Shown piece by piece: positions 1 to 64,000 of a stretch of 64,000 nt of DNA. The DNA lies in the NCBI GenBank assembly GCA_017434855.1, contig JAFRUA010000037.1, forward strand, positions 62,001-126,000, read 5' to 3'. This DNA is from Clostridia bacterium. GTDB lineage: Bacteria; Bacillota; Clostridia; Oscillospirales; Acutalibacteraceae. The position numbers and the translations under genes are program-made. How positions within the stretch are numbered: the first letter of the stretch is position 1; each line of letters starts with the position of its first letter. The notes under the pieces are model-generated. The model ran no database searches. It was given only the letters and a program-made list of their open reading frames with translations, and was not told the DNA's origin.

Positions 1-75
1 GATGTGCCAAACGACGCAAACCTTTGCCCGTACTGCTGGTACGCGCTCGCCGACGGCGACGATTGGAACCTCTGA
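1..75 (+). CDS. C-terminal end of an unidentified protein (5' truncated)
   Basis: Frame 1 is open from the window edge to a TGA at 73-75 and encodes 24 residues containing a CPYC pair (residues 9-12) and ending DDWNL. It sits just before a bidirectional terminator and is convergent with the exonuclease gene, which is the expected layout for a real gene end. Too little is present to name a family. It could be chance, since no start codon or homology can be judged. Confidence 0.4.
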   Translation, partial: DVPNDANLCPYCWYALADGDDWNL

Positions 76-101
76 CCCCCCTCCCGATCCATAAAAACAA
101 C

Positions 102-140
102 GGCTGCGGTCACATCAGCGTGATCGCAGCCGCTTTGTTT
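102..140. terminator. Bidirectional rho-independent terminator
   Basis: A 12-bp stem (102-113 with 120-131, one G-T pair) with a 6-nt loop is followed on the + strand by a T-rich run (134-145) and preceded by A-rich sequence, so it can act on both strands. The stop codon of the minus-strand exonuclease gene (110-112) lies inside the stem. Confidence 0.75.
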
Positions 141-1420
141 TGTTCTTCACTTTGGGTCACCAGCAGCGCGGTCAGCCGCTCGCGCTTTTGCGGCAGCAGG
201 TCCTCACGCCGCAGCAGCCGCAGCACCGTATCGTGGACCAGCGGATGATCCGCATGCGCCTGCACCACCGGCGCGGCCCGTTTCAGATTGCGCGACAATG
301 CAGCGCAAAGCAGCGCTTCGGCCCCGTCGCACACACGCGGGTCGGTCAGGTCGATTTCAAGCGCCGCCTCCAAAAAAGCAGGCAAATTCCCGGCCTTGAT
401 ATAGTTGAGCCGCAGGGTCTGCAGCGCAAACAGCACGGGGTACGGCGATGCGGCCGCCAGCCACCGGCGCAGGCGCGGCTCCAGCTCCGGCTGCCGTTTT
501 TGAAACCGCTTCGGCCGCAAAAGTCGAATGGTCGCCTCGCTTTTCACATGGGGCAAAAAGGCGTCGATCCCCTCCGCCAGCCGGGTGAAATTGCTGCGTC
601 CGGACAAAATGATCGCATGCAGGCGATCCTCGGCTTCGGTTTCGTGCGGCAGCTCGCTCAAAAAGCGCATCAGGTGGTCGCTGTTGCTGTTTTCCTGCAC
701 ATAGCGGCGCAGCTGGTCGTCGGTCGGGCCGTCGCTTTCGGGCGCCCAGAACTCCGTGTCATACTGTTCGTTCAGCTCCAGCCGGATGCGCGCCGTCGGC
801 GACAGGGCGGTGTGCTTTTTCTTTTTCTTTTTCGATACCGCCAAACGCTTGTTGTGCCCCGCGTCCAGGTCAAAGGTGCGCACCAGCGCGGCCGGGTCCA
901 GCCCGTCGGCAAGGCATTGCAGCAGCAGCCGGCCGCAGGCCTCGCTGTCGCTCAGCGCGTGGTGGTGCTGCAGCGCGATGTCAAAGCGTTCACACAAACG
1001 GTCGAGCGAATATGCCGGCAGCTCCGGATAACAGGCAATGCAGGCGTCCACGGTACAAAGATACTGCACCTCTGCCGGGTGGGCGATGCGGTAATGCCGC
1101 AGGCAGCCGGACAGCGCCTTCAGGTCGTTGCCCGCGCCGTGCGCAACGATCAGCGCGCCTTGCATCACCTCGCGCAGGGTCGGCCAAAATTCGGGGAACG
1201 TGGGCGCGGTTTTGACCATGTCCGGCGTGATGCCGATCAACTCGATCACATAGGGCTGAAACCATGTTTCGGGATTGATCAGGGAATACAGCTGTTTGGT
1301 CAGCGCGCCGTTTTCAAACACGCTGACACCGACTGCGCTGACACGGTTCCCGTTCCCGTTCGGCATTTCCACATCCAAACAGACAAATTTATCGATCACA
1401 ATTTCACGGCCCAACTTCAA
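110..1420 (-). CDS. DEDDh 3'-5' exonuclease fused to an AlkD-like HEAT domain
   Basis: Up to 436 residues. The N-terminal ~185 residues are a DnaQ/PolC-epsilon-type exonuclease: Exo I in FVCLDVEM, Exo II-like IVAHGAGNDLKAL, and Exo III with HHALSDSEACG (His then Asp). A Lys-rich linker (KKKKKK) follows. The rest resembles the small AlkD/DNA-alkylation-repair family (YVQENSNSDHLM, LPHETEAEDRLHA, then RPKRFQKRQPEL and LRRWLAAASPYPVLFA). Where AlkD relatives have NWATCD this protein has SEATIR, so the conserved Trp and Asp are missing and glycosylase activity is doubtful. The start is uncertain: TTG at 1420 is in frame after a stop but has no SD, and GTG at 1399 is an alternative. A good promoter lies just upstream, so the mRNA may be nearly leaderless. 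The role is inferred as DNA damage processing. Confidence 0.85.
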   Translation of the reverse strand: MKLGREIVIDKFVCLDVEMPNGNGNRVSAVGVSVFENGALTKQLYSLINPETWFQPYVIELIGITPDMVKTAPTFPEFWPTLREVMQGALIVAHGAGNDLKALSGCLRHYRIAHPAEVQYLCTVDACIACYPELPAYSLDRLCERFDIALQHHHALSDSEACGRLLLQCLADGLDPAALVRTFDLDAGHNKRLAVSKKKKKKHTALSPTARIRLELNEQYDTEFWAPESDGPTDDQLRRYVQENSNSDHLMRFLSELPHETEAEDRLHAIILSGRSNFTRLAEGIDAFLPHVKSEATIRLLRPKRFQKRQPELEPRLRRWLAAASPYPVLFALQTLRLNYIKAGNLPAFLEAALEIDLTDPRVCDGAEALLCAALSRNLKRAAPVVQAHADHPLVHDTVLRLLRREDLLPQKRERLTALLVTQSEEQNKAAAITLM

Positions 1421-1440
1421 ATCAGAATTCAGTAGAATTT

Positions 1441-1469
1441 ATTATAGCACAAACTTTGCGCAATCTCAA
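1441..1469 (-). promoter_or_regulatory. SigA-type promoter of the exonuclease-AlkD gene
   Basis: On the minus strand TTGAGA (1469-1464) is 17 nt from a perfect TATAAT (1446-1441). Transcription would start near 1434, only ~14 nt before TTG 1420 or ~35 nt before GTG 1399. The rest of the 1421-1705 gap holds this promoter, a GC-rich stretch without recognisable signals, and the promoter of the next gene. Confidence 0.7.
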
Positions 1470-1630
1470 CAACTTTCAAAAAGAAATCTCTGCTTGCCGC
1501 CGCAAATGCGCAAGCGGCCCGGACCTCCGACTGCGGCCGCCCGTTTTCGCCTGATCGCTCGACAACTTTTTCGGTTTTTGTCGGGCGTTTACAGATGATT
1601 CACGGTTTCTTTTCATTTTACAAAAAACAA

Positions 1631-1662
1631 TTCACAGTTTTGTCACTTTTACCTTTTAAAAT
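1631..1662 (+). promoter_or_regulatory. Promoter-like element TTCACA-N20-TAAAAT
   Basis: TTCACA (1631-1636), 20 nt, TAAAAT (1657-1662), upstream of the first ligase gene. The same hexamer and spacing recur at 3392, 5177 and 8881, which is the main reason for calling it. Confidence 0.5.
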
Positions 1663-1705
1663 ATGAAAGTCCATATTGCTATGAAAAAGAGAAAGGGCGA
1701 ACGAC

Positions 1706-3358
1706 ATGCTTCCTTCCGTTGACAAATTGAACTGCTATGAATACCTGAAAAAATGCACGTCGATCTATGACGACGTGTGGATGCTGCAGCACTTCGGCGT
1801 CCGGTACCGCAAAAGCAAGGTCTTTGCCGACATCGACGCGCTGTCTGCATATTTTCAGAACGATCTGCGCTTGAAGCGCGGCGACGTTTACACCGTCTTT
1901 ATGCCCACAACCATGCAGGAAATCATTGCGTTTTATGCCCTCAATCAGATCGGCGTGATCGCAAACCTGGTGCACCCGCTGATGAGCACTCAGTTCCTGA
2001 AGGAAACGCTGGCCGACGTGCATGCCAAGGGCGTCATGGTGCTGGACATCCTGTCAAAGGATCATGTCAAAACGATCAACGAAAGCGGTCTGCCCTGCGT
2101 GGTCTGCAGTTCTTCCGACTATGCCGCGGGGATCAAGAAATACGGCACCCGGGCCGGCGAAACCATCGCCAGGGCCGTGTTCCCGAAATTCAAAAAGGCT
2201 GTCGCCTATCGCGATATCATCAAAAAGTACAAGACCTGCGACCCGGTCAAACACAACAGCGGCGACATCGCCGTCTATCTCAACGGCGGCGGCACGACCG
2301 GAAAGAGCAAAACCATCATGCTTTCCAACGCTGCGATCAACGAGCTGGTCCAGCGTGTGTCCGACATCGACAACATCGAGGCCCCGGGCGAAGAGGCCGA
2401 GATCATCGTGCTGCCGATGTTCCACTGCTTCGGCCTGTGCGTGGCGATCCACATGGGGCTGTGCAATTCCGCGCGGCTGATCCCGATGATGCAGTTTGAC
2501 GCCGGCATCTTTTGCCGCCTGCTCAGGCAAAACCGCATCGTCGGCTTCGGCGGCATTCCGCTGATGATGCAAAAGCTGCTGCGGCACAAGGATTTTGACG
2601 GCCCGTGGCTGAAAAACGTCCGCATGATGTTCTGCGGCGGCGACGACTGCAGCGAAGCGTTTCTCGACGAGTTCAACGCCGTGTTTGAAAAATGGGGCGC
2701 CCCCGGCCGCCTGCGTCAGGGCTACGGTCTGACCGAGATCGGCTCGGTCTGCGTCACCAACACCAACTGGGACTATCGCCCCGGCTCGGTGGGCAAGGCG
2801 CTGCGCGGCGTCACCGTCCAAATCTGGGATGACGACCACCATGAGGTGCCGAACGGCGAGATCGGTGAATTCGCGATCAGCGGCCCCACGCTCATGAGCG
2901 GCTATTATGTGAACGGCGAAGAGACCGACCTGGGCCTGTATACCGACGAGAACGGAACGCCCTGGGTTCTGTCCGGCGACCTCGGCTACCGCGACGACGA
3001 CGGTTATTATTACTTCACCGGGCGCAAAAAGCGCGTCATCATCATCGCGGGCTACAACGTCTATCCCAACGACCTTGAGAAAAAGCTCTCCGAGCTGCCG
3101 TACATCAAGGACGTCTGCGCCGTGCAGGGCTGGCAGGGCCAAAAGCGCATCATCCGCCTGTTTGCGTCGCTGAACGTGCCCGGCGACGAAGACTTTTACC
3201 GCGCAGAGATCACCCGCATCGCGCAGGAGAATTTTTCCAAATTCTATGTGCCGCGCGACATCGTGTTCATGAAGGAGCTGCCGCAGACGCCGCTGATGAA
3301 GATCGACTTTATGAAGCTCACCCAGAACCGGCCCGCCGACCTCGTATATCACGCATAA
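1706..3358 (+). CDS. ANL-superfamily acyl-CoA/acyl-adenylate ligase, copy 1
   Basis: 550 residues. Members of this superfamily activate a carboxylate with ATP to an acyl-adenylate and usually pass it to CoA or a carrier. The P-loop region reads NGGGTTGKSKT, followed by FHCFGL, the YGLTE motif (QGYGLTE), the SGDLGYRDDDGY hinge region, GRKKRVIIIAGYNVYP and a terminal Lys in TPLMKIDF, so the catalytic set is present. The start ATG has AAAGGG upstream. It is followed at ~100 nt by two secreted hydrolases and has a full-length paralogue at 7109-8830 on the other strand. The substrate cannot be told; a fatty or aromatic acid is possible. Confidence 0.9.
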   Translation: MLPSVDKLNCYEYLKKCTSIYDDVWMLQHFGVRYRKSKVFADIDALSAYFQNDLRLKRGDVYTVFMPTTMQEIIAFYALNQIGVIANLVHPLMSTQFLKETLADVHAKGVMVLDILSKDHVKTINESGLPCVVCSSSDYAAGIKKYGTRAGETIARAVFPKFKKAVAYRDIIKKYKTCDPVKHNSGDIAVYLNGGGTTGKSKTIMLSNAAINELVQRVSDIDNIEAPGEEAEIIVLPMFHCFGLCVAIHMGLCNSARLIPMMQFDAGIFCRLLRQNRIVGFGGIPLMMQKLLRHKDFDGPWLKNVRMMFCGGDDCSEAFLDEFNAVFEKWGAPGRLRQGYGLTEIGSVCVTNTNWDYRPGSVGKALRGVTVQIWDDDHHEVPNGEIGEFAISGPTLMSGYYVNGEETDLGLYTDENGTPWVLSGDLGYRDDDGYYYFTGRKKRVIIIAGYNVYPNDLEKKLSELPYIKDVCAVQGWQGQKRIIRLFASLNVPGDEDFYRAEITRIAQENFSKFYVPRDIVFMKELPQTPLMKIDFMKLTQNRPADLVYHA

Positions 3359-3391
3359 AGCGCGGGCTTCCGAATAAAAGTTCATAAAAAG

Positions 3392-3423
3392 TTCACACAT
3401 TGAGGAAATTCATTTTGTATCAT
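3392..3423 (+). promoter_or_regulatory. Promoter-like element TTCACA-N20-TATCAT before hydrolase 1
   Basis: TTCACA (3392-3397), 20 nt, TATCAT (3418-3423), then a 36-nt leader to the ATG at 3460. The surrounding 60 nt closely resemble the sequence before the tandem paralogue, so the control region was duplicated with the gene. Confidence 0.6.
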
Positions 3424-3459
3424 AACAGATGGCATGACCGCATTTTGGGAGGCATTGTT

Positions 3460-5163
3460 ATGAAAAAATGGATTTCTTTTGTTTTGGTACTGCTGCTGTG
3501 CTGCCAGCTCGTCACTCCTGTTCTGGCAGAATCGGACCCCGCGCCCTATGGCCGGGTCAACGACCGCATCCCGACGATCAACATCGCCGGCGACGGCAAC
3601 GCGATCTTTGTCCCCGATGAAACCGCTGAGGGCGGCGAACGGCAAGTATTTTACATGCGCGAACGCGAAGGGAATTTCGACAGCGATTCCGGCTCGATCA
3701 CCTCTGCTGTGACAAGCGTGATGCTCCCCTTCCTGAAGGAAGGCATCCTCAAAAACAACTGGGACCCGTTCTATGAGAATCTCCAGGCGGAAGTGAGCGA
3801 CCTGTTCGCGGAAATTCAGCTTGACAAGAACGGCAACGCCCAGTACGGCACAACGCTGTCCGGCTGGTGCAACTGGGTCACCTGGTACAATCAGAACAAC
3901 GACAATAAGGGCGAAAAGGGCTATTACGATTTTGACGACTATCATTTCTGGTACGACTGGCGGCTGGACCCGATGGAAAACGCGCGCACGCTGAACGAGT
4001 ACATCCAGAACGTGAAGCGCGTCACGGGCAGCGACAAGGTGTCGATCCTTTCATCGTGCCTCGGCAGCAATGTGGCGCTGGCCTATATCGCGCAGTTCGG
4101 CACCGACGACCTGTACGGTCTGGCCATCGACGCAACCACGGCCAACGGCGCCGAATTCATCAGCGAATCCATTTCCGGCGGCTTCAAGCTGGACGGCAAC
4201 GCCATTGTGCGTTTCTTTGAATCCTCCAACGCCACCGGCATGTTTGACGTTTCCGATTTCATCATTGCAACGATCGACCTTGCCACCAAGGCCGGCCTGC
4301 TGGACGGCGTTTCCAGGCTGGTGCGCGCCACAATTTATGACAAGGTGGTGGAGGGCGTGACCTCTGCGCTGGCACTGGGCACCATGTTTACCATGCCGTG
4401 CTACTGGGCGTGCGTCGACGCCGCGCACTATGACGAGGCCATCCGCTATGTCTTTGGCGAAGAAGACAGCGAAAAGCGGCAGGAATACGCCGGCCTGATC
4501 GCAAAGCTGGACGCCTATCACAACGAGGTCGCCTGTCATGTGCCGGAGCTGCTGCAGACCACGGCAGACAGCGGCGTTTATATGGCGGTCGTGGCAAAAT
4601 ACGGCCTGCAGATGGTGCCGCTGAGCACATCGCGCAATGTCATCGGCGACGAGTTTGCCTCTTTGACCGCCGCATCCTTCGGCGCGACGACGGCGGATTC
4701 GATCTATGACACCCTGCCGGACGAATACATCGCGCAGCGCGTGGCCGAGGGCAAGGGCAAATACATCTCTCCCGACAAACAGGTGGACGCTTCCACCTGC
4801 ATGTTCCCGGACCAGACCTGGTTCATCAAGGGCGCGACCCACACCATCCGCACGGAATTTGAGGACCGGTGGCTGTATACCTGTATCACGGCGGACCGGC
4901 AGCTCACGATTGACGACTGCGAGCTGACCCAGTTCATGGTGTATGACAACGCGACCAGGGTCATGTCGCCCATGACGGAAGAAAACTGTCAGGCCGCCAC
5001 AACCTTTACGGCGGACCGCGCAAACGACGAACCCGCAAACTTTTTTGTCAAGATCAAGCTGTATGTCAAATCTTTGGCAAAGTGGCTCAAGCTCCTGGCC
5101 GGGGTCATCAAAGACAAAATCTCTGAAAAAATAAACGGGCCGCAGCCGGACGCCGAAGCATAA
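3460..5163 (+). CDS. Secreted alpha/beta-hydrolase-like protein, copy 1, Cys nucleophile elbow
   Basis: 567 residues with a signal peptide (MKKWISF, hydrophobic core, cleavage near VLA-ES at residue 23). The central part, YDWRLDP then DKVSILSSCLGSNVA, matches the LCAT/lipase layout (YDWR followed by a nucleophile elbow). The elbow reads S-C-L-G-S with Cys200 where Ser is expected. A C-terminal Asp...THT segment could supply Asp and His. The start is the ATG preceded by GGGAGG. It sits between an ANL ligase and its own tandem duplicate, which suggests hydrolysis or transfer of an acyl group outside the membrane (inference). It ends in a Lys-rich amphipathic stretch. Confidence 0.75.
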   Translation: MKKWISFVLVLLLCCQLVTPVLAESDPAPYGRVNDRIPTINIAGDGNAIFVPDETAEGGERQVFYMREREGNFDSDSGSITSAVTSVMLPFLKEGILKNNWDPFYENLQAEVSDLFAEIQLDKNGNAQYGTTLSGWCNWVTWYNQNNDNKGEKGYYDFDDYHFWYDWRLDPMENARTLNEYIQNVKRVTGSDKVSILSSCLGSNVALAYIAQFGTDDLYGLAIDATTANGAEFISESISGGFKLDGNAIVRFFESSNATGMFDVSDFIIATIDLATKAGLLDGVSRLVRATIYDKVVEGVTSALALGTMFTMPCYWACVDAAHYDEAIRYVFGEEDSEKRQEYAGLIAKLDAYHNEVACHVPELLQTTADSGVYMAVVAKYGLQMVPLSTSRNVIGDEFASLTAASFGATTADSIYDTLPDEYIAQRVAEGKGKYISPDKQVDASTCMFPDQTWFIKGATHTIRTEFEDRWLYTCITADRQLTIDDCELTQFMVYDNATRVMSPMTEENCQAATTFTADRANDEPANFFVKIKLYVKSLAKWLKLLAGVIKDKISEKINGPQPDAEA

Positions 5164-5176
5164 AATTAATAATTTA

Positions 5177-5208
5177 TTCACACCATAAAGGAATTCATTT
5201 TGTATCAT
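5177..5208 (+). promoter_or_regulatory. Promoter-like element TTCACA-N20-TATCAT before hydrolase 2
   Basis: TTCACA (5177-5182), 20 nt, TATCAT (5203-5208). It is near-identical in layout and flanking sequence to the element at 3392, so each hydrolase gene seems to have its own promoter despite the short gap between them. Confidence 0.6.
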
Positions 5209-5245
5209 AATAGACAGCACCATTTTAACCTTTGGAGGCACTGTT

Positions 5246-6949
5246 ATGAAAAAATGGATTTCTTTTGTTTTGGCGCTGCTGCTGTGTCTGCAGTTCGCCA
5301 CCCCGGCGTTTGCCAAAAAAAGGGTCTATCGCAAGCTCAACAAAAAGATTCCGACCATCCTCATCGCCGGCGACGGCAACGCGCTGTATGTGCCGGATGA
5401 GACCGCCGAAAACGGCGAGCGCCGCGCGTTTTATATGCGTGACATCATCAAGGACATCCAGTCCGGCAACAACAGCAACGGCGGCGTCAGTGACGCGGTG
5501 GCCACTGTGCTGCAGCCGTTTTTTAAAGAGGGCATTTTGAAAAACAACTGGGACCCCTACTTTGACGCGCTGGAAAAGGAGGTCAGCGACCTGTTTTCGC
5601 TGATCCGGCTGGACGGCGACGGCAACCCGCAATACGGTTCCAACATCAGCAAAGCCGACCGAGATACCGTGCAGTATGACCGCACACACGATAAAAAGGG
5701 TGACAAGGGCTATTACGGTCTGTACGATTACAGGTTCTGGTACGACTGGCGGCTGGACCCGATGGAGATCGCCTGCCAGCTCAACGACTATATCCGCGAC
5801 GTCAAGGCCGCCACCGGCGCCGAAAAGGTTTCGCTGTTCTCCTCCTGCCTTGGCAGCAACGTCGTGTACGCCTACGTCGCCCAGTTCGGGACGAAGGATA
5901 TCCACGCGATCAGCATCGACGCAACCACCGGCAACGGCTCCGAATTCCTCAGCCAGACCATCAGCGGCCAGCTCACGCTGGACGGCAGCGCCATCGTCCG
6001 CTTTTTTGAAAGCGCGGGCACAACCGATATCTTCAGCCTGGACGAGTTCTGGATCGCGACGATCGACCTGGCCACCAAGGCCGGGCTGCTTGACGGCGTA
6101 TCCAAGCTGCTGCACGCGACAATCTATGACAAGGTGGTCAAGGGCATGACCAGCGCGCTCGCGCTCGGCACCTTCTACACCATGCCGTGCTACTGGGCCT
6201 GCGTCTGCAACGAGGATTATGAAACCGCCAAGGCCTATGTCTTCGGCAAAGAAGGCAGCGCCAAGCGCCAGCAGTATGCCGGCCTGATCGAAAAGATCGA
6301 CGCCTACCATTATCAGGTCGCCGTGCGCTTGCCGGAAATACTGAAAAGCGTCACCGACAGCGGTACGTTCCTGTATATCCTTGCAAAATACGGCATCCAG
6401 ATCGTGCCGCTGATCAAGAGCAACGAGGTGATCGGCGACGAATTTTCTTCGCTGACCCGCGCGTCCTTCGGCGCGACGACAGCAGATTCCATCTATGACA
6501 CCCTGCCGGCGGATTATATCGCCGCACGCGAAGCCGAAGGCAAGGGCAAATACATCTCACCGGACAAGCAGGTGGACGCCTCGACCTGCCTGTACCCGGA
6601 CCAGACCTGGTTTGTCAAGGGAAAGACCCACACCGTCCGCGCGGACGAGGAAAACCGGCTGCTCTATGTCTGCGTGGTCGCGGACCGGCAGCTTACGGTC
6701 AACGACTTCGGCTGGACGCAGTACATGGTCTATGACAACGCAACCCGGACCATGTCACCCATGACAGAGAAAAACTGTCAGGCCGGCATGACCTTCACGG
6801 CAGACAAGGCTAACGATCACCCGGCAAACGTCTTTGTCAAAATCAAGCTGTACTTTGAATCGCTGGGCCGCTGGCTGAAGCTGCTCATGCCGATTCTGAA
6901 AGAAAAGATCGGTGAAAAGCTGAACCTGCCGCAGCCGGACGCCGCATAA
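5246..6949 (+). CDS. Secreted alpha/beta-hydrolase-like protein, copy 2, Cys nucleophile elbow
   Basis: 567 residues, the same length as the preceding paralogue and similar throughout. Signal peptide to about residue 23 (AFA-KK). YDWRLDP and the elbow FSSCLGSNV are kept, again with Cys (Cys201) at the nucleophile position, so the substitution is not an accident of one copy. The candidate Asp/His region YPDQTWFVKGKTHTV is also kept. The ATG has TTTGGAGG upstream. A strong terminator follows, closing the ligase-hydrolase-hydrolase block. Enzymatic activity is inferred from fold only. Confidence 0.75.
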   Translation: MKKWISFVLALLLCLQFATPAFAKKRVYRKLNKKIPTILIAGDGNALYVPDETAENGERRAFYMRDIIKDIQSGNNSNGGVSDAVATVLQPFFKEGILKNNWDPYFDALEKEVSDLFSLIRLDGDGNPQYGSNISKADRDTVQYDRTHDKKGDKGYYGLYDYRFWYDWRLDPMEIACQLNDYIRDVKAATGAEKVSLFSSCLGSNVVYAYVAQFGTKDIHAISIDATTGNGSEFLSQTISGQLTLDGSAIVRFFESAGTTDIFSLDEFWIATIDLATKAGLLDGVSKLLHATIYDKVVKGMTSALALGTFYTMPCYWACVCNEDYETAKAYVFGKEGSAKRQQYAGLIEKIDAYHYQVAVRLPEILKSVTDSGTFLYILAKYGIQIVPLIKSNEVIGDEFSSLTRASFGATTADSIYDTLPADYIAAREAEGKGKYISPDKQVDASTCLYPDQTWFVKGKTHTVRADEENRLLYVCVVADRQLTVNDFGWTQYMVYDNATRTMSPMTEKNCQAGMTFTADKANDHPANVFVKIKLYFESLGRWLKLLMPILKEKIGEKLNLPQPDAA

Positions 6950-6967
6950 AACGCCCCTATAAAACGC

Positions 6968-7004
6968 GTCGGAGCAGACCCTGACCGGTCTGCTCCGACT
7001 TTGT
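6968..7004 (+). terminator. Rho-independent terminator after hydrolase 2
   Basis: A perfect 13-bp stem (6968-6980 with 6987-6999) with loop CTGACC is followed by TTTGTTT. It lies between the convergent hydrolase 2 and ligase 2 genes. Confidence 0.85.
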
Positions 7005-7108
7005 TTCTTCCCTGGGAACGCATGGTTCCCAACTTGCTTTCTTCGCCCGGCGGCCCGCAGGATCCTATCGCTCGTCTCGGTCCCGCGTGCCGGCGGTCCG
7101 TTTATCCG

Positions 7109-8830
7109 TCAGATGGCAAGGAGGCTTTCCTTTTGCCCGACGGGCGGCGTATAAACCGGATCCCCCGGCTTGTCCTGTGTCAGCTTCAAAAAGTCGATCT
7201 TCATCAGCGGCGTTTCGGGCAGTTTATCCAACTCCACGATTTCACGCGGCACGCTGAAGCATGAGAAATGTTCTTTGATCTGTGCCAGAATGGTCTTTTC
7301 ATAAACGGCACGGTCGCCGGTTTTGTCGTTATAGACGACGAACAGACGGATGATCGGCTTGCCCTCGGCAGACCAGCCCTTGACACAGCAGGCCTCGCGA
7401 ATGAAGCCGAGCCGCGTCAGATGCTTTTCGATATCGCTGGGATAAACATTGTAGCCGGAGATGATGATCACGCGCTTTTTCCGGCCGGAAAAGTAGTAGA
7501 AGCCGTCCTCGTCACGATAGCCGAGGTCGCCGGAGCGGACCCACTGCACGCCGTTTTCGTCGGTATACAGGCCTTCGCCGTCGTGCCCGTCTTCGGTATA
7601 ATAACCGCTCATGACCGTCGGCCCGGCAACGACCAGCTCGCCGATCTCGCCGACCGGCAGGGGCTTGCAGTCATCGTCCCAGACGTCCATCATCACGCCC
7701 TCGATCGGGGTGCCGATGGAATTTTCCTTATAGCTGGTGTTGGTGCAGGTGCAGCAGACCGAACCGACCTCGGTCAGGCCGTAGCCCTGACGCAAACGGC
7801 CGACCGCGCCCCATTTTTCCAGATAGCTGTTGAATTCGTCCAGCCACTGCTGCGGAGCGTCGTCGCCGCCGCAGAACGACAGGCGGATATTCTTGAGCCA
7901 CTTGCCGTCAAAGTGTTTTTCATCCATCAGCTTTTTAAACATCACGGGGATGCCGAGGATGCCGACGACGCAGTTCTTTTTCATCAGGCGGTTGAACAGC
8001 CTGGCATCAAAGTTCATCATCGGGATCAGCCGCGCGCCGTTGCACATCGCCATGTGCATCGCAACCGACAGGCCAAAGCAGTGGAACAGCGGCAGCACGA
8101 TGATCTCGGCCTCTTCGCCGGGGCGATGGATGCGGTCCAGCTTTGACATGCGATAGACGATCTCGTTGATCGCGCGGGAGGTCAGCTTAATGGTCTTGCT
8201 TTTGCCGGTGGTGCCGCCGCCGTTGAGATAGACCGCCGTCTGGTCACAGTCGCAGTGGGTCTTGACGTTCGCGTTGCGAAAGCGCTTGATCGCCGTCATG
8301 TACTCTTCACGGTTGTTGAGCTTCGGATAGATCTTTTTGATCGCCTTTTCACCCGCGCCGACAGCCGTCTTTTTGACAAAGCCCGCATAGTCGGACGAAT
8401 GGCAGACCAGGATGGGCAGATTCAGGCTGTTGAGCATGTCCGCATACTTTTTGGACAGCAGGTCCAGCACCATGACGCCTTTGGAATGCAGGGACGTGAT
8501 CGTCTCTTTCACGACCTCGGGCGGCAGCAGCGGATGAATGAAGTTCACGATGACACCGACCTTGTTCAGCGCGTAAAACGCGACGATGCTCTGGACGGTT
8601 GTCGGCATAAAGACCGAATAAACGTCGCCGGGCTTCAGGCCAAGCTCGATGCGCGCATAGGCCGCAAGGGCGTCCATATCGCTGACGATCTTCGTGTTCA
8701 AAAACCATTTACCGAAATGCTGCTGGCAATAATAGGTGCCGTATTCCACCGTACATGCCTTGTAGTAGTCGTAACAGCTCATGTCTCCGGGTTCTACCAT
8801 ACAGCTATTCATGTTTCTGGCGTCATCCAT
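7109..8830 (-). CDS. ANL-superfamily acyl-CoA/acyl-adenylate ligase, copy 2
   Basis: 573 residues, paralogous along its whole length to the ligase at 1706-3358 (same GGGTTGKSKT loop, QGYGLTE, SGDLGYRDEDGF, GRKKRVIIISGYNVYP and TPLMKIDF with the late catalytic Lys). It differs by an 11-residue N-terminal extension and a 13-residue C-terminal tail. The ATG has AAAGGAG upstream. It is transcribed divergently from the LuxR-type regulator across a ~240-bp region rich in CGTCC half-sites, so direct control by that regulator is plausible. The substrate is unknown. Confidence 0.9.
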   Translation of the reverse strand: MDDARNMNSCMVEPGDMSCYDYYKACTVEYGTYYCQQHFGKWFLNTKIVSDMDALAAYARIELGLKPGDVYSVFMPTTVQSIVAFYALNKVGVIVNFIHPLLPPEVVKETITSLHSKGVMVLDLLSKKYADMLNSLNLPILVCHSSDYAGFVKKTAVGAGEKAIKKIYPKLNNREEYMTAIKRFRNANVKTHCDCDQTAVYLNGGGTTGKSKTIKLTSRAINEIVYRMSKLDRIHRPGEEAEIIVLPLFHCFGLSVAMHMAMCNGARLIPMMNFDARLFNRLMKKNCVVGILGIPVMFKKLMDEKHFDGKWLKNIRLSFCGGDDAPQQWLDEFNSYLEKWGAVGRLRQGYGLTEVGSVCCTCTNTSYKENSIGTPIEGVMMDVWDDDCKPLPVGEIGELVVAGPTVMSGYYTEDGHDGEGLYTDENGVQWVRSGDLGYRDEDGFYYFSGRKKRVIIISGYNVYPSDIEKHLTRLGFIREACCVKGWSAEGKPIIRLFVVYNDKTGDRAVYEKTILAQIKEHFSCFSVPREIVELDKLPETPLMKIDFLKLTQDKPGDPVYTPPVGQKESLLAI

Positions 8831-8880
8831 GGTGATTCGTACTCCTTTATAATAGAAAGATAAAAAATTGCAACACTCTA

Positions 8881-8912
8881 TTCACATCTGCTTCATATCA
8901 ATAAAGTATCAT
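8881..8912 (+). promoter_or_regulatory. TTCACA-N20-TATCAT element in the divergent region
   Basis: TTCACA (8881-8886), 20 nt, TATCAT (8907-8912), identical in both boxes and spacing to the elements at 3392 and 5177. Here it reads towards the regulator gene at 9068, opposite to ligase 2. It may be a second regulator promoter or a protein-binding site. Confidence 0.45.
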
Positions 8913-8926
8913 CATTTAACGAAATG

Positions 8927-8932
8927 ATTATA
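8927..8932 (-). promoter_or_regulatory. Probable -10 box of ligase 2
   Basis: TATAAT on the minus strand (8932-8927), ~97 nt before the ligase 2 ATG. No good -35 box is visible 16-18 nt upstream. Instead CGTCC half-sites begin ~20 nt upstream, which would fit an activator-dependent promoter (inference). Confidence 0.4.
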
Positions 8933-8952
8933 CTGCCTTTTCGGCTGAATTT

Positions 8953-9019
8953 CATCGTCCGCCCCATATTTTTTTCAGACGATGATTCTATCGTCCGAAT
9001 CCGGACGAAAATGGACGAT
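8953..9019. promoter_or_regulatory. Candidate operator array (TCGTCCG palindrome plus half-sites)
   Basis: A perfect palindrome, TCGTCCG-AATC-CGGACGA (8991-9008), is flanked by single half-sites ATCGTCCG (8954-8961) and GGACGAT (9013-9019). It lies between ligase 2 and the LuxR-type gene and just upstream of the latter's -35 box. Binding by that regulator is inference. Confidence 0.45.
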
Positions 9020-9048
9020 TGATTTTTCTGAAAGATTTGATATATAAT
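9019..9048 (+). promoter_or_regulatory. SigA-type promoter of the LuxR-type regulator
   Basis: TTGATT (9019-9024), 18-nt spacer, TATAAT (9043-9048). The start codon at 9068 is only ~13 nt after the expected transcription start, leaving just room for the SD. Confidence 0.65.
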
Positions 9049-9067
9049 ACGCGAAAGGATGATTTCC

Positions 9068-10096
9068 ATGGCAAGCCCCGAACCGGCGCACGGTGACCGG
9101 TTTCACCTGTCTTTTGATCCGTTTGTTCTGACGACCGGGTCATTTGAGCCCGGCCTGGCCGACGCGTTCTGCAGCGCGCAGGAGGATGACAACCGCCGCC
9201 GCCTCGGGCTGGCAGAGCTGACCTATTATCGCGGGGACCCGGGCGGTGCGGCCGCCCTGTTTGAAGAGGTCCGCAACCACACAGAGGGTCCGGCCTCCAT
9301 CGCCGCGTTTTTGGGCGGCACACTCAGCGCGCTTGCCGACGGGAACGTCTATGACGTGATCGACACCTATCGCCTGGCCACAGAGCTGAGCGCCGCGTTT
9401 TCGCCGGGGCACACGATGCGCCGCATGAGCGATTTCTTTTTGCTGTACTTCAACATTCTGGTCAAGAACGTGCCGGACATCCACTTCCCGCCCTATGGCA
9501 TCCACGCCTTTGACGTGCCGGGAACGCTGCTGCCCATGGCGTTCTATATCTATTCCGATTATCTGATCGAAACCGGCGACATCGGCCGCGCCGTCGGTAT
9601 GGCGGAGGGCGCTTTGATCTTTATCAAAAAGCCCTGCCCGGTCAGCGAGATCTATCTGTCGCTGACGATCTGCTCGGCCTATATGAACCGCAATGTCTGG
9701 GACAAGGCGGAATATTACTTCCGCTATGCCTGGTCGCTTGCAAAGCCGGACGACCTGCTGATGCCCTTTGCAGAGCTGCGCGGGCGGCTGTTCGGCATGC
9801 TGGAGCGGTGCCTGCGCCACGAGGAACCGGCCGCTTATAAGCACATCACAGAGCTTGCGAACCGGTACCACAAAAGCTGGGTCTTCATCCACAACGCGCT
9901 GACGGGCGAACGTCTTGCCGACAACCTGACCGCGATTGAATACAACATCGCGTCGCTGGCCGCAAACAACATGACCAATCAGGAGATCGCTGATTTCTGC
10001 GGCATTTCGGTCAACAGCGTGCGCGCGCACCTGCGCAACATTTTCAACAAATTGAACGTCAACTGTCGAAAAGACCTGAAAACGTTTGTGATTTGA
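9068..10096 (+). CDS. LuxR-family transcriptional regulator with helical repeat sensor
   Basis: 342 residues. The C-terminal ~60 residues form a LuxR/GerE-type helix-turn-helix (IASLAANNMTNQEIADFCG, then SVNSVRAHLRNIFNKLNV). The preceding ~270 residues are alpha-helical and look like TPR/MalT-type repeats (for example YFRYAWSLAKPDDLLMPFAEL), with no ATPase motif seen. The ATG at 9068 is preferred to the in-frame one at 9059 because GAAAGGATG then has a 6-nt spacing. It is divergent from ligase 2 and probably controls the acyl-ligase/hydrolase genes and itself. The ligand is unknown. Confidence 0.85.
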   Translation: MASPEPAHGDRFHLSFDPFVLTTGSFEPGLADAFCSAQEDDNRRRLGLAELTYYRGDPGGAAALFEEVRNHTEGPASIAAFLGGTLSALADGNVYDVIDTYRLATELSAAFSPGHTMRRMSDFFLLYFNILVKNVPDIHFPPYGIHAFDVPGTLLPMAFYIYSDYLIETGDIGRAVGMAEGALIFIKKPCPVSEIYLSLTICSAYMNRNVWDKAEYYFRYAWSLAKPDDLLMPFAELRGRLFGMLERCLRHEEPAAYKHITELANRYHKSWVFIHNALTGERLADNLTAIEYNIASLAANNMTNQEIADFCGISVNSVRAHLRNIFNKLNVNCRKDLKTFVI

Positions 10097-10114
10097 AAGA
10101 TTTTATGGTATCAT
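10086..10114 (+). promoter_or_regulatory. Promoter of the 2-oxoacid oxidoreductase operon
   Basis: TTGTGA (10086-10091), 17-nt spacer, TATCAT (10109-10114). It overlaps the end of the regulator gene, whose stop is at 10094-10096. Confidence 0.5.
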
Positions 10115-10158
10115 ATCGGGAGTTGCATATCCCCGTATTTTAAAGGAGCTGACGAACC

Positions 10159-10365
10159 GTGGTTGAAATCAACACGTCCCTTTGCAAAGCCTGCGGCTAC
10201 TGCGTCAAATTCTGTCCGAAGCACATTCTGGAGCTTGGGACCGTACGCAACAAGCGCGGGCACTTTTACCCCGTCATGACCGACGCCGACGCGTGCATCA
10301 CCTGCGCCATCTGCGCAACCATGTGCCCCGAAGGCGCGATCGACGTTTCAGAAAGGAAGGTGTGA
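10159..10365 (+). CDS. korD: 2[4Fe-4S] ferredoxin subunit of 2-oxoacid:ferredoxin oxidoreductase
   Basis: 68 residues with two CxxCxxCxxxCP clusters (CKACGYCVKFCP and CITCAICATMCP), the usual delta subunit that passes electrons from the thiamine-diphosphate site to ferredoxin. GTG start with AAAGGAG 10 nt upstream. First gene of a four-gene operon in the order delta-alpha-beta-gamma, two bases before the alpha subunit. The gene symbol is by analogy; a branched-chain (vor) enzyme is equally possible. Confidence 0.9.
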   Translation: MVEINTSLCKACGYCVKFCPKHILELGTVRNKRGHFYPVMTDADACITCAICATMCPEGAIDVSERKV

Positions 10366-10367
10366 CC

Positions 10368-11447
10368 ATGGGCGAAAAACGATTCATGAAGGGCAACGAA
10401 GCCATTGCCGAGGCCGCGGTGCGCGGCGGCTGCCGCTTTTTTGCCGGCTATCCCATCACGCCGCAGAATGAAATTCCGGAATATCTGTCGTGGCGGCTGC
10501 CGGAGGTCGGCGGCGCCTATGTGCAGGGCGAAAGCGAGATCGCTTCGGTCAACATGGTCTATGGCGCGTCCGCCATGGGCACCCGGGCAATGACCTCTTC
10601 GTCCGGCCCGGGCATCAGCCTGAAGGCAGAGGGCATCTCTTATCTTGCCGCTGCCATGCTGCCCGCGCTGATCGTCAACATCAGCCGCGGCGGCCCGGGT
10701 CTCGGTTCCATCCAGCCGGCCCAGAGCGACTATCTGCAGGCGACCAAGGCCCTGGGCCACGGCGGGTTCCACGCCATGGTCTTTGCGCCGAACTCCGCGC
10801 AGGAGGCGGTCGATCTGGTCTATGACGCGTGGGAGTACGCCGAGCGCGACCGCAACCCCGTGCTTGTGCTGATGGACGGCTGCCTGGGCAACATTATGGA
10901 AGAGGTCGAGCTGCCGCCGATGAAGGCGCTGAGCGACGAGGACTTGCCCGAATGGAGTCTGACGCGCCGCAACGGCCGCGACTATCAGGGCACCATCACG
11001 CCGATCTATACCGAGCCGATTCTGGAAAGCATCAACGCAATGGCCGGCGAAACCTATAAGGCCTGGGAGGAAGAGGACGTCAAGGTCGAAGAATTCCTGC
11101 TGGACGACGCCGAATATGTCGTCGTGGCCTACGGCATCGCGTCGCGCGTGTCAAAAGAGGCGATCCTGCGCCTGCGTGAGGAAGGATACAAGGTCGGCAT
11201 GATCCGCCCGATCACGCTGTTCCCCTTCCCGAAACAGAGCATCCGCAACCTGGACTACAGCCGCGTCAAGGGCATTATCGACGTGGAAATGACGATCCCG
11301 GCGCAGATGCGCGACGACATCGCCCTGCAGGTGCTGGAGCGCTGCCCGATCCACGAATACGGCCGCAGCGGCGGCTGTCTGCTGGACGACGACGGCGTGT
11401 ATGAAGCGATTTTGGAAATCGTGACGGGAGGGAATGACAATGGCTGA
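10368..11447 (+). CDS. korA: 2-oxoacid:ferredoxin oxidoreductase, alpha subunit
   Basis: 359 residues. It carries the pyrimidine-binding and transketolase-C-like domains of the enzyme that oxidatively decarboxylates a 2-oxoacid to an acyl-CoA with reduction of ferredoxin. Typical segments are KGNEAIAEAAVRGGC, AGYPITPQNEI, GESEIASVNMVYGAS and RGGPGLGSIQPAQSDY. The start at 10368 follows GAAAGGAAGGTG. The separate delta/alpha/beta/gamma subunits fit 2-oxoglutarate or 2-oxoisovalerate enzymes rather than the single-chain clostridial pyruvate enzyme. The substrate cannot be fixed from sequence alone. Confidence 0.9.
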   Translation: MGEKRFMKGNEAIAEAAVRGGCRFFAGYPITPQNEIPEYLSWRLPEVGGAYVQGESEIASVNMVYGASAMGTRAMTSSSGPGISLKAEGISYLAAAMLPALIVNISRGGPGLGSIQPAQSDYLQATKALGHGGFHAMVFAPNSAQEAVDLVYDAWEYAERDRNPVLVLMDGCLGNIMEEVELPPMKALSDEDLPEWSLTRRNGRDYQGTITPIYTEPILESINAMAGETYKAWEEEDVKVEEFLLDDAEYVVVAYGIASRVSKEAILRLREEGYKVGMIRPITLFPFPKQSIRNLDYSRVKGIIDVEMTIPAQMRDDIALQVLERCPIHEYGRSGGCLLDDDGVYEAILEIVTGGNDNG

Positions 11448-12192
11448 ATATCATCGCTCGGCAATGATCGCCGATTCACCGTCCGGGTACTGCCCCGGCT
11501 GTCTGCATTCGCTGGCAACACGTCTGATCTCTGACGTCATCACAGAGCTTGGGCAGGAAGACAACGCCCTGAACGTGATCTCGGTCGGCTGCTCTGCGCT
11601 GAACCTGCTGTATTGGAGCGGCGACAACCTTTCGGTCGCGCACGGGCGTGCCCCGGCGGCGGCCACCGGCGCCAAACGCGCCAACCCGGAGCGCCTGGTC
11701 TTTGCCTATCAGGGCGACGGCGACCTGGCGGCCATCGGCCTGGCAGAGATCATGTCTGCCGCCAACCGCGGCGAAAACTTCACCGTCATCTTTGCCAACA
11801 ACCAGACCTACGGCATGACCGGCGGCCAGATGGCCCCGACCACGCTGATCGGCCAAAAGACGACCACCACCATCTATGGCCGCGACCCGGCGACCACGGG
11901 GTACCCGATGAAAATGTGCGAGCTGATTTCTCAGCTCCCCGCCCCGGCGTATGTGGCACGGTTCGCGCTCAATTCGCCAAAGGGCGTGCGTCAGGCCCGC
12001 GACGGCATCAAAAAGGCGTTCCAGATGCAGCTCGACGGCAAGGGCTTCACCTTTATCGAGCTGCTGACCAACTGCCCGACAAACTGGAAACTGTCGCCGC
12101 TGCAGACGCTGGAGTACATGAACACCAACACCATCCCCTACTTCACGCCCGGCGTATTCAAAGATATCACGGCAAAGGAGGCAGACGCATGA
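11440..12192 (+). CDS. korB: 2-oxoacid:ferredoxin oxidoreductase, beta (thiamine-diphosphate) subunit
   Basis: 250 residues. The ThDP/Mg motif is visible as QGDGDLAAIG with a downstream FANNQTYGMTGGQ, and the N-terminal GYCPGC matches the beta-subunit Cys pair. ATG 11440 is chosen over 11434 because GGGAGGG is then 6-7 nt away; the gene overlaps the alpha-subunit stop by 8 nt, indicating translational coupling. It forms the catalytic core with the alpha subunit. Confidence 0.92.
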   Translation: MAEYHRSAMIADSPSGYCPGCLHSLATRLISDVITELGQEDNALNVISVGCSALNLLYWSGDNLSVAHGRAPAAATGAKRANPERLVFAYQGDGDLAAIGLAEIMSAANRGENFTVIFANNQTYGMTGGQMAPTTLIGQKTTTTIYGRDPATTGYPMKMCELISQLPAPAYVARFALNSPKGVRQARDGIKKAFQMQLDGKGFTFIELLTNCPTNWKLSPLQTLEYMNTNTIPYFTPGVFKDITAKEADA

Positions 12193-12734
12193 AACAGTCC
12201 TTCGTCTTCACCGGCTCCGGCGGCCAGGGCATCATGAGCGCCGGCATCACCCTTGCCCACACCGCGATCGACATGGGCAAGCACGCCACCTATCTGCCGG
12301 AATACGGCCCCGAGCAGCGCGGCGGCAGCGCAAAATGCACCGTCGTGATCAATGACGACGTCATCGTCTCTCCCCTGCCGCGCATGTGCGACAACCTGAT
12401 CGTCATGAACGAGGTCGCGCTGGCAAAGTTCATCGACGACGTCAAGCCCGGCGGCGTACTGCTGATCAATTCCAGCCGCATCAAGGGCAAGATCGAGCGT
12501 GACGACGTGCGGCTCATCGCCGCGCCCGTGGATGACATTGCGCTGCAGCTCGGCGACGGGCGCGTGGCCAACATCATCCTGCTGGGCATCCTGATCGGCG
12601 CAACGGGCATCGTTGCCAAAGAGACGCTGATCGAATCGCTTAAAGACAAGTTTAAGGACAAGAAACCGCAGGTCCTTGAAATGAACATCAAAGCGCTGGA
12701 CGCAGGCATCGAAATCGGCGAAAGCAGCCACTGA
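12189..12734 (+). CDS. korC: 2-oxoacid:ferredoxin oxidoreductase, gamma subunit
   Basis: 181 residues of the POR/KOR gamma family: GSGGQGIMSAG near the N-terminus, then YGPEQRGGSAKC and VDDIALQLGDGRVANIILLG. The ATG overlaps the beta-subunit stop (ATGA at 12189-12192). Last gene of the operon. Its stop codon lies inside the first copy of a short dispersed repeat, and no clear terminator was seen directly after it. Confidence 0.92.
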   Translation: MKQSFVFTGSGGQGIMSAGITLAHTAIDMGKHATYLPEYGPEQRGGSAKCTVVINDDVIVSPLPRMCDNLIVMNEVALAKFIDDVKPGGVLLINSSRIKGKIERDDVRLIAAPVDDIALQLGDGRVANIILLGILIGATGIVAKETLIESLKDKFKDKKPQVLEMNIKALDAGIEIGESSH

Positions 12735-12769
12735 TTCCATCGTGCGCACAAAGCCTGACGGCAAATTTC
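12729..12769 (+). repeat. Dispersed 41-bp repeat, copy 1
   Basis: It begins CCACTGATTC and contains GCGCACAAA and GGCAAATTT. It matches 34 of 41 positions, without gaps, with 15909-15949. Both copies lie at the 3' end of genes. The rest of 12770-12920 shows no recognisable feature besides the SD of the next gene. Confidence 0.5.
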
Positions 12770-12920
12770 CCGCCATTTTGTCCCAAAAATCTCTTGAAAG
12801 CCACAAAGGATTCCTGCGAGCTTTTTGGAACATCTGACGAAAAATTTTCTCGCCATGCTTCGCGCGCAGACGAAATCACCGGCTGTCATAAGAATTCTTT
12901 TTTGGAGGTATATATAAACT

Positions 12921-13247
12921 ATGGCAAAAATTGGCATCGGCTCCTGGGCCGGCAAAATCAGCGTGCGCCTTGCGCGCGGCGAAGTGAAGTTCACGATCTC
13001 TGAGGATGAGAACGGCGAATATAAAATCGACACCACGCTGCCCGGCGCGCTCAAAACCGCAAAGATCAAATTCATGAACCTCAAGGAAGAGGAAGACGGC
13101 AAGACCCTCAGCGGCGAAGGCACCATCTCCGTCCTGCCCGGCCGCAAGCTGACCGGCGCGTTCACCTTTGAAGAGGACACCTTCGTGGGCGAGATCAAGG
13201 CCCCCGTGGTCGGCAAGATCAAGATCACCGACGGCCACCGCATCTGA
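12921..13247 (+). CDS. Uncharacterised small beta-rich protein
   Basis: 108 residues, no signal peptide, no membrane span and no Cys. Alternating Lys/Thr/Ile strands (KISVRLARGEVKFTISED, GEIKAPVVGKIKITDG) suggest a small all-beta cytoplasmic protein. Start supported by TTTGGAGG 13 nt upstream; a hairpin terminator follows within 20 nt. I do not recognise the family, and its neighbours do not suggest a role. Confidence 0.7.
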   Translation: MAKIGIGSWAGKISVRLARGEVKFTISEDENGEYKIDTTLPGALKTAKIKFMNLKEEEDGKTLSGEGTISVLPGRKLTGAFTFEEDTFVGEIKAPVVGKIKITDGHRI

Positions 13248-13265
13248 GCAAAAAGAAGAAACAGC

Positions 13266-13300
13266 AAGCCCCGTGGGTATGTCCTGCGGGGCTTGGTTTG
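13266..13300 (+). terminator. Probable terminator after the 108-aa gene
   Basis: Perfect 8-bp stem AAGCCCCG/CGGGGCTT (13266-13273 with 13287-13294), followed by a short GGTTTG tract rather than a strong T run. Confidence 0.55.
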
Positions 13301-13971
13301 TGGGGGGCGAGAGCTTGCGTCGGGGGCATGGTTCGGAGTGTGAAGTGTGAAGTTGCAAATTCGCAATTCGCAATTGATCGCAAGCGATCGGGGCGGAATT
13401 GCGGTCGCGCTGACACGATCTGACAACCGACAGGTCAGCGCCGCGGAGGAACGGTGCATGTGACTGTTCTGTTTCTGTTCGGTACGCGGGGAACAGATAT
13501 ACTGCCGCAAGTGACGCGCCGCCAACTCCACGCGGCGGTAAAGGGAACGTATTTTAGGCTCCCCTGATTTCGGGGGAGCTGCTGAGCGCAGCGAAGCTGA
13601 GGGGGCAAGGCATCAACCTACGCGGCAGTAAGGAACAAGGCCTTGCCTTCCCCGCTGGCAGGCTGCGGGTCTCCGGTGGAGACCTCTCAAGGCGCAGCCT
13701 TGAGAAGCAGCGACCGAGGGCGCGGATTGCCTGTGGCAATCTTTGCGCAGCAAAAGCGCCGACCGAACCGGCAGGTGAGACCCGGCAGCGGAGACAGGGT
13801 GCCGTCGCGCAACCAACCTTATGGTAAAGTGACAACGCTGCAACGCGAAGGCGGATGAGGTTGATACCAAAAACGCCCTCCCGCATGGAGAGGACGTTTG
13901 AAAACATAAGGCGTTGATGTTGTGCCGACCGCAGGTCGGCTTGCTGACTGCTAACCGCTAACAGCTAACCG
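13300..13971. repeat. Non-coding repeat-rich stretch with a hairpin series
   Basis: No convincing gene. It holds an AATTCGCAATT-type low-complexity run (~13358-13376), a GCTCCCC/GGGGAGC hairpin (13558-13579), and three successive perfect short hairpins with 3-nt loops: 13668-13684 (GGTCTCC), 13685-13705 (TCTCAAGGC) and 13725-13741 (GATTGCC). A near-direct repeat ACGCGGC(G/A)GTAA occurs near 13530 and 13620. It resembles the dispersed intergenic elements of Oscillospiraceae. Confidence 0.5.
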
Positions 13972-14673
13972 CTACTCCAGCACCTCGCACAGCGCGATCC
14001 GGAGCGGCGACACCCGCGTTTCCAGGTACTGCGAAAACCGCGGCGGGGTGAACAGCCGCTCCCACGGCAGGGTGGTCTGAAAGCGCATCACGGCGCAGAA
14101 GCGGCTTTGCGACGACGCCAATAACAGCCGCCCGCCATGCAGCCGCGCGGCGTTCGCAGCGCAGCGCAGTCCGTCGTGAAAGGCGGTCGGCAGGGGCGCG
14201 CCGGCGTTGGTCTCAACCGAAAGCAGGGCAGCATCGCCGTGGCACTGCAAGTCAACAAACACGTCGTCGGTTCCGTATTGCACGGCGTTTGCCACCAGAT
14301 TCAGATAGCCGCCCAGCAGCAGCGTGGGGTCCGCGCCGCACAGCAGCGATTCGCCGGTGAAGCACAGACTGCGGCGCGCGTCGGTCAAAAGGACGTCGGC
14401 GGCAAGGCTCGCGTGCTCCAGCAGGGCGCAGACGTCGCACCCGTAATAGTCGCTGCGCTGTTGCATTGCATTTCGGCGGTTGTCGCTTTCGCGCAGCAAT
14501 TGCAGGCAGAGCCGTTCGGCCGTGCGGACGGTCGGCGGTACCGCGGCAAACGCCCCGGCCGCTTCGCTGCACGGCAGCAGAATTTCACCGATCATTTCAC
14601 GCAGGGCGCCGTCGTTTCCGGCGCGGCGCAGGGCCAGCAGCGCCGCTGCGGTATGCTCAAAGGCGGTGGACAA
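13972..14673 (-). CDS. Orphan histidine-kinase-like ATPase domain protein
   Basis: 233 residues. The N-box LNLVANAVQYG near residue 125 and a degenerate G-box (ETNAGAPLP) with LHGGRLLLAS after it match the HATPase_c fold of sensor kinases. The helical N-terminus lacks a clear H-box (HExxxP), and no membrane span or partner response regulator is nearby. TTG at 14673 is preferred because GGGAGGG lies 6 nt upstream; the upstream TTG at 14688 has no SD. It is divergent from gap. It could be a soluble regulator that binds ATP rather than a phosphodonor. Confidence 0.7.
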   Translation of the reverse strand: MSTAFEHTAAALLALRRAGNDGALREMIGEILLPCSEAAGAFAAVPPTVRTAERLCLQLLRESDNRRNAMQQRSDYYGCDVCALLEHASLAADVLLTDARRSLCFTGESLLCGADPTLLLGGYLNLVANAVQYGTDDVFVDLQCHGDAALLSVETNAGAPLPTAFHDGLRCAANAARLHGGRLLLASSQSRFCAVMRFQTTLPWERLFTPPRFSQYLETRVSPLRIALCEVLE

Positions 14674-14789
14674 AGGCAGCCCTCCCAAAGATTCTTCGTC
14701 AGTATTATGCCCTTTTTCTTTTCCGTCAGCAAGTTTTTGTGGACATTCACAAAATTTTGCAAAGGTGGAATTTTTTTTTGCATTACCGG

Positions 14790-14818
14790 TTGAAAAAAAA
14801 TGAAAAATCGGCTAATAT
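14790..14818 (+). promoter_or_regulatory. SigA promoter of gap
   Basis: TTGAAA (14790-14795), 17-nt spacer, TAATAT (14813-14818), in an A/T-rich stretch; SD TTGGAGG at 14850-14856. Confidence 0.7.
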
Positions 14819-14863
14819 ATAAAAGATAAGGCATTATCAAATTATTACTTGGAGGTAATTATC

Positions 14864-15898
14864 ATGTCTGTAAAAGTTGCAATCAACGGATTCGGAAGAA
14901 TCGGCCGTCTGGCGTTCCGTCAGATGTTCGGCGCCCCGGGCTATGAAGTCGTCGCGATCAACGACCTGACCAAGCCCTCGATGCTTGCGCACCTTCTGAA
15001 GTATGATACCGCGCAGGGCGGTTACTGCGGCAAGATCGGCGACGATCTGCACACCGTCGTTGCTGACGACGAGGCCGGTACCATCACCGTTGACGGAAAA
15101 GTTCTGACCATCTATGCCAAGGCGAACGCCGCCGAGCTGCCTTGGGGCGAGATCGGCGTTGACGTCGTTCTGGAGTGCACCGGCTTCTACTGCTCCAAGG
15201 AAAAGAGCATGGCCCACATCAACGCGGGCGCCAAGAAGGTTGTCATCTCTGCGCCGGCCGGCAACGACCTCAAGACCATCGTTTTCAGCGTCAACAACGA
15301 CACCCTGACCGCTGACGATCAGATCATCTCTGCCGCGTCCTGCACCACCAACTGCCTGGCGCCGATGGCGAAGGCCCTCAACGACTACGCCGCCATCCAG
15401 AGCGGTATCATGAGCACGATCCACGCTTACACCGGCGACCAGATGATCCTTGACGGTCCGCACAGAAAGGGCGACCTCAGAAGAGCCCGCGCCGGCGCCG
15501 CCAACATCGTTCCCAACTCCACCGGCGCCGCCAAGGCGATCGGCCTGGTCATTCCGGAACTGAACGGCAAGCTCATCGGCTCTGCCCAGCGCGTGCCCGT
15601 GCCCACCGGCTCCACCACGATCCTGACCGCCGTTGTCAAGGGCGAAAACGTCACCAAGGACGGCATCAACGCCGCTATGAAGGCTGCCGCTTCCGAGTCC
15701 TTCGGCTACAACGAGGATCCCATCGTCTCTTCCGACGTCATCGGCATGAAGTACGGTTCTCTGTTTGACGCGACCCAGACCATGGTCATCGACCTTGGCG
15801 ACGGTCTGTATGAAGTTCAGGTCGTCTCCTGGTACGACAACGAGAACTCCTACACCAGCCAGATGGTCCGCACCATCAAGTACTTCGCAGAACTGTAA
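14864..15898 (+). CDS. gap: Glyceraldehyde-3-phosphate dehydrogenase (phosphorylating)
   Basis: 344 residues, usual length. NAD-binding NGFGRIGRL at the N-terminus, catalytic Cys in [12 protein letters not shown], and the [15 protein letters not shown] signature near the C-terminus. It oxidises G3P to 1,3-bisphosphoglycerate in glycolysis. Its codon use is more uniform than that of its neighbours, as expected of a highly expressed gene. Monocistronic: own promoter upstream and a terminator ~95 nt downstream. Confidence 0.97.
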
Positions 15899-15908
15899 TT
15901 TTGGTAAC

Positions 15909-15949
15909 CACTGATTCACTCGAACGCACAAATCTTGCCGGCAAATTTT
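15909..15949 (+). repeat. Dispersed 41-bp repeat, copy 2
   Basis: It starts 11 nt after the gap stop and matches 34 of 41 positions with 12729-12769. This copy includes the palindrome TTGCCGGCAA. Confidence 0.5.
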
Positions 15950-15992
15950 TGCACGTTAAGTGGATCATCGGTTACGATGTCTGTTTTTAAAG

Positions 15993-16020
15993 AAGCCGCT
16001 CCGTGTGGGGCGGCTTTTTT
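15993..16020. terminator. Terminator between gap and rmlB
   Basis: AAGCCGC(T)CC / GGGGCGGCTT stem (15993-16014) with loop GTGT and a T6 run on the + strand; convergent genes on both sides. Confidence 0.8.
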
Positions 16021-16100
16021 GTTTGGTACGCGGGGAAGGAAAACAGCAGCCCTCCCCGCCGCGTTTCATGCAGCAGGGAGGGCCTTTTCCTATTGATTTT

Positions 16101-17123
16101 TCAGGCGTCGCCGTAATGCGCCTTGTAATAATCGAGATACGCGCCGCTCTTGACCGGCTCCCACCAGTCACGGTGCTCCCGGTACCACGCGACCGTCTGG
16201 CGCAGGCCGGTTTCAAACGTCGTTTCCGGCTTCCAGCCCAGCTCGGTGCGCATCTTGGTCGGGTCGATGGCATAGCGCAGGTCGTGCCCGGGACGGTCCC
16301 GGACAAAGATGATGTCGCTGTCGTCCTTGCCCAGCAGGTGCAGGATCGCGCGCACCACCTCCAGATTGCTGCGCTCGTTGTGGCCGCCGACGTTATAGAC
16401 CTCGCCGATGCGCCCGCCCTGCAAAATCAGGTCGATGGCGCGGCAGTGGTCCTTGACAAACAGCCAGTCGCGCACGTTTTTCCCTTCGCCGTACACCGGC
16501 AGCTTTTTGCCCTCCATGGCGTTGGTGATCATCAGCGGGATCAGCTTTTCCGGAAAGTGGTACGGCCCGTAGTTGTTGGAACAGCGGCTGATCGTGACCG
16601 GCGTGCCGAACGTGCGATAGTACGCCAGCGTCAGCAGGTCCGCCCCGGCCTTGGACGCGGAATAGGGCGACGAGGTACGCAGGGGCGTCTCTTCGGTAAA
16701 GAACAGATCGGGCCGGTCCAGCGGCAGGTCGCCGTAGACCTCGTCGGTCGAGACCTGATGAAAGCGGACGTTGCCGTGCGCGCGGCAGGCGTCCAAAAGT
16801 ACCTGCACGCCGAGGACGTTCGTCTTGAGAAAGACCTCCGGCGTGTCGATGGAGCGGTCCACATGCGACTCCGCGGCGAAATTGACCACGGCGTCAAAGC
16901 GCTCCTCGTCAAACAGACGCATCACGGCCGCGCGGTCGGTGATGTCACCCCTGACAAAGCGGAAGCGCGCCTGGCCCAGCAGCGGTTCCAGTGTTTGAAA
17001 ATTCCCCGCATAGGTCAGCGCGTCCAGCACGACGATGCGGACGTTCGGGTGTGTGCGAAGCATGTAATAGACAAAATTTGAGCCGATGAACCCGGCCCCG
17101 CCGGTGACAAGAATGGTTTTCAT
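16101..17123 (-). CDS. rmlB: dTDP-glucose 4,6-dehydratase
   Basis: 340 residues, extended SDR family. Rossmann motif GGAGFIGSN, the family's HVDRSI and STDEVYG segments, the active-site YSASKAG (Tyr, Lys) and RCSNNYGPYHFPEKLIP. It converts dTDP-glucose to dTDP-4-keto-6-deoxyglucose for rhamnose and other deoxysugars. The start has AAAGGGG upstream. It follows a zinc-ribbon membrane protein gene by 12 nt, so they are probably co-transcribed. No rmlA, rmlC or rmlD is visible in the window. Confidence 0.95.
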   Translation of the reverse strand: MKTILVTGGAGFIGSNFVYYMLRTHPNVRIVVLDALTYAGNFQTLEPLLGQARFRFVRGDITDRAAVMRLFDEERFDAVVNFAAESHVDRSIDTPEVFLKTNVLGVQVLLDACRAHGNVRFHQVSTDEVYGDLPLDRPDLFFTEETPLRTSSPYSASKAGADLLTLAYYRTFGTPVTISRCSNNYGPYHFPEKLIPLMITNAMEGKKLPVYGEGKNVRDWLFVKDHCRAIDLILQGGRIGEVYNVGGHNERSNLEVVRAILHLLGKDDSDIIFVRDRPGHDLRYAIDPTKMRTELGWKPETTFETGLRQTVAWYREHRDWWEPVKSGAYLDYYKAHYGDA

Positions 17124-17135
17124 AATGCACCCCTT

Positions 17136-17555
17136 TCAGGTTCTGCGTTTGAATTTTGTGCCGCAGTGCGGGCAGGTGATCTCGATCTTGCCGCGGTTTT
17201 TCGGTACGCGCAAGGTCCGCTTGCAGGTGGGGCAGGCAAAGTACCGGTGGTCATGGTCCTGCCAATGTGCAAACCGGGTCTTGCACGTTTCAAGGAAGGG
17301 ACCAAACGCCTTTAAAAAGCGCTCGTTTTCCTGCCGCCGCTTTTCAACATTGCGTGACAGCACGCGCCACGCGGCAATCAAGAGCGGCACCGCACCGGGC
17401 AATTGCTGCAGCCGGTACCGATAAAAGTCCGTCCAAAAGAACGGAAAGCGCAGCAGCGACAGCACCAGCGTGATCAGGCAGCCAAGCAGGATCAATGCCA
17501 TGCTGAGCTGGTCCACACCGTATCGCCCCTGCATAAACGCGCGGAGTCTTTGCAT
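17136..17555 (-). CDS. Membrane protein with C-terminal zinc ribbon
   Basis: 139 residues. One or two N-terminal membrane segments (LSMALILLGCLITLVLSLL, then a possible LPGAVPLLIAA), a basic helical linker, then a cytoplasmic zinc ribbon with CPTC and CPHC pairs. SD AAAGGGGGC lies before ATG 17555. Zinc-ribbon membrane proteins of this layout are common in Clostridia but I know of no assigned role. Just upstream of rmlB. Confidence 0.75.
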   Translation of the reverse strand: MQRLRAFMQGRYGVDQLSMALILLGCLITLVLSLLRFPFFWTDFYRYRLQQLPGAVPLLIAAWRVLSRNVEKRRQENERFLKAFGPFLETCKTRFAHWQDHDHRYFACPTCKRTLRVPKNRGKIEITCPHCGTKFKRRT

Positions 17556-17581
17556 CGCGCCGCCCCCTTTCGCAGTGAATC

Positions 17582-17616
17582 CCCGGCACCAAGCATCAAG
17601 GCGCCGGGCTTTTTTT
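17582..17616 (+). terminator. Orphan terminator-like hairpin in a divergent region
   Basis: Stem CCCGGCACC with GGCGCCGGG (17582-17590/17600-17608, one mismatch), then T7 on the + strand. No + strand gene ends here; the genes either side diverge. It could end an antisense transcript or be a leftover. Confidence 0.45.
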
Positions 17617-17686
17617 ATTATATCCCTTTTTCACAAAAAACGCAACAGGTTCTTTTCAGTTTCGTCCCGCAAAAGCGCCGCCGGGC

Positions 17687-17715
17687 TTGATTTTTCCGCT
17701 TTCGCGCGGTATAAT
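17687..17715 (+). promoter_or_regulatory. SigA promoter of the transporter gene
   Basis: TTGATT (17687-17692), 17-nt spacer, perfect TATAAT (17710-17715), ~37 nt before the start codon. Confidence 0.75.
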
Positions 17716-17752
17716 GGAAAAGTATCCGGAAAAATCAGAACGGAGTGGAAGC

Positions 17753-18763
17753 ATGAACGTTGTAAAAAAATACTTCAAGCGCTATTTTGTGGACGCCACA
17801 AGCGCGATGGCGCTGGGCCTGTTTGCGTCGCTGATCGTGGGCCTGATCATCAGCCAGCTTGCAAAGATTCCGCATCTGGATGTGCTGGCCAAATTCACCG
17901 AGGTTCTGTCTGCCTCGTCGCCGGTGGTGGGCGGCGCGATCGGCGCGGCCATCGCCTATGGGCTCAAATCCAAACCGCTGGTGATCTTTTCCTGCATCGC
18001 CGTCGGCGCCTACGGCTACAGCGTCGGCGGGCCGGTGGGGGCCTATATCGCGGTGGTCGCCGCGAATGAGATCGGTTCCCTGGTTGCCGGAAAGACCAAG
18101 ATCGATATCGTTGTCACGCCGATCGTCACCATCATTTCGGGCGGCTTCGTCGGGCTGCTTGTCGGCCCGTATCTGTCGCAATTCATGACCTGGCTGGGCA
18201 ACGTGATCAACGCCGCCACGCAGCTGCACCCGCTGCCGATGGGCATTGCCGTGGCGTCACTGGTGGGCCTTGCGCTCACCGCGCCGATCAGCTCTGCCGC
18301 ACTGTGCATCATGCTGGGCATCGACGGGCTGGCGGCCGGCGCCGCCGCCGTGGGCTGCGCCGCACAGATGGTCGGCTTTGCGGTCACAAGCTTCCGCGCA
18401 AACGGGGTCGGCGGCCTGGTGTCGCAGGGACTCGGCACCAGCATGCTGCAGTTCGGCAACATCATGAAACGGCCGCAGATTTTGCTCGCCCCGACGCTGG
18501 CGGGCGCCATCCTGGGGCCGGTCTCGACCTGCGTGTTCGGGATGACCAACACCGCCACGGGCGCCGGCATGGGTACCAGCGGCCTGGTGGGCCAGTTTGG
18601 CGCGTGGGCGGCGATGAGCGGCGATTTTGGCGCGGGCAAAACGATCGCTTTGATTTTGCTTATGCACATTGCCGCGCCGGCTGTGCTGTCGCTTGCGTTC
18701 CATCTGCTGTTCAAAAAGATCGGCCTGGTCAAAGACGACGACCTGAAGCTGAACGCCATTTGA
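17753..18763 (+). CDS. PTS EIIC-like membrane protein (PfoR/PTS_EIIC_2 type)
   Basis: 336 residues, very hydrophobic, ~9-10 membrane segments with Gly-rich loops (VVGGAIGAAIAYGL, ISGGFVGLLVGP, TNTATGAGMGTSGLVGQFG) typical of the EIIC-like PfoR family. No IIA or IIB domain is fused or adjacent, so it may be a permease or regulator rather than a full phosphotransferase system. Start at ATG 17753 with GGAGTGG upstream. The HAD phosphatase gene starts 10 nt after its stop, suggesting that the two act together, for example on an imported phosphorylated compound (inference). Confidence 0.75.
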   Translation: MNVVKKYFKRYFVDATSAMALGLFASLIVGLIISQLAKIPHLDVLAKFTEVLSASSPVVGGAIGAAIAYGLKSKPLVIFSCIAVGAYGYSVGGPVGAYIAVVAANEIGSLVAGKTKIDIVVTPIVTIISGGFVGLLVGPYLSQFMTWLGNVINAATQLHPLPMGIAVASLVGLALTAPISSAALCIMLGIDGLAAGAAAVGCAAQMVGFAVTSFRANGVGGLVSQGLGTSMLQFGNIMKRPQILLAPTLAGAILGPVSTCVFGMTNTATGAGMGTSGLVGQFGAWAAMSGDFGAGKTIALILLMHIAAPAVLSLAFHLLFKKIGLVKDDDLKLNAI

Positions 18764-18773
18764 GGAGGCCGCC

Positions 18774-19343
18774 ATGAACGTCTATGACTTTGACGAAACC
18801 ATCTATGACGGCGAAAGCTCCATCGAGTTCATTCTCGATTACATCCGCGTGGACCCGAAGGTCATCAAATTCGTTCCCTCCATCATCAGAATCATGTTCC
18901 TTTATGAGCGCGGAAAAATCACCTTTGACGATTTTTCGGAAAAATACGCCCACAAGCTGACCGATTATTTTGCGGCAAACAATGTCACGGTCGAGCATCT
19001 GATGCAGGGGTTCTGGGACAAGCGCATGCACAAGATCAAGCCCTTTTATCTGGCGCAAAAAAAGGCCGACGACGTCATTCTGACCGCGTCGCCCACCTTT
19101 ATGATGCGTGAGGTCTGCGACCGTTTGGGCGTGAAAAACCTGGTTGCGACCGACTTTGACCTGGAAACGGGCAAGGTGAAAAACGCCTGTTTCCGCGAAA
19201 ACAAGATCCGCTGCTTTTTTGACGCCTTTCCGGATGGCGAAATCGACGCGTTCTATACCGACTCCGTCAACGACAGCTTTCTCTTTCCGCTGGCAAAAGA
19301 AGCCTATATGGTCAAAAAGAACAAGATCATCCGGGTGAAATGA
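18774..19343 (+). CDS. HAD-superfamily (subfamily IB) phosphatase
   Basis: 189 residues. Motif I YDFDETIYDG (Asp nucleophile and acid/base), motif II in LTASPTF (Thr/Ser), the Lys in RENKIRC, and motif III YTDSVNDSFLF, all of the PSP-like IB group. The start has GAGGAGG upstream. Translationally close to the EIIC-like gene. Substrate unknown; phosphoserine-like or sugar phosphate are options. Confidence 0.88.
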   Translation: MNVYDFDETIYDGESSIEFILDYIRVDPKVIKFVPSIIRIMFLYERGKITFDDFSEKYAHKLTDYFAANNVTVEHLMQGFWDKRMHKIKPFYLAQKKADDVILTASPTFMMREVCDRLGVKNLVATDFDLETGKVKNACFRENKIRCFFDAFPDGEIDAFYTDSVNDSFLFPLAKEAYMVKKNKIIRVK

Positions 19344-19367
19344 ACGCCCGCGCACAAAAACGAAAAA

Positions 19368-19402
19368 GCTGCCGACCCGCGATGTTCGCCCCGGTCGGCA
19401 GC
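19368..19402. terminator. Bidirectional terminator between the HAD gene and the 32-aa peptide gene
   Basis: GCTGCCGACC / GGTCGGCAGC stem with A-rich flank on the left and T-rich flank on the right. A second small hairpin (ACCCGA/TCGGGT, 19410-19427) with CCTTTTCTTTT follows on the + strand. Confidence 0.75.
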
Positions 19403-19450
19403 CTTTGGTACCCGATGATGCATTCGGGTCCTTTTCTTTTGGTTGATGCT

Positions 19451-19549
19451 TCAGCCGTCAAGCAACCCGCTGCGCAGCGCAGTTTTGATCAAGCCCATAA
19501 GCATATTGATGAGTTGAAGCAGCAGCGCATTGTTGAAAATGTCGCCCAT
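19451..19549 (-). CDS. 32-residue amphipathic peptide
   Basis: ATG at 19549 with a strong SD (AAAGGAG, 8 nt) opens 32 codons: MGDIFNNALLLQLINMLMGL continuing to SGLLDG, then TGA. It is almost wholly an amphipathic or hydrophobic helix with two Lys/Arg residues. The gene is followed on its strand by a good terminator. Size and character recall small membrane-active or toxin-like peptides, but there is no antitoxin RNA evidence. It is too short for homology-free naming. Confidence 0.55.
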   Translation of the reverse strand: MGDIFNNALLLQLINMLMGLIKTALRSGLLDG

Positions 19550-19899
19550 TTTCAAGTCTCCTTTCACATGATTCTACGGTTTTATGGTAGCACAGCTTTT
19601 TGGTTTATTTGTGAAGTAATGGAAAATAAATCGTGAATGCGCCATGCTATTTTATCGACAATTGTCTTTAAAAGAGGGGGCTGTTGCATTTGGTTTTCTT
19701 CGACTGAAGGCTGTACAAAAGTACGCCGAAGGAGAAAAAACGTCGAAAAACAAAGATCGGGTATGGGCGCAGCCCATCCAAAGAATGCGATAAAAGCAGG
19801 GCGCGGAGTTTTCTCTGCGTCCTGCTTTTGGTCAATCCGTTACTGTTTTTCTTTTTGCTCTTCGCAAAAAGCGACAGCCCCAAACATTGCCTTGCTGCG
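19550..19899. other. Non-coding stretch between the peptide gene and the secreted protein gene
   Basis: No convincing gene. It contains the peptide gene's upstream region (19560-19650), a GGGGGCTGTTGCA sequence (~19676) reminiscent of some IS ends, a small ATGGGC/GCCCAT hairpin (19763-19777), and a near-perfect bidirectional terminator AAAAGCAGG/CCTGCTTTT (19792-19829) that serves the minus-strand gene. Confidence 0.5.
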
Positions 19900-21000
19900 T
19901 CAGGGCGTATAGGCCAGCTTGTCGCCGTGCGTCGCATACATGTCGTAGCAGCAGACATACTTCACATGGAAGATGCGATACAGCAGATTCAGGCCGGTGA
20001 TGTAAAGGCCGCCGATGAAGGAGTGGCAGATGTGGGTGCAGCGCTCCGCGTTCTGATAATGATACTGATTGTTGTCGGCAAGCTGCATGACGATGGTGTT
20101 GTCAAAATCAGCGATCGTCGCTTCAAAGATTCGGCCCTGGGAATCGTCGTCCGGCCAGACGGCAGAGATCGAATAACCGCTGGGGCTGTAGCTGACCTCC
20201 AGATAGCAGAAGCCTTCGGCGTCTGTGGTGCCATACGGCTTTGCGCCGCCGGCCAGCAGGTTGTCGCCGGTCATGATCTGAATGATCGCGCCTTCCACCG
20301 GTTCATTGTCTTCATCCGTAACACAGACGGTAACCGGATAGCGCACCAGGCGCTGCTGATACACGGCATAAACGTCGATCGCGCTGGAAGCGTCCTCTGA
20401 GAACGTGATGTGGTCCTTTTTAAAGACCTCGCCGGTCTTGTTGGTACGGGCATATGCCGTTTCCCACTCATCCTCAAATTCATAGACATATGTCAGGTCT
20501 GCCTCGCGGGTCAGGCCGGTCGGCGCATGAATGGCCGCCATGCCGTAGTTTTCATCCGCGTCCTGCACCAGGATCGTGCCGTCATAGTCATGATATGTGA
20601 TCGTGTAGATCTTTGCATTCTGGACATAGGCCGCGTCCACAACCATGTCTGCGGTGACCGGCTGCGACAGGTCCCTGGTCCACCCCGCATAGGGATTGCC
20701 CGGTTCTTCCACCTGGGTGTATTCATAATGGATGTTGTAGGGGATCGCCGGGACCTCGCTCGGGTCCGGAAGCTGATCGGCCGGCACGGCTTCACCGTCC
20801 GCAACCTCGATCGTCTTGATGGGCTTGTAGCCATACGGGGTACCCTCATAGTTTTCCGTCATAATGCGGAACGTCACGGTGTGCATGCCGCCTTCGGCCA
20901 CTGCGGCGGGCGCCGCCGCGACCAGGCTCATCAAAGCAAAGACGAGCGCCATCAGCACGGCAATCGTTCTTTTGGGTGTGTGCATTTTTTGTTTCATCAT
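19900..21000 (-). CDS. Secreted or surface beta-domain protein
   Basis: 366 residues. Signal peptide (KRTIAVLMALVFALMSLVAA, cleavage near AVAEG). The mature part holds repeated beta domains: two MucBP/flagellar-repeat-like segments (YTITYHDYDGTILVQDADEN) and a Cna-B/Ig-like domain (VTVCVTDEDNEPVEGAIIQI ... TDAEGFCYLEV). The Cys/His-rich C-terminal ~60 residues have no LPXTG motif and no evident anchor. The start is one of two adjacent ATGs preceded by AAGGAGG. Likely an extracellular adhesion or matrix protein; function unproven. Confidence 0.75.
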   Translation of the reverse strand: MMKQKMHTPKRTIAVLMALVFALMSLVAAAPAAVAEGGMHTVTFRIMTENYEGTPYGYKPIKTIEVADGEAVPADQLPDPSEVPAIPYNIHYEYTQVEEPGNPYAGWTRDLSQPVTADMVVDAAYVQNAKIYTITYHDYDGTILVQDADENYGMAAIHAPTGLTREADLTYVYEFEDEWETAYARTNKTGEVFKKDHITFSEDASSAIDVYAVYQQRLVRYPVTVCVTDEDNEPVEGAIIQIMTGDNLLAGGAKPYGTTDAEGFCYLEVSYSPSGYSISAVWPDDDSQGRIFEATIADFDNTIVMQLADNNQYHYQNAERCTHICHSFIGGLYITGLNLLYRIFHVKYVCCYDMYATHGDKLAYTP

Positions 21001-21290
21001 TAAAACAGCCTCCTTGTGTTGTTGTCGTCGCCAAAACGCAAATGCGCCTCAGCGTAGAATCAGCCAATATTACAATATAATTATAATCCATTACGAAAAA
21101 AAGTCAATCCCTTTTTGAAAACACCGTTTAGAATTTCGCCGACGAAAACTGTGGATTTTGTCTAAAACCGCGGCAGCACAACGGCGCGGACGCTTGCCGG
21201 ATGCACATCTTTCCCGCCTTCGCGTATACTGTCAGTGTAAGGGATGGAGCGCGGCCACCCGGCTCCGGCCTGCAAAAAGGAGGTCATTGT

Positions 21291-21443
21291 ATGTGCAACA
21301 ACGGTTTTCTGGGAACGAACTGCTGCACCTGGCTGCTTGTGATCCTGCTGGTCATGCTGTTTAACAACGGCGACGGCATTCTCGGCAACGGCTGCGGCTG
21401 CGGCAACAATTGCGGCTGCGGCAACAACGGCTGCGGCTGCTGA
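21291..21443 (+). CDS. 50-residue Cys/Gly-rich membrane miniprotein
   Basis: MCNNGFLGTNCCTWLLVILL begins the protein; after a short hydrophobic span comes a tail of CGCGNN units (8 Cys in the last 17 residues). Start fixed by AAAAAGGAGG 7 nt upstream, and a terminator follows. Small Cys-rich proteins of this look occur in clostridial spore formers and may be coat or surface components; this is analogy only. Confidence 0.7.
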   Translation: MCNNGFLGTNCCTWLLVILLVMLFNNGDGILGNGCGCGNNCGCGNNGCGC

Positions 21444-21472
21444 CCCGCCGCACGGCGATGAACGCCCGATAA

Positions 21473-21533
21473 AAAAAGGATCCCGCCCGGGGCACCTTCC
21501 GCAAGGATGTGCCCCTTTGGGGTCCTTTTTGAC
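21473..21533. terminator. Long bidirectional terminator
   Basis: AAAAAGGA(T)CCC pairs with GGGGTCCTTTTT, and an inner GGGGCAC/GTGCCCC stem extends it. It serves the miniprotein gene and the convergent aminopeptidase operon. Confidence 0.8.
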
Positions 21534-21535
21534 AT

Positions 21536-22942
21536 TCAGTTGTGATACAGCGCCAGGCACGCCTTAAACGTGCTGTAAACGTCTGCCTTGGCAACCAGCT
21601 CAAACGGCGCGTGCATCGACAGCACCGGCACGCCCAGGTCCACGACCTCGATGTCCATGTTGGCCAGGAACATTGCAACCGTTCCGCCGCCGCCTTCGTC
21701 CACCTTGCCCATTTCGCCGATCTGCCAGCAGACGCCCTCGGCGTCAAAGGCCGCGCGAATCTGTGAAAGGAACTCTGCGTTCGCGTCAGAGGTGCCGCTC
21801 TTGCCGCGGGCGCCGGTATACTTTGTGATGACGGCGCCGTGGTTCAGGAACGCGGCATTGTGCTTGTCGTGCACCTGTGGGAAGGTGGGGTCAAACCCGG
21901 CGTTGACGTCGGCCGACAGGCACCGGGAATTGTGCAGCACCCGGCGCAGCGGCACGCCCTGCATGGCGGCAAGGTCGGCGATGAAATCGCGCAGATAGGC
22001 CGACTCCAGACCCGTGTTGCCCATGGACCCGATCTCTTCCTTGTCGGTCAGGACGGCAAGGCAGGTGTGCGTCGGCGTACCGTCCAGCGCAAAGAGCGCC
22101 TCCATCGCCGGATAGGCGCAGACGCGGTCGTCGTGACCGTAGGCGCCGATCATGCTGCGGTCAAAGCCGATGTCCACTGCCGGGAAGGCCGGCACGATCT
22201 CCAGCTCGGCAGATAAAAAGTCATCTTCCGTCACGCCGTATTTTTCGTTCAGCAGTTTCAGAATATTCAGCTTGACCAATTCGCTTTCGTCGTCCGCTTT
22301 GAACGGGCGGCTGCCGATCAAAAGGTTCAGCTCTTCGCCCTTGATGCCGTCGGCCAGCGTGCGCTGCGACTGCTCTTTTGCCAGGTGGGGCAGCAGGTCG
22401 GTGATCACATACTGCGGGTCGCCCGCATCCTCGCCGATGCGCACCGTGACGGTGGCGCCGTCTTTTTTCACAAAGACGCCGTGCAGCGACAGCGGGATCG
22501 CCGCCCACTGATATTTGCGGATGCCGCCGTAATAATGCGTTTTGAAGTATGCCAGCTCGTCCTGCTCATAGAGCGGCGTCGGCTTCAGGTCCAGCCGCGG
22601 CGCGTCGATGTGCGACGCCACGATGCGCGTGCCCTCGCAAAGATCGGCAGACCCGATGACGCAAAGGATCACCGCCTTGTTCCGCTGCAGCAGATAGACC
22701 TTGTCGCCGGCACTGTATTGCGCAGCGGGGTCAAAGGGAACGAAACCGTGACTTTCTGCCGCAGCTTTGATCCACGCGGCGCACTCGCGCTCGGTCTTTG
22801 CTTCAGTAATGAAGCGCTTGTAGCCTTCGCAAAAGGCGTCGGCCGCCGCGTCCTCTTCGGCGGTACAGGTCTTCTGAAAGGGTTCGTTCTTGCGAAACAG
22901 CTGCTCTTTCAGGCGGGCCGCCTCGGTCTTTTCTTCTTTCAT
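21536..22942 (-). CDS. M18-family aspartyl aminopeptidase
   Basis: 468 residues. Metal-site segments of the M18 family are all visible: SHIDAPRLDLKP, YGHDDRVCAYPAM, DKEEIGSMGNTG, SADVNAGFDP and VLSMHAPFE. It removes N-terminal residues (Asp/Glu preferred in characterised members) from peptides in the cytoplasm. The start at 22942 has TAAGGAGG. Last gene of the DUF951-prfA-sua5/coaE-slt-M18 operon, 13 nt after the transglycosylase gene. Confidence 0.93.
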   Translation of the reverse strand: MKEEKTEAARLKEQLFRKNEPFQKTCTAEEDAAADAFCEGYKRFITEAKTERECAAWIKAAAESHGFVPFDPAAQYSAGDKVYLLQRNKAVILCVIGSADLCEGTRIVASHIDAPRLDLKPTPLYEQDELAYFKTHYYGGIRKYQWAAIPLSLHGVFVKKDGATVTVRIGEDAGDPQYVITDLLPHLAKEQSQRTLADGIKGEELNLLIGSRPFKADDESELVKLNILKLLNEKYGVTEDDFLSAELEIVPAFPAVDIGFDRSMIGAYGHDDRVCAYPAMEALFALDGTPTHTCLAVLTDKEEIGSMGNTGLESAYLRDFIADLAAMQGVPLRRVLHNSRCLSADVNAGFDPTFPQVHDKHNAAFLNHGAVITKYTGARGKSGTSDANAEFLSQIRAAFDAEGVCWQIGEMGKVDEGGGGTVAMFLANMDIEVVDLGVPVLSMHAPFELVAKADVYSTFKACLALYHN

Positions 22943-22955
22943 AGCAAATGCCTCC

Positions 22956-23522
22956 TTAGAAATGATAAAGCTTTTCATACATCTTTTTCGCGCGCATCAC
23001 ACGTTTCAGATATTTTTCGGTCTCTTTGAACGGAATGCTGTCCAGCGACGTTCCGTCCTTGGAATACTGCGGGTCGGCCAGCCATTTTTTGACGTTGCCG
23101 ATCCCGGCGTGATAGGCGCAGACGGCCAGGGCCTCGTCATTGCCGAACTGATCCATCAGATAGCGGTAATAATAGCAGCCGTAGCGGATCGACGTTTCGG
23201 GGTCAAACAGGTCCTCCACCGGCAGCGTTTCGCCCAGCCTTGCCTGCAGGTCCTCGAATGTTTCGGGCAGCATCTGCATCAGACCGCGCGCGTCGGCATG
23301 CGACACCGCCCGGGGGTCAAAACTGCTTTCACAATTGATGACGGCAAAGACAAAAGATTTTTCCAGGTCGTTGTCTTTGGCATATATTTCGACAAATTCA
23401 TCATAGCGAACGGGATATAATGATTTCAGCACGCGCGGAACGGCAATCAAGGCGCCGACGACCACCACGGCCAGCACCGCCGTCAGAATGAGCCACACGC
23501 GGGCACGTTTAGACTGTTTCAT
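22956..23522 (-). CDS. Membrane-anchored lytic transglycosylase (SLT domain)
   Basis: 188 residues. N-terminal membrane anchor (VWLILTAVLAVVVVGALIA), then a lytic transglycosylase domain with catalytic Glu in CESSFDPRA and the ADARGLMQMLPET motif, AYHAGIGNV near the end. It cleaves peptidoglycan glycan strands to anhydro products outside the membrane. Start ATG 23522 has GGAGG, and the gene overlaps the Sua5-CoaE stop by 14 nt, so the two are coupled. Confidence 0.92.
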   Translation of the reverse strand: MKQSKRARVWLILTAVLAVVVVGALIAVPRVLKSLYPVRYDEFVEIYAKDNDLEKSFVFAVINCESSFDPRAVSHADARGLMQMLPETFEDLQARLGETLPVEDLFDPETSIRYGCYYYRYLMDQFGNDEALAVCAYHAGIGNVKKWLADPQYSKDGTSLDSIPFKETEKYLKRVMRAKKMYEKLYHF

Positions 23523-25137
23523 GGCGTTCCTCCAGGTCATTCAATTGCGCGTCCAGATCAAACGGCGGCTCGTTGTTGATGACGACGTCCGCAGCGGAAA
23601 GATAATAGTCGTCTTTCTTTTGCATTTTCATACGCTCACGGGCCACCGGCTCGCTCAGGCCGTCGCGCGCCATGATGCGCCGCAGGCGGGTACCTTCCGA
23701 TGCGGTGACCACAATGATCGCGTCGCAGCGCCGGCGCGTGGGGCTTTCCAGCAGGGCGGCCGCGTCAATGAGTGCGTTTTTGTACCCCTGCGCCGCAGCG
23801 TCCAGCAGCGCGTCCTCCACCAGGTCGTCGATCGCCGGGTGAGTGATGGCGTTCAGCGTCTGCACCCCGTTCGGCTGTGTCACCGCCGCGCGCACCAGCG
23901 CCTTGCGGTCCAGGGTGCCGTCAGGAAGCAAAATGCTTTGCCCAAACGCATCGGTCAACGCCGAAAGTGTCCGGGTGCCCGGCTCCACCACCCGGCGTGC
24001 CAGCACATCCGTGTCGATGATGTACCACCCGCGCTGCCGCAGCTTTTCTGCCACCGTGCTTTTGCCGGCGCCGGTCTTTCCGGTCAGGCCAAACACGCGC
24101 ACCGGCGGGGCGGCCAAGTCGATCACACGGAACGCCGCCGCCCGCACCAGCCGGTTGAGCACCGCAAGTCCCATGCCGCTTTGCGCAGGGAAACGGGCAA
24201 ACACGCGCTTTGCGCCTTTGGCGTCCATCTCGCGCAGCGCGTCAAACAACCGCTGCGCCTGCGACGCGCTGTCCTCTGCCCTGCCGTATGTCACGGCCGG
24301 AACGCCCAGCAGCGCCGCCTCCTCTTCAAAGCAAAGGGCCACGGTGCCATCGCGCCTGTGCGCTTCCACAAATGCGCGGTACGCGGCAAAATCACCCTTC
24401 AGGATCACCACCTGCGCTTCGGGCGCATAGTGCTTATACTTCATCCCCGGCGACGCGGCGGCTTGCCCGTCGGCCAGCCGGTGCAGCACGGCGTCGTCGA
24501 TCTCCACCGGCCCCAGCACCGCTTCCAGCATGTCCGGCGTCACGCCGCCCGGCCGCAGCACCCGCGGCGCCGCCCCGACCAGGCTCACCACGGTGGATTC
24601 CACGCCCACGCTGCACGGCCCGGCGTCCACGATCGCGTCGATGCGCCCGTCCATGTCGGCCAAAACCGACGGCCCGTCGGTGGGGCTGGGCTTGCCGGAT
24701 CGGTTGGCGGACGGCGCGGCCAGCGGCACGCCGCATGCTTTCAGAATCGCGCGGGCAATCGGATGGCTCGGCATGCGCACCGCAACGGTGTCCAGCCCCC
24801 CGCTGACGATGTCCGGCACCAGCGGCGTTTTTTTCAAAATCACGGTCAGCGGCCCGGGCCAGAACGCCTTGGCCAGCTTCTTTGCCGCAGGCGGAATCTC
24901 CTGCACCAGCGGCGCCCACTGCGCCATGTCACAGATGTGGACGATCAGGGGGTTGTCCGCCGGCCGCCCCTTGGCCGCAAAAATCTTTTCCACCGCCTTC
25001 GGGTCCAGCGCGTTGGCCGCCAGGCCATAGACCGTTTCGGTCGGGATGGCAGCCACGCCGCCGCTGTTCAGCAGCGCGCCGATTTCTGCAAGGCGCGGGT
25101 CGGCGGGGTCGGTGATGACGTCATATTTTGTATTCAT
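23509..25137 (-). CDS. Fusion of Sua5-type threonylcarbamoyl-AMP synthase and dephospho-CoA kinase
   Basis: 542 residues. Residues 1-~205 are the YrdC/TsaC domain (IPTETVYGLA, KGRPADNPL, APSANRSGKPSPT, VESTVVSL) that makes threonylcarbamoyl-AMP for tRNA t6A. Residues ~231-340 are the Sua5 C-terminal domain (SPGMKYKHYAPEAQV, GMGLAVLNRLVRAA). Residues ~346-542 are CoaE, with P-loop FGLTGKTGAGKS and IIDTDVLARRVV, which phosphorylates dephospho-CoA in the last step of CoA synthesis. Both halves look complete and are in one continuous frame. ATG 25137 lies 4 nt after the prfA stop. Confidence 0.92.
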   Translation of the reverse strand: MNTKYDVITDPADPRLAEIGALLNSGGVAAIPTETVYGLAANALDPKAVEKIFAAKGRPADNPLIVHICDMAQWAPLVQEIPPAAKKLAKAFWPGPLTVILKKTPLVPDIVSGGLDTVAVRMPSHPIARAILKACGVPLAAPSANRSGKPSPTDGPSVLADMDGRIDAIVDAGPCSVGVESTVVSLVGAAPRVLRPGGVTPDMLEAVLGPVEIDDAVLHRLADGQAAASPGMKYKHYAPEAQVVILKGDFAAYRAFVEAHRRDGTVALCFEEEAALLGVPAVTYGRAEDSASQAQRLFDALREMDAKGAKRVFARFPAQSGMGLAVLNRLVRAAAFRVIDLAAPPVRVFGLTGKTGAGKSTVAEKLRQRGWYIIDTDVLARRVVEPGTRTLSALTDAFGQSILLPDGTLDRKALVRAAVTQPNGVQTLNAITHPAIDDLVEDALLDAAAQGYKNALIDAAALLESPTRRRCDAIIVVTASEGTRLRRIMARDGLSEPVARERMKMQKKDDYYLSAADVVINNEPPFDLDAQLNDLEERHETV

Positions 25138-25141
25138 ACGC

Positions 25142-26251
25142 TCATTCTTTCTCAGTCTTTTTCGGCGATCCGTCGGCGGTGATCTCGCTGCCCTGCAGCT
25201 TTTTTGCCGTGTCCGCCGCAATCAGCGCGTCGATCACGGCGTCCATGTCGCCGTTGACGAACTGTTCCAGCTTATACAGCGTCAGGCCGATCCGGTGGTC
25301 GGAAACGCGGCCCTGCGGAAAGTTATAGGTTCGGATGCGTTCGCTGCGGTCCCCGGTGCCGACCTGGCTTTTGCGCTCGTCGGCGATGGCGCCGGCCTGC
25401 TTTTCGCGCTCGGCCTCCAGCAGTTTGGCGCGCAGCACGCGCATCGCCTTGTCTTTATTCTTATGCTGGCTGCGCTCATCCTGACACTCCACCACAATGC
25501 CGCTGGGCAGGTGGGTGATGCGGATGGCGGATTCAGTTTTGTTGATGTGCTGGCCGCCGGCGCCGCTGGAACGGAAGGTGTCGATCTGCAGATCGGCGGG
25601 GTTGACGTCAACGTCCACCTCCTCGGCCTCCGGCAGCACGGCGACCGTTGCGGTCGAGGTGTGGATGCGGCCCTGCGACTCGGTCTCCGGCACGCGCTGC
25701 ACGCGGTGCACGCCGCTTTCAAATTTCAGGCGGGAATACGCCCCCGCCCCGCTGATGAGGAACGAGATCTCTTTGAAGCCGCCCAGCTCCGTTTCGTTTT
25801 TGCTCAGCACCTCCAGCGAAAAGCCCTTGCGCTCGGCATACATGCCATACATCCGAAACAGCACCGCCGCAAACAGGGCAGACTCCTCGCCCCCGGCGCC
25901 GCCGCGAATTTCAACGATCACGTTTTTGTCGTCGTTCTCATCCGGCGGCAGCAGCAAAATTTGCAGTTCCCGGCGCAGCCGTTCTCCCTCCTGCTTTTGC
26001 AGGCGGAATTCTTCGGCCGCCAGCTCGCGGAACGCTTTGTCAGACGCGCCGTCGTCCAGCATGGCTTTGGCGTCTTCGGCCGCCTGACGCGCCGTTTCCA
26101 GCGCGCGATAGGTTTCAACGATCGGCTGCAGCCGTTTGTGCTCTTTCATCAGCGCCGCATACTTCGCCCGGTCCGTCAGGACCTCCTGCGAGCAAAGCGC
26201 GGCGGAAATCTCTTCAAAGCGCTCCGCAACCGCGGAAAGCTGTTCAAGCAT
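25142..26251 (-). CDS. prfA: Peptide chain release factor 1
   Basis: 369 residues. GGQ motif in [14 protein letters not shown], the RF1-type PxT tripeptide in [13 protein letters not shown], and the usual helical N-terminus. It recognises UAA/UAG and releases the peptide. The start ATG 26251 overlaps the end of the DUF951 gene by 8 nt. The order prfA then sua5 is also common in Firmicutes. Confidence 0.96.
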
Positions 26252-26444
26252 GGTCTGTCCCCTTTTCTTCGTGTGTGATCTTGCGGATGTTCTTTTCCGC
26301 CTTGCGGCGCGGCAGCATGACCTCATGCCCGCAGCCGCAGCATTTCAGTTTGAAATCCATCCCGACGCGCAGAACCAGAAACTCCTTTGCGCCGCAGGGA
26401 TGCGGCTTTTTCATGGTGAGCACGTCACCGACGCGAACGTCCAA
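26244..26444 (-). CDS. DUF951 small zinc-ribbon-like protein
   Basis: 66 residues, starting at TTG 26444 with an excellent SD (GAGAGGAGGG, 6 nt). The sequence [17 protein letters not shown] ... [14 protein letters not shown] is the DUF951 pattern, with Cys residues placed like a half zinc ribbon. Function unknown; in Firmicutes it often sits near translation or replication genes. First gene of the operon. Confidence 0.85.
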
Positions 26445-26501
26445 ACCGATCCCTCCTCTCAGGCCACGCAGACACGTCAATGCATAGACTACTAATAGAT
26501 T

Positions 26502-26530
26502 ATTATAACAAACATTTGGAAAAATATCAA
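26502..26530 (-). promoter_or_regulatory. SigA promoter of the DUF951-prfA operon
   Basis: TTGATA (26530-26525), 17-nt spacer, perfect TATAAT (26507-26502) on the minus strand, ~58 nt before the TTG start. The 26445-26601 gap is A/T-rich and also serves the divergent S1 gene. Confidence 0.75.
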
Positions 26531-26601
26531 TACAAATCAATATAAAACAGCGACGAACGTCATATATTTCTACAGTACAAAAAAACGAAAGGAAGAGAAA
26601 T

Positions 26602-27555
26602 ATGAATCGTTACTATCCGGAAAAATACCTGATCGCCACCGAAGAGAACCGCCGTGCCCTGGCGTCACTCCCCGCGCTGAAAGAGGCGTATTACGCGGGG
26701 CGCACGCTGGAAGCACGGGCCGTGATGTGCGACAAAAACCACAACCTGCATGTGGACCTGGGCTGTATGCGCGGCATCATCGAGCGAAACGAGGGCGCGC
26801 TGGGCATCCGCGACGGCAGCGTGCGCGACATCGCCGTGATCTCTCGCGTCAACAAGCCCGTCGCGTTCCGGATCCTCGGCTTTTCGGTCGATGAATTCGG
26901 GCGCAGCATCGCCATGCTCAGCCGCCGTGCCGTGCAGGAGGACTGCATGCGCGATTATGTGTCGCATCTGCGGCCCGGCGACGTCATCGACGCCGTGGTG
27001 ACCCACATGGAACCCTTTGGCGTATTTGCCGACATCGGCGTCGGCATCAGCGCGCTCATGCCCATCGACAGCATCTCGGTCTCCCGCATTCCGCACCCGT
27101 CGGCCCGCTTTGCACCCGGGCAGCAGATCAAGGCCGTGGTCAAGGCCATCGACGACGCCGGCCGCATCACGCTCAGCTACAAAGAGCTGCTGGGCACCTG
27201 GGAAGAGAACGCCGCTTTTTTTACCCCGGGTGAAACCGTACCCGGCATTGTGCGCTCGGTGGAGCGATACGGCATTTTTGTGGAGCTGCGGCCAAACCTG
27301 GCCGGGCTTGCGGAGTATGTGCCGGGTGTTGCGCCCGGACAGCACGCCGGCGTCTATGTCAAAAGCCTGATTCCGGAACGCATGAAGATCAAGCTCATCA
27401 TCGTGGATTCGTTTGACGCGCAGTACCCGAACGACCCGCCGCAATACTTTTTGACGGGCGACCACATCCGCCGCTGGGTCTATTCCCCCGCCGGCTGCGA
27501 CAAGGTCATCGAAAGCGTCTTTGACGCCGAAGCGCCCGCCGCCGCAAACGCCTGA
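26602..27555 (+). CDS. S1-domain RNA-binding protein
   Basis: 317 residues. At least two S1/OB motifs: RPGDVIDAVVTHMEPFGVFA continuing DIGVGISALMP, and ETVPGIVRSVERYGIFVELR. The N-terminal part resembles a further, degenerate S1 fold. SD AAAGGAAGAG precedes the ATG. It resembles the short RpsA-like/YabR-type proteins of Clostridia that bind mRNA or ribosomes. It stands alone, divergent from the prfA operon. Confidence 0.85.
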   Translation: MNRYYPEKYLIATEENRRALASLPALKEAYYAGRTLEARAVMCDKNHNLHVDLGCMRGIIERNEGALGIRDGSVRDIAVISRVNKPVAFRILGFSVDEFGRSIAMLSRRAVQEDCMRDYVSHLRPGDVIDAVVTHMEPFGVFADIGVGISALMPIDSISVSRIPHPSARFAPGQQIKAVVKAIDDAGRITLSYKELLGTWEENAAFFTPGETVPGIVRSVERYGIFVELRPNLAGLAEYVPGVAPGQHAGVYVKSLIPERMKIKLIIVDSFDAQYPNDPPQYFLTGDHIRRWVYSPAGCDKVIESVFDAEAPAAANA

Positions 27556-27570
27556 CACAGCCGACAAAAA

Positions 27571-27603
27571 AGCGCATCCGAAGCCCTCGCCTCGGGTGCG
27601 CTC
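27571..27603. terminator. Bidirectional terminator
   Basis: GCGCATCCGA/TCGGGTGCGC stem with A6 on the left (T run for the minus strand) and GGTTTT on the right, between the convergent S1 and phosphoesterase genes. Confidence 0.75.
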
Positions 27604-27628
27604 TGGTTTTATATGCGCCCAAAAAGGG

Positions 27629-29074
27629 TCACCACCGCCGAACCGTCACCTGCCACAGCAGCTTGAGATATGACGCCAACAGCGCCGCCACGGCCGCCAG
27701 CAGGTTGCCCGGCCACATCACGATGCTCGACACCAGCGACGTGTCCAGGTGCGTCGCCCGGCTTTGCGCGGGAACGGTCTTTTTGACAGCGTAAGTATCG
27801 ACCTGGGTGCAGGCGCCGTCGTCGTCCGAAACAAGATAGGCGTGATAGACCAGGCGGTCGCCCTCGATCTCAACCGCCGCAAAACAGCCGCCGACGTTCC
27901 GTGCGGAAAAGATGCAGTCCGCAGAAGGCAGAATCGGGTCCAGCGCGTTTTCGTTGATCAGATAGCGCTTTTGCCCGGCGGTGGACGGCATGGCATAGAC
28001 GGTGCCGTCCGGGTCCACGGCAAAGGTCAGCGTTTCGCCATGAAAGACCTCCTGAATACAGGTCACGTTTTCCGCGCGCCTGTCGCCGCGCATCGGGACG
28101 GTGCGCAGATACATGTGGTCATGGCCGGACAGCACCAGGTCGATCCCCAGCCGGTCGATCAGCGGCAGCAGCAGTGCGCGCTGGGCCAGGGTGTCCGGCT
28201 TGTTGATATTCTTGCCGGCGGAATAAAACGAGCGGTGCATCAGCAAAATCTTCCACTGCGCGTTGCTGCCGGTCACGTCGTTGACCAGCCAGTTTTTCTG
28301 CGCCTGACTCATCGGGTACATATCATTGGTGTTCAAAACGGTGAAGTGCGCGTTGCCGTAATCAAAGGAATAATAGACGCCCTCCAGCGAACGGTTGGCC
28401 GACCGGTCCACACAGAACATGTTTTTGAAGCAATTCGTGTTGAATTTGTTGGTGATGCTTCCGTCGTGGTTCCCGGCCACCGGCACGCCGGTCACCGTTT
28501 CATTGGCAAAGGTGAACGCATCAAAATAGTCGTCCCATTCCTCGTTGGTGTTTTTGTTGACATAATCGCCAAGGTTCACAATGAACTCCGCATCGGGCAG
28601 CGTTTCCAGCCCCGTGCGCAGCGTTTGCGCCGCGTCAAAGAATTCCTGGCGGTCCCGCGCCTGCACGTCGGCAATGGTCAGGAACGAAAAGCGGTCGTCG
28701 CGGTCGTCGGTCACAAAGCTGCACGCGCCGCTCCAAACGCCCCGTGCGCGGTCGCCCACCCGATAGGTATAGGCCGTACCCGGCGCAAGGTCGGTCACCG
28801 CAACCTGATGCGACCAAAGACCGCGGTACTTCACCGCCGTTCCCGTGTATTGCTTTGCACCGGAAAAATCACCGGTGAACCGCGCCGTCGGCAGCAGCTC
28901 CAGGTCGGTGCCGCCGCGTTCGTTCGTGTACCAGCAAAACCCGCGTCCGGTGGCGCCGTCGTCAAAGATACTGCATGTGATCCGGCTGACGCGGTCGGAT
29001 TCCCGTGCCGCGGCCGGCCACACGGCGCCGAACGCCAGCAGCAGAAGAAGCAAAAGCGCAAGTCCTCTTTTCAT
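27629..29074 (-). CDS. Membrane-anchored purple-acid-phosphatase-like metallophosphoesterase
   Basis: 481 residues. Signal peptide (KRGLALLLLLLLAFG), a fibronectin-like N-terminal domain (VTDLAPGTAYTYRVGD), then the calcineurin-like fold: LTIADVQ in place of the usual DxH, NLGDYVN, AGNHDGS, LLMHRSFY and LSGHDHMYLR. A C-terminal hydrophobic segment (GNLLAAVAALLASYLKLL) may hold it at the membrane. DxH reads DVQ, so one metal ligand may be altered. ATG 29074 is chosen because AGAGGGG is then 8 nt away. Third gene of the AlaX/membrane-protein operon. Confidence 0.85.
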   Translation of the reverse strand: MKRGLALLLLLLLAFGAVWPAAARESDRVSRITCSIFDDGATGRGFCWYTNERGGTDLELLPTARFTGDFSGAKQYTGTAVKYRGLWSHQVAVTDLAPGTAYTYRVGDRARGVWSGACSFVTDDRDDRFSFLTIADVQARDRQEFFDAAQTLRTGLETLPDAEFIVNLGDYVNKNTNEEWDDYFDAFTFANETVTGVPVAGNHDGSITNKFNTNCFKNMFCVDRSANRSLEGVYYSFDYGNAHFTVLNTNDMYPMSQAQKNWLVNDVTGSNAQWKILLMHRSFYSAGKNINKPDTLAQRALLLPLIDRLGIDLVLSGHDHMYLRTVPMRGDRRAENVTCIQEVFHGETLTFAVDPDGTVYAMPSTAGQKRYLINENALDPILPSADCIFSARNVGGCFAAVEIEGDRLVYHAYLVSDDDGACTQVDTYAVKKTVPAQSRATHLDTSLVSSIVMWPGNLLAAVAALLASYLKLLWQVTVRRW

Positions 29075-29076
29075 AA

Positions 29077-29958
29077 TCACTGCCCCTCTGTTTTTGTCAG
29101 CGTATAGGTGGTCCGTTCAATGTGAAGCTCATACGCTGTTTTTTCTCCGTCAGGCGAAACGATCGTCAGAACCGTATCGCCGGCCCGCTTGAAATCGGCG
29201 TGCAGCATATAGTCTTCAACGCTGTCGAGATACCGGATAGAAACGTCGCCGTACTTGTCATCCGCAAGAGAAACCGAATAGGAGTCATCAAACGGATGCG
29301 CCTCGCTGTTCCCCATGATCTCGGTGCTGTAAACCGGCGGATTGCACAGACAAACCACCGTCGCGGCGACGATGGCAGCGCAGCTGACCGCAATCCCGAC
29401 CGCTTTGATGCCCCGGTTTTCAAAAATCGCGATGGGATACAGCAGCATCATGCAGGCGCAGAACAGACAGACCAGCAGATACCGCGGCATGGAAAACATG
29501 AACTCCGAACAGTACTGATAATAGGAATACCCGGTCAGAACGACCATCGGCAGAAGGATCAGATGGCCCCACCATTTCCCCTTCTTCATGTAGTACCCGA
29601 TGTAGCCCATGGGAAAACAAAGCAGCGTCCAGAGAAACCAGTATTTGTAGTATCCGAACAACCCCCAGCCGAGCCGGCTGAAGGGAACCTGGATCAGATA
29701 GACGAGCGGCTGACTGACGAGAAAGAACACAAAGCATTTCAGCGCGGAATCAAGATTGGACTTGCTGTTCATGATGATGACGATTCCGAACAGGATCCAC
29801 ACCTCAAACGTCGCCGTGATCGTGTGAAAGGACGTATATTTCAGCGCCGGAACGAGCGCCATCACAGCGGTGAATCCGCCTGCGGCAACGGCCGCGATGA
29901 GGACCTTCGGCCAGGTCAGGTTCAGCCCGCCAAAAAGTGTTTTGATGATGTTTTTCAT
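29077..29958 (-). CDS. Multi-spanning membrane protein of unknown function
   Basis: 293 residues with 6-7 hydrophobic segments in the first ~200 (for example WPKVLIAAVAAGGFTAVMAL, FEVWILFGIVIIMN, YLLVCLFCACMMLLYPIAIF) and a C-terminal ~75-residue hydrophilic beta-like domain. Start ATG 29958 with AAAGGTG; its stop is 2 nt before the phosphoesterase ATG. I do not recognise the family. Confidence 0.7.
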   Translation of the reverse strand: MKNIIKTLFGGLNLTWPKVLIAAVAAGGFTAVMALVPALKYTSFHTITATFEVWILFGIVIIMNSKSNLDSALKCFVFFLVSQPLVYLIQVPFSRLGWGLFGYYKYWFLWTLLCFPMGYIGYYMKKGKWWGHLILLPMVVLTGYSYYQYCSEFMFSMPRYLLVCLFCACMMLLYPIAIFENRGIKAVGIAVSCAAIVAATVVCLCNPPVYSTEIMGNSEAHPFDDSYSVSLADDKYGDVSIRYLDSVEDYMLHADFKRAGDTVLTIVSPDGEKTAYELHIERTTYTLTKTEGQ

Positions 29959-30012
29959 AAATGGAGCACCTTTCTCTTTCAAATCACTATCAGTCAAAAA
30001 AAGGGGGACTTT

Positions 30013-31233
30013 TCATTCAGACAGCAGCGCGCACAGGTCGTCGTCCGTTGCCGTCACCGCGCCCTGCAGCACGCCGCCGCGCCCGCCGCATTTTGCACCG
30101 AACCGATTGCGCAGCCGCGCCCCCACCGGCGCCAGATCAAAGCCGGTCTTGCTGATGACGGCCAGCTTTTTTTCGTCCCCCAGGCTGAACACGGCGGCAA
30201 AGTCGGCGGCCTTATCCGCCAGCAGATCGGCATACTCGCGCAGCAGCGTCACGTCGGCGTCCAGCGATTCCACGATCCGCTGCTGTTGCGGATGGGTCTG
30301 CGCCCGTGTGTGCAGCAGCTCTTTTTTCAGCCCGATCAGCTCAAAGGCCAGCGCCGCGTTCTTTTCTTTCAGTCGCCGCACCGCATCCGCCGTTTCGTCC
30401 TGCCGGCACGAAAGCAGTTTCCCGACCGCATGGTTCTGCCGCAGCTTTTCGCGCGTGTCGCGCAGCAATCGTTCGCCGCACAGGATCCACAGCCGCATGC
30501 CGCCGCGGTGCCGCTCAAACGCCGTCACCCGCAGCGCGCCGATCTCTCCCGTGCGCCGCACATGCGGGGCGCAGCAGGCGCACAGGTCCACGCCCGGGAT
30601 CTCCACCAGCCGCAGCGGACCGTCGATTTCCTTTTTGCTGCGGTATTCCAGCGTTTCCAGCGCCTTGTCTGACGGGTACCAGGCGCGGATCTCAAGGTTC
30701 CGCCAGATTGCCTCATTGACAAGGTCTTCCGCTTTACAGATATCGTTTTCGGTCAATTCGCCGTCAAAATCCACTGTCACCTCATGCTGTGACAGGTGAA
30801 ACCCGACGTTGTTGAACCCGAACTGCCGGTGCACCACGCCGGACAGGATGTGCTCCCCGGAATGCTGCTGCATATCGGAAAACCGCTTGGTCCAATCGAC
30901 CGCACCGTGCAAAACTGCCCCGATTTGGAGCTTTTTCACATTTTCCTCAGAGTTTTTAACGAAGTGAAGCAGGTGATCTCCGCAAATTTCCACGTTTTCC
31001 ACATTGATTTTTTCGCCGTCGCGCGCCGCGCACACAGGTTCGGTGCCCGTGTTTCCGCATTCATGCAGCGGCTGCAGCGTGCCGACGTCAGACGTCTGGC
31101 CGCCGCCCTCCGGAAAGAAGGCGGTGCGGTCCAATTCCACGCCCAGCGTCGTTTCATCCACAGTGTAAAGCCCAATCACTTTACAGTTGAACGATTGCAG
31201 GGTTGCGTCGGCGTCATAAAGCTTTTCGGTCAT
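30013..31233 (-). CDS. Alanyl-tRNA editing protein AlaX-L with DHHA1 domain
   Basis: 406 residues. The editing-site zinc motifs are present as QQHSGEH and CACCAPHV, with the upstream FFPEGGGQ glycine motif. The C-terminus is a DHHA1 domain ending GAKCGGRGGVLQGA. It hydrolyses Ser- or Gly-tRNA(Ala). ATG 31233 is preceded by GGAGGGCGC. First gene of a three-gene minus-strand set whose other members do not relate obviously to translation. Confidence 0.92.
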   Translation of the reverse strand: MTEKLYDADATLQSFNCKVIGLYTVDETTLGVELDRTAFFPEGGGQTSDVGTLQPLHECGNTGTEPVCAARDGEKINVENVEICGDHLLHFVKNSEENVKKLQIGAVLHGAVDWTKRFSDMQQHSGEHILSGVVHRQFGFNNVGFHLSQHEVTVDFDGELTENDICKAEDLVNEAIWRNLEIRAWYPSDKALETLEYRSKKEIDGPLRLVEIPGVDLCACCAPHVRRTGEIGALRVTAFERHRGGMRLWILCGERLLRDTREKLRQNHAVGKLLSCRQDETADAVRRLKEKNAALAFELIGLKKELLHTRAQTHPQQQRIVESLDADVTLLREYADLLADKAADFAAVFSLGDEKKLAVISKTGFDLAPVGARLRNRFGAKCGGRGGVLQGAVTATDDDLCALLSE

Positions 31234-31303
31234 AGCGCCCTCCAAAAAGAAAATATGCCGCCAGAGCGCTGAACGCACAACGGCGGCGATGAATGTTTTG
31301 ACG

Positions 31304-32299
31304 TTACGCACGCAGCGAACCAAAGAGCTGGTCCAGTGCAAAGTCCTTGAGCAGTTTCTGGAAAAATGCGACTGCCTTGTTGATGATCGTGCGCAGCCAG
31401 GTGCTGACCTTGCTGAAGGCGCTGGCGGCCACGTTGACCTCGGTCGGCTCATGCTTGACCAGGTTTTGCGAAACGATGGTGCGCATCCCGGCCTTGTAAT
31501 AAGTCTCCGCCTCAAAGATGGTGGTCACGTTGGTACCGTAAACCTCCAGTCCCTGATCGGCCGCGTTCTTGATCGTCAGCGGATCGACATACCGGCCGGC
31601 AAAGCCGACATAGCCGTTGGTCACGCAGGTGTTGACCACCAGCAGCGGGATGGGCACCAACGTGTTGAGTGCCGGGCGGCCGCCCGCCGCTTTCACAGCG
31701 TCCAGCACACGCTGATCGGCCGAAACGATGGTCGCGGTCTTTTCCACTCCAAATAGCTTGAGCGTCGTCATCAGCGTGTCCAGCTTGTCAATGACAAACT
31801 GCAGTTCTTCGGTGGTGCCGCCGTTGATCGTCAGCACCAGCTTCATCTTATAGAGCTGCGCCACAACGATGGCCTGCCGCAGCGTCGGAATCTTTTCGTT
31901 CGGATAATCGGACACATGGCTGCCGCGGTCGATCGTCAGCTCGTCCAACTGGGCCGCCGTCAGGGTGGACACGGTGCCGCTGCCGTTGGTGTTCATGTCG
32001 ACCGACACGCCGGCAAAGCAGACCCACTCGCCGTCCAGCGTCGGCTGAATGTCAAGCGCCACACCGTTGCAGCCGCAGCGCCCGGCCAGTTCGATGGCGG
32101 CCAGCGTGTTTTCCGGTGCGCAGGCAGACAGGCCGCGGTACGCGATCAGATTGACCTGGTCGGGGTCGATGGTTTTGGAATTGGACAGCAGCACGGCGCC
32201 GTCCGGCAGCGCGGCGGCAAATGCGGATACGCCGCAGGCGCACAGCATCAAAAGGCAAAGCGCAACGGCAAGGGTACGTTTGAAGATGGTTTTTTTCAT
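31304..32299 (-). CDS. Secreted glycerophosphodiesterase-fold protein, catalytic residues lost
   Basis: 331 residues. Signal peptide with Cys (LCLLMLCACGVSAFAA), so possibly a lipoprotein. The fold matches GDPD: LIAYRGLSACAPENTLAAIE, then GVALDIQPTLDGEWVCFAGV. Compared with the family pattern HRG / ExD / HD, this has YRG, ALD and AG, so the catalytic His residues and one metal Glu are absent while ENT and the fold segments remain. Likely a pseudoenzyme that binds lipid or carbohydrate. It follows the DUF1015 gene by 13 nt. Confidence 0.8.
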   Translation of the reverse strand: MKKTIFKRTLAVALCLLMLCACGVSAFAAALPDGAVLLSNSKTIDPDQVNLIAYRGLSACAPENTLAAIELAGRCGCNGVALDIQPTLDGEWVCFAGVSVDMNTNGSGTVSTLTAAQLDELTIDRGSHVSDYPNEKIPTLRQAIVVAQLYKMKLVLTINGGTTEELQFVIDKLDTLMTTLKLFGVEKTATIVSADQRVLDAVKAAGGRPALNTLVPIPLLVVNTCVTNGYVGFAGRYVDPLTIKNAADQGLEVYGTNVTTIFEAETYYKAGMRTIVSQNLVKHEPTEVNVAASAFSKVSTWLRTIINKAVAFFQKLLKDFALDQLFGSLRA

Positions 32300-32312
32300 G
32301 ACAGGTTCTCCT

Positions 32313-33554
32313 TTATGATAATTTGTGAATAAACAAGCCGCTGAGCAGCTTGGGCTCAAACCAGGTGGATTTCGGCGGCATGACCTTGCCCGCGTCGGCA
32401 ATGGCCATCAGCTCGTCCAGCGACGTCGGATACATGGAGATCGCCGCGCGCATATCGCTTTGGCAGCGACGCTCCAGCTCTCCCAGGCCGCGGATGCCGC
32501 CGACAAAGTCGATGCGCTTGTCGGTGCGCGGGTCGTCGATGCCGAAGATCGGGGTGATGCAGTTGTTTTGCAGAATCGACACGTCCAGCGAACCGACCGG
32601 ATCGTTTTCGGGGTACGTTCCCGCTTTCGCTGTCAGCACATACCACTGCCCGTCCAGCAGCAGACCGAATTCATGCCGCTTCGTCGGGCGGTACGGCGCC
32701 ACAGGCGCTTTTTCCACGTCAAACGACGCCGACAGTGCATTCAGGAAAGCGTCCGGCGTCAGGCCGTTCAGGTCGCGCAGAACGCGGTTATAGTCCATGA
32801 TCGCCAGTTGATCCTTCGGGAACACGACCGCAAGGAAAAAGTTGAATTCCTCGGTCCCGTCATACGCCGGGTGGGCGGCGCGGCGCTGTTTGCCCACGCG
32901 CACGGCGGACGCGCAGCGGTGGTGCCCGTCCGCGATGTAAAGATAATCCACCGCGTCAAACGCCTGCTGCAGCGCCTCGTTCACTGCCGGGTCGTCGATG
33001 ACCCAGACCGTGTTTTGCACCCCTTCGGCCGTGAAGTCATAGACCGGGGCGTGATGCGCCTGCCAGGCGGCGATTGCGTCGTTGACCGCCGCGCTTTCGC
33101 GGTACGCCAGAAAGATCGGCCCCGTGTTGGCGTCGCAGGCATCCACATGACGCACGCGGTCCTCTTCTTTGTCGGCGCGGGTGAACTCGTGCTTTTTGAT
33201 CACGTCGTTCAGATAGTCGTCAATGGATGCGCAGCCCACCAGCCCGGTCTGGCTGCGGCCGTCCATGATCTGACGGTAAATATAGAAGCAGGGCGTTTCA
33301 TCCGCGGCGCAGACGCCGTCCGTCACCAGGGCGTCCAGATTCTCGCGCGCTTTTTGATAGACCCGCGGATCATAAATGTCAATGTCCTCGGGCAGGTCCA
33401 CCTCGGCCTTGTCCACATGCAAAAAAGAATGCGGCTTGCCCTGCACGGCCACGCGGGCCTCGGCGCTGTTCATCACGTCATAGGGCAGCGCCGCCACGTC
33501 GGCGGCAAATTCCGGCCTGGGCCGGATCGCGGCAAACGGTTTGAAAACGGCCAT
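32313..33554 (-). CDS. DUF1015 family protein
   Basis: 413 residues, full length for the family. Typical segments: FKPFAAIRP at the start, KPHSFLHVDKAE, a central YIADGHHRCASAVR and the C-terminal ISMYPTSLDELMAIADAGKV with PPKSTWFEPKLLSGLF. ATG 33554 with AAGGTG. DUF1015 proteins are common in Clostridia; I do not assign a reaction. Paired with the GDPD-like gene. Confidence 0.9.
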   Translation of the reverse strand: MAVFKPFAAIRPRPEFAADVAALPYDVMNSAEARVAVQGKPHSFLHVDKAEVDLPEDIDIYDPRVYQKARENLDALVTDGVCAADETPCFYIYRQIMDGRSQTGLVGCASIDDYLNDVIKKHEFTRADKEEDRVRHVDACDANTGPIFLAYRESAAVNDAIAAWQAHHAPVYDFTAEGVQNTVWVIDDPAVNEALQQAFDAVDYLYIADGHHRCASAVRVGKQRRAAHPAYDGTEEFNFFLAVVFPKDQLAIMDYNRVLRDLNGLTPDAFLNALSASFDVEKAPVAPYRPTKRHEFGLLLDGQWYVLTAKAGTYPENDPVGSLDVSILQNNCITPIFGIDDPRTDKRIDFVGGIRGLGELERRCQSDMRAAISMYPTSLDELMAIADAGKVMPPKSTWFEPKLLSGLFIHKLS

Positions 33555-33690
33555 CTCATTCACCTTCCTGATCGGCCCGGGAACCGGTGTTCGGGGACCG
33601 CAAAAAATTCCATGTTTTATTGTATCGTTCCAACCGGGATTTGTCAACAAAGAATATATGAACAAACTGTGGAAATTTCAATGCGCGGCA

Positions 33691-33720
33691 TGTATCATCG
33701 GCAGCAAAGCGGACAGACTA
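33691..33720 (+). promoter_or_regulatory. Candidate SigG promoter of spoVA
   Basis: TGTATC (33691-33696), 17-nt spacer, CAGACTA (33714-33720), close to forespore SigG boxes (TGAATA / CATACTA), 31 nt before the spoVAC start. The call rests partly on the known forespore control of spoVA. Confidence 0.4.
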
Positions 33721-33751
33721 AACATGAACATCACCGGAAAGGAAGACGACC

Positions 33752-34204
33752 ATGTCTGTTTCAAAAGATGAATATGCCCGCATGATGCAGCGGGCCGCAC
33801 CGCAGTCTCCCCTGTGGCTCGACTGTCTGAAAGCGTTTTCGGTCGGCGGGGCCATCTGCTGCCTGGCCGAAGGATTGCTGCTGACCCTGACGCACTGCGG
33901 CATGGGGTATGACCACGCAAAAGCGCTGACCATGATCACGCTGATCGTTCTGACAGCGGCACTGACCGGCCTTGGCGTGTTTGACCGCATTGCAAAGCAT
34001 GCCGGCGCTGGCACCGCCGTGCCCATCACGGGCTTTGCCAACGCCATGGTCGCCCCCACGCTGGAAAGCAAGGCCGAGGGCTTCATCCGCGGGGCCGGGG
34101 CGCAGATGTTTTCCATTGCGGGGCCCGTGATCGCCTACGGCTGCAGCACGGCGGCGGTGTACGGCCTGATCTATTATTGTCTGCAAAGGTGGGGCAAAGC
34201 ATGA
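33752..34204 (+). CDS. spoVAC: Stage V sporulation protein AC
   Basis: 150 residues, 4 membrane segments (AFSVGGAICCLAEGLLLTL, MITLIVLTAALTGLGVFD, the TAVPITGFANAMVAPT loop, IAGPVIAYGCSTAAVYGLI). Part of the inner-membrane channel for dipicolinic acid uptake and release in spores. SD AAAGGAAG. First gene of spoVAC-AD-(62 aa)-AE; spoVAA and spoVAB are absent, as in many Clostridia. Confidence 0.95.
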   Translation: MSVSKDEYARMMQRAAPQSPLWLDCLKAFSVGGAICCLAEGLLLTLTHCGMGYDHAKALTMITLIVLTAALTGLGVFDRIAKHAGAGTAVPITGFANAMVAPTLESKAEGFIRGAGAQMFSIAGPVIAYGCSTAAVYGLIYYCLQRWGKA

Positions 34205-35238
34205 CCGCGCGCACCGGCACCACCATCCGCTTTGACCGCGGGCCGCAGATCGTCGCCGGCGCCGCCCTGGTGGGGAAAAAGGAAGGCGACGGTCCGCTGG
34301 GGGCCGCCTTTGACGCGATCGAGCCGGACGCAACCTTTGGCGAACCGACCTGGGAACAGGCGGAAAGCACGCTGCTGCGCCGCACAATCGGCCACGCAAT
34401 CAAAAAGGCGGGCCGTACCCCCGCAGAGATCGACGTGCTTTTTTCCGGCGACCTGCAAAACCAATGCGCCGCGTCGTCGTTTGCCGTGCGCGAATTCTCC
34501 GTGCCGTTTTGCGGGCTGTTCGGTGCCTGCTCCACCATGGCGCTTTCACTCACACTGGCCGCCATCGGGCTGGACAGCGGCGCCTTTCGCACGGCCGTTG
34601 CCGCCACGGTGTCGCATTTCTGCACGGCAGAGCGGCAGTTCCGCCACCCGCTGGAATACGGCGGGCAGCGCACGCCCACGGCCCAATGGACCGTCACCGG
34701 CGCGGGCGCGGCGGTGCTGCAGCGATATGACGAACGCGCGGCCCTGCCGCAAATCGCCGCAGTCCGTCCGGGCACGATCCGCGATCTGGGCGTCACCGAC
34801 GCAGCCAACATGGGCGCGGCCATGGCCCCCGCCGCCAAAGACGCCGTTGCAGGTTTTCTGCGTGACACCGGCGCCGCGCCGTCAGATTTTGACCTGATTT
34901 TGACCGGTGACCTGGGGCAGGTCGGCAGCGACCTTTTGCGCGAGCTGCTGCTGCGCGAGGACGGCGTCGACCTCGGGACCGTCCACAACGACTGCGGCCT
35001 GATGATCTTTGACCGTGAAGCGCAGGACGTCCACGCCGGCGGCTCCGGCTGCGGATGCAGCGCCAGCGTGCTGTGCGCCCACATTTTGCCCCGGCTGATG
35101 CGCGGAGCATTGAACACCGTCTTGTTTGTTGCAACCGGCGCGCTGCTGTCTGCAAATTCCGCGCTGCAGGGCCAATCCATCCCCGGGATCGCCCACGCCG
35201 TTTTGCTCACCGCACCCCATGGAAAGGAGACCCCATGA
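34201..35238 (+). CDS. spoVAD: Stage V sporulation protein AD
   Basis: 345 residues, thiolase-like fold (FGACSTMALSLTLAAIG, VSHFCTAERQFRHPLEYG), the dipicolinic-acid-binding component of the SpoVA channel. ATG 34201 overlaps the spoVAC stop (ATGA) with AAAGGTGG upstream. It keeps the HNDCGLMIFD and GSGCGCSA segments near the C-terminus seen in SpoVAD proteins. Confidence 0.95.
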   Translation: MTARTGTTIRFDRGPQIVAGAALVGKKEGDGPLGAAFDAIEPDATFGEPTWEQAESTLLRRTIGHAIKKAGRTPAEIDVLFSGDLQNQCAASSFAVREFSVPFCGLFGACSTMALSLTLAAIGLDSGAFRTAVAATVSHFCTAERQFRHPLEYGGQRTPTAQWTVTGAGAAVLQRYDERAALPQIAAVRPGTIRDLGVTDAANMGAAMAPAAKDAVAGFLRDTGAAPSDFDLILTGDLGQVGSDLLRELLLREDGVDLGTVHNDCGLMIFDREAQDVHAGGSGCGCSASVLCAHILPRLMRGALNTVLFVATGALLSANSALQGQSIPGIAHAVLLTAPHGKETP

Positions 35239-35423
35239 ATTTTGCCACCTGTTTGAAAGCCCTCGTTCTTCTGATGAAAGCGGAGCGTCTGGCGTCCGCC
35301 GTGCGGCGCGTTTTGCTGATTGCGCTGCTTTTGCTTCCGTTCGGCATGGCCGCCGCTGCCGTGCTGTCAAAGCGTCTTGACAAAAAGGCGCTCAAAAAGA
35401 AATGGAGGGCGCTTTTGAAATGA
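35235..35423 (+). CDS. 62-residue single-span protein inside the spoVA operon
   Basis: ATG at 35235 overlaps the spoVAD stop (ATGA) with AAAGGAG upstream, and its own stop overlaps the spoVAE start (ATGA). It encodes one membrane span (VLLIALLLLPFGMAAAAVL) between basic segments and a Lys/Arg-rich tail. Coupling at both ends argues strongly that it is translated. It is not one of the standard SpoVA proteins I know; perhaps an accessory or spacer peptide of the channel. Confidence 0.75.
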   Translation: MNFATCLKALVLLMKAERLASAVRRVLLIALLLLPFGMAAAAVLSKRLDKKALKKKWRALLK

Positions 35424-35785
35424 CCGTTCTGCTTTCGCTTGCCAAGGCGTTTCTAGTCGGCGGGCTGCTCTGCGCCGTCGGGCAAGTCCTCATCGACAAA
35501 ACCAAACTCACCCCGGCGCGCATTCTGGTGCTGTATGTCGTGGCGGGCGTGTTGCTTGGTGCGGTTGGGCTGTATGAACCGCTGCTGCACTGGGCCGAAG
35601 AGGGCGCCGCGATTCCCCTGACCGGTTTTGGCAATGTGCTGGCAAGCGGCACCCGCGACGCTGTGGACAAGGACGGCCTGATCGGCGTATTGGAAGGGCC
35701 GCTTTATGCCGGCGCGGTGGGCATCATGGCCGCCATTCTCTGCGCGCTGGCAGTCAGCGTGGTTGCCCGGCCCAAAGAAAAATGA
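35420..35785 (+). CDS. spoVAE: Stage V sporulation protein AE
   Basis: 121 residues, SpoVAEb-type: KAFLVGGLLCAVGQVLIDKT, a second span, the GAAIPLTGFGNVLASGTRDAV loop, and a last span (AGAVGIMAAILCALAVSVV). ATG 35420 is chosen for its overlap with the preceding stop and the GGAGGG 10 nt upstream; ATG 35402 is an in-frame alternative. Part of the dipicolinate channel. Confidence 0.95.
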   Translation: MTVLLSLAKAFLVGGLLCAVGQVLIDKTKLTPARILVLYVVAGVLLGAVGLYEPLLHWAEEGAAIPLTGFGNVLASGTRDAVDKDGLIGVLEGPLYAGAVGIMAAILCALAVSVVARPKEK

Positions 35786-35815
35786 CCTGCCCGCCTGTCG
35801 ATCACGCCCAACCGC

Positions 35816-35844
35816 TTGCCTTTTTTCCTGCTTTGTGATACAAT
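35816..35844 (+). promoter_or_regulatory. Promoter of the flavin reductase gene
   Basis: TTGCCT (35816-35821), 17-nt spacer, TACAAT (35839-35844), 30 nt before the ATG. Confidence 0.6.
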
Positions 35845-35874
35845 CAAAGCATCAAGTAAAAGGAGGACATCACC

Positions 35875-36450
35875 ATGAAAAAGAATCTGGGCGTCATCCC
35901 CGCCGTGTTCCCGATGCCGGTGCTCATCATTGCCGCCTATAACGACGACGGCAGCGTCAACGCCATGAACGCCGCCTGGGGCACCATCTGCGCCATGGAC
36001 AAAATCTTGCTGTGCATCAGCGAAGGGCACAAAACCACCAAAGACATTCTCACCCAAAAGGCCTTCACCGTCAGTCTGGCAGACAAGGCGCACCTGGAAG
36101 CCGCCGACTATTTCGGCATCGCCAGCGGCAACAAGCTGGCAGACAAGTTTGCCCGCACCGGGTACCATGCGGAAAAAAGCGCCTTTGTGAACGCGCCGGT
36201 CATCACGGAATTTCCGGTCACGCTGGAATGCGAACTGGACGAGATCGTTGAAGCAAAGCACGGCCGCGCCGTGATCGGAAAGATCGTGAATGTCAGCGCC
36301 GAAGAAACGGTGCTGGACGAAAGCGGCAAGATCGACCCGATGAAGCTGAACGCGCTGATCTTTGACCCGTTCCAAAGCGGCTATTATGTTGCCGGAGAAA
36401 AGGTCGGCAAGGCCTGGAACGCCGGGCTGCCGCTGATGCCGAAGGACTGA
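35875..36450 (+). CDS. Flavin reductase-like FMN-binding protein
   Basis: 191 residues of the split-barrel flavin reductase family: PVLIIAAYNDDGSVNAMNAA, GHKTTKDILTQKAFTVSLAD, YHAEKSAFVNAPVI and the C-terminal GYYVAGEKVGKAW. SD AAGGAGG. Expected to bind FMN and reduce flavin or an electron acceptor in the cytoplasm. Single gene with own promoter and terminator. Confidence 0.9.
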   Translation: MKKNLGVIPAVFPMPVLIIAAYNDDGSVNAMNAAWGTICAMDKILLCISEGHKTTKDILTQKAFTVSLADKAHLEAADYFGIASGNKLADKFARTGYHAEKSAFVNAPVITEFPVTLECELDEIVEAKHGRAVIGKIVNVSAEETVLDESGKIDPMKLNALIFDPFQSGYYVAGEKVGKAWNAGLPLMPKD

Positions 36451-36471
36451 TCTCACGCGCATATATAAATG

Positions 36472-36507
36472 AAAAAGACCGTCTGCAAACCACAGGCGGT
36501 CTTTTTT
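36472..36507. terminator. Bidirectional terminator
   Basis: AAAAAGACCGTCTG pairs with CAGGCGGTCTTTTTT; A-run and T-run on the two sides serve both the flavin reductase and the convergent lipoprotein gene. Confidence 0.85.
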
Positions 36508-36548
36508 GTCACGGTTTATCCCGATCTCATGTGCGATATCGGCTGAAA

Positions 36549-37004
36549 TCAACCTTGGGTATAGACGTATTCGTACGTCCAGGCATCGGTCGGGTCGCCG
36601 TTGAACAGATGCAGCTCACCGTTCTGAATGGACCCGGTATAGATGATGGGGTCGCCGATAAAGGTCTCGGTCATGGTGATCGTGCTGTCTGTCTCGGTCC
36701 AGGTCACATTGAACTCATAGTCGTCGCGCGCATGCTTTCCGGTGCCGTCCGCATTCAAAACAAGCGTGAACGTTTCTTTGTTTTCGGTTTCGCTGCCCAC
36801 CATCCTGGTATAGGACCCGACCCATGTGCCGATGAACACGCTGTCTGCCGGAATCGTCGGGGCGGCCTCGGTCGTGTCGTCTGTCGGCACAGCTTCGGTC
36901 GTTTCCGGCGTATCTTTTGTTTTGTCGCCCTTCTTGCAGCCGGCAAACAAACCGACCGTCAGCAAAAGGGTCAGTGCAAGGAGAATTGCGAGTGCTTTTT
37001 TCAT
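36549..37004 (-). CDS. Small secreted lipoprotein next to the kinase array
   Basis: 151 residues. Lipoprotein signal (ALAILLALTLLLTVGLFAGC, modified Cys at residue 23), an acidic Thr/Glu/Pro linker, then a lipocalin-like beta domain (FIGTWVGSYTR, FTLVLNADGTGKHA) of the kind seen in small DUF4923/DUF5640-like proteins. SD AAAGAGG. It lies 71 nt after K1 on the same strand and may be the last gene of the array. Its Thr/Glu-rich linker looks like those of the kinases. Confidence 0.75.
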   Translation of the reverse strand: MKKALAILLALTLLLTVGLFAGCKKGDKTKDTPETTEAVPTDDTTEAAPTIPADSVFIGTWVGSYTRMVGSETENKETFTLVLNADGTGKHARDDYEFNVTWTETDSTITMTETFIGDPIIYTGSIQNGELHLFNGDPTDAWTYEYVYTQG

Positions 37005-37075
37005 AATGATACCTCTTTCTATATAGATAAATTGGTTGCCGCGCAGAGCAATGATAATTTGGGTGCCGGTTGACT

Positions 37076-38881
37076 TTATGTGTTAGAGGACGTTGCCCTT
37101 TCATTGACAATGTCATCCGTAACCACGCCGTTTGTACACGAAAGCATAAAATGATTTGTATTCGTATCGTTCAGAACGCCGACAGTGCAATTGACATTCG
37201 TGAAACCTTCACCATCAAAATATTCTTTCAGCGTATAGCTCAAATTGCGACAATATGTAATGTAATCATCCCAATCTGACAGTGCCGTAGGTGAGCTCGA
37301 TCGTAAAGCGTCATAATAACCGGTCGCAGGAATAATCCAGATTAGAACATCACCTGTTTGTTCGTCATATCCAATTTGATAACTGCCCGGATAGTCTTCT
37401 TCCAGCTTTTTCTTTGCGCCCTGATATGTCCCGCTGCCACAAACAACCTGCGCACTCGGGTACCCCTGCGGCGAAGTCGACGGTGGCGTCACCGGTTTCT
37501 CATCCAAAGCCGGCGGCGTTTCGGGTGTTTCTGGTGTTTCAGGTGTTTCATCCTCAACGGGGTCAATCACAATCGGAATGGCCGCCTTTGTTGTCGTTGT
37601 CTCTTCTGTATCACTGTTTCGATTGTGCATCCACAAGATGGCGAACACCGCGCCGCCAAGGACCACCACCGCCGCCAGCGCAATGGCGATCCACTTGCCG
37701 GCGCCGCCCTTTTTCTGCTGCACCGGGCCGCCGCGCCCCACGGCCATGGTCTGCCCCGGGACCTGCTGCGGCGGAAGTTTTTGCATCACCGGCTGACCCG
37801 GCTGACGCACCAGCGGCACGGGCGGCTGCACGGGCTGGCCGGGCCGTGCCAACTGCACGGTCTCTTCCAGCGGAAGGGTCGCCGTGCGCGTCTGGGCCAC
37901 AGTGACCACGGTTCGCTGGGGTTCCTCGCCCCGCAGCGCCGCTTCAAACGCCGCGATCAGCGCGTCCACGGTCTGATACCGCTGCTCGGGATACATGGCA
38001 AGGCCGTTCATCAGGACCATTTCAAACGGCTTTGAAATCGCGATGCCCAGCTCAGACGGGCGGCGCAGCGGCTCCTGCTCACGCAGGAACGGCTCGGTCG
38101 GGACCACGCCCGTGATGCAGCGATACATCGTGGCGCACAGGGCATAGACGTCAGTCCACGGGCCCTGGTTCTTTTTGGTGTACTGTTCTACGGGGGAATA
38201 GCCGCGCTTGAGCAACACGGAATAGCTGCGCTCATCGTCGGAAAACGCCTCGCGCGCCGCGCCGAAGTCCAGCAGCTTGACGCCTGTTTGCGACAGCATG
38301 ATGTTGTCCGGGCTGATGTCGCGGTGGATGACGCCCTTTTGATGTACGATCACCAACGAATGCATTGCCGGCAGCAGCAATTGATAAACCTCCTGATACG
38401 GCATCTTGCCCACCTTTTTCAGGTGGCCCTTCAGCGTTTCGCCGTTCAGGAATTCCATGACGATATAGGTCGTGTTGTTCTCTTCAAAAAAGTCGCGCAC
38501 GTCCACGATCCCGACCGCGTCATGCAGGCTGGCCAGAATGCGCGCTTCCGCCAGAAACTTTTCTTTGCCCTTTTCAAAGAATTCCCGATTGCGCATGGTG
38601 GCGGTGATGTTGCAGGTGGCGGAATTGTCGCGGTTGACATAGCCGTCCGGATAAAACTCCTTGATGGCAACGGTCATGTCCAGCCGCAAATCGCGCCCCA
38701 TATAGGTGATGCCAAAGCCGCCCTCGCCGATGGCGGCGCCGACCAGATAGCGGCCGCCATTCAGCCGCGTGCCGGGCCGCAGAAAGTTTTCGGGGCAGTC
38801 ATAGACCTGCGGTTTGCCGCAGGCGGGGCAAAACGGCGCGCCGTCCTGCATCGGCTCCATACAATGCATACAATAGCTCAT
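37076..38881 (-). CDS. K1: zinc-ribbon Ser/Thr kinase with ectodomain B
   Basis: 601 residues. Zinc ribbon (Cys 4, 7, 18, 21); kinase ~45-315 with GEGGFG, Lys74 in VAIKE, HRD 186-188 within HRDISPDN, and DFG 205-207. A Pro/Gln linker follows, then one membrane span (~396-418). Outside are a four-fold ETP repeat and a ~120-residue domain (473-594, 'domain B') homologous to the end of K8 (shared WxDF/YxxY, FDxEGF/Y and NGxVxxDI). A sensor kinase; ligand unknown. SD AAGGAGATC. Separated from K2 by 351 nt containing a repeat element, so it may have its own promoter. Confidence 0.92.
   Translation of the reverse strand: MSYCMHCMEPMQDGAPFCPACGKPQVYDCPENFLRPGTRLNGGRYLVGAAIGEGGFGITYMGRDLRLDMTVAIKEFYPDGYVNRDNSATCNITATMRNREFFEKGKEKFLAEARILASLHDAVGIVDVRDFFEENNTTYIVMEFLNGETLKGHLKKVGKMPYQEVYQLLLPAMHSLVIVHQKGVIHRDISPDNIMLSQTGVKLLDFGAAREAFSDDERSYSVLLKRGYSPVEQYTKKNQGPWTDVYALCATMYRCITGVVPTEPFLREQEPLRRPSELGIAISKPFEMVLMNGLAMYPEQRYQTVDALIAAFEAALRGEEPQRTVVTVAQTRTATLPLEETVQLARPGQPVQPPVPLVRQPGQPVMQKLPPQQVPGQTMAVGRGGPVQQKKGGAGKWIAIALAAVVVLGGAVFAILWMHNRNSDTEETTTTKAAIPIVIDPVEDETPETPETPETPPALDEKPVTPPSTSPQGYPSAQVVCGSGTYQGAKKKLEEDYPGSYQIGYDEQTGDVLIWIIPATGYYDALRSSSPTALSDWDDYITYCRNLSYTLKEYFDGEGFTNVNCTVGVLNDTNTNHFMLSCTNGVVTDDIVNERATSSNT
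37513..37550. repeat. 9-bp tandem repeat coding ETP units in K1
   Basis: Four imperfect copies of GGTGTTTCA (minus strand TGAAACACC) encode the ETPETPETPETP stalk directly outside the membrane. Confidence 0.7.
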
Positions 38882-39232
38882 GGGTGATCTCCTTTTCGAT
38901 TAGAGTTGAGCGTGGGGAGTGGAGAGTGAAGATAACAGGTTCAAAAAGTTGAAAAAGCGCGTGATCGGGAACGCCGTTTTTGATTGGCGAACGGTCCACA
39001 CTTTGTCGTGGTCGGATCTCCTGCCGCGTAGGGGGCGGACCGATGTGTCCGCCCAAAGCCACAGCACACGTAGGCGCCAATCATTGATCGGCGAAAAGCA
39101 TACATTTTGACACCAGACAATGTGAAGCAAATGAATCTTCACGGTGGGCGGACACACCGGTCCGCCCCTACGTAAAACGGTCTTCGGCGAAAAAACCAGT
39201 GCAATGCGGCTGAACCTTTTTTTCGCGGGACA
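38882..39232. repeat. Intergenic stretch with MITE-like inverted repeats (K2-K1)
   Basis: No gene. Two ~27-bp inverted repeats face each other, 39027-39054 (CGTAGGGGGCGGACC...GTCCGCCC) and 39146-39172 (GGGCGGACAC...CCCCTACG), each itself a GGGCGGAC/GTCCGCCC hairpin. Further partial copies of TGATTGGCG/CGCCAATCA occur at 38981 and 39074. The layout is that of a small non-autonomous element of ~150 bp. Confidence 0.6.
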
Positions 39233-42091
39233 TTAATAAAACTCCTCATTCAGCAGCGTGATGCCGTCGATTCGCAAATCGAAATACGGCGCGCTGCGAT
39301 ATTCGGACTCATGGAAGTAACCGTCGGAGACGACTTCGGTATCCGCTTTATAAGCTGCATCGGTGTCGATGTCGGCTATATAGGACGTCAGTTCTTTTCC
39401 GTTCACGGTAAAGGTATCCATATCAAAGACGCGGACAGAACCGTCGCGCAGACAAGCCTTGACTTCTTCAATCTTTTCGGCAGTTCCGGGAGTTGCCACG
39501 GCATCATTCAGCTCTGTGATCACGACGGAACCGGTTTCGATGGTGCCGGTCCAATCCATATCGATCGCGCCACCGGTCGCAGCCTGAGTGATGGCATACT
39601 TCAGATACGGCGTCCAGTCGATCTTCGTCCCGATCAGATAAGTGTTCGGGCACAGCGGCATGGTGCTGCCGTTGTAAGAAACATTCGGTATACCGGCATT
39701 TTCACAGGCCGTCGGCGCCCCATAAGAATCCGCATACTGACTGATGAGCATGCATCCGTTGTTGATCAGCTGGGTGGCAGCTTCTTTTTCCTGTGCTTCA
39801 TCATACCATGAGCCGGTGAAATACACTTCCATCGTCACGCTCGGACAGACCGAACGCGCACCAAGGAAAAACGCGGTATAAGAAGACAACACCTCAGAAT
39901 AGGTGAACGCACCCACAAAACCGATCTTTGCTTCTTCAGCGGCGATCTTGCCCGCTTCGATCATTTCGTTGAGCTTCATGCCGGCGGCGACGCCGGTCAG
40001 ATAGCGGCCCTCATAAATCGCGGCATAGGCGTTATGGTAATTGGAAAGTCCTTCCGTATGCGCCCGGGTGCCGGTCGCATGCGCAAACTGCACATCGGGG
40101 AATTCCTGCGCAGCCTTGATCATGTAGCTTTCATGGCCGAAGGAGTCGGCAAAGATGAAGCCGCAGCCTGAATCGGCAAGGTCTGCCGCCGTTTCATAGC
40201 AGGTGTTGTCTTCGGGAATGTTGGTCTTCAGGATGTACTCAACGCCGAGTTCATCACAGGCGGCTATGGCAGCATCGATGAAGTTTTTGTCATAGGTCGA
40301 GTTTTCATCATGCAGGAAGATGAATCCAACCTTGAAGCTGGTATTCACCGGTGTCGGCGTCGTTGCTTCCACTGTCGTGTCTTTTGACGTGTTCGCTGCT
40401 TCCAGTGCGGCCTCCGCGGCGTCTTTGCTCTCATGCAAAAAGTCTGTTCGCGCCCAGCCCCAGACGTCCTTTCCGCCATAGGTATAGCGGCACAGCACGC
40501 GGTCGATGTCCTGCGCGTCGTCGTGCACGGGTTCGGAATAGACGGTCAGCTTTGCCTTGTCCAGCTCGGAATCGTCCAGATACTGATTCGGAATCTGCAG
40601 CACCACCTCGGCGTCCTTTGACGGGCCGGACCGCAGCTGCACATAGGGCTGCAACTGGGAATCGGTGCTGTAGGCATACTTCGTCTGCGGCGTGTCCAGG
40701 CGGCCAAGGCCGTCCGGAACCGTGACGCTGTCGGACACGTCGGACCAACCGCTGTCTTCTGCGACCTGTACTGCATCGGTGCTGACGTCTGTGTCGTCGT
40801 CCTTGCCCTTGCCGCCGAAGTACCACATACAAATTGCGGCCACGGCCGCCACCAGCAGCACCACGCCCACAAGGATGGGCGCCAGCGCCTTGTTCTTCTT
40901 TTTCGTCGGTACCGCGGGCTGCGCCCCGCTCTGCGGCGAGGCAACCGTCACGGCGTCCGGGCGGCCCGGGGTGACCGGCGGCTGCCATAGAGCCACCGGC
41001 TGCAGCGGCGTTGTCTGCGTTTGCGGCGCGGCGGCCACGGTCGGCGGCGCAACCGGGTTGCCCGGAACAGACCGGCCCTGCGTCACGGCGTCATCCGGCG
41101 CGGGCGTCAGTCGTTCGGTGACGCCCATGACCGCCTGGTTCGGATACCTCAGCGCCGTTTCAAAGGCGCCGATCAGCGTGTCCATGCTTTGATAGCGGTC
41201 TTTTGCGTCCACCGCCAGGCCGCGCAGCAGCACCGATTCAAACGCCGGCGTCATCGGTACGCCAAAGGAAGACGGCGCTTTCAGCGGCTCCTCACGGCGC
41301 AGCAGCGCGTCGGTGGGCACGGCCCCCGTGATACACTTATACATCGTGGCGCACAGGGCATAGACGTCGGTCCACGGCCCCTGGTTGCGCTTGGTATACT
41401 GCTCCACCGGTGCAAAGCCGCGCTTGAGGATGATCGACAGGCTCTTGTCTTCATCGATCACCTCGCGCGCCGCGCCAAAGTCCAATAATTTGACGCCGTT
41501 TTGCGCCAGCATGATGTTATCGGGGCTGATGTCACGGTGGATCAGTCCCATGGCGTGCACCGCCCGCAGCGAGCGCATCACCGGCAGCAGCAGCCGGAAT
41601 GCCTCGCTGTATTCGATACGCTGCACGGTTTTCAGGTGATCCTTGAGCGTCTCACCCCTGAGGTACTCCATGACAATATACGCCGTGTTGTTCTCTTCAA
41701 AAAAGTCGCGCACGTCCACCACGCCCGGCTCGTCGTTCAACGTCGCAAGCAGCTGCGCTTCGGCCAAAAATTTTTGTTTCCCTTTTTCAAAGGTGCCGCG
41801 CTGCTGCGAACCGACCGAAACATTCGTTGTCAGGGTGGTGCTGCGGTTCACCAGGCCGTTCGGATAATACTCCTTCACGGCGACCACATTGCCCAGGCGC
41901 GTGTCCCGGGCAATATAGGTGATGCCGAAGCCGCCCGCGCCGATGGCCGCGCCGACCAGATAGCGCCCGCCCAGAAGCGTGCCGGGCCGCAGGTGGTTTT
42001 CAGGGCACTCATAGGCCTGCGGCTTGCCGCACGCGGGGCAGAATTTTGCGCTGCCGTTCAGCGGCGCCATACAGTGAATACAGTATTCCAT
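39233..42091 (-). CDS. K2: zinc-ribbon kinase with SH3-like and BMP/PnrA-like extracellular domains
   Basis: 952 residues, the largest of the array. Zinc ribbon (Cys 4, 7, 18, 21); kinase ~43-312 with GAGGFG, Lys73, HRDISPDN (185-192) and DFG 204-206. Pro-rich linker, membrane span ~403-425, an SH3-like domain (~478-553, VQLRSGPSKDAEVVLQIP ... WGWARTDFL), then a full periplasmic-binding fold of the BMP/PnrA family (~585-945: VGFIFLHDENSTYDKNFIDA, FIFADSFGHESYMIKAAQEF, EGRYLTGVAAG, KIGFVGAF). BMP proteins bind nucleosides as ABC-transporter lipoproteins; here the domain is fused to a receptor kinase, suggesting direct nucleoside sensing (inference). SD AAAGGAGAGG. Confidence 0.93.
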   Translation of the reverse strand: MEYCIHCMAPLNGSAKFCPACGKPQAYECPENHLRPGTLLGGRYLVGAAIGAGGFGITYIARDTRLGNVVAVKEYYPNGLVNRSTTLTTNVSVGSQQRGTFEKGKQKFLAEAQLLATLNDEPGVVDVRDFFEENNTAYIVMEYLRGETLKDHLKTVQRIEYSEAFRLLLPVMRSLRAVHAMGLIHRDISPDNIMLAQNGVKLLDFGAAREVIDEDKSLSIILKRGFAPVEQYTKRNQGPWTDVYALCATMYKCITGAVPTDALLRREEPLKAPSSFGVPMTPAFESVLLRGLAVDAKDRYQSMDTLIGAFETALRYPNQAVMGVTERLTPAPDDAVTQGRSVPGNPVAPPTVAAAPQTQTTPLQPVALWQPPVTPGRPDAVTVASPQSGAQPAVPTKKKNKALAPILVGVVLLVAAVAAICMWYFGGKGKDDDTDVSTDAVQVAEDSGWSDVSDSVTVPDGLGRLDTPQTKYAYSTDSQLQPYVQLRSGPSKDAEVVLQIPNQYLDDSELDKAKLTVYSEPVHDDAQDIDRVLCRYTYGGKDVWGWARTDFLHESKDAAEAALEAANTSKDTTVEATTPTPVNTSFKVGFIFLHDENSTYDKNFIDAAIAACDELGVEYILKTNIPEDNTCYETAADLADSGCGFIFADSFGHESYMIKAAQEFPDVQFAHATGTRAHTEGLSNYHNAYAAIYEGRYLTGVAAGMKLNEMIEAGKIAAEEAKIGFVGAFTYSEVLSSYTAFFLGARSVCPSVTMEVYFTGSWYDEAQEKEAATQLINNGCMLISQYADSYGAPTACENAGIPNVSYNGSTMPLCPNTYLIGTKIDWTPYLKYAITQAATGGAIDMDWTGTIETGSVVITELNDAVATPGTAEKIEEVKACLRDGSVRVFDMDTFTVNGKELTSYIADIDTDAAYKADTEVVSDGYFHESEYRSAPYFDLRIDGITLLNEEFY

Positions 42092-42141
42092 GGTCGTCCT
42101 CTCCTTTGTATATTGAACGTCCGTCGCCCTGCGGCGGCAGA

Positions 42142-44538
42142 TCAGTGTACGGAATCAAAATAGGTATAGCCGCTTGGAATTTCAAACAGGGAATCCGGCA
42201 CGGTCCCGGTAAGTTTGTTGATCTTCATCTGTCCGTTATCAACATCAATATAGCACAGATCGTCGCCGTCAAAATAGAACCGCGTGGTTGAGCCGTCCCT
42301 TGCGGTGACGTCCTCACAATAGAGCGTCTTGCCGTTCACCGTTCCGGTCGAGGCCGTAATCTCGGAACCGCTGAAGCAGTCCGTAAACTCCGCGATGATT
42401 GCATCAACATCCACTGTATCTTCTTCATCGGTGACCTCGGAATAAATTTTCATGTCCGGAATCAGGATATATGTTTTGCCTGTTGCGGCCTGTTTGATCA
42501 TGATAAAGTCATCATCTTCCGCTTTCACACGCACATAGCTGTCGCCGTTCTTTGTCGCGATTTCAGTGGACTCGCCGTCCAATTCATATTCGAGCAAAAA
42601 CGTCTTGCTCAAAAAGATGTCTCGGCAGGTCTCGACGCGATAATGCGTCGGTTCCGCAACATCGAACCGTGCGACCGACGTCATGCACCAGCCCTGCTGA
42701 CCGTTGTATTCAATAAAGGACCAGTCATCCTTCTGCGCCAGCACGGTCACAGTCGCGCCGTTGGGCACGGTGAACACGATGTCGGCGTCGCCGCTGCGCG
42801 ACCGGCGGACGTTCAGAATGTCGCCGGATCCGGCCGCCGTGTTCAGGTTCACGGTCTTTTCCGCGTGCATGTTTGTGACCGGGATCTCAACGGTCGGCGC
42901 TTCGGTCGCCGATTCCGTGATCGGGGGCTGATAACCGAAATCCACCTCCATCGTGGCAAGCACGGATTCCGCAGCCGAAATCGCGCTCTGATCCAGGCCG
43001 TTCACCTCAAAGCCGATGCCGTAATAGGGCGCGCTGCTGCCCAACCTTGTCAGATAAAGGTAGACATACTTCCCTTCCAGCATACCGCTTGCAACGTCGT
43101 ATGTATATGTTCCGAGGGTTTTGCGTGTCTGCGTAAAGCCGTGTTCTTTTACCAGATTTTCCGCTGTGGTGTTGCCGCCCGCATAAGCGGTCGCGTCTGC
43201 TGCGGTCTCGGTCTCGATCAGCCAGGCCCTGTCTTTTGCCAAAAGGACCTCGCCGCTCATTTCGGCCAGTCCTTCGGCACACTTCACCGTGATGCCGCCG
43301 GTCAGGGTGAACGCTTCCATCTGTACCGGCGGTTCGGTCGGTCCCGTCGGTGCTTCCGTGTCGGTCTCTGTGGGCGTTGTTTCCGGTGCGGTTGTCGTGG
43401 TCGTTTCGCCGTCAATGACCGGCTTGTCATGCTGGATCCGCCACACACCGAAGCCCACGCCGGCAAGGATCAGCACGGCCACAACAGCCGTCACGATCCA
43501 CTTTGCGGCACTTTTCTTTTCCGGTGCGGACGGTACCGGCGGCGCCGGCGGCGCCACAACGGGGATGTCATTGCCCTGCCACACGGGCTGCGGCGGGGCG
43601 GGCGCGTCCATGGCCTGCAGCAGCTCGGCAATGCTGCGATACCGCTGCTCGGGATAGACGGCAAGGCCGCGGGTCAAAACCGCCTGCAGGTTCCGGCTCA
43701 CCGTGGGCGGGAACGGCAGCGGTCGGTTCGGGTCCTGCACACGCTGCAGCGCGTCCGGGGGTGCGGCCCCCGTCAGTGCGCGATACATTGTGGCGCACAG
43801 CGCATAGACGTCGGTCCACGGGCCCTGGTTGGTCCGCGAGTACTGCTCATACGGGGAAAAGCCGCGCTTGACCATGATCGACAGGCTGCGCTCATCCTCT
43901 GAAAACACTTCACGCGCCGCGCCGAAATCCAGCAGCTTGGCGCCGTCGCGGGTCAGCATAATGTTGTCCGGCGCAATGTCGCGGTGCACCACGCCCCGCT
44001 CATGCGCCACCGCCAGCGAATGCATCACCGGGCGCAGCAGGCGGTCCGCCTCCTGCTGCGGCAGCACGCCCACCCGTTTCAGCAGCGCCGCCAGCGTTTC
44101 GCCGCGCAAATATTCCATCACGATATAAGCCGTGTTGTTCTCTTCAAAAAAGTCCTGGACGTCCACGATGCCGTTTTCGTCCCGCAGGCCCGCCAGCAGC
44201 CGCGCCTCTGCCAAAAACTTTGCCTTGCCCTTTTCAAAAAAGGTCAGGCCCTTGGTGGCGGCGGTGACGTTGTGCGTATACATGTTGTTGCGGTTTGCAT
44301 AACCGTCCGGATAAAACTCTTTGACCGCAACCACCACGTCCAGCCGGGTGTCGCGGGCAATATAGGTGATGCCAAAGCCCCCCTCTCCCAGCGCGGTGCC
44401 CACCACATAACGTCGGTTCAGCAGCGTGCCGGGGCGCAGGTGATGTTCCGGGCAGGTCACTGTCTGCGGTTTGCCGCAGCGCCGGCAAACGGGCATGCCG
44501 TCCATTATCGGTTCCATGCAATGAATACAATAGGTCAT
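42142..44538 (-). CDS. K3: zinc-ribbon kinase with ectodomain A, SH3 and LolA-like domains
   Basis: 798 residues from ATG 44538 (GAGGA then 6 nt; the in-frame ATG at 44544 overlaps the SD). Zinc ribbon (Cys 4, 7, 18, 21); kinase to ~310 with Lys73, HRDIAPDN and DFG 204-206. Membrane span ~346-367, Thr/Glu/Pro stalk, 'domain A' (~408-533, shared with K8: LGTYTYDVA, RLGSSAPYYGIGF, VLATMEVD), SH3 domain (~563-625, ILNVRRSRSGDADIVFTVP, GQQGWCMT), and a C-terminal ~165-residue LolA/LppX-like beta domain. SH3 domains of this type often bind cell wall, so a wall-stress role is plausible. 18 nt after K4. Confidence 0.92.
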   Translation of the reverse strand: MTYCIHCMEPIMDGMPVCRRCGKPQTVTCPEHHLRPGTLLNRRYVVGTALGEGGFGITYIARDTRLDVVVAVKEFYPDGYANRNNMYTHNVTAATKGLTFFEKGKAKFLAEARLLAGLRDENGIVDVQDFFEENNTAYIVMEYLRGETLAALLKRVGVLPQQEADRLLRPVMHSLAVAHERGVVHRDIAPDNIMLTRDGAKLLDFGAAREVFSEDERSLSIMVKRGFSPYEQYSRTNQGPWTDVYALCATMYRALTGAAPPDALQRVQDPNRPLPFPPTVSRNLQAVLTRGLAVYPEQRYRSIAELLQAMDAPAPPQPVWQGNDIPVVAPPAPPVPSAPEKKSAAKWIVTAVVAVLILAGVGFGVWRIQHDKPVIDGETTTTTAPETTPTETDTEAPTGPTEPPVQMEAFTLTGGITVKCAEGLAEMSGEVLLAKDRAWLIETETAADATAYAGGNTTAENLVKEHGFTQTRKTLGTYTYDVASGMLEGKYVYLYLTRLGSSAPYYGIGFEVNGLDQSAISAAESVLATMEVDFGYQPPITESATEAPTVEIPVTNMHAEKTVNLNTAAGSGDILNVRRSRSGDADIVFTVPNGATVTVLAQKDDWSFIEYNGQQGWCMTSVARFDVAEPTHYRVETCRDIFLSKTFLLEYELDGESTEIATKNGDSYVRVKAEDDDFIMIKQAATGKTYILIPDMKIYSEVTDEEDTVDVDAIIAEFTDCFSGSEITASTGTVNGKTLYCEDVTARDGSTTRFYFDGDDLCYIDVDNGQMKINKLTGTVPDSLFEIPSGYTYFDSVH

Positions 44539-44556
44539 AGTCATTCCTCACAGCAT

Positions 44557-45945
44557 TCAGTTAAAATGGGCGCTCAAAAAAGAGATGATAATGGCTGCAG
44601 CCACCGCGCCGATGCCCAGCAGCATGAAAAAGTAGCGCAGCACACCGGGCTTTTCGTCGTCCGGGGCGGGGTCGTTTTTCAGGTTCTCCAGCGCATCCAT
44701 CAGCGCATCGTCTGTTTTTGCCGCGTCGTCCGGCTTTTCTTCTTCTTTTCGGTCGTCACGGTGCGGTTTGGCGTCGTCTGCCGGGCGGGGCAGGGATGCC
44801 CGCGCTTCGTCGTTTGACCCGCGCGGCGCCTTTTGCACCGGCAGCGGGCGGGGAGCGGCGCCGGTCGGCCGCGGGGTTGACGGCCGCGGATTTGACACGG
44901 TCGGCCGCGGGTTCGACACGGTTTTTGGCACCGTCGGGCGCGGCTGATGGTTCTGCGGCAACCGGTCGGTCCGGTCTGACACAACCGGCTGCGGGGTGCG
45001 CAGGGCCTTGTTCAGCGCCGTCAGCAGCTCCTGCACGCTCTGGTACCGCCGGTCGGGATAAGGCTCCAGCCCCTTGGCCAGCGCTGCCTCGACCCCCGGC
45101 GGCACGTTCACGCCAAAGGACGCCAGCGGGCGCAGCGGCTGCTGAGAGCGCAGCAGCGGGTCGCCGGGCGCGGTCCCCGTGACGCAGCGATACAGCGTGG
45201 CACACAATGCATAGACGTCGGTCCATGGCCCCTGATTCTTTTTGGTATATTGCTCCAGCGGGGAATAGCCGCGCTTGACCATGATCGACAGGCTGTGTTC
45301 GTCTGCCGAAAACACCTCGCGCGCCGCGCCGAAGTCCAGCAGCTTGGCGCCCCGGCGGGTCAGCATGATGTTGTCCGGCGCAATGTCGCGGTGCACCACA
45401 TTCTTTTTGTGCGCCGCCATCAGCGATTCCATCACCGGCCGCAGCATGGAATACGCCAGCGGGAACGGCAGACGCCCCACGCGCTTCAGCCGCGTGCGCA
45501 GCGTTTCGCCCTTGAGGTACTCCATCACGATATAGGCGGTGTTGTTCTCTTCAAAAAAGTCGCGCACGTCCACGATGCCCGGTTCCTCGTGCAGCTCTGC
45601 CAGCAGGTGCGCCTCGTCCAGGAACTTGCGCTTGCCCTTTTCAAAGAACTCGCGGCCGCGGGTGACGGCGGTGACCGTCTGGGAATGGACGGCGTTGCGG
45701 CTGACATACCCCGTGGGATAGAATTCCTTGACCGCAACGGTCATGCCCAGGCGGATGTCGCGGGCGATATAGGTGATGCCGAAGCCGCCCTCGCCCAGCG
45801 CAACGCCCAGCAGATAGCGCCCGCTCAGCAGCGTGCCGGGCTGCAGATGGTGCGGCGGGCAGTCATAGCTTTGCGCCTTGCCGCAGGCGGGGCAAAACCG
45901 CGCCTCTTCCGCCAGCGGCACCATGCAGTGCATGCAAAATTCCAT
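44557..45945 (-). CDS. K4: zinc-ribbon kinase with C-terminal tail anchor, no ectodomain
   Basis: 462 residues. Zinc ribbon (Cys 4, 7, 18, 21), kinase with GEGGFG, VAVKE, HRDIAPDN and LDFGAARE, then a long basic/Pro-rich then acidic linker with two to three copies of a TVSNPRP unit. A membrane span occupies the last ~25 residues (LLGIGAVAAAIIISFLSAHF). With only a few residues outside, it cannot sense a ligand by itself; it may pair with other receptors or respond through the zinc ribbon or linker. SD AAAAGGAGAGG. It lies between the BspA-like gene and K3. Confidence 0.9.
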   Translation of the reverse strand: MEFCMHCMVPLAEEARFCPACGKAQSYDCPPHHLQPGTLLSGRYLLGVALGEGGFGITYIARDIRLGMTVAVKEFYPTGYVSRNAVHSQTVTAVTRGREFFEKGKRKFLDEAHLLAELHEEPGIVDVRDFFEENNTAYIVMEYLKGETLRTRLKRVGRLPFPLAYSMLRPVMESLMAAHKKNVVHRDIAPDNIMLTRRGAKLLDFGAAREVFSADEHSLSIMVKRGYSPLEQYTKKNQGPWTDVYALCATLYRCVTGTAPGDPLLRSQQPLRPLASFGVNVPPGVEAALAKGLEPYPDRRYQSVQELLTALNKALRTPQPVVSDRTDRLPQNHQPRPTVPKTVSNPRPTVSNPRPSTPRPTGAAPRPLPVQKAPRGSNDEARASLPRPADDAKPHRDDRKEEEKPDDAAKTDDALMDALENLKNDPAPDDEKPGVLRYFFMLLGIGAVAAAIIISFLSAHFN

Positions 45946-45988
45946 AACGTCCTCTCCTTTTCGGGTGCGGGGGTCACAGGCGACCGTG

Positions 45989-47809
45989 TTATTTTGCCGT
46001 GGCGGTATACATCACCGCGCTGTAGGTTTCAGTCCCGTCGGCCTTGACCCGCACGGCGCGGATCTGCATCTTGACCACCTGCCCGCTTGTCAGGTTGCTC
46101 TTTTTGATCCAGGTATCTGTGCTCGATTTCATGCACTTTGGTTTGTCATAGCCCTCTTTATAGACCCAAACCTCATACCGCGATGCGCCGGTCACTTCGT
46201 TCCAGGTCAGATAGATGCCCTTGCTGTTCTGCTGGGTGATGCCGGTGACCTTGCCCAGCTTGATGTTAAACTTCAGCGTTTTCTTTCCGGCATAATTGCC
46301 CATGAAGACGACCTTGACGGCATAGGTTCCGCACTCTTTGCGGCCGGAGGAGTATTTCAATTTATAGTCGGTGTTCAGCTTCAGGTTGTTGCCGTTGGCA
46401 TCCTGCACAATGGGTGTGGGGGTTCGTGCCTTGCCGGTGTAGACGTAAGAGGTTTTTGAAAGCTTGACCGTGGACACTTTATAGATGGTCGTGATCCGTT
46501 TTGCCGCACCGCACTTGGTGCATTTTTTATAGGTCATACCATTGGCGGTAGTGGTCGCTTTTTTGGTGTAGATAGTGTCAGCATAGACGTGGTTACAAAT
46601 TGCCACAAACTTCAGGTCGTATTCCTTCGCATAGGCCTGCGTGGTGGAATTTTTGTAACCGTAAATCGTCGCAGGGGTGTCATCGAACACGAAATCATCA
46701 AATTCACATTGTTTATTGAGGATTTTGACAGTTTTCAAGCTATCACACCACGCAAACGCTCTTTCTCCAATACTTGTCACGCTATCCGGGATCGTCACAC
46801 TAGTCAAACTGCTGCAAAACGAAAACGCGCGACTTTCAATACTTGTCACGCTGTTAGGAATCGTGACAGAGGTGAAGGAATCGCAGTTCGCAAACGCTTC
46901 TTCTCCAATGCTTATCACGCTATTCGGAATCATAACAGAGGTAAGGAAGTCTCCATTCGCAAATGCGCATTCTCCAATGTTTGTCACGCTGTTCGGCATC
47001 GTAAATGTTATTCTTCTGTTCCCGATCGGATATTGGAGCAACGTCGTTTTATTCTTATCATACAGGCAACCGTTTTTATCCGACGCATAGTTCGGATTTG
47101 CAGCAGACACGGTAATTGTGGTGAGAGTATCGCACCACGCAAACGCTCCTTCTCCAATACTTGTCACGCTCTTCGGGATTGTGACGGAGGTAAGGGCAAC
47201 GCACCCCCCAAATGCACCGTCTCCAATGCTTGTTACGCCGTTCGAGATCGTGACAGAGCTGAGTGCATGACAAGCATAAAAAGCATAATTTCCAATACTT
47301 ATTACGCTGTTCGGAATCGTGACGGAGGCGAGGGCAGTACAAGCATAAAAAGCATAATTTCCAATACTTGTCACGCTGTTCGGAATCGTGATAGAGGTGA
47401 AAGCAAAGCACCACGTAAACACATTATATCCAATACTTTTCACGCTGTTCGGGATCGTGACAGAGGTAAGGGAACCGTGAGCATAAAACGCACAATCCCC
47501 AATGCTTGTTACGCCACTTTTGACGATACCTTTTTTGATATTACCTCGAATATTATACCACGGTGGTGTTTCATCACCGTAATCGTCATAATTCTTCATC
47601 GCACCTTTTCCACTGATTGTCAACACACCGTCGCTATCCAGTACCCACTTGACATTGTCGCCCTGTGCGCCGCAGTTGCCGCTTTCAATCACGCTGGCCG
47701 CGTTCGCGTGCATTGTGCACAGCACAAGTACCGCAAAAAGCAGTGCCGAAAACAGACCCAGCCACATCATGCTGTGCCGGAATGAGGTTTTCTTTGCATT
47801 CGTCTTCAT
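45989..47809 (-). CDS. BspA-type leucine-rich repeat surface protein 1
   Basis: 606 residues from ATG 47809 (AAGGAGT 9 nt upstream). Signal peptide cut near HANA-AS. About ten 23-residue BspA/LRR_5 repeats (pattern TSIGxxAFxxCxxLTSVTIPNSV, ~95-430), then a CNHVY...KKCTKCG segment, and two C-terminal beta domains, the last fibronectin-III-like (GIYLTWNEVTGASRYEVWVY). BspA relatives mediate adhesion to host or other cells. No LPXTG or SLH motif is visible. The repeats are more A/T-rich than the flanks. It sits between K5 and K4, 22 and 43 nt away, so probably co-transcribed. Confidence 0.9.
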   Translation of the reverse strand: MKTNAKKTSFRHSMMWLGLFSALLFAVLVLCTMHANAASVIESGNCGAQGDNVKWVLDSDGVLTISGKGAMKNYDDYGDETPPWYNIRGNIKKGIVKSGVTSIGDCAFYAHGSLTSVTIPNSVKSIGYNVFTWCFAFTSITIPNSVTSIGNYAFYACTALASVTIPNSVISIGNYAFYACHALSSVTISNGVTSIGDGAFGGCVALTSVTIPKSVTSIGEGAFAWCDTLTTITVSAANPNYASDKNGCLYDKNKTTLLQYPIGNRRITFTMPNSVTNIGECAFANGDFLTSVMIPNSVISIGEEAFANCDSFTSVTIPNSVTSIESRAFSFCSSLTSVTIPDSVTSIGERAFAWCDSLKTVKILNKQCEFDDFVFDDTPATIYGYKNSTTQAYAKEYDLKFVAICNHVYADTIYTKKATTTANGMTYKKCTKCGAAKRITTIYKVSTVKLSKTSYVYTGKARTPTPIVQDANGNNLKLNTDYKLKYSSGRKECGTYAVKVVFMGNYAGKKTLKFNIKLGKVTGITQQNSKGIYLTWNEVTGASRYEVWVYKEGYDKPKCMKSSTDTWIKKSNLTSGQVVKMQIRAVRVKADGTETYSAVMYTATAK

Positions 47810-47831
47810 TTTGCATGACTCCTTCCTATGC

Positions 47832-49760
47832 TCAATCCCAGTCGCCCCACGGGTCGGCCGTCGTCGATGGCCGCCGGGTCGTTGTATAATAATGCGTCGT
47901 TGTATAATAATGCGTTGTTGTGTAATGATGCGTTGTGGTCGGGCGGCGCGTCGTGGTCGGCGCTTTAGTGGTGGTCGGCGCTTTGGTGGTTGTCGGCGCC
48001 TTCGTAGTCGGTTCTGTCGTTGATTCTGTCGTCTCTTTCGGCTTTTTCGTGGTCGTGGTATCCGTCGCTTCGGTCGGGGCATTCTCGTCAGACACCGCGC
48101 CGGGTTCCGTAGTGTCGTCGGTCAATGTCGGATCATCCGTATCTTCAGGCGCATAATAGGAAATCTCCGTATTCCCGTATTCATCCGAAACAATTTCGCC
48201 GATGACTTCTCCAAGTTCATTCGTGACCAGGTTATCAGCCGCAGCGTCGTCTGCGACGATCATATCGGTATCGTCTGTCGAAACATCCGTGTCCCCCCTG
48301 CTGCGGCTGCCCACCGCGATCACGATGGCCAGCGCCACCACGGTCACCAGTACGATCAAGACCGCGATCTTTCCTGTGCCGGACGGTTTCTTTTCGGCCG
48401 GTTGCTTTTCCGGCTCGGGTTTCACCGGCGCTGGGCGGTCGGGCGCCGGCTGTGGGCGCGGCTCTGAGATCCGACGCGGTTCCGGCTGCGGGCGCGGCTC
48501 TGAGATCCTGCGCGGTTCCGACTGCAGGCGCGGCTCTGAGATCCTGCGCGGTTCCGACTGCGGGCGCTGCGGCACAACCGTCGGTGCGTCCTTGCGCACG
48601 GGCTTGGCGCGCTTCGGGCGCTGCGGCGTGGACGGCAGGGTCGGCGGCACGGTTTTTTCCTCCGGGTCCGGCGGTGTCGACGGCAGGGTCGACGGCAGGG
48701 TCGGCGGCGCGGTGGGCGGTTCCGGCGTCGGCAGGGCCGACGGCAAGGTCGGTTCGTCTGATTTCACGGGCACGGCCGGCTTTGGCGCCTCCGGGCGCGG
48801 GGTCGGCACAGCCAGCGCGGCGTCCAGCGCACGCAGCAGCTCGCCCACCGTGCGATATCGCTTGTCTGCCGTCACTGCCAGACCTGTGGTCAGGGCGGCC
48901 TTCATCCGGTCGTTCAGCGGCGCGTCGTCAAACGGCAGCGGCTTGTCGGGTTCCGTGATCCGGTCCAGCGCTTCTTCCGGCGCCTTGCCCGTCACCGCGC
49001 GATACAGCACCGCAGTCAGGGCATAGACGTCAGTCCACGGGCCCTGATTCTTTTTGGTGTATTGTTCATAGGGCGAATAACCGCGCTTGACCAGAATGGA
49101 CAGGCTGTTTTCGTCCGTGGTGAACACCTCGCGCGCCGCGCCGAAGTCCAGCAGCTTGGCGCCGCGTTTGGTCAGCATGATGTTGTCCGGCGCAATGTCG
49201 CGGTGGATCACGTTCTTTTCGTGCGCCGCCGCCAGCGATTCCATCACCGGGCGCAGCATGGCATAGGCCTCGCGGAACGGCAGACGCTCGCTGGCCTTCA
49301 GGTGCGCCTTGAGGGTTTCGCCCTTGAGGTACTCCATCACGATATAGGCGGTGTTGTTCTCTTCAAAAAAGTCGCGCACGTCCACAATACCCGGCTCGTC
49401 GTTCAACTCCGCCAACAGGTGGGCCTCGTCCAGGAACTTGCGCTTGCCCTTTTCAAAATAGTCCCGGCTGCGCATGGTGGCGGTGATCGTCTGTGAAAAC
49501 GCCGTGTTGCGGCTGACGTACCCCATGGGGTAAAACTCTTTGATCGCGACGGTCATGCCCAGGCGGATGTCGCGGGCGATATAGGTGATGCCAAAGCCGC
49601 CCTCGCCCAGCGCGACGCCCAGCAGATAGCGCTTGCCGCTCAAAAACGTGCCGGGCTGCAGATGATGCTCCGGGCAGTCGTAGCTTTGCGCCTTGCCGCA
49701 TTCGGGGCAAAACGCCGCGCCGTCCTCCAACGGCTCCATGCAATGCATGCAAAAGTTCAT
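47832..49760 (-). CDS. K5: zinc-ribbon kinase with Thr/Tyr/His repeat tail
   Basis: 642 residues. Zinc ribbon (Cys 4, 7, 18, 21); kinase with GEGGFG, Lys74, HRDIAPDN and DFG 205-207. A 145-residue Pro/Ser/Arg linker contains a 12-residue unit (SEPRRISEPRPQ type) repeated about three times. Membrane span ~463-485. The outside part is acidic, then wholly low complexity: KAPTTT three times, then HYYTTT three times, ending DPWGDWD. No folded sensor is evident; the tail could be a glycosylated or wall-spanning stalk. SD GGAGAGACC. It lies between the two BspA-like genes. Confidence 0.92.
   Translation of the reverse strand: MNFCMHCMEPLEDGAAFCPECGKAQSYDCPEHHLQPGTFLSGKRYLLGVALGEGGFGITYIARDIRLGMTVAIKEFYPMGYVSRNTAFSQTITATMRSRDYFEKGKRKFLDEAHLLAELNDEPGIVDVRDFFEENNTAYIVMEYLKGETLKAHLKASERLPFREAYAMLRPVMESLAAAHEKNVIHRDIAPDNIMLTKRGAKLLDFGAAREVFTTDENSLSILVKRGYSPYEQYTKKNQGPWTDVYALTAVLYRAVTGKAPEEALDRITEPDKPLPFDDAPLNDRMKAALTTGLAVTADKRYRTVGELLRALDAALAVPTPRPEAPKPAVPVKSDEPTLPSALPTPEPPTAPPTLPSTLPSTPPDPEEKTVPPTLPSTPQRPKRAKPVRKDAPTVVPQRPQSEPRRISEPRLQSEPRRISEPRPQPEPRRISEPRPQPAPDRPAPVKPEPEKQPAEKKPSGTGKIAVLIVLVTVVALAIVIAVGSRSRGDTDVSTDDTDMIVADDAAADNLVTNELGEVIGEIVSDEYGNTEISYYAPEDTDDPTLTDDTTEPGAVSDENAPTEATDTTTTKKPKETTESTTEPTTKAPTTTKAPTTTKAPTTTRRPTTTHHYTTTHYYTTTHYYTTTRRPSTTADPWGDWD
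47879..48007. repeat. 18-bp tandem repeats coding the K5 tail
   Basis: Two adjacent arrays with an 18-bp period: ~47879-47938 (units encoding HYYTTT) and ~47950-48007 (units encoding KAPTTT), near-identical within each array, so prone to slippage. Confidence 0.75.
48450..48566. repeat. 36-bp tandem repeat in the K5 cytoplasmic linker
   Basis: Just over three copies of a 36-bp unit (GGTTCCGRCTGCRGGCGCGG...) encode the SEPRRISEPRPQ-type linker repeats. Confidence 0.75.
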
Positions 49761-49795
49761 GGTGGTCTCTCCTTTTTCGGGGGTGTGGCGTCTCG

Positions 49796-51823
49796 TTACT
49801 TCGCCTTGGCGGTGTAACTCACCGCACTGGATCCTACAACCGCACCGCCCACTTCACGCACGGCGCGAATCTCCATTTTGACCACCTGACCGCTTGTCAG
49901 GTTGCTATTTTTGATCCAGGTGTCTGTGCTCGATTTCATGCATTTCGGTTTGCTGTAGCCCTCTTTATAGACCCAGACCTCATACCGCGTGGCACCAACC
50001 ACTTCGTTCCATGTCAGATAGACGCCTTTGCTGTCCTGTTGGGTGATGCCGGTGACTTTGCCCAGCCTGATCTTGAACTTCAGCGTCTTCTTTCCGGCAT
50101 AGTTGCCCATGAAGACGACCTTGACGGCATAGGTTCCGCACTCTTTGCGGCCGGAGGAGTATTTCAATTTATAATCGGTGTTCAGCTTCAGGTTGTTGCC
50201 GTTGGCGTCCCGCACAACGGGTGTGGGCTTGCGCACCGCACCGGTGTAGACGTAGGAGGTTTTGGAAAGCTTGAGGGTGGAAACTTTATAGATGGTCGTG
50301 ATCCGTTTCGCCGCACCGCACTTGGTACATTTTTTATAGGTCATGCCATTGGCAGTGGTGGTCGCTTTTTTGGTGTAGACGGTGTCTGCATAGACGTGGT
50401 TACAAATCGTCACAAACTTCAGGTCGCTTTCTTTAGCATAGGCTTCAGCGGTGGAGTTTTTGTAACCGTAAATAGTCGCGGGGGTTTCGTTAAATGCTTG
50501 TTCACCGATTCTGCAATTAGAATTCATCACTTTTACTTTTTTCAGACTATCACAATATCCAAACGCCCACCCTCCAATAGTTATAACACTGTCGGGGATT
50601 GTCACGCTTCTCAGGCTTCTGCATCCGCAAAACGCACCCCAACCGATGCTTGTCACACTGTCTGGAATCGTGAAGGATGTCCTATCGTTTCCAATCGGAT
50701 ATTGAATCAGCGTCTCTTTTGTCTTGTCATATAAACAGCCATTTTTATCTGACGCGTAATTTGGATTGTCTGCGTCCACCTTTATTTCATTCAAAAACGA
50801 TGCACCCATAAACGGACTCTTGCCAATGCTTGTCACACTGTTCGGAATCGATACGCTCATCAAACCGCTACAACCGCTAAATGCCCAACCACCGATGCTC
50901 GTCACACTATTCGGAATCGTCACGCTCGTCAAACTGTTACAATCATAAAACGCATACTCACCGATACTCGTCACGCTATTCGGAATCTTGATACTTATCA
51001 GGTCGCTGCATCCGTAAAACATACCCTCACTGATTTTTTTCACTTTATTTGGAATCGTCACGTTTGTCAGGTTTCTGCATCCCCAAAACGCATAATCAGC
51101 AATACACCCTGTGTCTGACTTGATTGTATAGACATTAGAGAGAGAAGTCTTTGCTTTGATCAGGTATTGTCCAATATAAAGGACGCCGTTTGACCAATTT
51201 GAAGCATTCTCGTAGAGAGCTGTTCCAACAAACGCCATATCACCGATACTCGTCACGCTATTCGGTATCTTGATGCTTGTCAGGCTTCTACATTCGTAAA
51301 ACGCAGATTGTCCGATACTCGTCACGGTGTCCGGGATTGTCACACTCTTCAGGTTGCCACAGAACCAAAATGCATAACTGTTGATATTCGTCACGCTGTT
51401 CCCAATTGCTATGCTCGTCAGACTACTACAATAGGAAAACGCGCTATTACCGATGCTCTCCACACTATCCGAAATCTTGATACTTGTCAGGCTTCTACAT
51501 TCGTAAAACGCACACCCGCCGATGTTCGTCACTCCATTTTTAATCACTATTTTTTGAATACTTCCCCGATTCACATACCATGGAACAGCTTCAGGATCCC
51601 CGTGATCCTTCATCTCCCCTTTACCGCTGATCGTCAGCACACCATCGCTGTCCAGCACCCACTTGACGTTATCCCCGTCTTTGCCGCAGTCGCCGCTTGC
51701 CACCACACTTGCCGCGTCCGCCTTCGCTGCGCAAAGCAGCAGTACCGCGCAAAACAGCGCCGCAAACAGACCCAGCCAAATCAGGCTGCGCCGGAATGCA
51801 CTTGCCGTTGTTGTTGTCTTCAT
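49796..51823 (-). CDS. BspA-type leucine-rich repeat surface protein 2
   Basis: 675 residues from ATG 51823 (AAGGAG 8 nt; GTG 51832 is too close to the SD). Signal peptide ending near AKADA-AS. About a dozen BspA/LRR_5 repeats, then the same C-terminal part as protein 1 (CNHVYADTVYTKKATTTANG, and the GVYLTWNEVVGATRYEVWVY domain) with near-identical sequence. The conserved ends and diverged, longer middle show that the two arose by duplication and that the repeat region evolves faster. Between K6 (15 nt) and K5 (35 nt). Confidence 0.9.
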   Translation of the reverse strand: MKTTTTASAFRRSLIWLGLFAALFCAVLLLCAAKADAASVVASGDCGKDGDNVKWVLDSDGVLTISGKGEMKDHGDPEAVPWYVNRGSIQKIVIKNGVTNIGGCAFYECRSLTSIKISDSVESIGNSAFSYCSSLTSIAIGNSVTNINSYAFWFCGNLKSVTIPDTVTSIGQSAFYECRSLTSIKIPNSVTSIGDMAFVGTALYENASNWSNGVLYIGQYLIKAKTSLSNVYTIKSDTGCIADYAFWGCRNLTNVTIPNKVKKISEGMFYGCSDLISIKIPNSVTSIGEYAFYDCNSLTSVTIPNSVTSIGGWAFSGCSGLMSVSIPNSVTSIGKSPFMGASFLNEIKVDADNPNYASDKNGCLYDKTKETLIQYPIGNDRTSFTIPDSVTSIGWGAFCGCRSLRSVTIPDSVITIGGWAFGYCDSLKKVKVMNSNCRIGEQAFNETPATIYGYKNSTAEAYAKESDLKFVTICNHVYADTVYTKKATTTANGMTYKKCTKCGAAKRITTIYKVSTLKLSKTSYVYTGAVRKPTPVVRDANGNNLKLNTDYKLKYSSGRKECGTYAVKVVFMGNYAGKKTLKFKIRLGKVTGITQQDSKGVYLTWNEVVGATRYEVWVYKEGYSKPKCMKSSTDTWIKNSNLTSGQVVKMEIRAVREVGGAVVGSSAVSYTAKAK

Positions 51824-51838
51824 GGATAACACTCCTTC

Positions 51839-52774
51839 TTACCATCTATCCAGCATTTTACAGAATTCTTCGATCGACCGGCAGCGGTCCTTCGGCTGCA
51901 GCGCCAGGCCTTTGGTCAGCGCCGCCTGTGCCGCCGGGGACACGTCCGTGCCGTCAAACGACACGCCTGCGTCCGGGTTGCCGAGCCGCTCCAGCGCATC
52001 CGTCGGCGGGTGGCCCGTCACGCAATGAAACAGCGTTGCGCAAAACGAATACACATCCGTCCATGGGCCGAGATCTTTTTTCAGATAGATTTCCGGCGGG
52101 GAATCGCCGCGGCTGACCATGACCGGCCGGGCATCTTTGATGCGGGCCGCCAGGTCGGTGTTCATCAGTACCGCGCCTTCGTCGGTGATCAAAATGTTTT
52201 GCGGGCTGACATCAAGGTGAAGGATGCCCTTTCGGTGCATGCACGACAGCGCGTCCATCACCGGGCGCAGCAGCGCGGTGGCTTCATCGAACGGCAGCCG
52301 GCCGCCGCGTTTTTTCAGGTACGCTTTGAGCGTGTCGCCCCGCAGATACCGCAGGATGACATAAGCGGTGTTGTTCTCTTCAAACGCATCCAACGGGGCC
52401 GCAAACCCGGGCGCCGCACGCAAGCCGCGCAGCAGCTTTGCTTCGGCCAGGAACCGGTGCCGGCTCTTTTTAAAGTCGCCCCGCTTCTGCGGCAGGGGGA
52501 GGACGTCGGACGACGACGACGCGCTGCGCTGCACATAGCCCGCGGGAAAGAACTCCTTGACCGCGACTGTCATTTCCAGCCGCGTGTCATGCGCAATATA
52601 GGTAATGCCGAAGCCGCCGGACCCCAGCGCCGTACCCAACAGATAGCGTCCGCTCAGCAGCGTGCCGGGCTGCAGATGATGCGGCGGGCAGGCATCGCTT
52701 TGCGCCTTGCCGCACTTGGGGCAAAACGCCGCGCCCGCTTCCAGCGGCTCCATGCAGTGAATGCAAAATTCCAT
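51839..52774 (-). CDS. K6: soluble zinc-ribbon pseudokinase
   Basis: 311 residues, ending right after the kinase fold with no linker, membrane span or sensor. Zinc ribbon intact (Cys 4, 7, 18, 21) and nucleotide Lys73 kept, but the catalytic loop is HLDVSPQN instead of HRDIxPDN and the DFG segment (LLDFGAAR elsewhere) reads LMNTDLAAR. The activation loop SRGDSPPEIY is also altered. The reading frame is continuous, so this is not a sequencing artefact. Its first ~75 residues are nearly identical to K7, indicating recent duplication. Probably an allosteric partner, scaffold or decoy for the other kinases. SD GGAGAG. Confidence 0.85.
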   Translation of the reverse strand: MEFCIHCMEPLEAGAAFCPKCGKAQSDACPPHHLQPGTLLSGRYLLGTALGSGGFGITYIAHDTRLEMTVAVKEFFPAGYVQRSASSSSDVLPLPQKRGDFKKSRHRFLAEAKLLRGLRAAPGFAAPLDAFEENNTAYVILRYLRGDTLKAYLKKRGGRLPFDEATALLRPVMDALSCMHRKGILHLDVSPQNILITDEGAVLMNTDLAARIKDARPVMVSRGDSPPEIYLKKDLGPWTDVYSFCATLFHCVTGHPPTDALERLGNPDAGVSFDGTDVSPAAQAALTKGLALQPKDRCRSIEEFCKMLDRW

Positions 52775-52828
52775 GGTTCTCTCCTAAATCAATTTACAGT
52801 ACGCGGTGCACTGTTCCTTTTTTTGCGG

Positions 52829-54616
52829 TCAGCCGTCCAATGTGACCCACATCGCGGGTCGGACGGCGTTGCCTTCGTAATTGGCAAAATCGCCTTCAAC
52901 ATTGATGCGGCCGTCGTCGTCAACATAAGGCGCATAGTGGGAAACCTTCTGCGACAACCGCAGCCACCACCAGCAGGCGCCCGTGCCGGCGTCCTCGCCC
53001 TCGTCGCTCACCCACACCCGCTGCGCCAGCGCAAACTTTGTCGGCAGGCACACGCGCGCGGGGTTTGATTTGAAATACATCGCCGCCTCATCGGCGTTCA
53101 GAAAGAATACCCTGTCGGGCGTGTTGTCGATATAGGCGTCGCGATAAAACGGGTCGTCGCCCATCACGGTGTCTGTGAACTGGATGCGGCTTTGTTCCAT
53201 CGGCGTGAATGCGGCATTCAGGAACTCCCCGTTCAGCCATTCCCGCAGCGAGCAGGTCTCCCACGTCACCTTTTTCCATTTTTTATTATATGGCTTGCAG
53301 TCCAGCGCATACTTGCTGATGAGCAGCGCCCGGTTTTCCTCCCGCGCAAGAACCAGCCATTCGATAGGCGATTTTTCGTGCGCCTGCCCGCTCTCCTGCG
53401 GATAGCTGCCGAAAAACACCGTCTGTCCAACGGCAGCGTTTGCAAGCCGCTGCACCGGTCTGCGTGCCGGGGCTTTGACCGTCGCGTCTGTTTGTGAAGC
53501 GGGGCTGCCGCGCCACACGGCTTCGGTCGCCCGGGTGTGGTCGATCTGCTGCGGCTTCACCACCGGCTGCGGCTGCGGGATCGGCGCCGGCACCACGCCC
53601 ATGCGGGTGGGTTCCACCGCCGGCAGCGTGTGCTCATCCTTCGGCATAACCGGCGGGCGGTCCGGGACAGCCGCGGCGTCATCCAGCGCGCGCAGCAGCT
53701 CGCCGATGCTGCGGTACCGCTGCTCCGGAAACACCGCCAGGCCCCTGGTCAGCACGGCCTGCATCTGCGGGCGCAGCGCAGCGCCGTCAAAGTTCAGCGG
53801 CGCGTCCGGCGCGCGCATACGCTCCAGCGCATCCTCCGGCGGGTGACCGGTGACGACCCGGTAAAACACCGCGCACATGGAATACACGTCGGTCCACGGG
53901 CCCTGGTTCTTTTTGGTGTACTGCTCATACGGCGAATAGCCGCGCTTGACCAGAATGGACAGGCTGCGCTCGTCCTCCGAAAAGACCTCCCGCGCCGAAC
54001 CGAAATCCAACAGTTTTGCGCCGCGCCGGGTCAGCATGATGTTGTCCGGCGCAATGTCGCGGTGCACTACGTTTTTGGCATGCGCCGCAGAAAGCGAATC
54101 CAGCACGGGGCGCAGCAGCGTATACGCCTGGCGCAGCGGCAAAGCACCGGTGCGGTTCAGATACGCTTTGAGCGTTTCGCCCCGCAAATATTCCATCACA
54201 ATATAGGTCGTGTTGTTCTCTTCAAAAAAGTCGCGCACGTCCACAATACCGGGTTCATCATGCAGGCTGGCCAGAATCTTCGCTTCGGCCAGAAACTTTG
54301 CCCGGCCTCTTTCAAAGAAATCGCTTCCCTGCGTGGTGGCGGTGATGCCGACCGAGGTCACCCCGTTGCGGGTCACATAGCCCACGGGATAAAACTCCTT
54401 GACCGCGACTGTCATTTCCAGCCGCGTGTCATGCGCAATATAGGTAATGCCGAAGCCGCCGGACCCCAGCGCCGTACCCAAAAGATAGCGTCCGCTCAGC
54501 AGCGTGCCGGGCTGCAGATGGTGCGGCGGGCAGTCATCGCTTTGCGCCTTGCCGCACTTGGGACAAAACGCCGCGCCCGCTTCCAGCGGCTCCATGCAAT
54601 ACATGCAAAAGTTCAT
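52829..54616 (-). CDS. K7: soluble zinc-ribbon kinase with C-terminal DUF6273 domain
   Basis: 595 residues. Zinc ribbon (Cys 4, 7, 18, 21); kinase with Lys73, HRDIAPDN and DFG 204-206 (GSARE follows). The Pro-rich linker contains DHTRATEAVWRG, also found in K9. No membrane span; the DUF6273 domain (~397-595: FFGSYPQESG, IEWLVL, YALDCKPYN, CWWWLRLS, AVRPAMW) follows directly. K9 carries the same domain outside the membrane, so in K7 it should sense or bind something inside the cell, unless the protein is exported in an unseen way. SD GGAGAG. 54 nt before K6. Confidence 0.9.
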   Translation of the reverse strand: MNFCMYCMEPLEAGAAFCPKCGKAQSDDCPPHHLQPGTLLSGRYLLGTALGSGGFGITYIAHDTRLEMTVAVKEFYPVGYVTRNGVTSVGITATTQGSDFFERGRAKFLAEAKILASLHDEPGIVDVRDFFEENNTTYIVMEYLRGETLKAYLNRTGALPLRQAYTLLRPVLDSLSAAHAKNVVHRDIAPDNIMLTRRGAKLLDFGSAREVFSEDERSLSILVKRGYSPYEQYTKKNQGPWTDVYSMCAVFYRVVTGHPPEDALERMRAPDAPLNFDGAALRPQMQAVLTRGLAVFPEQRYRSIGELLRALDDAAAVPDRPPVMPKDEHTLPAVEPTRMGVVPAPIPQPQPVVKPQQIDHTRATEAVWRGSPASQTDATVKAPARRPVQRLANAAVGQTVFFGSYPQESGQAHEKSPIEWLVLAREENRALLISKYALDCKPYNKKWKKVTWETCSLREWLNGEFLNAAFTPMEQSRIQFTDTVMGDDPFYRDAYIDNTPDRVFFLNADEAAMYFKSNPARVCLPTKFALAQRVWVSDEGEDAGTGACWWWLRLSQKVSHYAPYVDDDGRINVEGDFANYEGNAVRPAMWVTLDG

Positions 54617-54642
54617 GGTTCTCTCCTTGGCTGATGTTCAGA

Positions 54643-56775
54643 TCATTCTCCGTCCACCAGAATGTCATAGATCACTTCGCCGTTTTTGGTTTTCAAAAGG
54701 CAGCTTTCGTCATCTGTATCATCAACGAACTGGAAACAGCAACTGACTGCATAGCCCTCATTGTCGAATTCTTCCTGCCAGCCTTTGCTCTCCTCACAGA
54801 AATACTCCACAAAGTCGTTCCAATCCGCCTGCACGGTCGCATCGTTCAGGATGCTGTTTTTGGTACCGCTCGGCGGATAAATGCTGACAAAGACCGTACC
54901 CTTTTCTTCATTATAGAAAAGCTCCTTTTGGGTTTCGCCCCACTCTGTGTCAAGATGTTCCGCCAGGTCTTTGTAAACCGCCGAGTTCTGCTCGATCTCC
55001 TCTTCCGAAGGATAGCCGCTATTTGTCGGCGCGGGCGTGGTCTTTGTAACAGTGGGATCAACCGTCAGCGTGGCAATGACGTCCTCTGCGCCGGAAAAGG
55101 CACCTTTGCTTTGCGCATAAACCAGGAACGCAATGCCATACACGGGGGCAGACGAACCCAGCTGCGTGAAATACAGCGCACCGTATTCTCCGTCCTCTTC
55201 AAACAGCGCAACGGTATAGCTATAGCTGCCCAGGGTCTTTACCGAAAAGTTCGGATTGTATTCCGCCGTGGACGGAACCAGATTGACAATGAAATCGTCA
55301 TAGTCCGCTTTTGACTCTGCCGAATCCACATCCAGGCTCCACTTGCTGTTTTTCTCGGTGAGGACACCGTCCTTCACCTCTGCAAGGTTGGCGTCATATT
55401 TGATCGTGAGGCCGTCATCGCCCAGCAGCGTGGCGGTTTGCCACTGCGGTGATTGGGTCGGGCCTTCGGTCGGACCCTGCGTCGAGCCTTGGGTCGAACC
55501 TTGAGTTGATCCTTGGGTCGAGCCCTGGGTCGAACTCTGCGTCGCTTTTTTTGTGTTTTCAACAGGGTCATCGCCGCCATGGTTGTTGACCCACCAGACG
55601 CCGAACCCCACCCCGGCCAGGATGAGCACGGCAACGATCGCCATGATGATCCATTTCAGCGTGCCTTTTTTCGTACCTTTTCCCAACAGCGGGGCCGGTG
55701 CGCCGTAAACTGTTGTCATGCGAGGTTCCGGCTGCGGCGAAGGTTGGGGCTGCGGGCGCGGCGGCATCGGCGGAACAGGACGCACCGGTGCCGGCACGGG
55801 CTGCGGCACAGGCACGGTATGCGCATGCATCGCTTCATCCAGCGCCTTCAACAGCTCGTCCACACTGCGATAGCGCTGCTCCGGCTGCATGGCCATGCCG
55901 GTCATCAGTACCGATTCAAACTGCGGCGTCACATGCGCGCCCAGTTGGGTCGCCGTCGGCAGCGGCTCGCTCATGCGTTCCAAAGAATCCACCGGCGGGC
56001 GCCCCGTGATGCAGCGATACATCGTGGCGCACAGCGCATAGATGTCCGTCCACGGGCCCTGATTCTTGTGAGTATACTGTTCCACCGGGGAAAAGCCGCG
56101 CTTGAGCATGATCGACAGGCTGCGGTCATCGCCGGAAAACACCTCGCGCGCCGCGCCGAAATCAAGCAGCTTTGCACCGTCACGGGTCAGCATGATGTTG
56201 TCGGGCGCAATGTCGCGGTGGATCACGCCGCGCTCATGCGCCGTGCGCAGCGAACGGATCACCGGGCGCAGCATGCGATAGGTCTCGTCATACGGGATCT
56301 TGCCCACGCGCTTGAGATAATCCTTCAGCGTTTCGCCGTGCAAAAAGTCCATGACGATATAGGCCGTGTTGTTCTCTTCAAAAAAGTCGGTCGCATCCAC
56401 AATGCCTGTTTCGTCCCGCAGGCCCGCCAGCATCCGCGCCTCAGACAGGAACTTGTGCTTGCCCTGGTCAAAGAAGTCGCGGCTGGAGGTCACGGCGGTG
56501 ACGTTTTTGGTATACGTATTGTTGCGGTTGGCATAGCCGGCGGGATAAAACTCCTTGACCGCCACCAGCGCATCCAGCCGCAGGTCGCGGGCGATATAGG
56601 TGATGCCGAAGCCGCCCGCACCCAGCGCAACACCGATCAGATAGCGCCCGCCGCCCAAAAGCGTGCCGGGCCGCAGCTGGTTTTCCGGGCAGGCATAGGT
56701 CTGCGATTTGCCGCACCTGGGGCAGGTCGCGGTGCCTTCGGGAATGGGGGCCATGCAATGGATGCAGTAATTCAT
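54643..56775 (-). CDS. K8: zinc-ribbon kinase with ectodomains A and B
   Basis: 710 residues. Zinc ribbon (Cys 4, 7, 18, 21); kinase with GAGGFG, Lys74, HRDIAPDN (186-193) and DFG 205-207. Pro-rich linker, membrane span ~374-396, an STQG repeat stalk (415-434), then 'domain A' (~445-573, shared with K3) and 'domain B' (~588-708, shared with K1). It is thus the link between the two unnamed domain families. SD AAGGAGAGG. On the upstream side it is bordered by the DUF559/repeat insertion, so its transcription may depend on read-through. Confidence 0.92.
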   Translation of the reverse strand: MNYCIHCMAPIPEGTATCPRCGKSQTYACPENQLRPGTLLGGGRYLIGVALGAGGFGITYIARDLRLDALVAVKEFYPAGYANRNNTYTKNVTAVTSSRDFFDQGKHKFLSEARMLAGLRDETGIVDATDFFEENNTAYIVMDFLHGETLKDYLKRVGKIPYDETYRMLRPVIRSLRTAHERGVIHRDIAPDNIMLTRDGAKLLDFGAAREVFSGDDRSLSIMLKRGFSPVEQYTHKNQGPWTDIYALCATMYRCITGRPPVDSLERMSEPLPTATQLGAHVTPQFESVLMTGMAMQPEQRYRSVDELLKALDEAMHAHTVPVPQPVPAPVRPVPPMPPRPQPQPSPQPEPRMTTVYGAPAPLLGKGTKKGTLKWIIMAIVAVLILAGVGFGVWWVNNHGGDDPVENTKKATQSSTQGSTQGSTQGSTQGSTQGPTEGPTQSPQWQTATLLGDDGLTIKYDANLAEVKDGVLTEKNSKWSLDVDSAESKADYDDFIVNLVPSTAEYNPNFSVKTLGSYSYTVALFEEDGEYGALYFTQLGSSAPVYGIAFLVYAQSKGAFSGAEDVIATLTVDPTVTKTTPAPTNSGYPSEEEIEQNSAVYKDLAEHLDTEWGETQKELFYNEEKGTVFVSIYPPSGTKNSILNDATVQADWNDFVEYFCEESKGWQEEFDNEGYAVSCCFQFVDDTDDESCLLKTKNGEVIYDILVDGE
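55455..55542. repeat. 12-bp tandem repeat coding the STQG stalk of K8
   Basis: About six imperfect 12-bp units (GGTCGAACCTTG type) encode STQG/PTEG repeats just outside the membrane. Confidence 0.7.
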
Positions 56776-57006
56776 GATGTCCTCTCCTTGTCAGTTCAGA
56801 GTTCAGAGTTTAGAGTTCAGAGTTAGAATTTTTTATCAATATAAAACGCCGAAGCGCTTGCTTTTCGCGCCCTCATCAGGGAGCCTATTTTGCCTCCCTC
56901 ACTGAGGGAGGTGTCACGCGCCAACACGATTCGCGGTGCGGTGACAGCGTCAAATGCGCGTGACGGAGGGAGTCAAAGGACAGCCCGCAGGGCTGACACA
57001 GGGAGT
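56776..57006. repeat. Intergenic repeat stretch left of DUF559, with 106-bp repeat copy 1
   Basis: Next to K8 are four TTCAGAG-type heptamers (56795-56822). The 106-bp repeat copy 1 spans 56870-56975 (from CCCTCATCAGG to GGAGGGAGTCA) and contains CCTCCCTCA/TGAGGGAGG and further inverted segments. It continues into a CAGCCC/GGGCTG hairpin (56983-56995) up to the DUF559 stop. Confidence 0.75.
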
Positions 57007-57408
57007 TCAAAAGGCATCACCGTCAGGTGATGGCAAAGGGAATTGATCGGATGTCAATGCAGCCTCCACTGTGAAATGTATCTGATCGCAAACAGCTGAA
57101 AATGCAGTATTGATCTCATAATTGCTGAATCGAAGCACCGTTAAATTATAGCGAGAAAGAACTTGACTTCGTTCTGTATCATATGCCATCCCTTGTTCTG
57201 AATAATGCTGCGAACCGTCAATCTCAATCACAAGTTTTGCTGCATGACAATAAAAATCCACAATAAAACCGTCAATTGCTTTCTGCCTTTGAAAACGTAC
57301 CGGATATGTACGAAGAAAATCATACCACAAGTGATTTTCCTGCGGCGTTGCCAATTTTCTCAATTCTTTTGCACGCGGAATCAATTCAGATTTGTATGGT
57401 AAGGACAT
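57007..57408 (-). CDS. DUF559 (Vsr-like) endonuclease-fold protein
   Basis: 133 residues, complete. LRKLATPQENHLWYDFLR then FQRQKAIDGFIVDFYC and KLVIEIDGSQH, the DUF559 core related to very-short-patch-repair nucleases (PD-(D/E)xK fold; Asp, Glu and Gln/His candidates visible). ATG with AAGGAG upstream. It is flanked on both sides by near-identical 106-bp repeats and has no relation to the kinases it separates, so it looks like cargo or driver of a small mobile cassette. Confidence 0.88.
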   Translation of the reverse strand: MSLPYKSELIPRAKELRKLATPQENHLWYDFLRTYPVRFQRQKAIDGFIVDFYCHAAKLVIEIDGSQHYSEQGMAYDTERSQVLSRYNLTVLRFSNYEINTAFSAVCDQIHFTVEAALTSDQFPLPSPDGDAF

Positions 57409-57581
57409 GATAATCTCCTTCGTAATATTTCATCGCTGCGCGACACTTCACTCCCTCAGTCGCTTCGCGCCAGCTCCCTCATCAGGGAGCCTATCTTGCC
57501 TCCCTCACTGAGGGAGGTGTCACGCGCCAACACGATTCGCGGTGCGGTGACAGCGTCAAATGCGCGTGACGGAGGGAGTCA
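57409..57581. repeat. Intergenic repeat stretch right of DUF559, with 106-bp repeat copy 2
   Basis: Copy 2 spans 57476-57581 and differs from copy 1 (56870-56975) at one position only, in the same orientation. It is preceded by CTCCCTCAGTCGCTTCGCGCC (57450-57470), a related arm. The last three bases of the copy (57579-57581) are the K9 stop codon, so the element abuts or replaced the end of K9. Confidence 0.85.
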
Positions 57582-59540
57582 TGATTCAAGATCAATCCAC
57601 AAAGCTGGACGAACCGCGTTGCCACTGATGTAGACGAAGTAGCCATCGGTACTGACGGAGCCGCCGTAGAGGACATGTGCAGCGCGGTAAGAACCGTAGC
57701 CGGGCGACCGCAGCCACCACCAGCAGGTGGCTGCGCCACCTGTGGTGGTATAGGTGTCGCTTGTCCATACCCCTTGCGCTTTTGCATACGCCGTCGATGC
57801 ACACTTCCTTGCCTCGTCCGAACTGAAATATGTGTTCTTGTTCACTTCATCAATGCTCAAAAGAAATACCTGATCATATGTATCGCTGCCGCCATCCGTA
57901 CCGTAGTTCTTCACCGTGGTGGTCTGAATCTTGCTTTGCTCTGCCGTGCTGAACGCATTGTTATAAAATGTATTGTTCAGCCAGGTTCGCAGCGTGCAGG
58001 TCGACCACGTCACGCCGGTATATGTTGTGTTATACGGCTGGCAATCCAGCGCGTACTTGCTGACCAGCAGCGCCTTGCCGTCCTGCACATCCAGCACCAG
58101 CCACTCAATGGGTTCTTTCCTGTTCGACGTATTGTTGTCCTGTTCATAGGCACCGAAGGTGATATAATTTCCAACCGTCACATCTGCCGCCGCCGGAATG
58201 ATGTCGTCCCGCGCATCGGTTGTGCCGGTCGTCCTACTATTTCCGTCACTTTTGATCACCATCCACACCACGCCGCCAAAGGCCAGAATGACTGCCAAAA
58301 CGATCGCAATGATCTTCACCGCCGGGTGTTTGCCGGTTCCTTCCGGCTTGTCCGCTTTGGCGGGGGTGTTCGCGTCCGGAGCGCCGCGAAGCACGGCCTC
58401 GGTCGCCCTGGTGTGATCGGGCTGCCGCGGTTTGAGCGCCTCGGTGGGCGCCGCCTGGGTCGGCTGCCTGCCCTGCCGCGTCGGGTCCGTGGCGGGCGCC
58501 GGCGTCACCGGCTTCGGCGGTTCCGGTTTCGGCTGCACGGGCCTTGGCTGCACGGGCCTTGGCGGTGTGGGCTTCGGCGGTACGGGCTGCGGTGTGCGTT
58601 CGGCGTCGTCCAGCGCCCGCATCAGGTCGTCCACGCTCTGGTACCGCTGGGACGGAAAGACCGCCAATCCCTTGGTCAGCGCCGCCTGCACCGGTGCGCT
58701 CAGGCCCAGGCCGTCAAAGCTCAGCGGCGGGCTGCCCGGCTCAATGCGCTTGAGCGCTTCCATCGGCGGGCGGCCGGCCACGCAGAAATACAGCGTGGCG
58801 CACAGCGCGTGCACGTCGGTCCACGGGCCCTGATTGGTTTTGGTATACTGTTCATAGGGCGCATAGCCGGGCTTCAGGATGATCGTCAGGCTCTGGCCCT
58901 CGCTTGCCACCTCGCGCGCCGCGCCGAAGTCAAACAGCGTGGCGCCGCCGCCGGTCAGCATGATGTTGTCCGGCGCAATGTCGCGGTGAATGATGTTCTT
59001 TTGATGCAGCGCCATCAGCGAGCGCATCACCGGCCGCAGCAGCGCAAAGGCTTTGTCAAACGGCAGCGGTCCGCCGTGCCGGATGCGCGCCTTGAGCGTT
59101 TCACCGCGCAAAAATTTCATGACGATGTACGCCGTATGGTTCTCTTCAAAATAGGCCAGCACGTCCACAATGCCGGGTTGGTCATCCAGGCTGGCAAGGA
59201 TCTGCGCCTCTTCCAGAAACTTGATTTTGCTGCGCTCAAAAAAGTCGCGGCCGCGCGTGGTGGCGGTGACGTTCCGGGTGTAGACGCTGTTCCGGGTCAC
59301 AAAATCGTGCGGATAAAACTCCTTGACCGCAACCACCTTGTTCAGTTGGGTGTCGCGGGCAATATAGGTGATGCCGAAACCGCCCGCGCCCAGCGCCACA
59401 CCCAGCAGAAAATGACCGCAAAGCACCGTGCCCGGCTGCAGATGGTTTTCCGGGCAGTCATAGCTTTGTGCCTTGCCGCACGCGGGGCACGTTGTCTTGC
59501 CCGGCTGCAGCGGCTCCATACAATGAATGCAATACTCCAT
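57579..59540 (-). CDS. K9: zinc-ribbon kinase with extracellular DUF6273 domain
   Basis: 653 residues. Zinc ribbon (Cys 4, 7, 18, 21); kinase with GAGGFG, Lys73, HRDIAPDN and DFG 204-206 (LFDFGAARE). Long Pro-rich linker with DHTRATEAVLRG as in K7, membrane span ~408-429, then DUF6273 (~456-653: TFGAYEQDNN, IEWLVLDVQDGKALLVSKYA, CWWWLRSPGYGSYRA, AVRPALWIDLES). DUF6273 is widespread in Clostridia surface or phage-type proteins with unknown ligands. Its stop lies at the edge of the 106-bp repeat, but DUF6273 appears complete. SD GGAGAGAGG. 17 nt after K10. Confidence 0.92.
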   Translation of the reverse strand: MEYCIHCMEPLQPGKTTCPACGKAQSYDCPENHLQPGTVLCGHFLLGVALGAGGFGITYIARDTQLNKVVAVKEFYPHDFVTRNSVYTRNVTATTRGRDFFERSKIKFLEEAQILASLDDQPGIVDVLAYFEENHTAYIVMKFLRGETLKARIRHGGPLPFDKAFALLRPVMRSLMALHQKNIIHRDIAPDNIMLTGGGATLFDFGAAREVASEGQSLTIILKPGYAPYEQYTKTNQGPWTDVHALCATLYFCVAGRPPMEALKRIEPGSPPLSFDGLGLSAPVQAALTKGLAVFPSQRYQSVDDLMRALDDAERTPQPVPPKPTPPRPVQPRPVQPKPEPPKPVTPAPATDPTRQGRQPTQAAPTEALKPRQPDHTRATEAVLRGAPDANTPAKADKPEGTGKHPAVKIIAIVLAVILAFGGVVWMVIKSDGNSRTTGTTDARDDIIPAAADVTVGNYITFGAYEQDNNTSNRKEPIEWLVLDVQDGKALLVSKYALDCQPYNTTYTGVTWSTCTLRTWLNNTFYNNAFSTAEQSKIQTTTVKNYGTDGGSDTYDQVFLLSIDEVNKNTYFSSDEARKCASTAYAKAQGVWTSDTYTTTGGAATCWWWLRSPGYGSYRAAHVLYGGSVSTDGYFVYISGNAVRPALWIDLES

Positions 59541-59557
59541 GGTCCTCTCTCCTGCTG

Positions 59558-61372
59558 TTACTCATTCGGTGAAACGACGATCACCAGCACCTCAACCACC
59601 TCTTCGTTGGCGTCGTTGGTGATTTTGACCTTTGTGATCCCGCGGCTGCCCGCCTGGATATACAGGTCGCCCTTGCCGGTTTCCGACAGGCTGTTGGTCA
59701 CGCGGCAGGTGGGCACCACGCTTTCGTCGTCGGCCTGCACATAAAAATTCACGTCAAACGACAGTGTGTGCCGCAGCCGGATCGTGGCGTTCCCTCCCTC
59801 GTTCAGGATCAGTTCGCCGGTGGCGGGGATGATGCTTTTGTCGGACTTGTAAGCGTCGTGGAACTCCCGGATGATCTGATATTCATCCGCCGTCAGGGCA
59901 TGGGCCTTCAGGTCCTCGACCTGCGATTCCAGCGCGGTATTCTTGTCGCTCAGGGATTCGTTCTCGTTTTCCAGCGCCGCTTTTTCTTTTGCGTCGTCCT
60001 TGACCGTTTCCTGCAGCGCGGCGTTCTCATCCTGCAGCGACTGGATCGTTGCCTTCAGGTCCGCGGCGTCGGATTTTCGTTTGCCGATCGCGGCGGCAAG
60101 GTCGTCCTGCAGCGAAGCGTTTTCAGACACGGCGGACGAAAGGTCCGCACTCGTCGTACTCAGGTTCCGGTACTGGAGCACCAGCACCACGCTGAGCGCC
60201 GCAACGCACACGGCAAACACGATGCTCAGCACCGTGCCGACTGTATTGCGGCGGTTCTTTTTCGCCGCACCGGCCGCCGTATCCGGCGATTCGCCCGAAC
60301 TGTCCGCAGCCGAGCCGTCCGGCGCCGGCGCCACCGTGCCCGCCGCACCGGAAGAGATGGTCAGCGATGATGCCGCGGTGCCGATCGTGACGCCGTTCAA
60401 CCCGCGCCGGGGACCGACGCAGCGGTCCAGGTCCGCCATCAGCGCGTCGATGGTCTGATAGCGGTCCTCCGGGTGCACCGCAAGGCCCTTCATCAGCACG
60501 GTTTCAAACGCGGGTTCAATGCGCGCGCCCACCTCTGACGGCAACTGCAGCGTTTCGGTCCGCCGCGAGATCGCGTCCAGCGGCGTTTTGCCGGTGATGC
60601 ATTTATAGATCATGGCGCACAGAGCATAGACGTCGGTCCACGGGCCCTGCTTGCCGCGCTTGCTGTATTGTTCTTCGGGCGTATAGCCCGGCTTCATCAT
60701 CACGGTCAGCTCGCGGCTGTTTTGCGAAAACGATTCCCGCGCCGCGCCAAAGTCCAGCAGCTTGACGCCGTTTTGCGCCAGCATGATGTTGTCCGGACTG
60801 ATGTCGCGGTGGATCACGTCCTTTTTGTGGACCTTGCTCAGCGAGCGCATGATCGGCAGCAGCAGGCCGTAGGCCTCGCGGGCGCTGAACGTTCCGTGCT
60901 GCTTCAGATAATCACGCAGCGTCTGGCCGCGCAGGAATTCCATGACGATATAGGCCGTGTTGTTGCACTGAAAATAATACCGCACCTGCACAATGCCGGG
61001 CTCCTTGGTCAGCAGCGCAAGCGTCTGGGCCTCTTTCAAAAACTTGGTCTTTCCGTTTTCAAAAAGGGTCTGCTCTTTTTCACCCGCGCCGGGCCGCACC
61101 GACGGGTCGGCCTTGCCGTTGCGGGTGGCCACGCCCCGCGGATAGTATTCCTTGATCGCGACCACGGAGCCATCCTCCAGATCGCGCGCGATATAGGTGA
61201 TGCCGAAGCCGCCTTCGCCGAGGACGTCGCCGATCAGAAAGCGCCCCTTCAGCCGGGTGCCCGGCGGAAGATGATGCTCCAGCGCGCGGTTTTCAAACAA
61301 ATTCGATCCGCAGGCCGGGCAGGTCTGCAGACCGCCGCTCACCTCTGCCATGCAATGGCTGCAGTATGTCAT
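59558..61372 (-). CDS. K10: zinc-ribbon kinase with extracellular coiled coil and beta domain
   Basis: 604 residues. More diverged zinc ribbon (Cys 4, 7, 18, 21; CPACGS); kinase with GEGGFG, Lys74, HRDISPDN (188-195) and DFG 207-209; the activation loop PGYTPEEQY is closest to classical PknB. Short Ala/Ser/Gly linker rather than Pro-rich. Membrane span ~376-400, coiled coil ~402-490 (heptads through AALQETVKDDAKEKAALENE), then a ~90-residue Ig/BIG-like beta domain (ATIRLRHTLSFDVNFYVQAD). The coiled coil suggests a dimeric receptor. SD GGAGG. Confidence 0.92.
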   Translation of the reverse strand: MTYCSHCMAEVSGGLQTCPACGSNLFENRALEHHLPPGTRLKGRFLIGDVLGEGGFGITYIARDLEDGSVVAIKEYYPRGVATRNGKADPSVRPGAGEKEQTLFENGKTKFLKEAQTLALLTKEPGIVQVRYYFQCNNTAYIVMEFLRGQTLRDYLKQHGTFSAREAYGLLLPIMRSLSKVHKKDVIHRDISPDNIMLAQNGVKLLDFGAARESFSQNSRELTVMMKPGYTPEEQYSKRGKQGPWTDVYALCAMIYKCITGKTPLDAISRRTETLQLPSEVGARIEPAFETVLMKGLAVHPEDRYQTIDALMADLDRCVGPRRGLNGVTIGTAASSLTISSGAAGTVAPAPDGSAADSSGESPDTAAGAAKKNRRNTVGTVLSIVFAVCVAALSVVLVLQYRNLSTTSADLSSAVSENASLQDDLAAAIGKRKSDAADLKATIQSLQDENAALQETVKDDAKEKAALENENESLSDKNTALESQVEDLKAHALTADEYQIIREFHDAYKSDKSIIPATGELILNEGGNATIRLRHTLSFDVNFYVQADDESVVPTCRVTNSLSETGKGDLYIQAGSRGITKVKITNDANEEVVEVLVIVVSPNE

Positions 61373-61414
61373 CGGTTCGTCCTCCCTTCTTTGATCGTTC
61401 CCATTTTTTTGATG

Positions 61415-62593
61415 TCAGGCGCCCATGCCGGGGGCGCCGGTTCCGGCCGCCGCCTGCTGCGCAAGGGCGGGCAGCACGGCCGCCGTTTCCTGCGGCGCGG
61501 TATTTTGCAGATAGATCAGAACCCCCAGCAGGATCGCCGCCAGAACCAGCAGCACGATCCCGACGGTACGCAGGATACGCGCGGATTTTGCTTTGCCGAC
61601 CGGCGGGACCGGGTCCGGCGGAATCGGATGGATCATCGTGGAAACCACACCGTCAAGTGCGGCAATCAACTCACGCATACTTTGAAAGCGCTGCTCCGGC
61701 CGCACAGACAGGCCCTTGGTCAAAACGGCCCGGATCTGTGGATCCACAGCCACCCCGTCAAAGCTCAACGGCGCATCCGGCGCCTGCAGACGGATCAGCG
61801 CTTCCTCCGGAGCCCGCCCGACTATGCAGTGAAACAGTGTGGCACACAAGGCATAGACGTCGGTCCACGGGCCCTGGTTGGACTGAGATGCACGGGCATA
61901 TTGTTCAAAGGGCGAATACCCGCGCTTGATCATCACCGACAGGCTGCGCTCATCTTCTGAAAAAACATCGTGCGCCGCACCAAAGTCCAGCAGCTTTGCG
62001 CCGCCTTTGGTCAGCATGATATTGTCCGGCGCAATGTCGCGGTGGATCATGCCCATTTCATGGACCTTGCTCAGCGATTCCATCACCGGACGCAGCAGAC
62101 GATATGCGTCAAGAAACGAAATTTTGCCGACCCGTTTGAGATACTGCTTCAGCGTTTCGCCGCGCAGATATTTCATCACAATATACGCCGTATTGTTTTC
62201 TTCAAAAAAGCCGATCACATCCACAATGCCTGACACTTCGTCAAGGCTGGCAAGAATCTGCGCTTCTTCCAGAAACTTCTTTTTGCCAAGCCGGAAGATT
62301 TCATGCCCGCGTGTCAGGACGGTGATGTTTTTGGTGTGGCTGCCGCGCGTTACAAAATCGTGCGGATAAAACTCTTTGATCGCCACGGTCAGATTGAGCT
62401 GCAGATCCCGCGCGATATAGGTGATGCCAAAGCCGCCTTCGCCAATCGCCGCGCCCAACTGATACTGTCCTTTCAGTACCGTTCCCGGGCGCAGATGGTG
62501 ATCCGGGCAGTCATAAGCCAGCGCCTTGCCGCATTCCGGGCAAAAGCGCACGCTGTCTTCATTTTGCGCAAAGCAATGGCTGCAAACTTTCAT
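61415..62593 (-). CDS. K11: zinc-ribbon kinase with minimal extracellular tail
   Basis: 392 residues. Zinc ribbon (Cys 4, 7, 18, 21; CSHCFAQ/CPECGK); kinase with GEGGFG, Lys73, HRDIAPDN and LLDFGAAHDV. Short linker, membrane span ~341-362 (TVGIVLLVLAAILLGVLIYL) and a ~30-residue Ala/Gly-rich tail without a domain. Closest kinase to the PP2C gene (37 nt), so these two may be the core kinase/phosphatase pair of the system. SD AAAGGA. Confidence 0.9.
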   Translation of the reverse strand: MKVCSHCFAQNEDSVRFCPECGKALAYDCPDHHLRPGTVLKGQYQLGAAIGEGGFGITYIARDLQLNLTVAIKEFYPHDFVTRGSHTKNITVLTRGHEIFRLGKKKFLEEAQILASLDEVSGIVDVIGFFEENNTAYIVMKYLRGETLKQYLKRVGKISFLDAYRLLRPVMESLSKVHEMGMIHRDIAPDNIMLTKGGAKLLDFGAAHDVFSEDERSLSVMIKRGYSPFEQYARASQSNQGPWTDVYALCATLFHCIVGRAPEEALIRLQAPDAPLSFDGVAVDPQIRAVLTKGLSVRPEQRFQSMRELIAALDGVVSTMIHPIPPDPVPPVGKAKSARILRTVGIVLLVLAAILLGVLIYLQNTAPQETAAVLPALAQQAAAGTGAPGMGA

Positions 62594-62630
62594 GCTCCTG
62601 ATCCTTTTCCTTTCCTGCCGCGGCGCCGTG

Positions 62631-63377
62631 TCACGCTTTGATCTCGCAAAGAATGGCCGTGATGTTGTCGACGCCGCCGTGCTGCAGCGCCTGAGATACC
62701 AGCGTCAGCGTGCCTTCGCGCACCGTGGGCGCCGCCGCCACAATGCGGGCGATGTCCTCATCGGTGACCATGTCGGTGATGCCGTCAGAGCACGCCAGAT
62801 AGCGCGTGCCGGGCACATACTCTTCGCGCACGATGTGCGGCGTGATCATGATCTCATCCGTCGGGATGCCGAGGTACTGCGTCAGGGGCGCCTTTTTGCG
62901 ATAATAGTCCTTGACGGAGTGATCGTGCGACAATTGCAGAATCTGGCCGCCGCTCAGCCGATAGATGCGGCTGTCGCCGAGATTGCAGCAATAAAGGCAG
63001 GAAGGCTCAAAGCGCATGATCGCCGCTGTCGAGCCCATGGTGCGGATATGGTTGACCCACGCAAATTCGCAAACCGCGTCGTTCAACGACAGACAGAGAT
63101 CCCGAAGGATCTCTGCACCGTCGCCCGGCATGCGGTCAAAATCCAGGGTCCCGCGTGCGGCCAGCAGCGACGCCATGTCGCCGCAGGATTCCCCGCCCAT
63201 TCCGTCATATACCGCCAGAATGGCATTGTCGTCAGACGTGAGCGTCCCGAATTTTGTGATGTCGTTAAACTTCTCTTTGCCGTAGCGATAACGCTCCTGG
63301 GCATAGAAGTTGTCCTGATTGCTTTCCCTGACGCCGCCTTTGATGTTGACGCAGGCATATTCAATTTGATATGGCAT
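62631..63377 (-). CDS. PP2C-family Ser/Thr phosphatase
   Basis: 248 residues from ATG 63377 (TCGGAGGA 7 nt upstream). All PP2C metal and phosphate motifs are present: RESNQDNF, VYDGMGGESCGD, MGSTAAIM, NLGDSRIYR, CSDGITDMV and VDNITAI. Cytoplasmic, no membrane span. It is the only phosphatase among eleven kinases and is expected to dephosphorylate the kinases or their common targets. 13 nt after the truncated upstream gene. Confidence 0.94.
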   Translation of the reverse strand: MPYQIEYACVNIKGGVRESNQDNFYAQERYRYGKEKFNDITKFGTLTSDDNAILAVYDGMGGESCGDMASLLAARGTLDFDRMPGDGAEILRDLCLSLNDAVCEFAWVNHIRTMGSTAAIMRFEPSCLYCCNLGDSRIYRLSGGQILQLSHDHSVKDYYRKKAPLTQYLGIPTDEIMITPHIVREEYVPGTRYLACSDGITDMVTDEDIARIVAAAPTVREGTLTLVSQALQHGGVDNITAILCEIKA

Positions 63378-63390
63378 AGTCTTCCTCCGA

Positions 63391-64000
63391 TCAGTTTTCC
63401 CAAAGCTGGACATTTGCAAGGATGGCACAGTTGTTATGAGACTCACCGTTTGTCGTAACAACAATTTTGACCCATTTTGCGCCGGTGATATCAACTTCAA
63501 ACGAATAGCCGTCGGTCATGCGGTTAATTTTTTTAAGCGGCGGTTCCACCAGAATATCCTGATTGTCTTCGCCCGCCACATAAATCTGGATCGTTGCCCA
63601 GCCCTGTTCCGGGATATCGGCATGCGGCGCAAAGGTGCCGGTGATCTTTTTATACTTTCCATCCACGCGATACTGCTGATAAAACTCCTTGTCGTATGAA
63701 TAAGAATAATCACTGTCAAAAACGGCAAAGGTTCCACCATACGAATTGCCAAACGGGTCCTGCGGCGTTTCTGTCCCCGCTTCGGCCCAGTCAAAGTTTT
63801 TGTTGACCAAAATCACAGACTCCGACGGAAGTGAGACCGGCTTTCCGGCGTTGACTTCATCCAGCTTGGTCTGCAGCGTTTCACTGTTCGGCAGCACCGA
63901 CAGCGCCTCGTTCAGCGCGTTCGTAGCACCGGCATAGTCCTTTGCGTCCAGCAGCTCGGCGACCTGCGCCAGCACATACTGCTCGTACTTCGTCTCATAC
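63391..64000 (-). CDS. C-terminal part of an NPCBM-type protein (5' end beyond the window)
   Basis: The frame is open to the window edge (at least 202 residues, beginning YETKYEQYV). A TPR-like helical pair (ELLDAKDYAGATNALNEALS) is followed by a beta-sandwich domain (FGNSYGGTFAVFDSDY, GTFAPHADIPEQGWATIQIY, DGYSFEVDITGAKWVKIVVT, ending ILANVQLWEN) with the pattern of NPCBM putative carbohydrate-binding modules. By position it is probably the end of another membrane kinase or sensor of the array; that part is not visible. Confidence 0.75.
   Translation of the reverse strand, partial: YETKYEQYVLAQVAELLDAKDYAGATNALNEALSVLPNSETLQTKLDEVNAGKPVSLPSESVILVNKNFDWAEAGTETPQDPFGNSYGGTFAVFDSDYSYSYDKEFYQQYRVDGKYKKITGTFAPHADIPEQGWATIQIYVAGEDNQDILVEPPLKKINRMTDGYSFEVDITGAKWVKIVVTTNGESHNNCAILANVQLWEN

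Follow-up and report, generated by a model that had tools for sequence, protein, structure and literature searches.

A receptor-like Ser/Thr kinase of a Clostridia bacterium with a putative purine-sensing ectodomain derived from a BMP transporter lipoprotein of the same genome

Introduction

To our knowledge, few bacterial receptor kinases of the Hanks type have a known small-molecule ligand, the exception being the PASTA kinases that sense cell-wall fragments. The locus described here, in a stretch of 64,000 nt of Clostridia DNA (the window), raises the question of whether such a kinase can obtain a sensor from a nutrient transporter and, if so, from which transporter and for which ligand. 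It contains a gene, K2 (39233..42091, minus strand), whose single ORF encodes a 952 aa receptor-like Ser/Thr kinase with matches to both Pfam Pkinase and Pfam Bmp. The habit of the BMP family, that of a free lipoprotein serving an ABC importer, is absent in K2, where the signal peptide and lipobox are replaced by a kinase, a helix and a linker.

Results

K2 is composed, from its N terminus, of a zinc ribbon, a Hanks kinase domain, a proline-rich linker, a hydrophobic helix, a weakly SH3-like stretch, a linker rich in Thr, Pro and Glu, and the BMP domain (coordinates written with two dots are on the minus strand). The zinc ribbon (residues 4–21; 42029..42082) was recognized by its sequence pattern, C-x2-C ... 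C-x2-C, the corresponding Pfam match (Zn_Ribbon_1, E 0.0015) being under the cut-off. The kinase domain (residues 46–261; 41309..41956) matches Pfam Pkinase with an E of 4e-31 and PpkA (5hnv) with an E of 2e-48; its motifs are intact (VAVK, HRD-x4-N in the form HRDISPDN, and DFG, then GFAPVEQY), so that the fold match together with the Lys, HRD and DFG residues identifies the product as a predicted Hanks-type Ser/Thr kinase. A single transmembrane helix (residues 403–421; 40829..40885; Kyte–Doolittle score 2.88) is flanked by KKKNK on the kinase side and DDDTD on the BMP side, and because lysines precede the helix and aspartates trail it, the kinase is predicted to lie inside the cell and the BMP domain outside. 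The initial annotation also placed an SH3-like domain ahead of the BMP domain. A suggestive SH3_3-like pattern (VQLRSGPS...GWARTDFL) is visible by eye, but the Pfam SH3_3 match has an E of 0.064 over 19 residues, the AlphaFold2 pLDDT there is about 55, and no relatives of residues 430–590 were found in the other kinases of the set; residues 471–555 (40427..40681) are best described as a possible SH3-like spacer that is not established.

The proposal that K2 carries a complete BMP-family fold on its outer side, by contrast, was borne out by Pfam, PDB, model and topology alike, and the domain (about residues 586–952, C-terminal extension included; 39236..40336) extends slightly beyond the ~585–945 first assigned to it. 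Pfam Bmp (PF02608) matches residues 606–877 with an E of 8.7e-24 and 84.5 bits, the cut-off being 24.1, and the best PDB sequence matches of the ectodomain are 3s99 (E 2.7e-28) and AtzT (6pi5, E 3.2e-26), with PnrA far behind (2fqw, E 0.0021). The AlphaFold2 model of K2, which was also compared by Foldseek, has a pLDDT of about 90 in the BMP part, and comparison of this predicted model with AtzT (Z 37.9 over 328 residues) reveals the two-lobe fold of periplasmic binding proteins; further structural matches are 3s99 (Z 36.4), the guanosine-binding Lbp (31.4) and PnrA of T. pallidum (30.1), the last of these being the comparison that had been suggested as a check and one that places the domain inside the BMP/PBP fold. 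AtzT (6pi5/6pi6) and the Brucella protein 3s99 share with K2 the full-length fold including the C-terminal extension, the aromatic sandwich and most polar pocket residues, but they are free periplasmic proteins, whereas in K2 the domain is joined to a kinase, with two of its pocket residues changed. The nucleoside-binding proteins PnrA (2fqw, 6y9u), BmpD (6shu) and Lbp (7x0r) belong to the same fold family (Z 28–31) but are farther from K2 in both sequence and structure, and their ligands are nucleosides rather than bases.

The source of this ectodomain can be traced. A free BMP paralogue in the K2 genome (L034:5945-7132) is 76% identical to it, and the alignment of the two needs no gap anywhere along the mature domain; the paralogue bears a lipoprotein signal (LSLAAC), and its gene is followed by those for an ABC ATPase and two BPD_transp_2 permeases, which together make up a complete BMP importer operon. 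The fusion boundary in K2 falls exactly where the lipoprotein signal peptide of the free paralogue ends, so that the graft swaps out just the signal peptide. A tree of 139 domains pairs the fused copy with the free one as its sister (SH-aLRT 84), the two falling in a group of near relatives that has a support of 98; this relationship in itself argues for capture within the lineage. The G+C fraction agrees between the fused BMP part and the free gene (0.527 and 0.537), the N-terminal kinase part of K2 standing at 0.633. From the gapless alignment, the tree and the G+C match to the free gene we conclude that the fusion arose by capture within the lineage: the K2 ectodomain descends from a free transporter protein of its own genome. 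The capture was not very recent, since dS between the two copies (NG86) is about 1.4, near saturation, and the corresponding dN/dS of about 0.13, a rough value that is soft because dS is saturated, indicates purifying selection on the pair.

The genomic context of the free BMP genes bears on the class of ligand. A purine riboswitch (RF00167) precedes a free BMP gene, in the same orientation, at ten loci that score above the Rfam gathering threshold (L085, L087, L089, L097, L099, L102, L108, L114, L121 and L124), and a model constructed from three of these ten yielded further loci. The distance from riboswitch to start codon, where the latter could be placed, is 139–199 nt, L085 being the exception at 770 nt. 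All the purine riboswitches found upstream of free BMP genes have the motif GACTA at the specificity position, which marks the guanine class; examples are L114:5598-5699, L087:5666-5764 and L102:5669-5768, and these and others stand upstream of free BMP–ABC operons in gut and rumen Clostridia. No riboswitch was detected upstream of the free gene of the K2 genome, nor upstream of K2 or elsewhere within the window. The riboswitches tie the BMP transporter family to purines, and do so independently of structure. Of the solved relatives, AtzT binds guanine at 110 nM and 3s99 has been modelled with adenine (PMC6834077). Because the nearest solved relatives bind bases and close free orthologues are preceded by purine riboswitches, K2 is likelier to have a purine base than a nucleoside as its ligand. 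The suggestion of the initial annotation that K2 senses nucleosides directly can thus be retained in part: a fused receptor with most of its ligand residues is present, but the nucleoside should give way to a purine base as the likelier ligand.

The equivalents of eight AtzT ligand-site residues were read in 139 distinct relatives, namely 138 close free orthologues and the secreted fusion protein L033 described below. The pocket Y-S-F-E-G-W-H-D is almost invariant in the 138 free orthologues, and the pocket of the free Clostridia proteins equals that of 3s99 in the printed PDB sequence alignment. In K2 the residues are Y600, S650, F651, E733, S737, W762, Y786 and D788 (Y-S-F-E-S-W-Y-D), so that six of the eight (Y600, S650, F651, E733, W762 and D788) are kept and two are changed (G737S and H786Y), both at positions otherwise invariant in the free orthologues. 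Ligand-residue conservation, which had been suggested as a check, holds for the aromatic sandwich (Y600 and W762) and for D788. When set against the residues of AtzT itself (Tyr45, whose equivalence was inferred through 3s99, Ser97, Phe98, Glu165, Trp194, Asn218 and Asn220), K2 keeps the Y, S, F, E and W; Asn220 is replaced by D, as in 3s99 and the free orthologues, and the equivalent of Asn218 is Y in K2 and His in the free orthologues. Over the whole domain K2 deviates in 8 of 90 near-invariant columns, more than any other of the 139 sequences, and the free paralogue in 1; several of the eight (A732S, G737S, S740A and H786Y) fall in or close to the pocket along the sequence. On account of these deviations the function of K2 may have drifted; we read the changed columns as pocket re-tuning, with drift as the alternative. 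Since two otherwise invariant pocket positions are changed, an altered ligand specificity is probable, and K2 probably binds a purine-like ligand that is perhaps unlike the ligand of the transporter protein.

The same residues might be taken to mean that the domain binds a small ligand other than a purine, G737S and H786Y having shifted the pocket to another flat ring compound. The two positions are otherwise invariant in the 138 free orthologues, and their equivalents in AtzT, Asn169 and Asn218, hydrogen-bond to each other beside the ligand in a single network, in a purine site through which AtzT also accepts triazines (PMC6834077); moreover, L033, although unrelated, has independently paired Y with a hydroxyl residue, T, at these positions. 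We nevertheless think such a ligand unlikely, because the aromatic sandwich, S650, E733 and D788 are all kept in K2. A second alternative is that the ectodomain binds no ligand and is a protein-contact or spacer module which, for example, docks on the ABC permeases of its parent and reports transport. The large number of broken columns would suit such a role, as would the normal docking of the parent on permeases that are present in the K2 genome, but retention of the direct ligand residues, the absence of any gap from the BMP domain and a dN/dS well under 1 make it improbable. A purine-like ligand thus remains our preferred reading, and direct sensing is the best interpretation of K2, given that the BMP-fused kinase is real and that most ligand residues are kept.

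K2 belongs to an array of 12 paralogous kinases with exchanged ectodomains, 11 of them in the window and one on contig C66, which the kinase tree and a survey of the genus identify as a single lineage-specific expansion that the other genomes of the genus lack. The array is headed by a gene for a PP2C-type phosphatase (62631..63500; Pfam PP2C, E 1.3e-9), followed by K4, K5 and K7–K12 with BspA-type leucine-rich-repeat proteins interspersed (44557..62593; Pfam, kinase tree and genus survey) and by K3 (42142..44544), which has an SH3_3 ectodomain and lies 50 bp upstream of K2 on the same strand. On the other side of K2 is K1 (37076..38881), its nearest relative by kinase domain, with 58% identity over residues 1–431 (kinase, linker and helix; tree support 91/74) and an unrelated ectodomain; since the two are nearest in the kinase part and unrelated outside, an ectodomain swap is indicated. 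The outer parts of the array members are SH3_3, DUF6273, a coiled coil or nothing, and related kinases from other genera have BspA-type LRR, PASTA, Big_2 or Sel1 domains or, in genome G133, the solute-binding domain SBP_bac_8.

Several further features of these loci were noted. The G133 protein (L175:6780-8807), a zinc-ribbon Hanks kinase related to K2, has an ectodomain of the SBP_bac_8/SBP_bac_1 type and represents an apparent second and different sensor capture; no free paralogue of its solute-binding domain was found in its own genome. K7 (window 51839-52774) has HLD in place of HRD, has lost DFG (MNTDLA) and is without a membrane helix, and is likely a pseudokinase. The BspA-type proteins between the kinase genes are at window 45989-48082 and 49796-51832, and a DUF559/MTES-type endonuclease-like ORF is also found inside the array (window 57007-57408). 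Just outside the window, likewise at the array's head, a protein with TIR, zinc ribbon and FHA domains (L185:4848-6710) has as neighbours PP2C phosphatases and another kinase, one with NPCBM/TPR; this protein and the phosphatases are possible partners, or an output arm, of the array. In genome G028 a related kinase (L173:11197-13044) combines an RDD membrane domain and a C-terminal FHA domain in one chain.

Among the genomes searched, only one carries the kinase–BMP fusion. No second example was found in roughly 800 genomes, some of which recur between sets: the frame is absent from the 33 other genomes of the genus (34 including its own), from 200 genomes of the family searched with full-length K2 and from 147 of the order for which all open frames were listed, and it does not occur among the matches listed for 291 genomes of the class or in the best 80 of 575 GTDB relatives. 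Among the annotated matches listed for plasmid records there were just free BMP proteins. Those of the longest BMP frames elsewhere that were inspected proved to be secreted dockerin fusions or ParB-like fusions, not kinases. They include L033 (L033:2235-5588), a secreted protein of 1117 aa that unites dockerin, BMP and SBP_bac_5 domains; an exported protein of 1752 aa with GH16, WD40, dockerin and BMP domains (L152:597-5852), with a similar one in genome G275 (L151); and a protein of about 640 aa (L153:409-2331) in which a BMP domain accompanies a region weakly similar to ParB-N (E 0.042). Similarly long frames that match BMP in part are common in the order and class. That the fusion is an assembly chimera of the metagenome bin, or a rare non-functional event, is very improbable: although the genome is in 77 contigs, no other genome searched has the fusion and G+C falls from 0.633 to 0.527 across the junction, the join is in frame and exactly at the mature-domain start, the fused copy matches known free genes at 76% at best and none identically, the DNA past its stop codon is unrelated, kinase genes lie on both sides of K2 in one contig, and equality of G+C between the free copy and the fused domain is expected from capture.

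Discussion

We propose, with a probability of about 0.62, that K2 is a transmembrane receptor kinase whose ectodomain was copied from the genome's own BMP lipoprotein and in which sensing of an extracellular purine-like molecule controls the kinase. The pocket, with its altered specificity, would bind such a molecule outside the cell, a base being likelier than a nucleoside; the two BMP lobes would close on the ligand and so change the packing or dimerization of the ectodomain, and this in turn would control trans-autophosphorylation of the inner kinase. The signal might then pass to local phospho-signalling proteins, namely the PP2C phosphatases and the TIR–zinc ribbon–FHA protein. More tentatively, and at somewhat less than even odds, K2 may be regarded as a purine-class receptor kinase produced by capture from its own transporter and re-tuning of the pocket, and as one product of a general swapping of ectodomains in the zinc-ribbon kinase arrays of gut bacteria. 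If so, tandem arrays of this kind gain new senses by ectodomain swaps, transporter parts included, and K2 would show how receptors arise from transporters. Since the parent of K2 is identified and the ligand class is predictable, the receptor and transporter copies can be compared for binding and specificity.

No paper joining PF02608 with Pkinase was found in the literature that could be searched, the nearest being a 2005 survey and the work on PknG. That survey reported solute-binding domains on Ser/Thr kinases of Streptomyces coelicolor and Nostoc (Krupa and Srinivasan, PMC1262709), and a kinase with a solute-binding ectodomain is therefore not a new idea. Like K2, in which the two are joined across one membrane helix, those fusions combine a solute-binding domain with a Hanks kinase in a single polypeptide; the domains are of the Glu/Gln and ANF-receptor types, and in the accessible part of the survey BMP is not named and no parent transporter protein is identified (PMC1262709). 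The remark in the initial annotation that no example was described among Hanks kinases accordingly stands for the BMP fusion, within the searchable literature, but not for solute-binding domains at large. In mycobacteria the solute-binding lipoprotein GlnH has been proposed to act on the kinase PknG via GlnX (PMC6069109), a system that resembles K2 in that a solute-binding protein controls a Ser/Thr kinase according to a nutrient, as we infer for K2, but it comprises three proteins and has an amino-acid ligand, whereas K2 unites sensor, membrane helix and kinase in one polypeptide and would be an example of a Ser/Thr kinase that senses a nutrient as a single protein. The PASTA kinases (PrkC/PknB/StkP) share with K2 a kinase inside, one helix and a sensor outside; the kinase part of K2 aligns to the PknB_PASTA_kin model (NF033483) with 179 bits, far under the cut-off of 450, and K2 has no Pfam match to PASTA repeats. 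Kinase–solute-binding fusions themselves being known, what appears new here, within the literature searched, is the BMP family as a kinase ectodomain, and one with a clearly identifiable parent.
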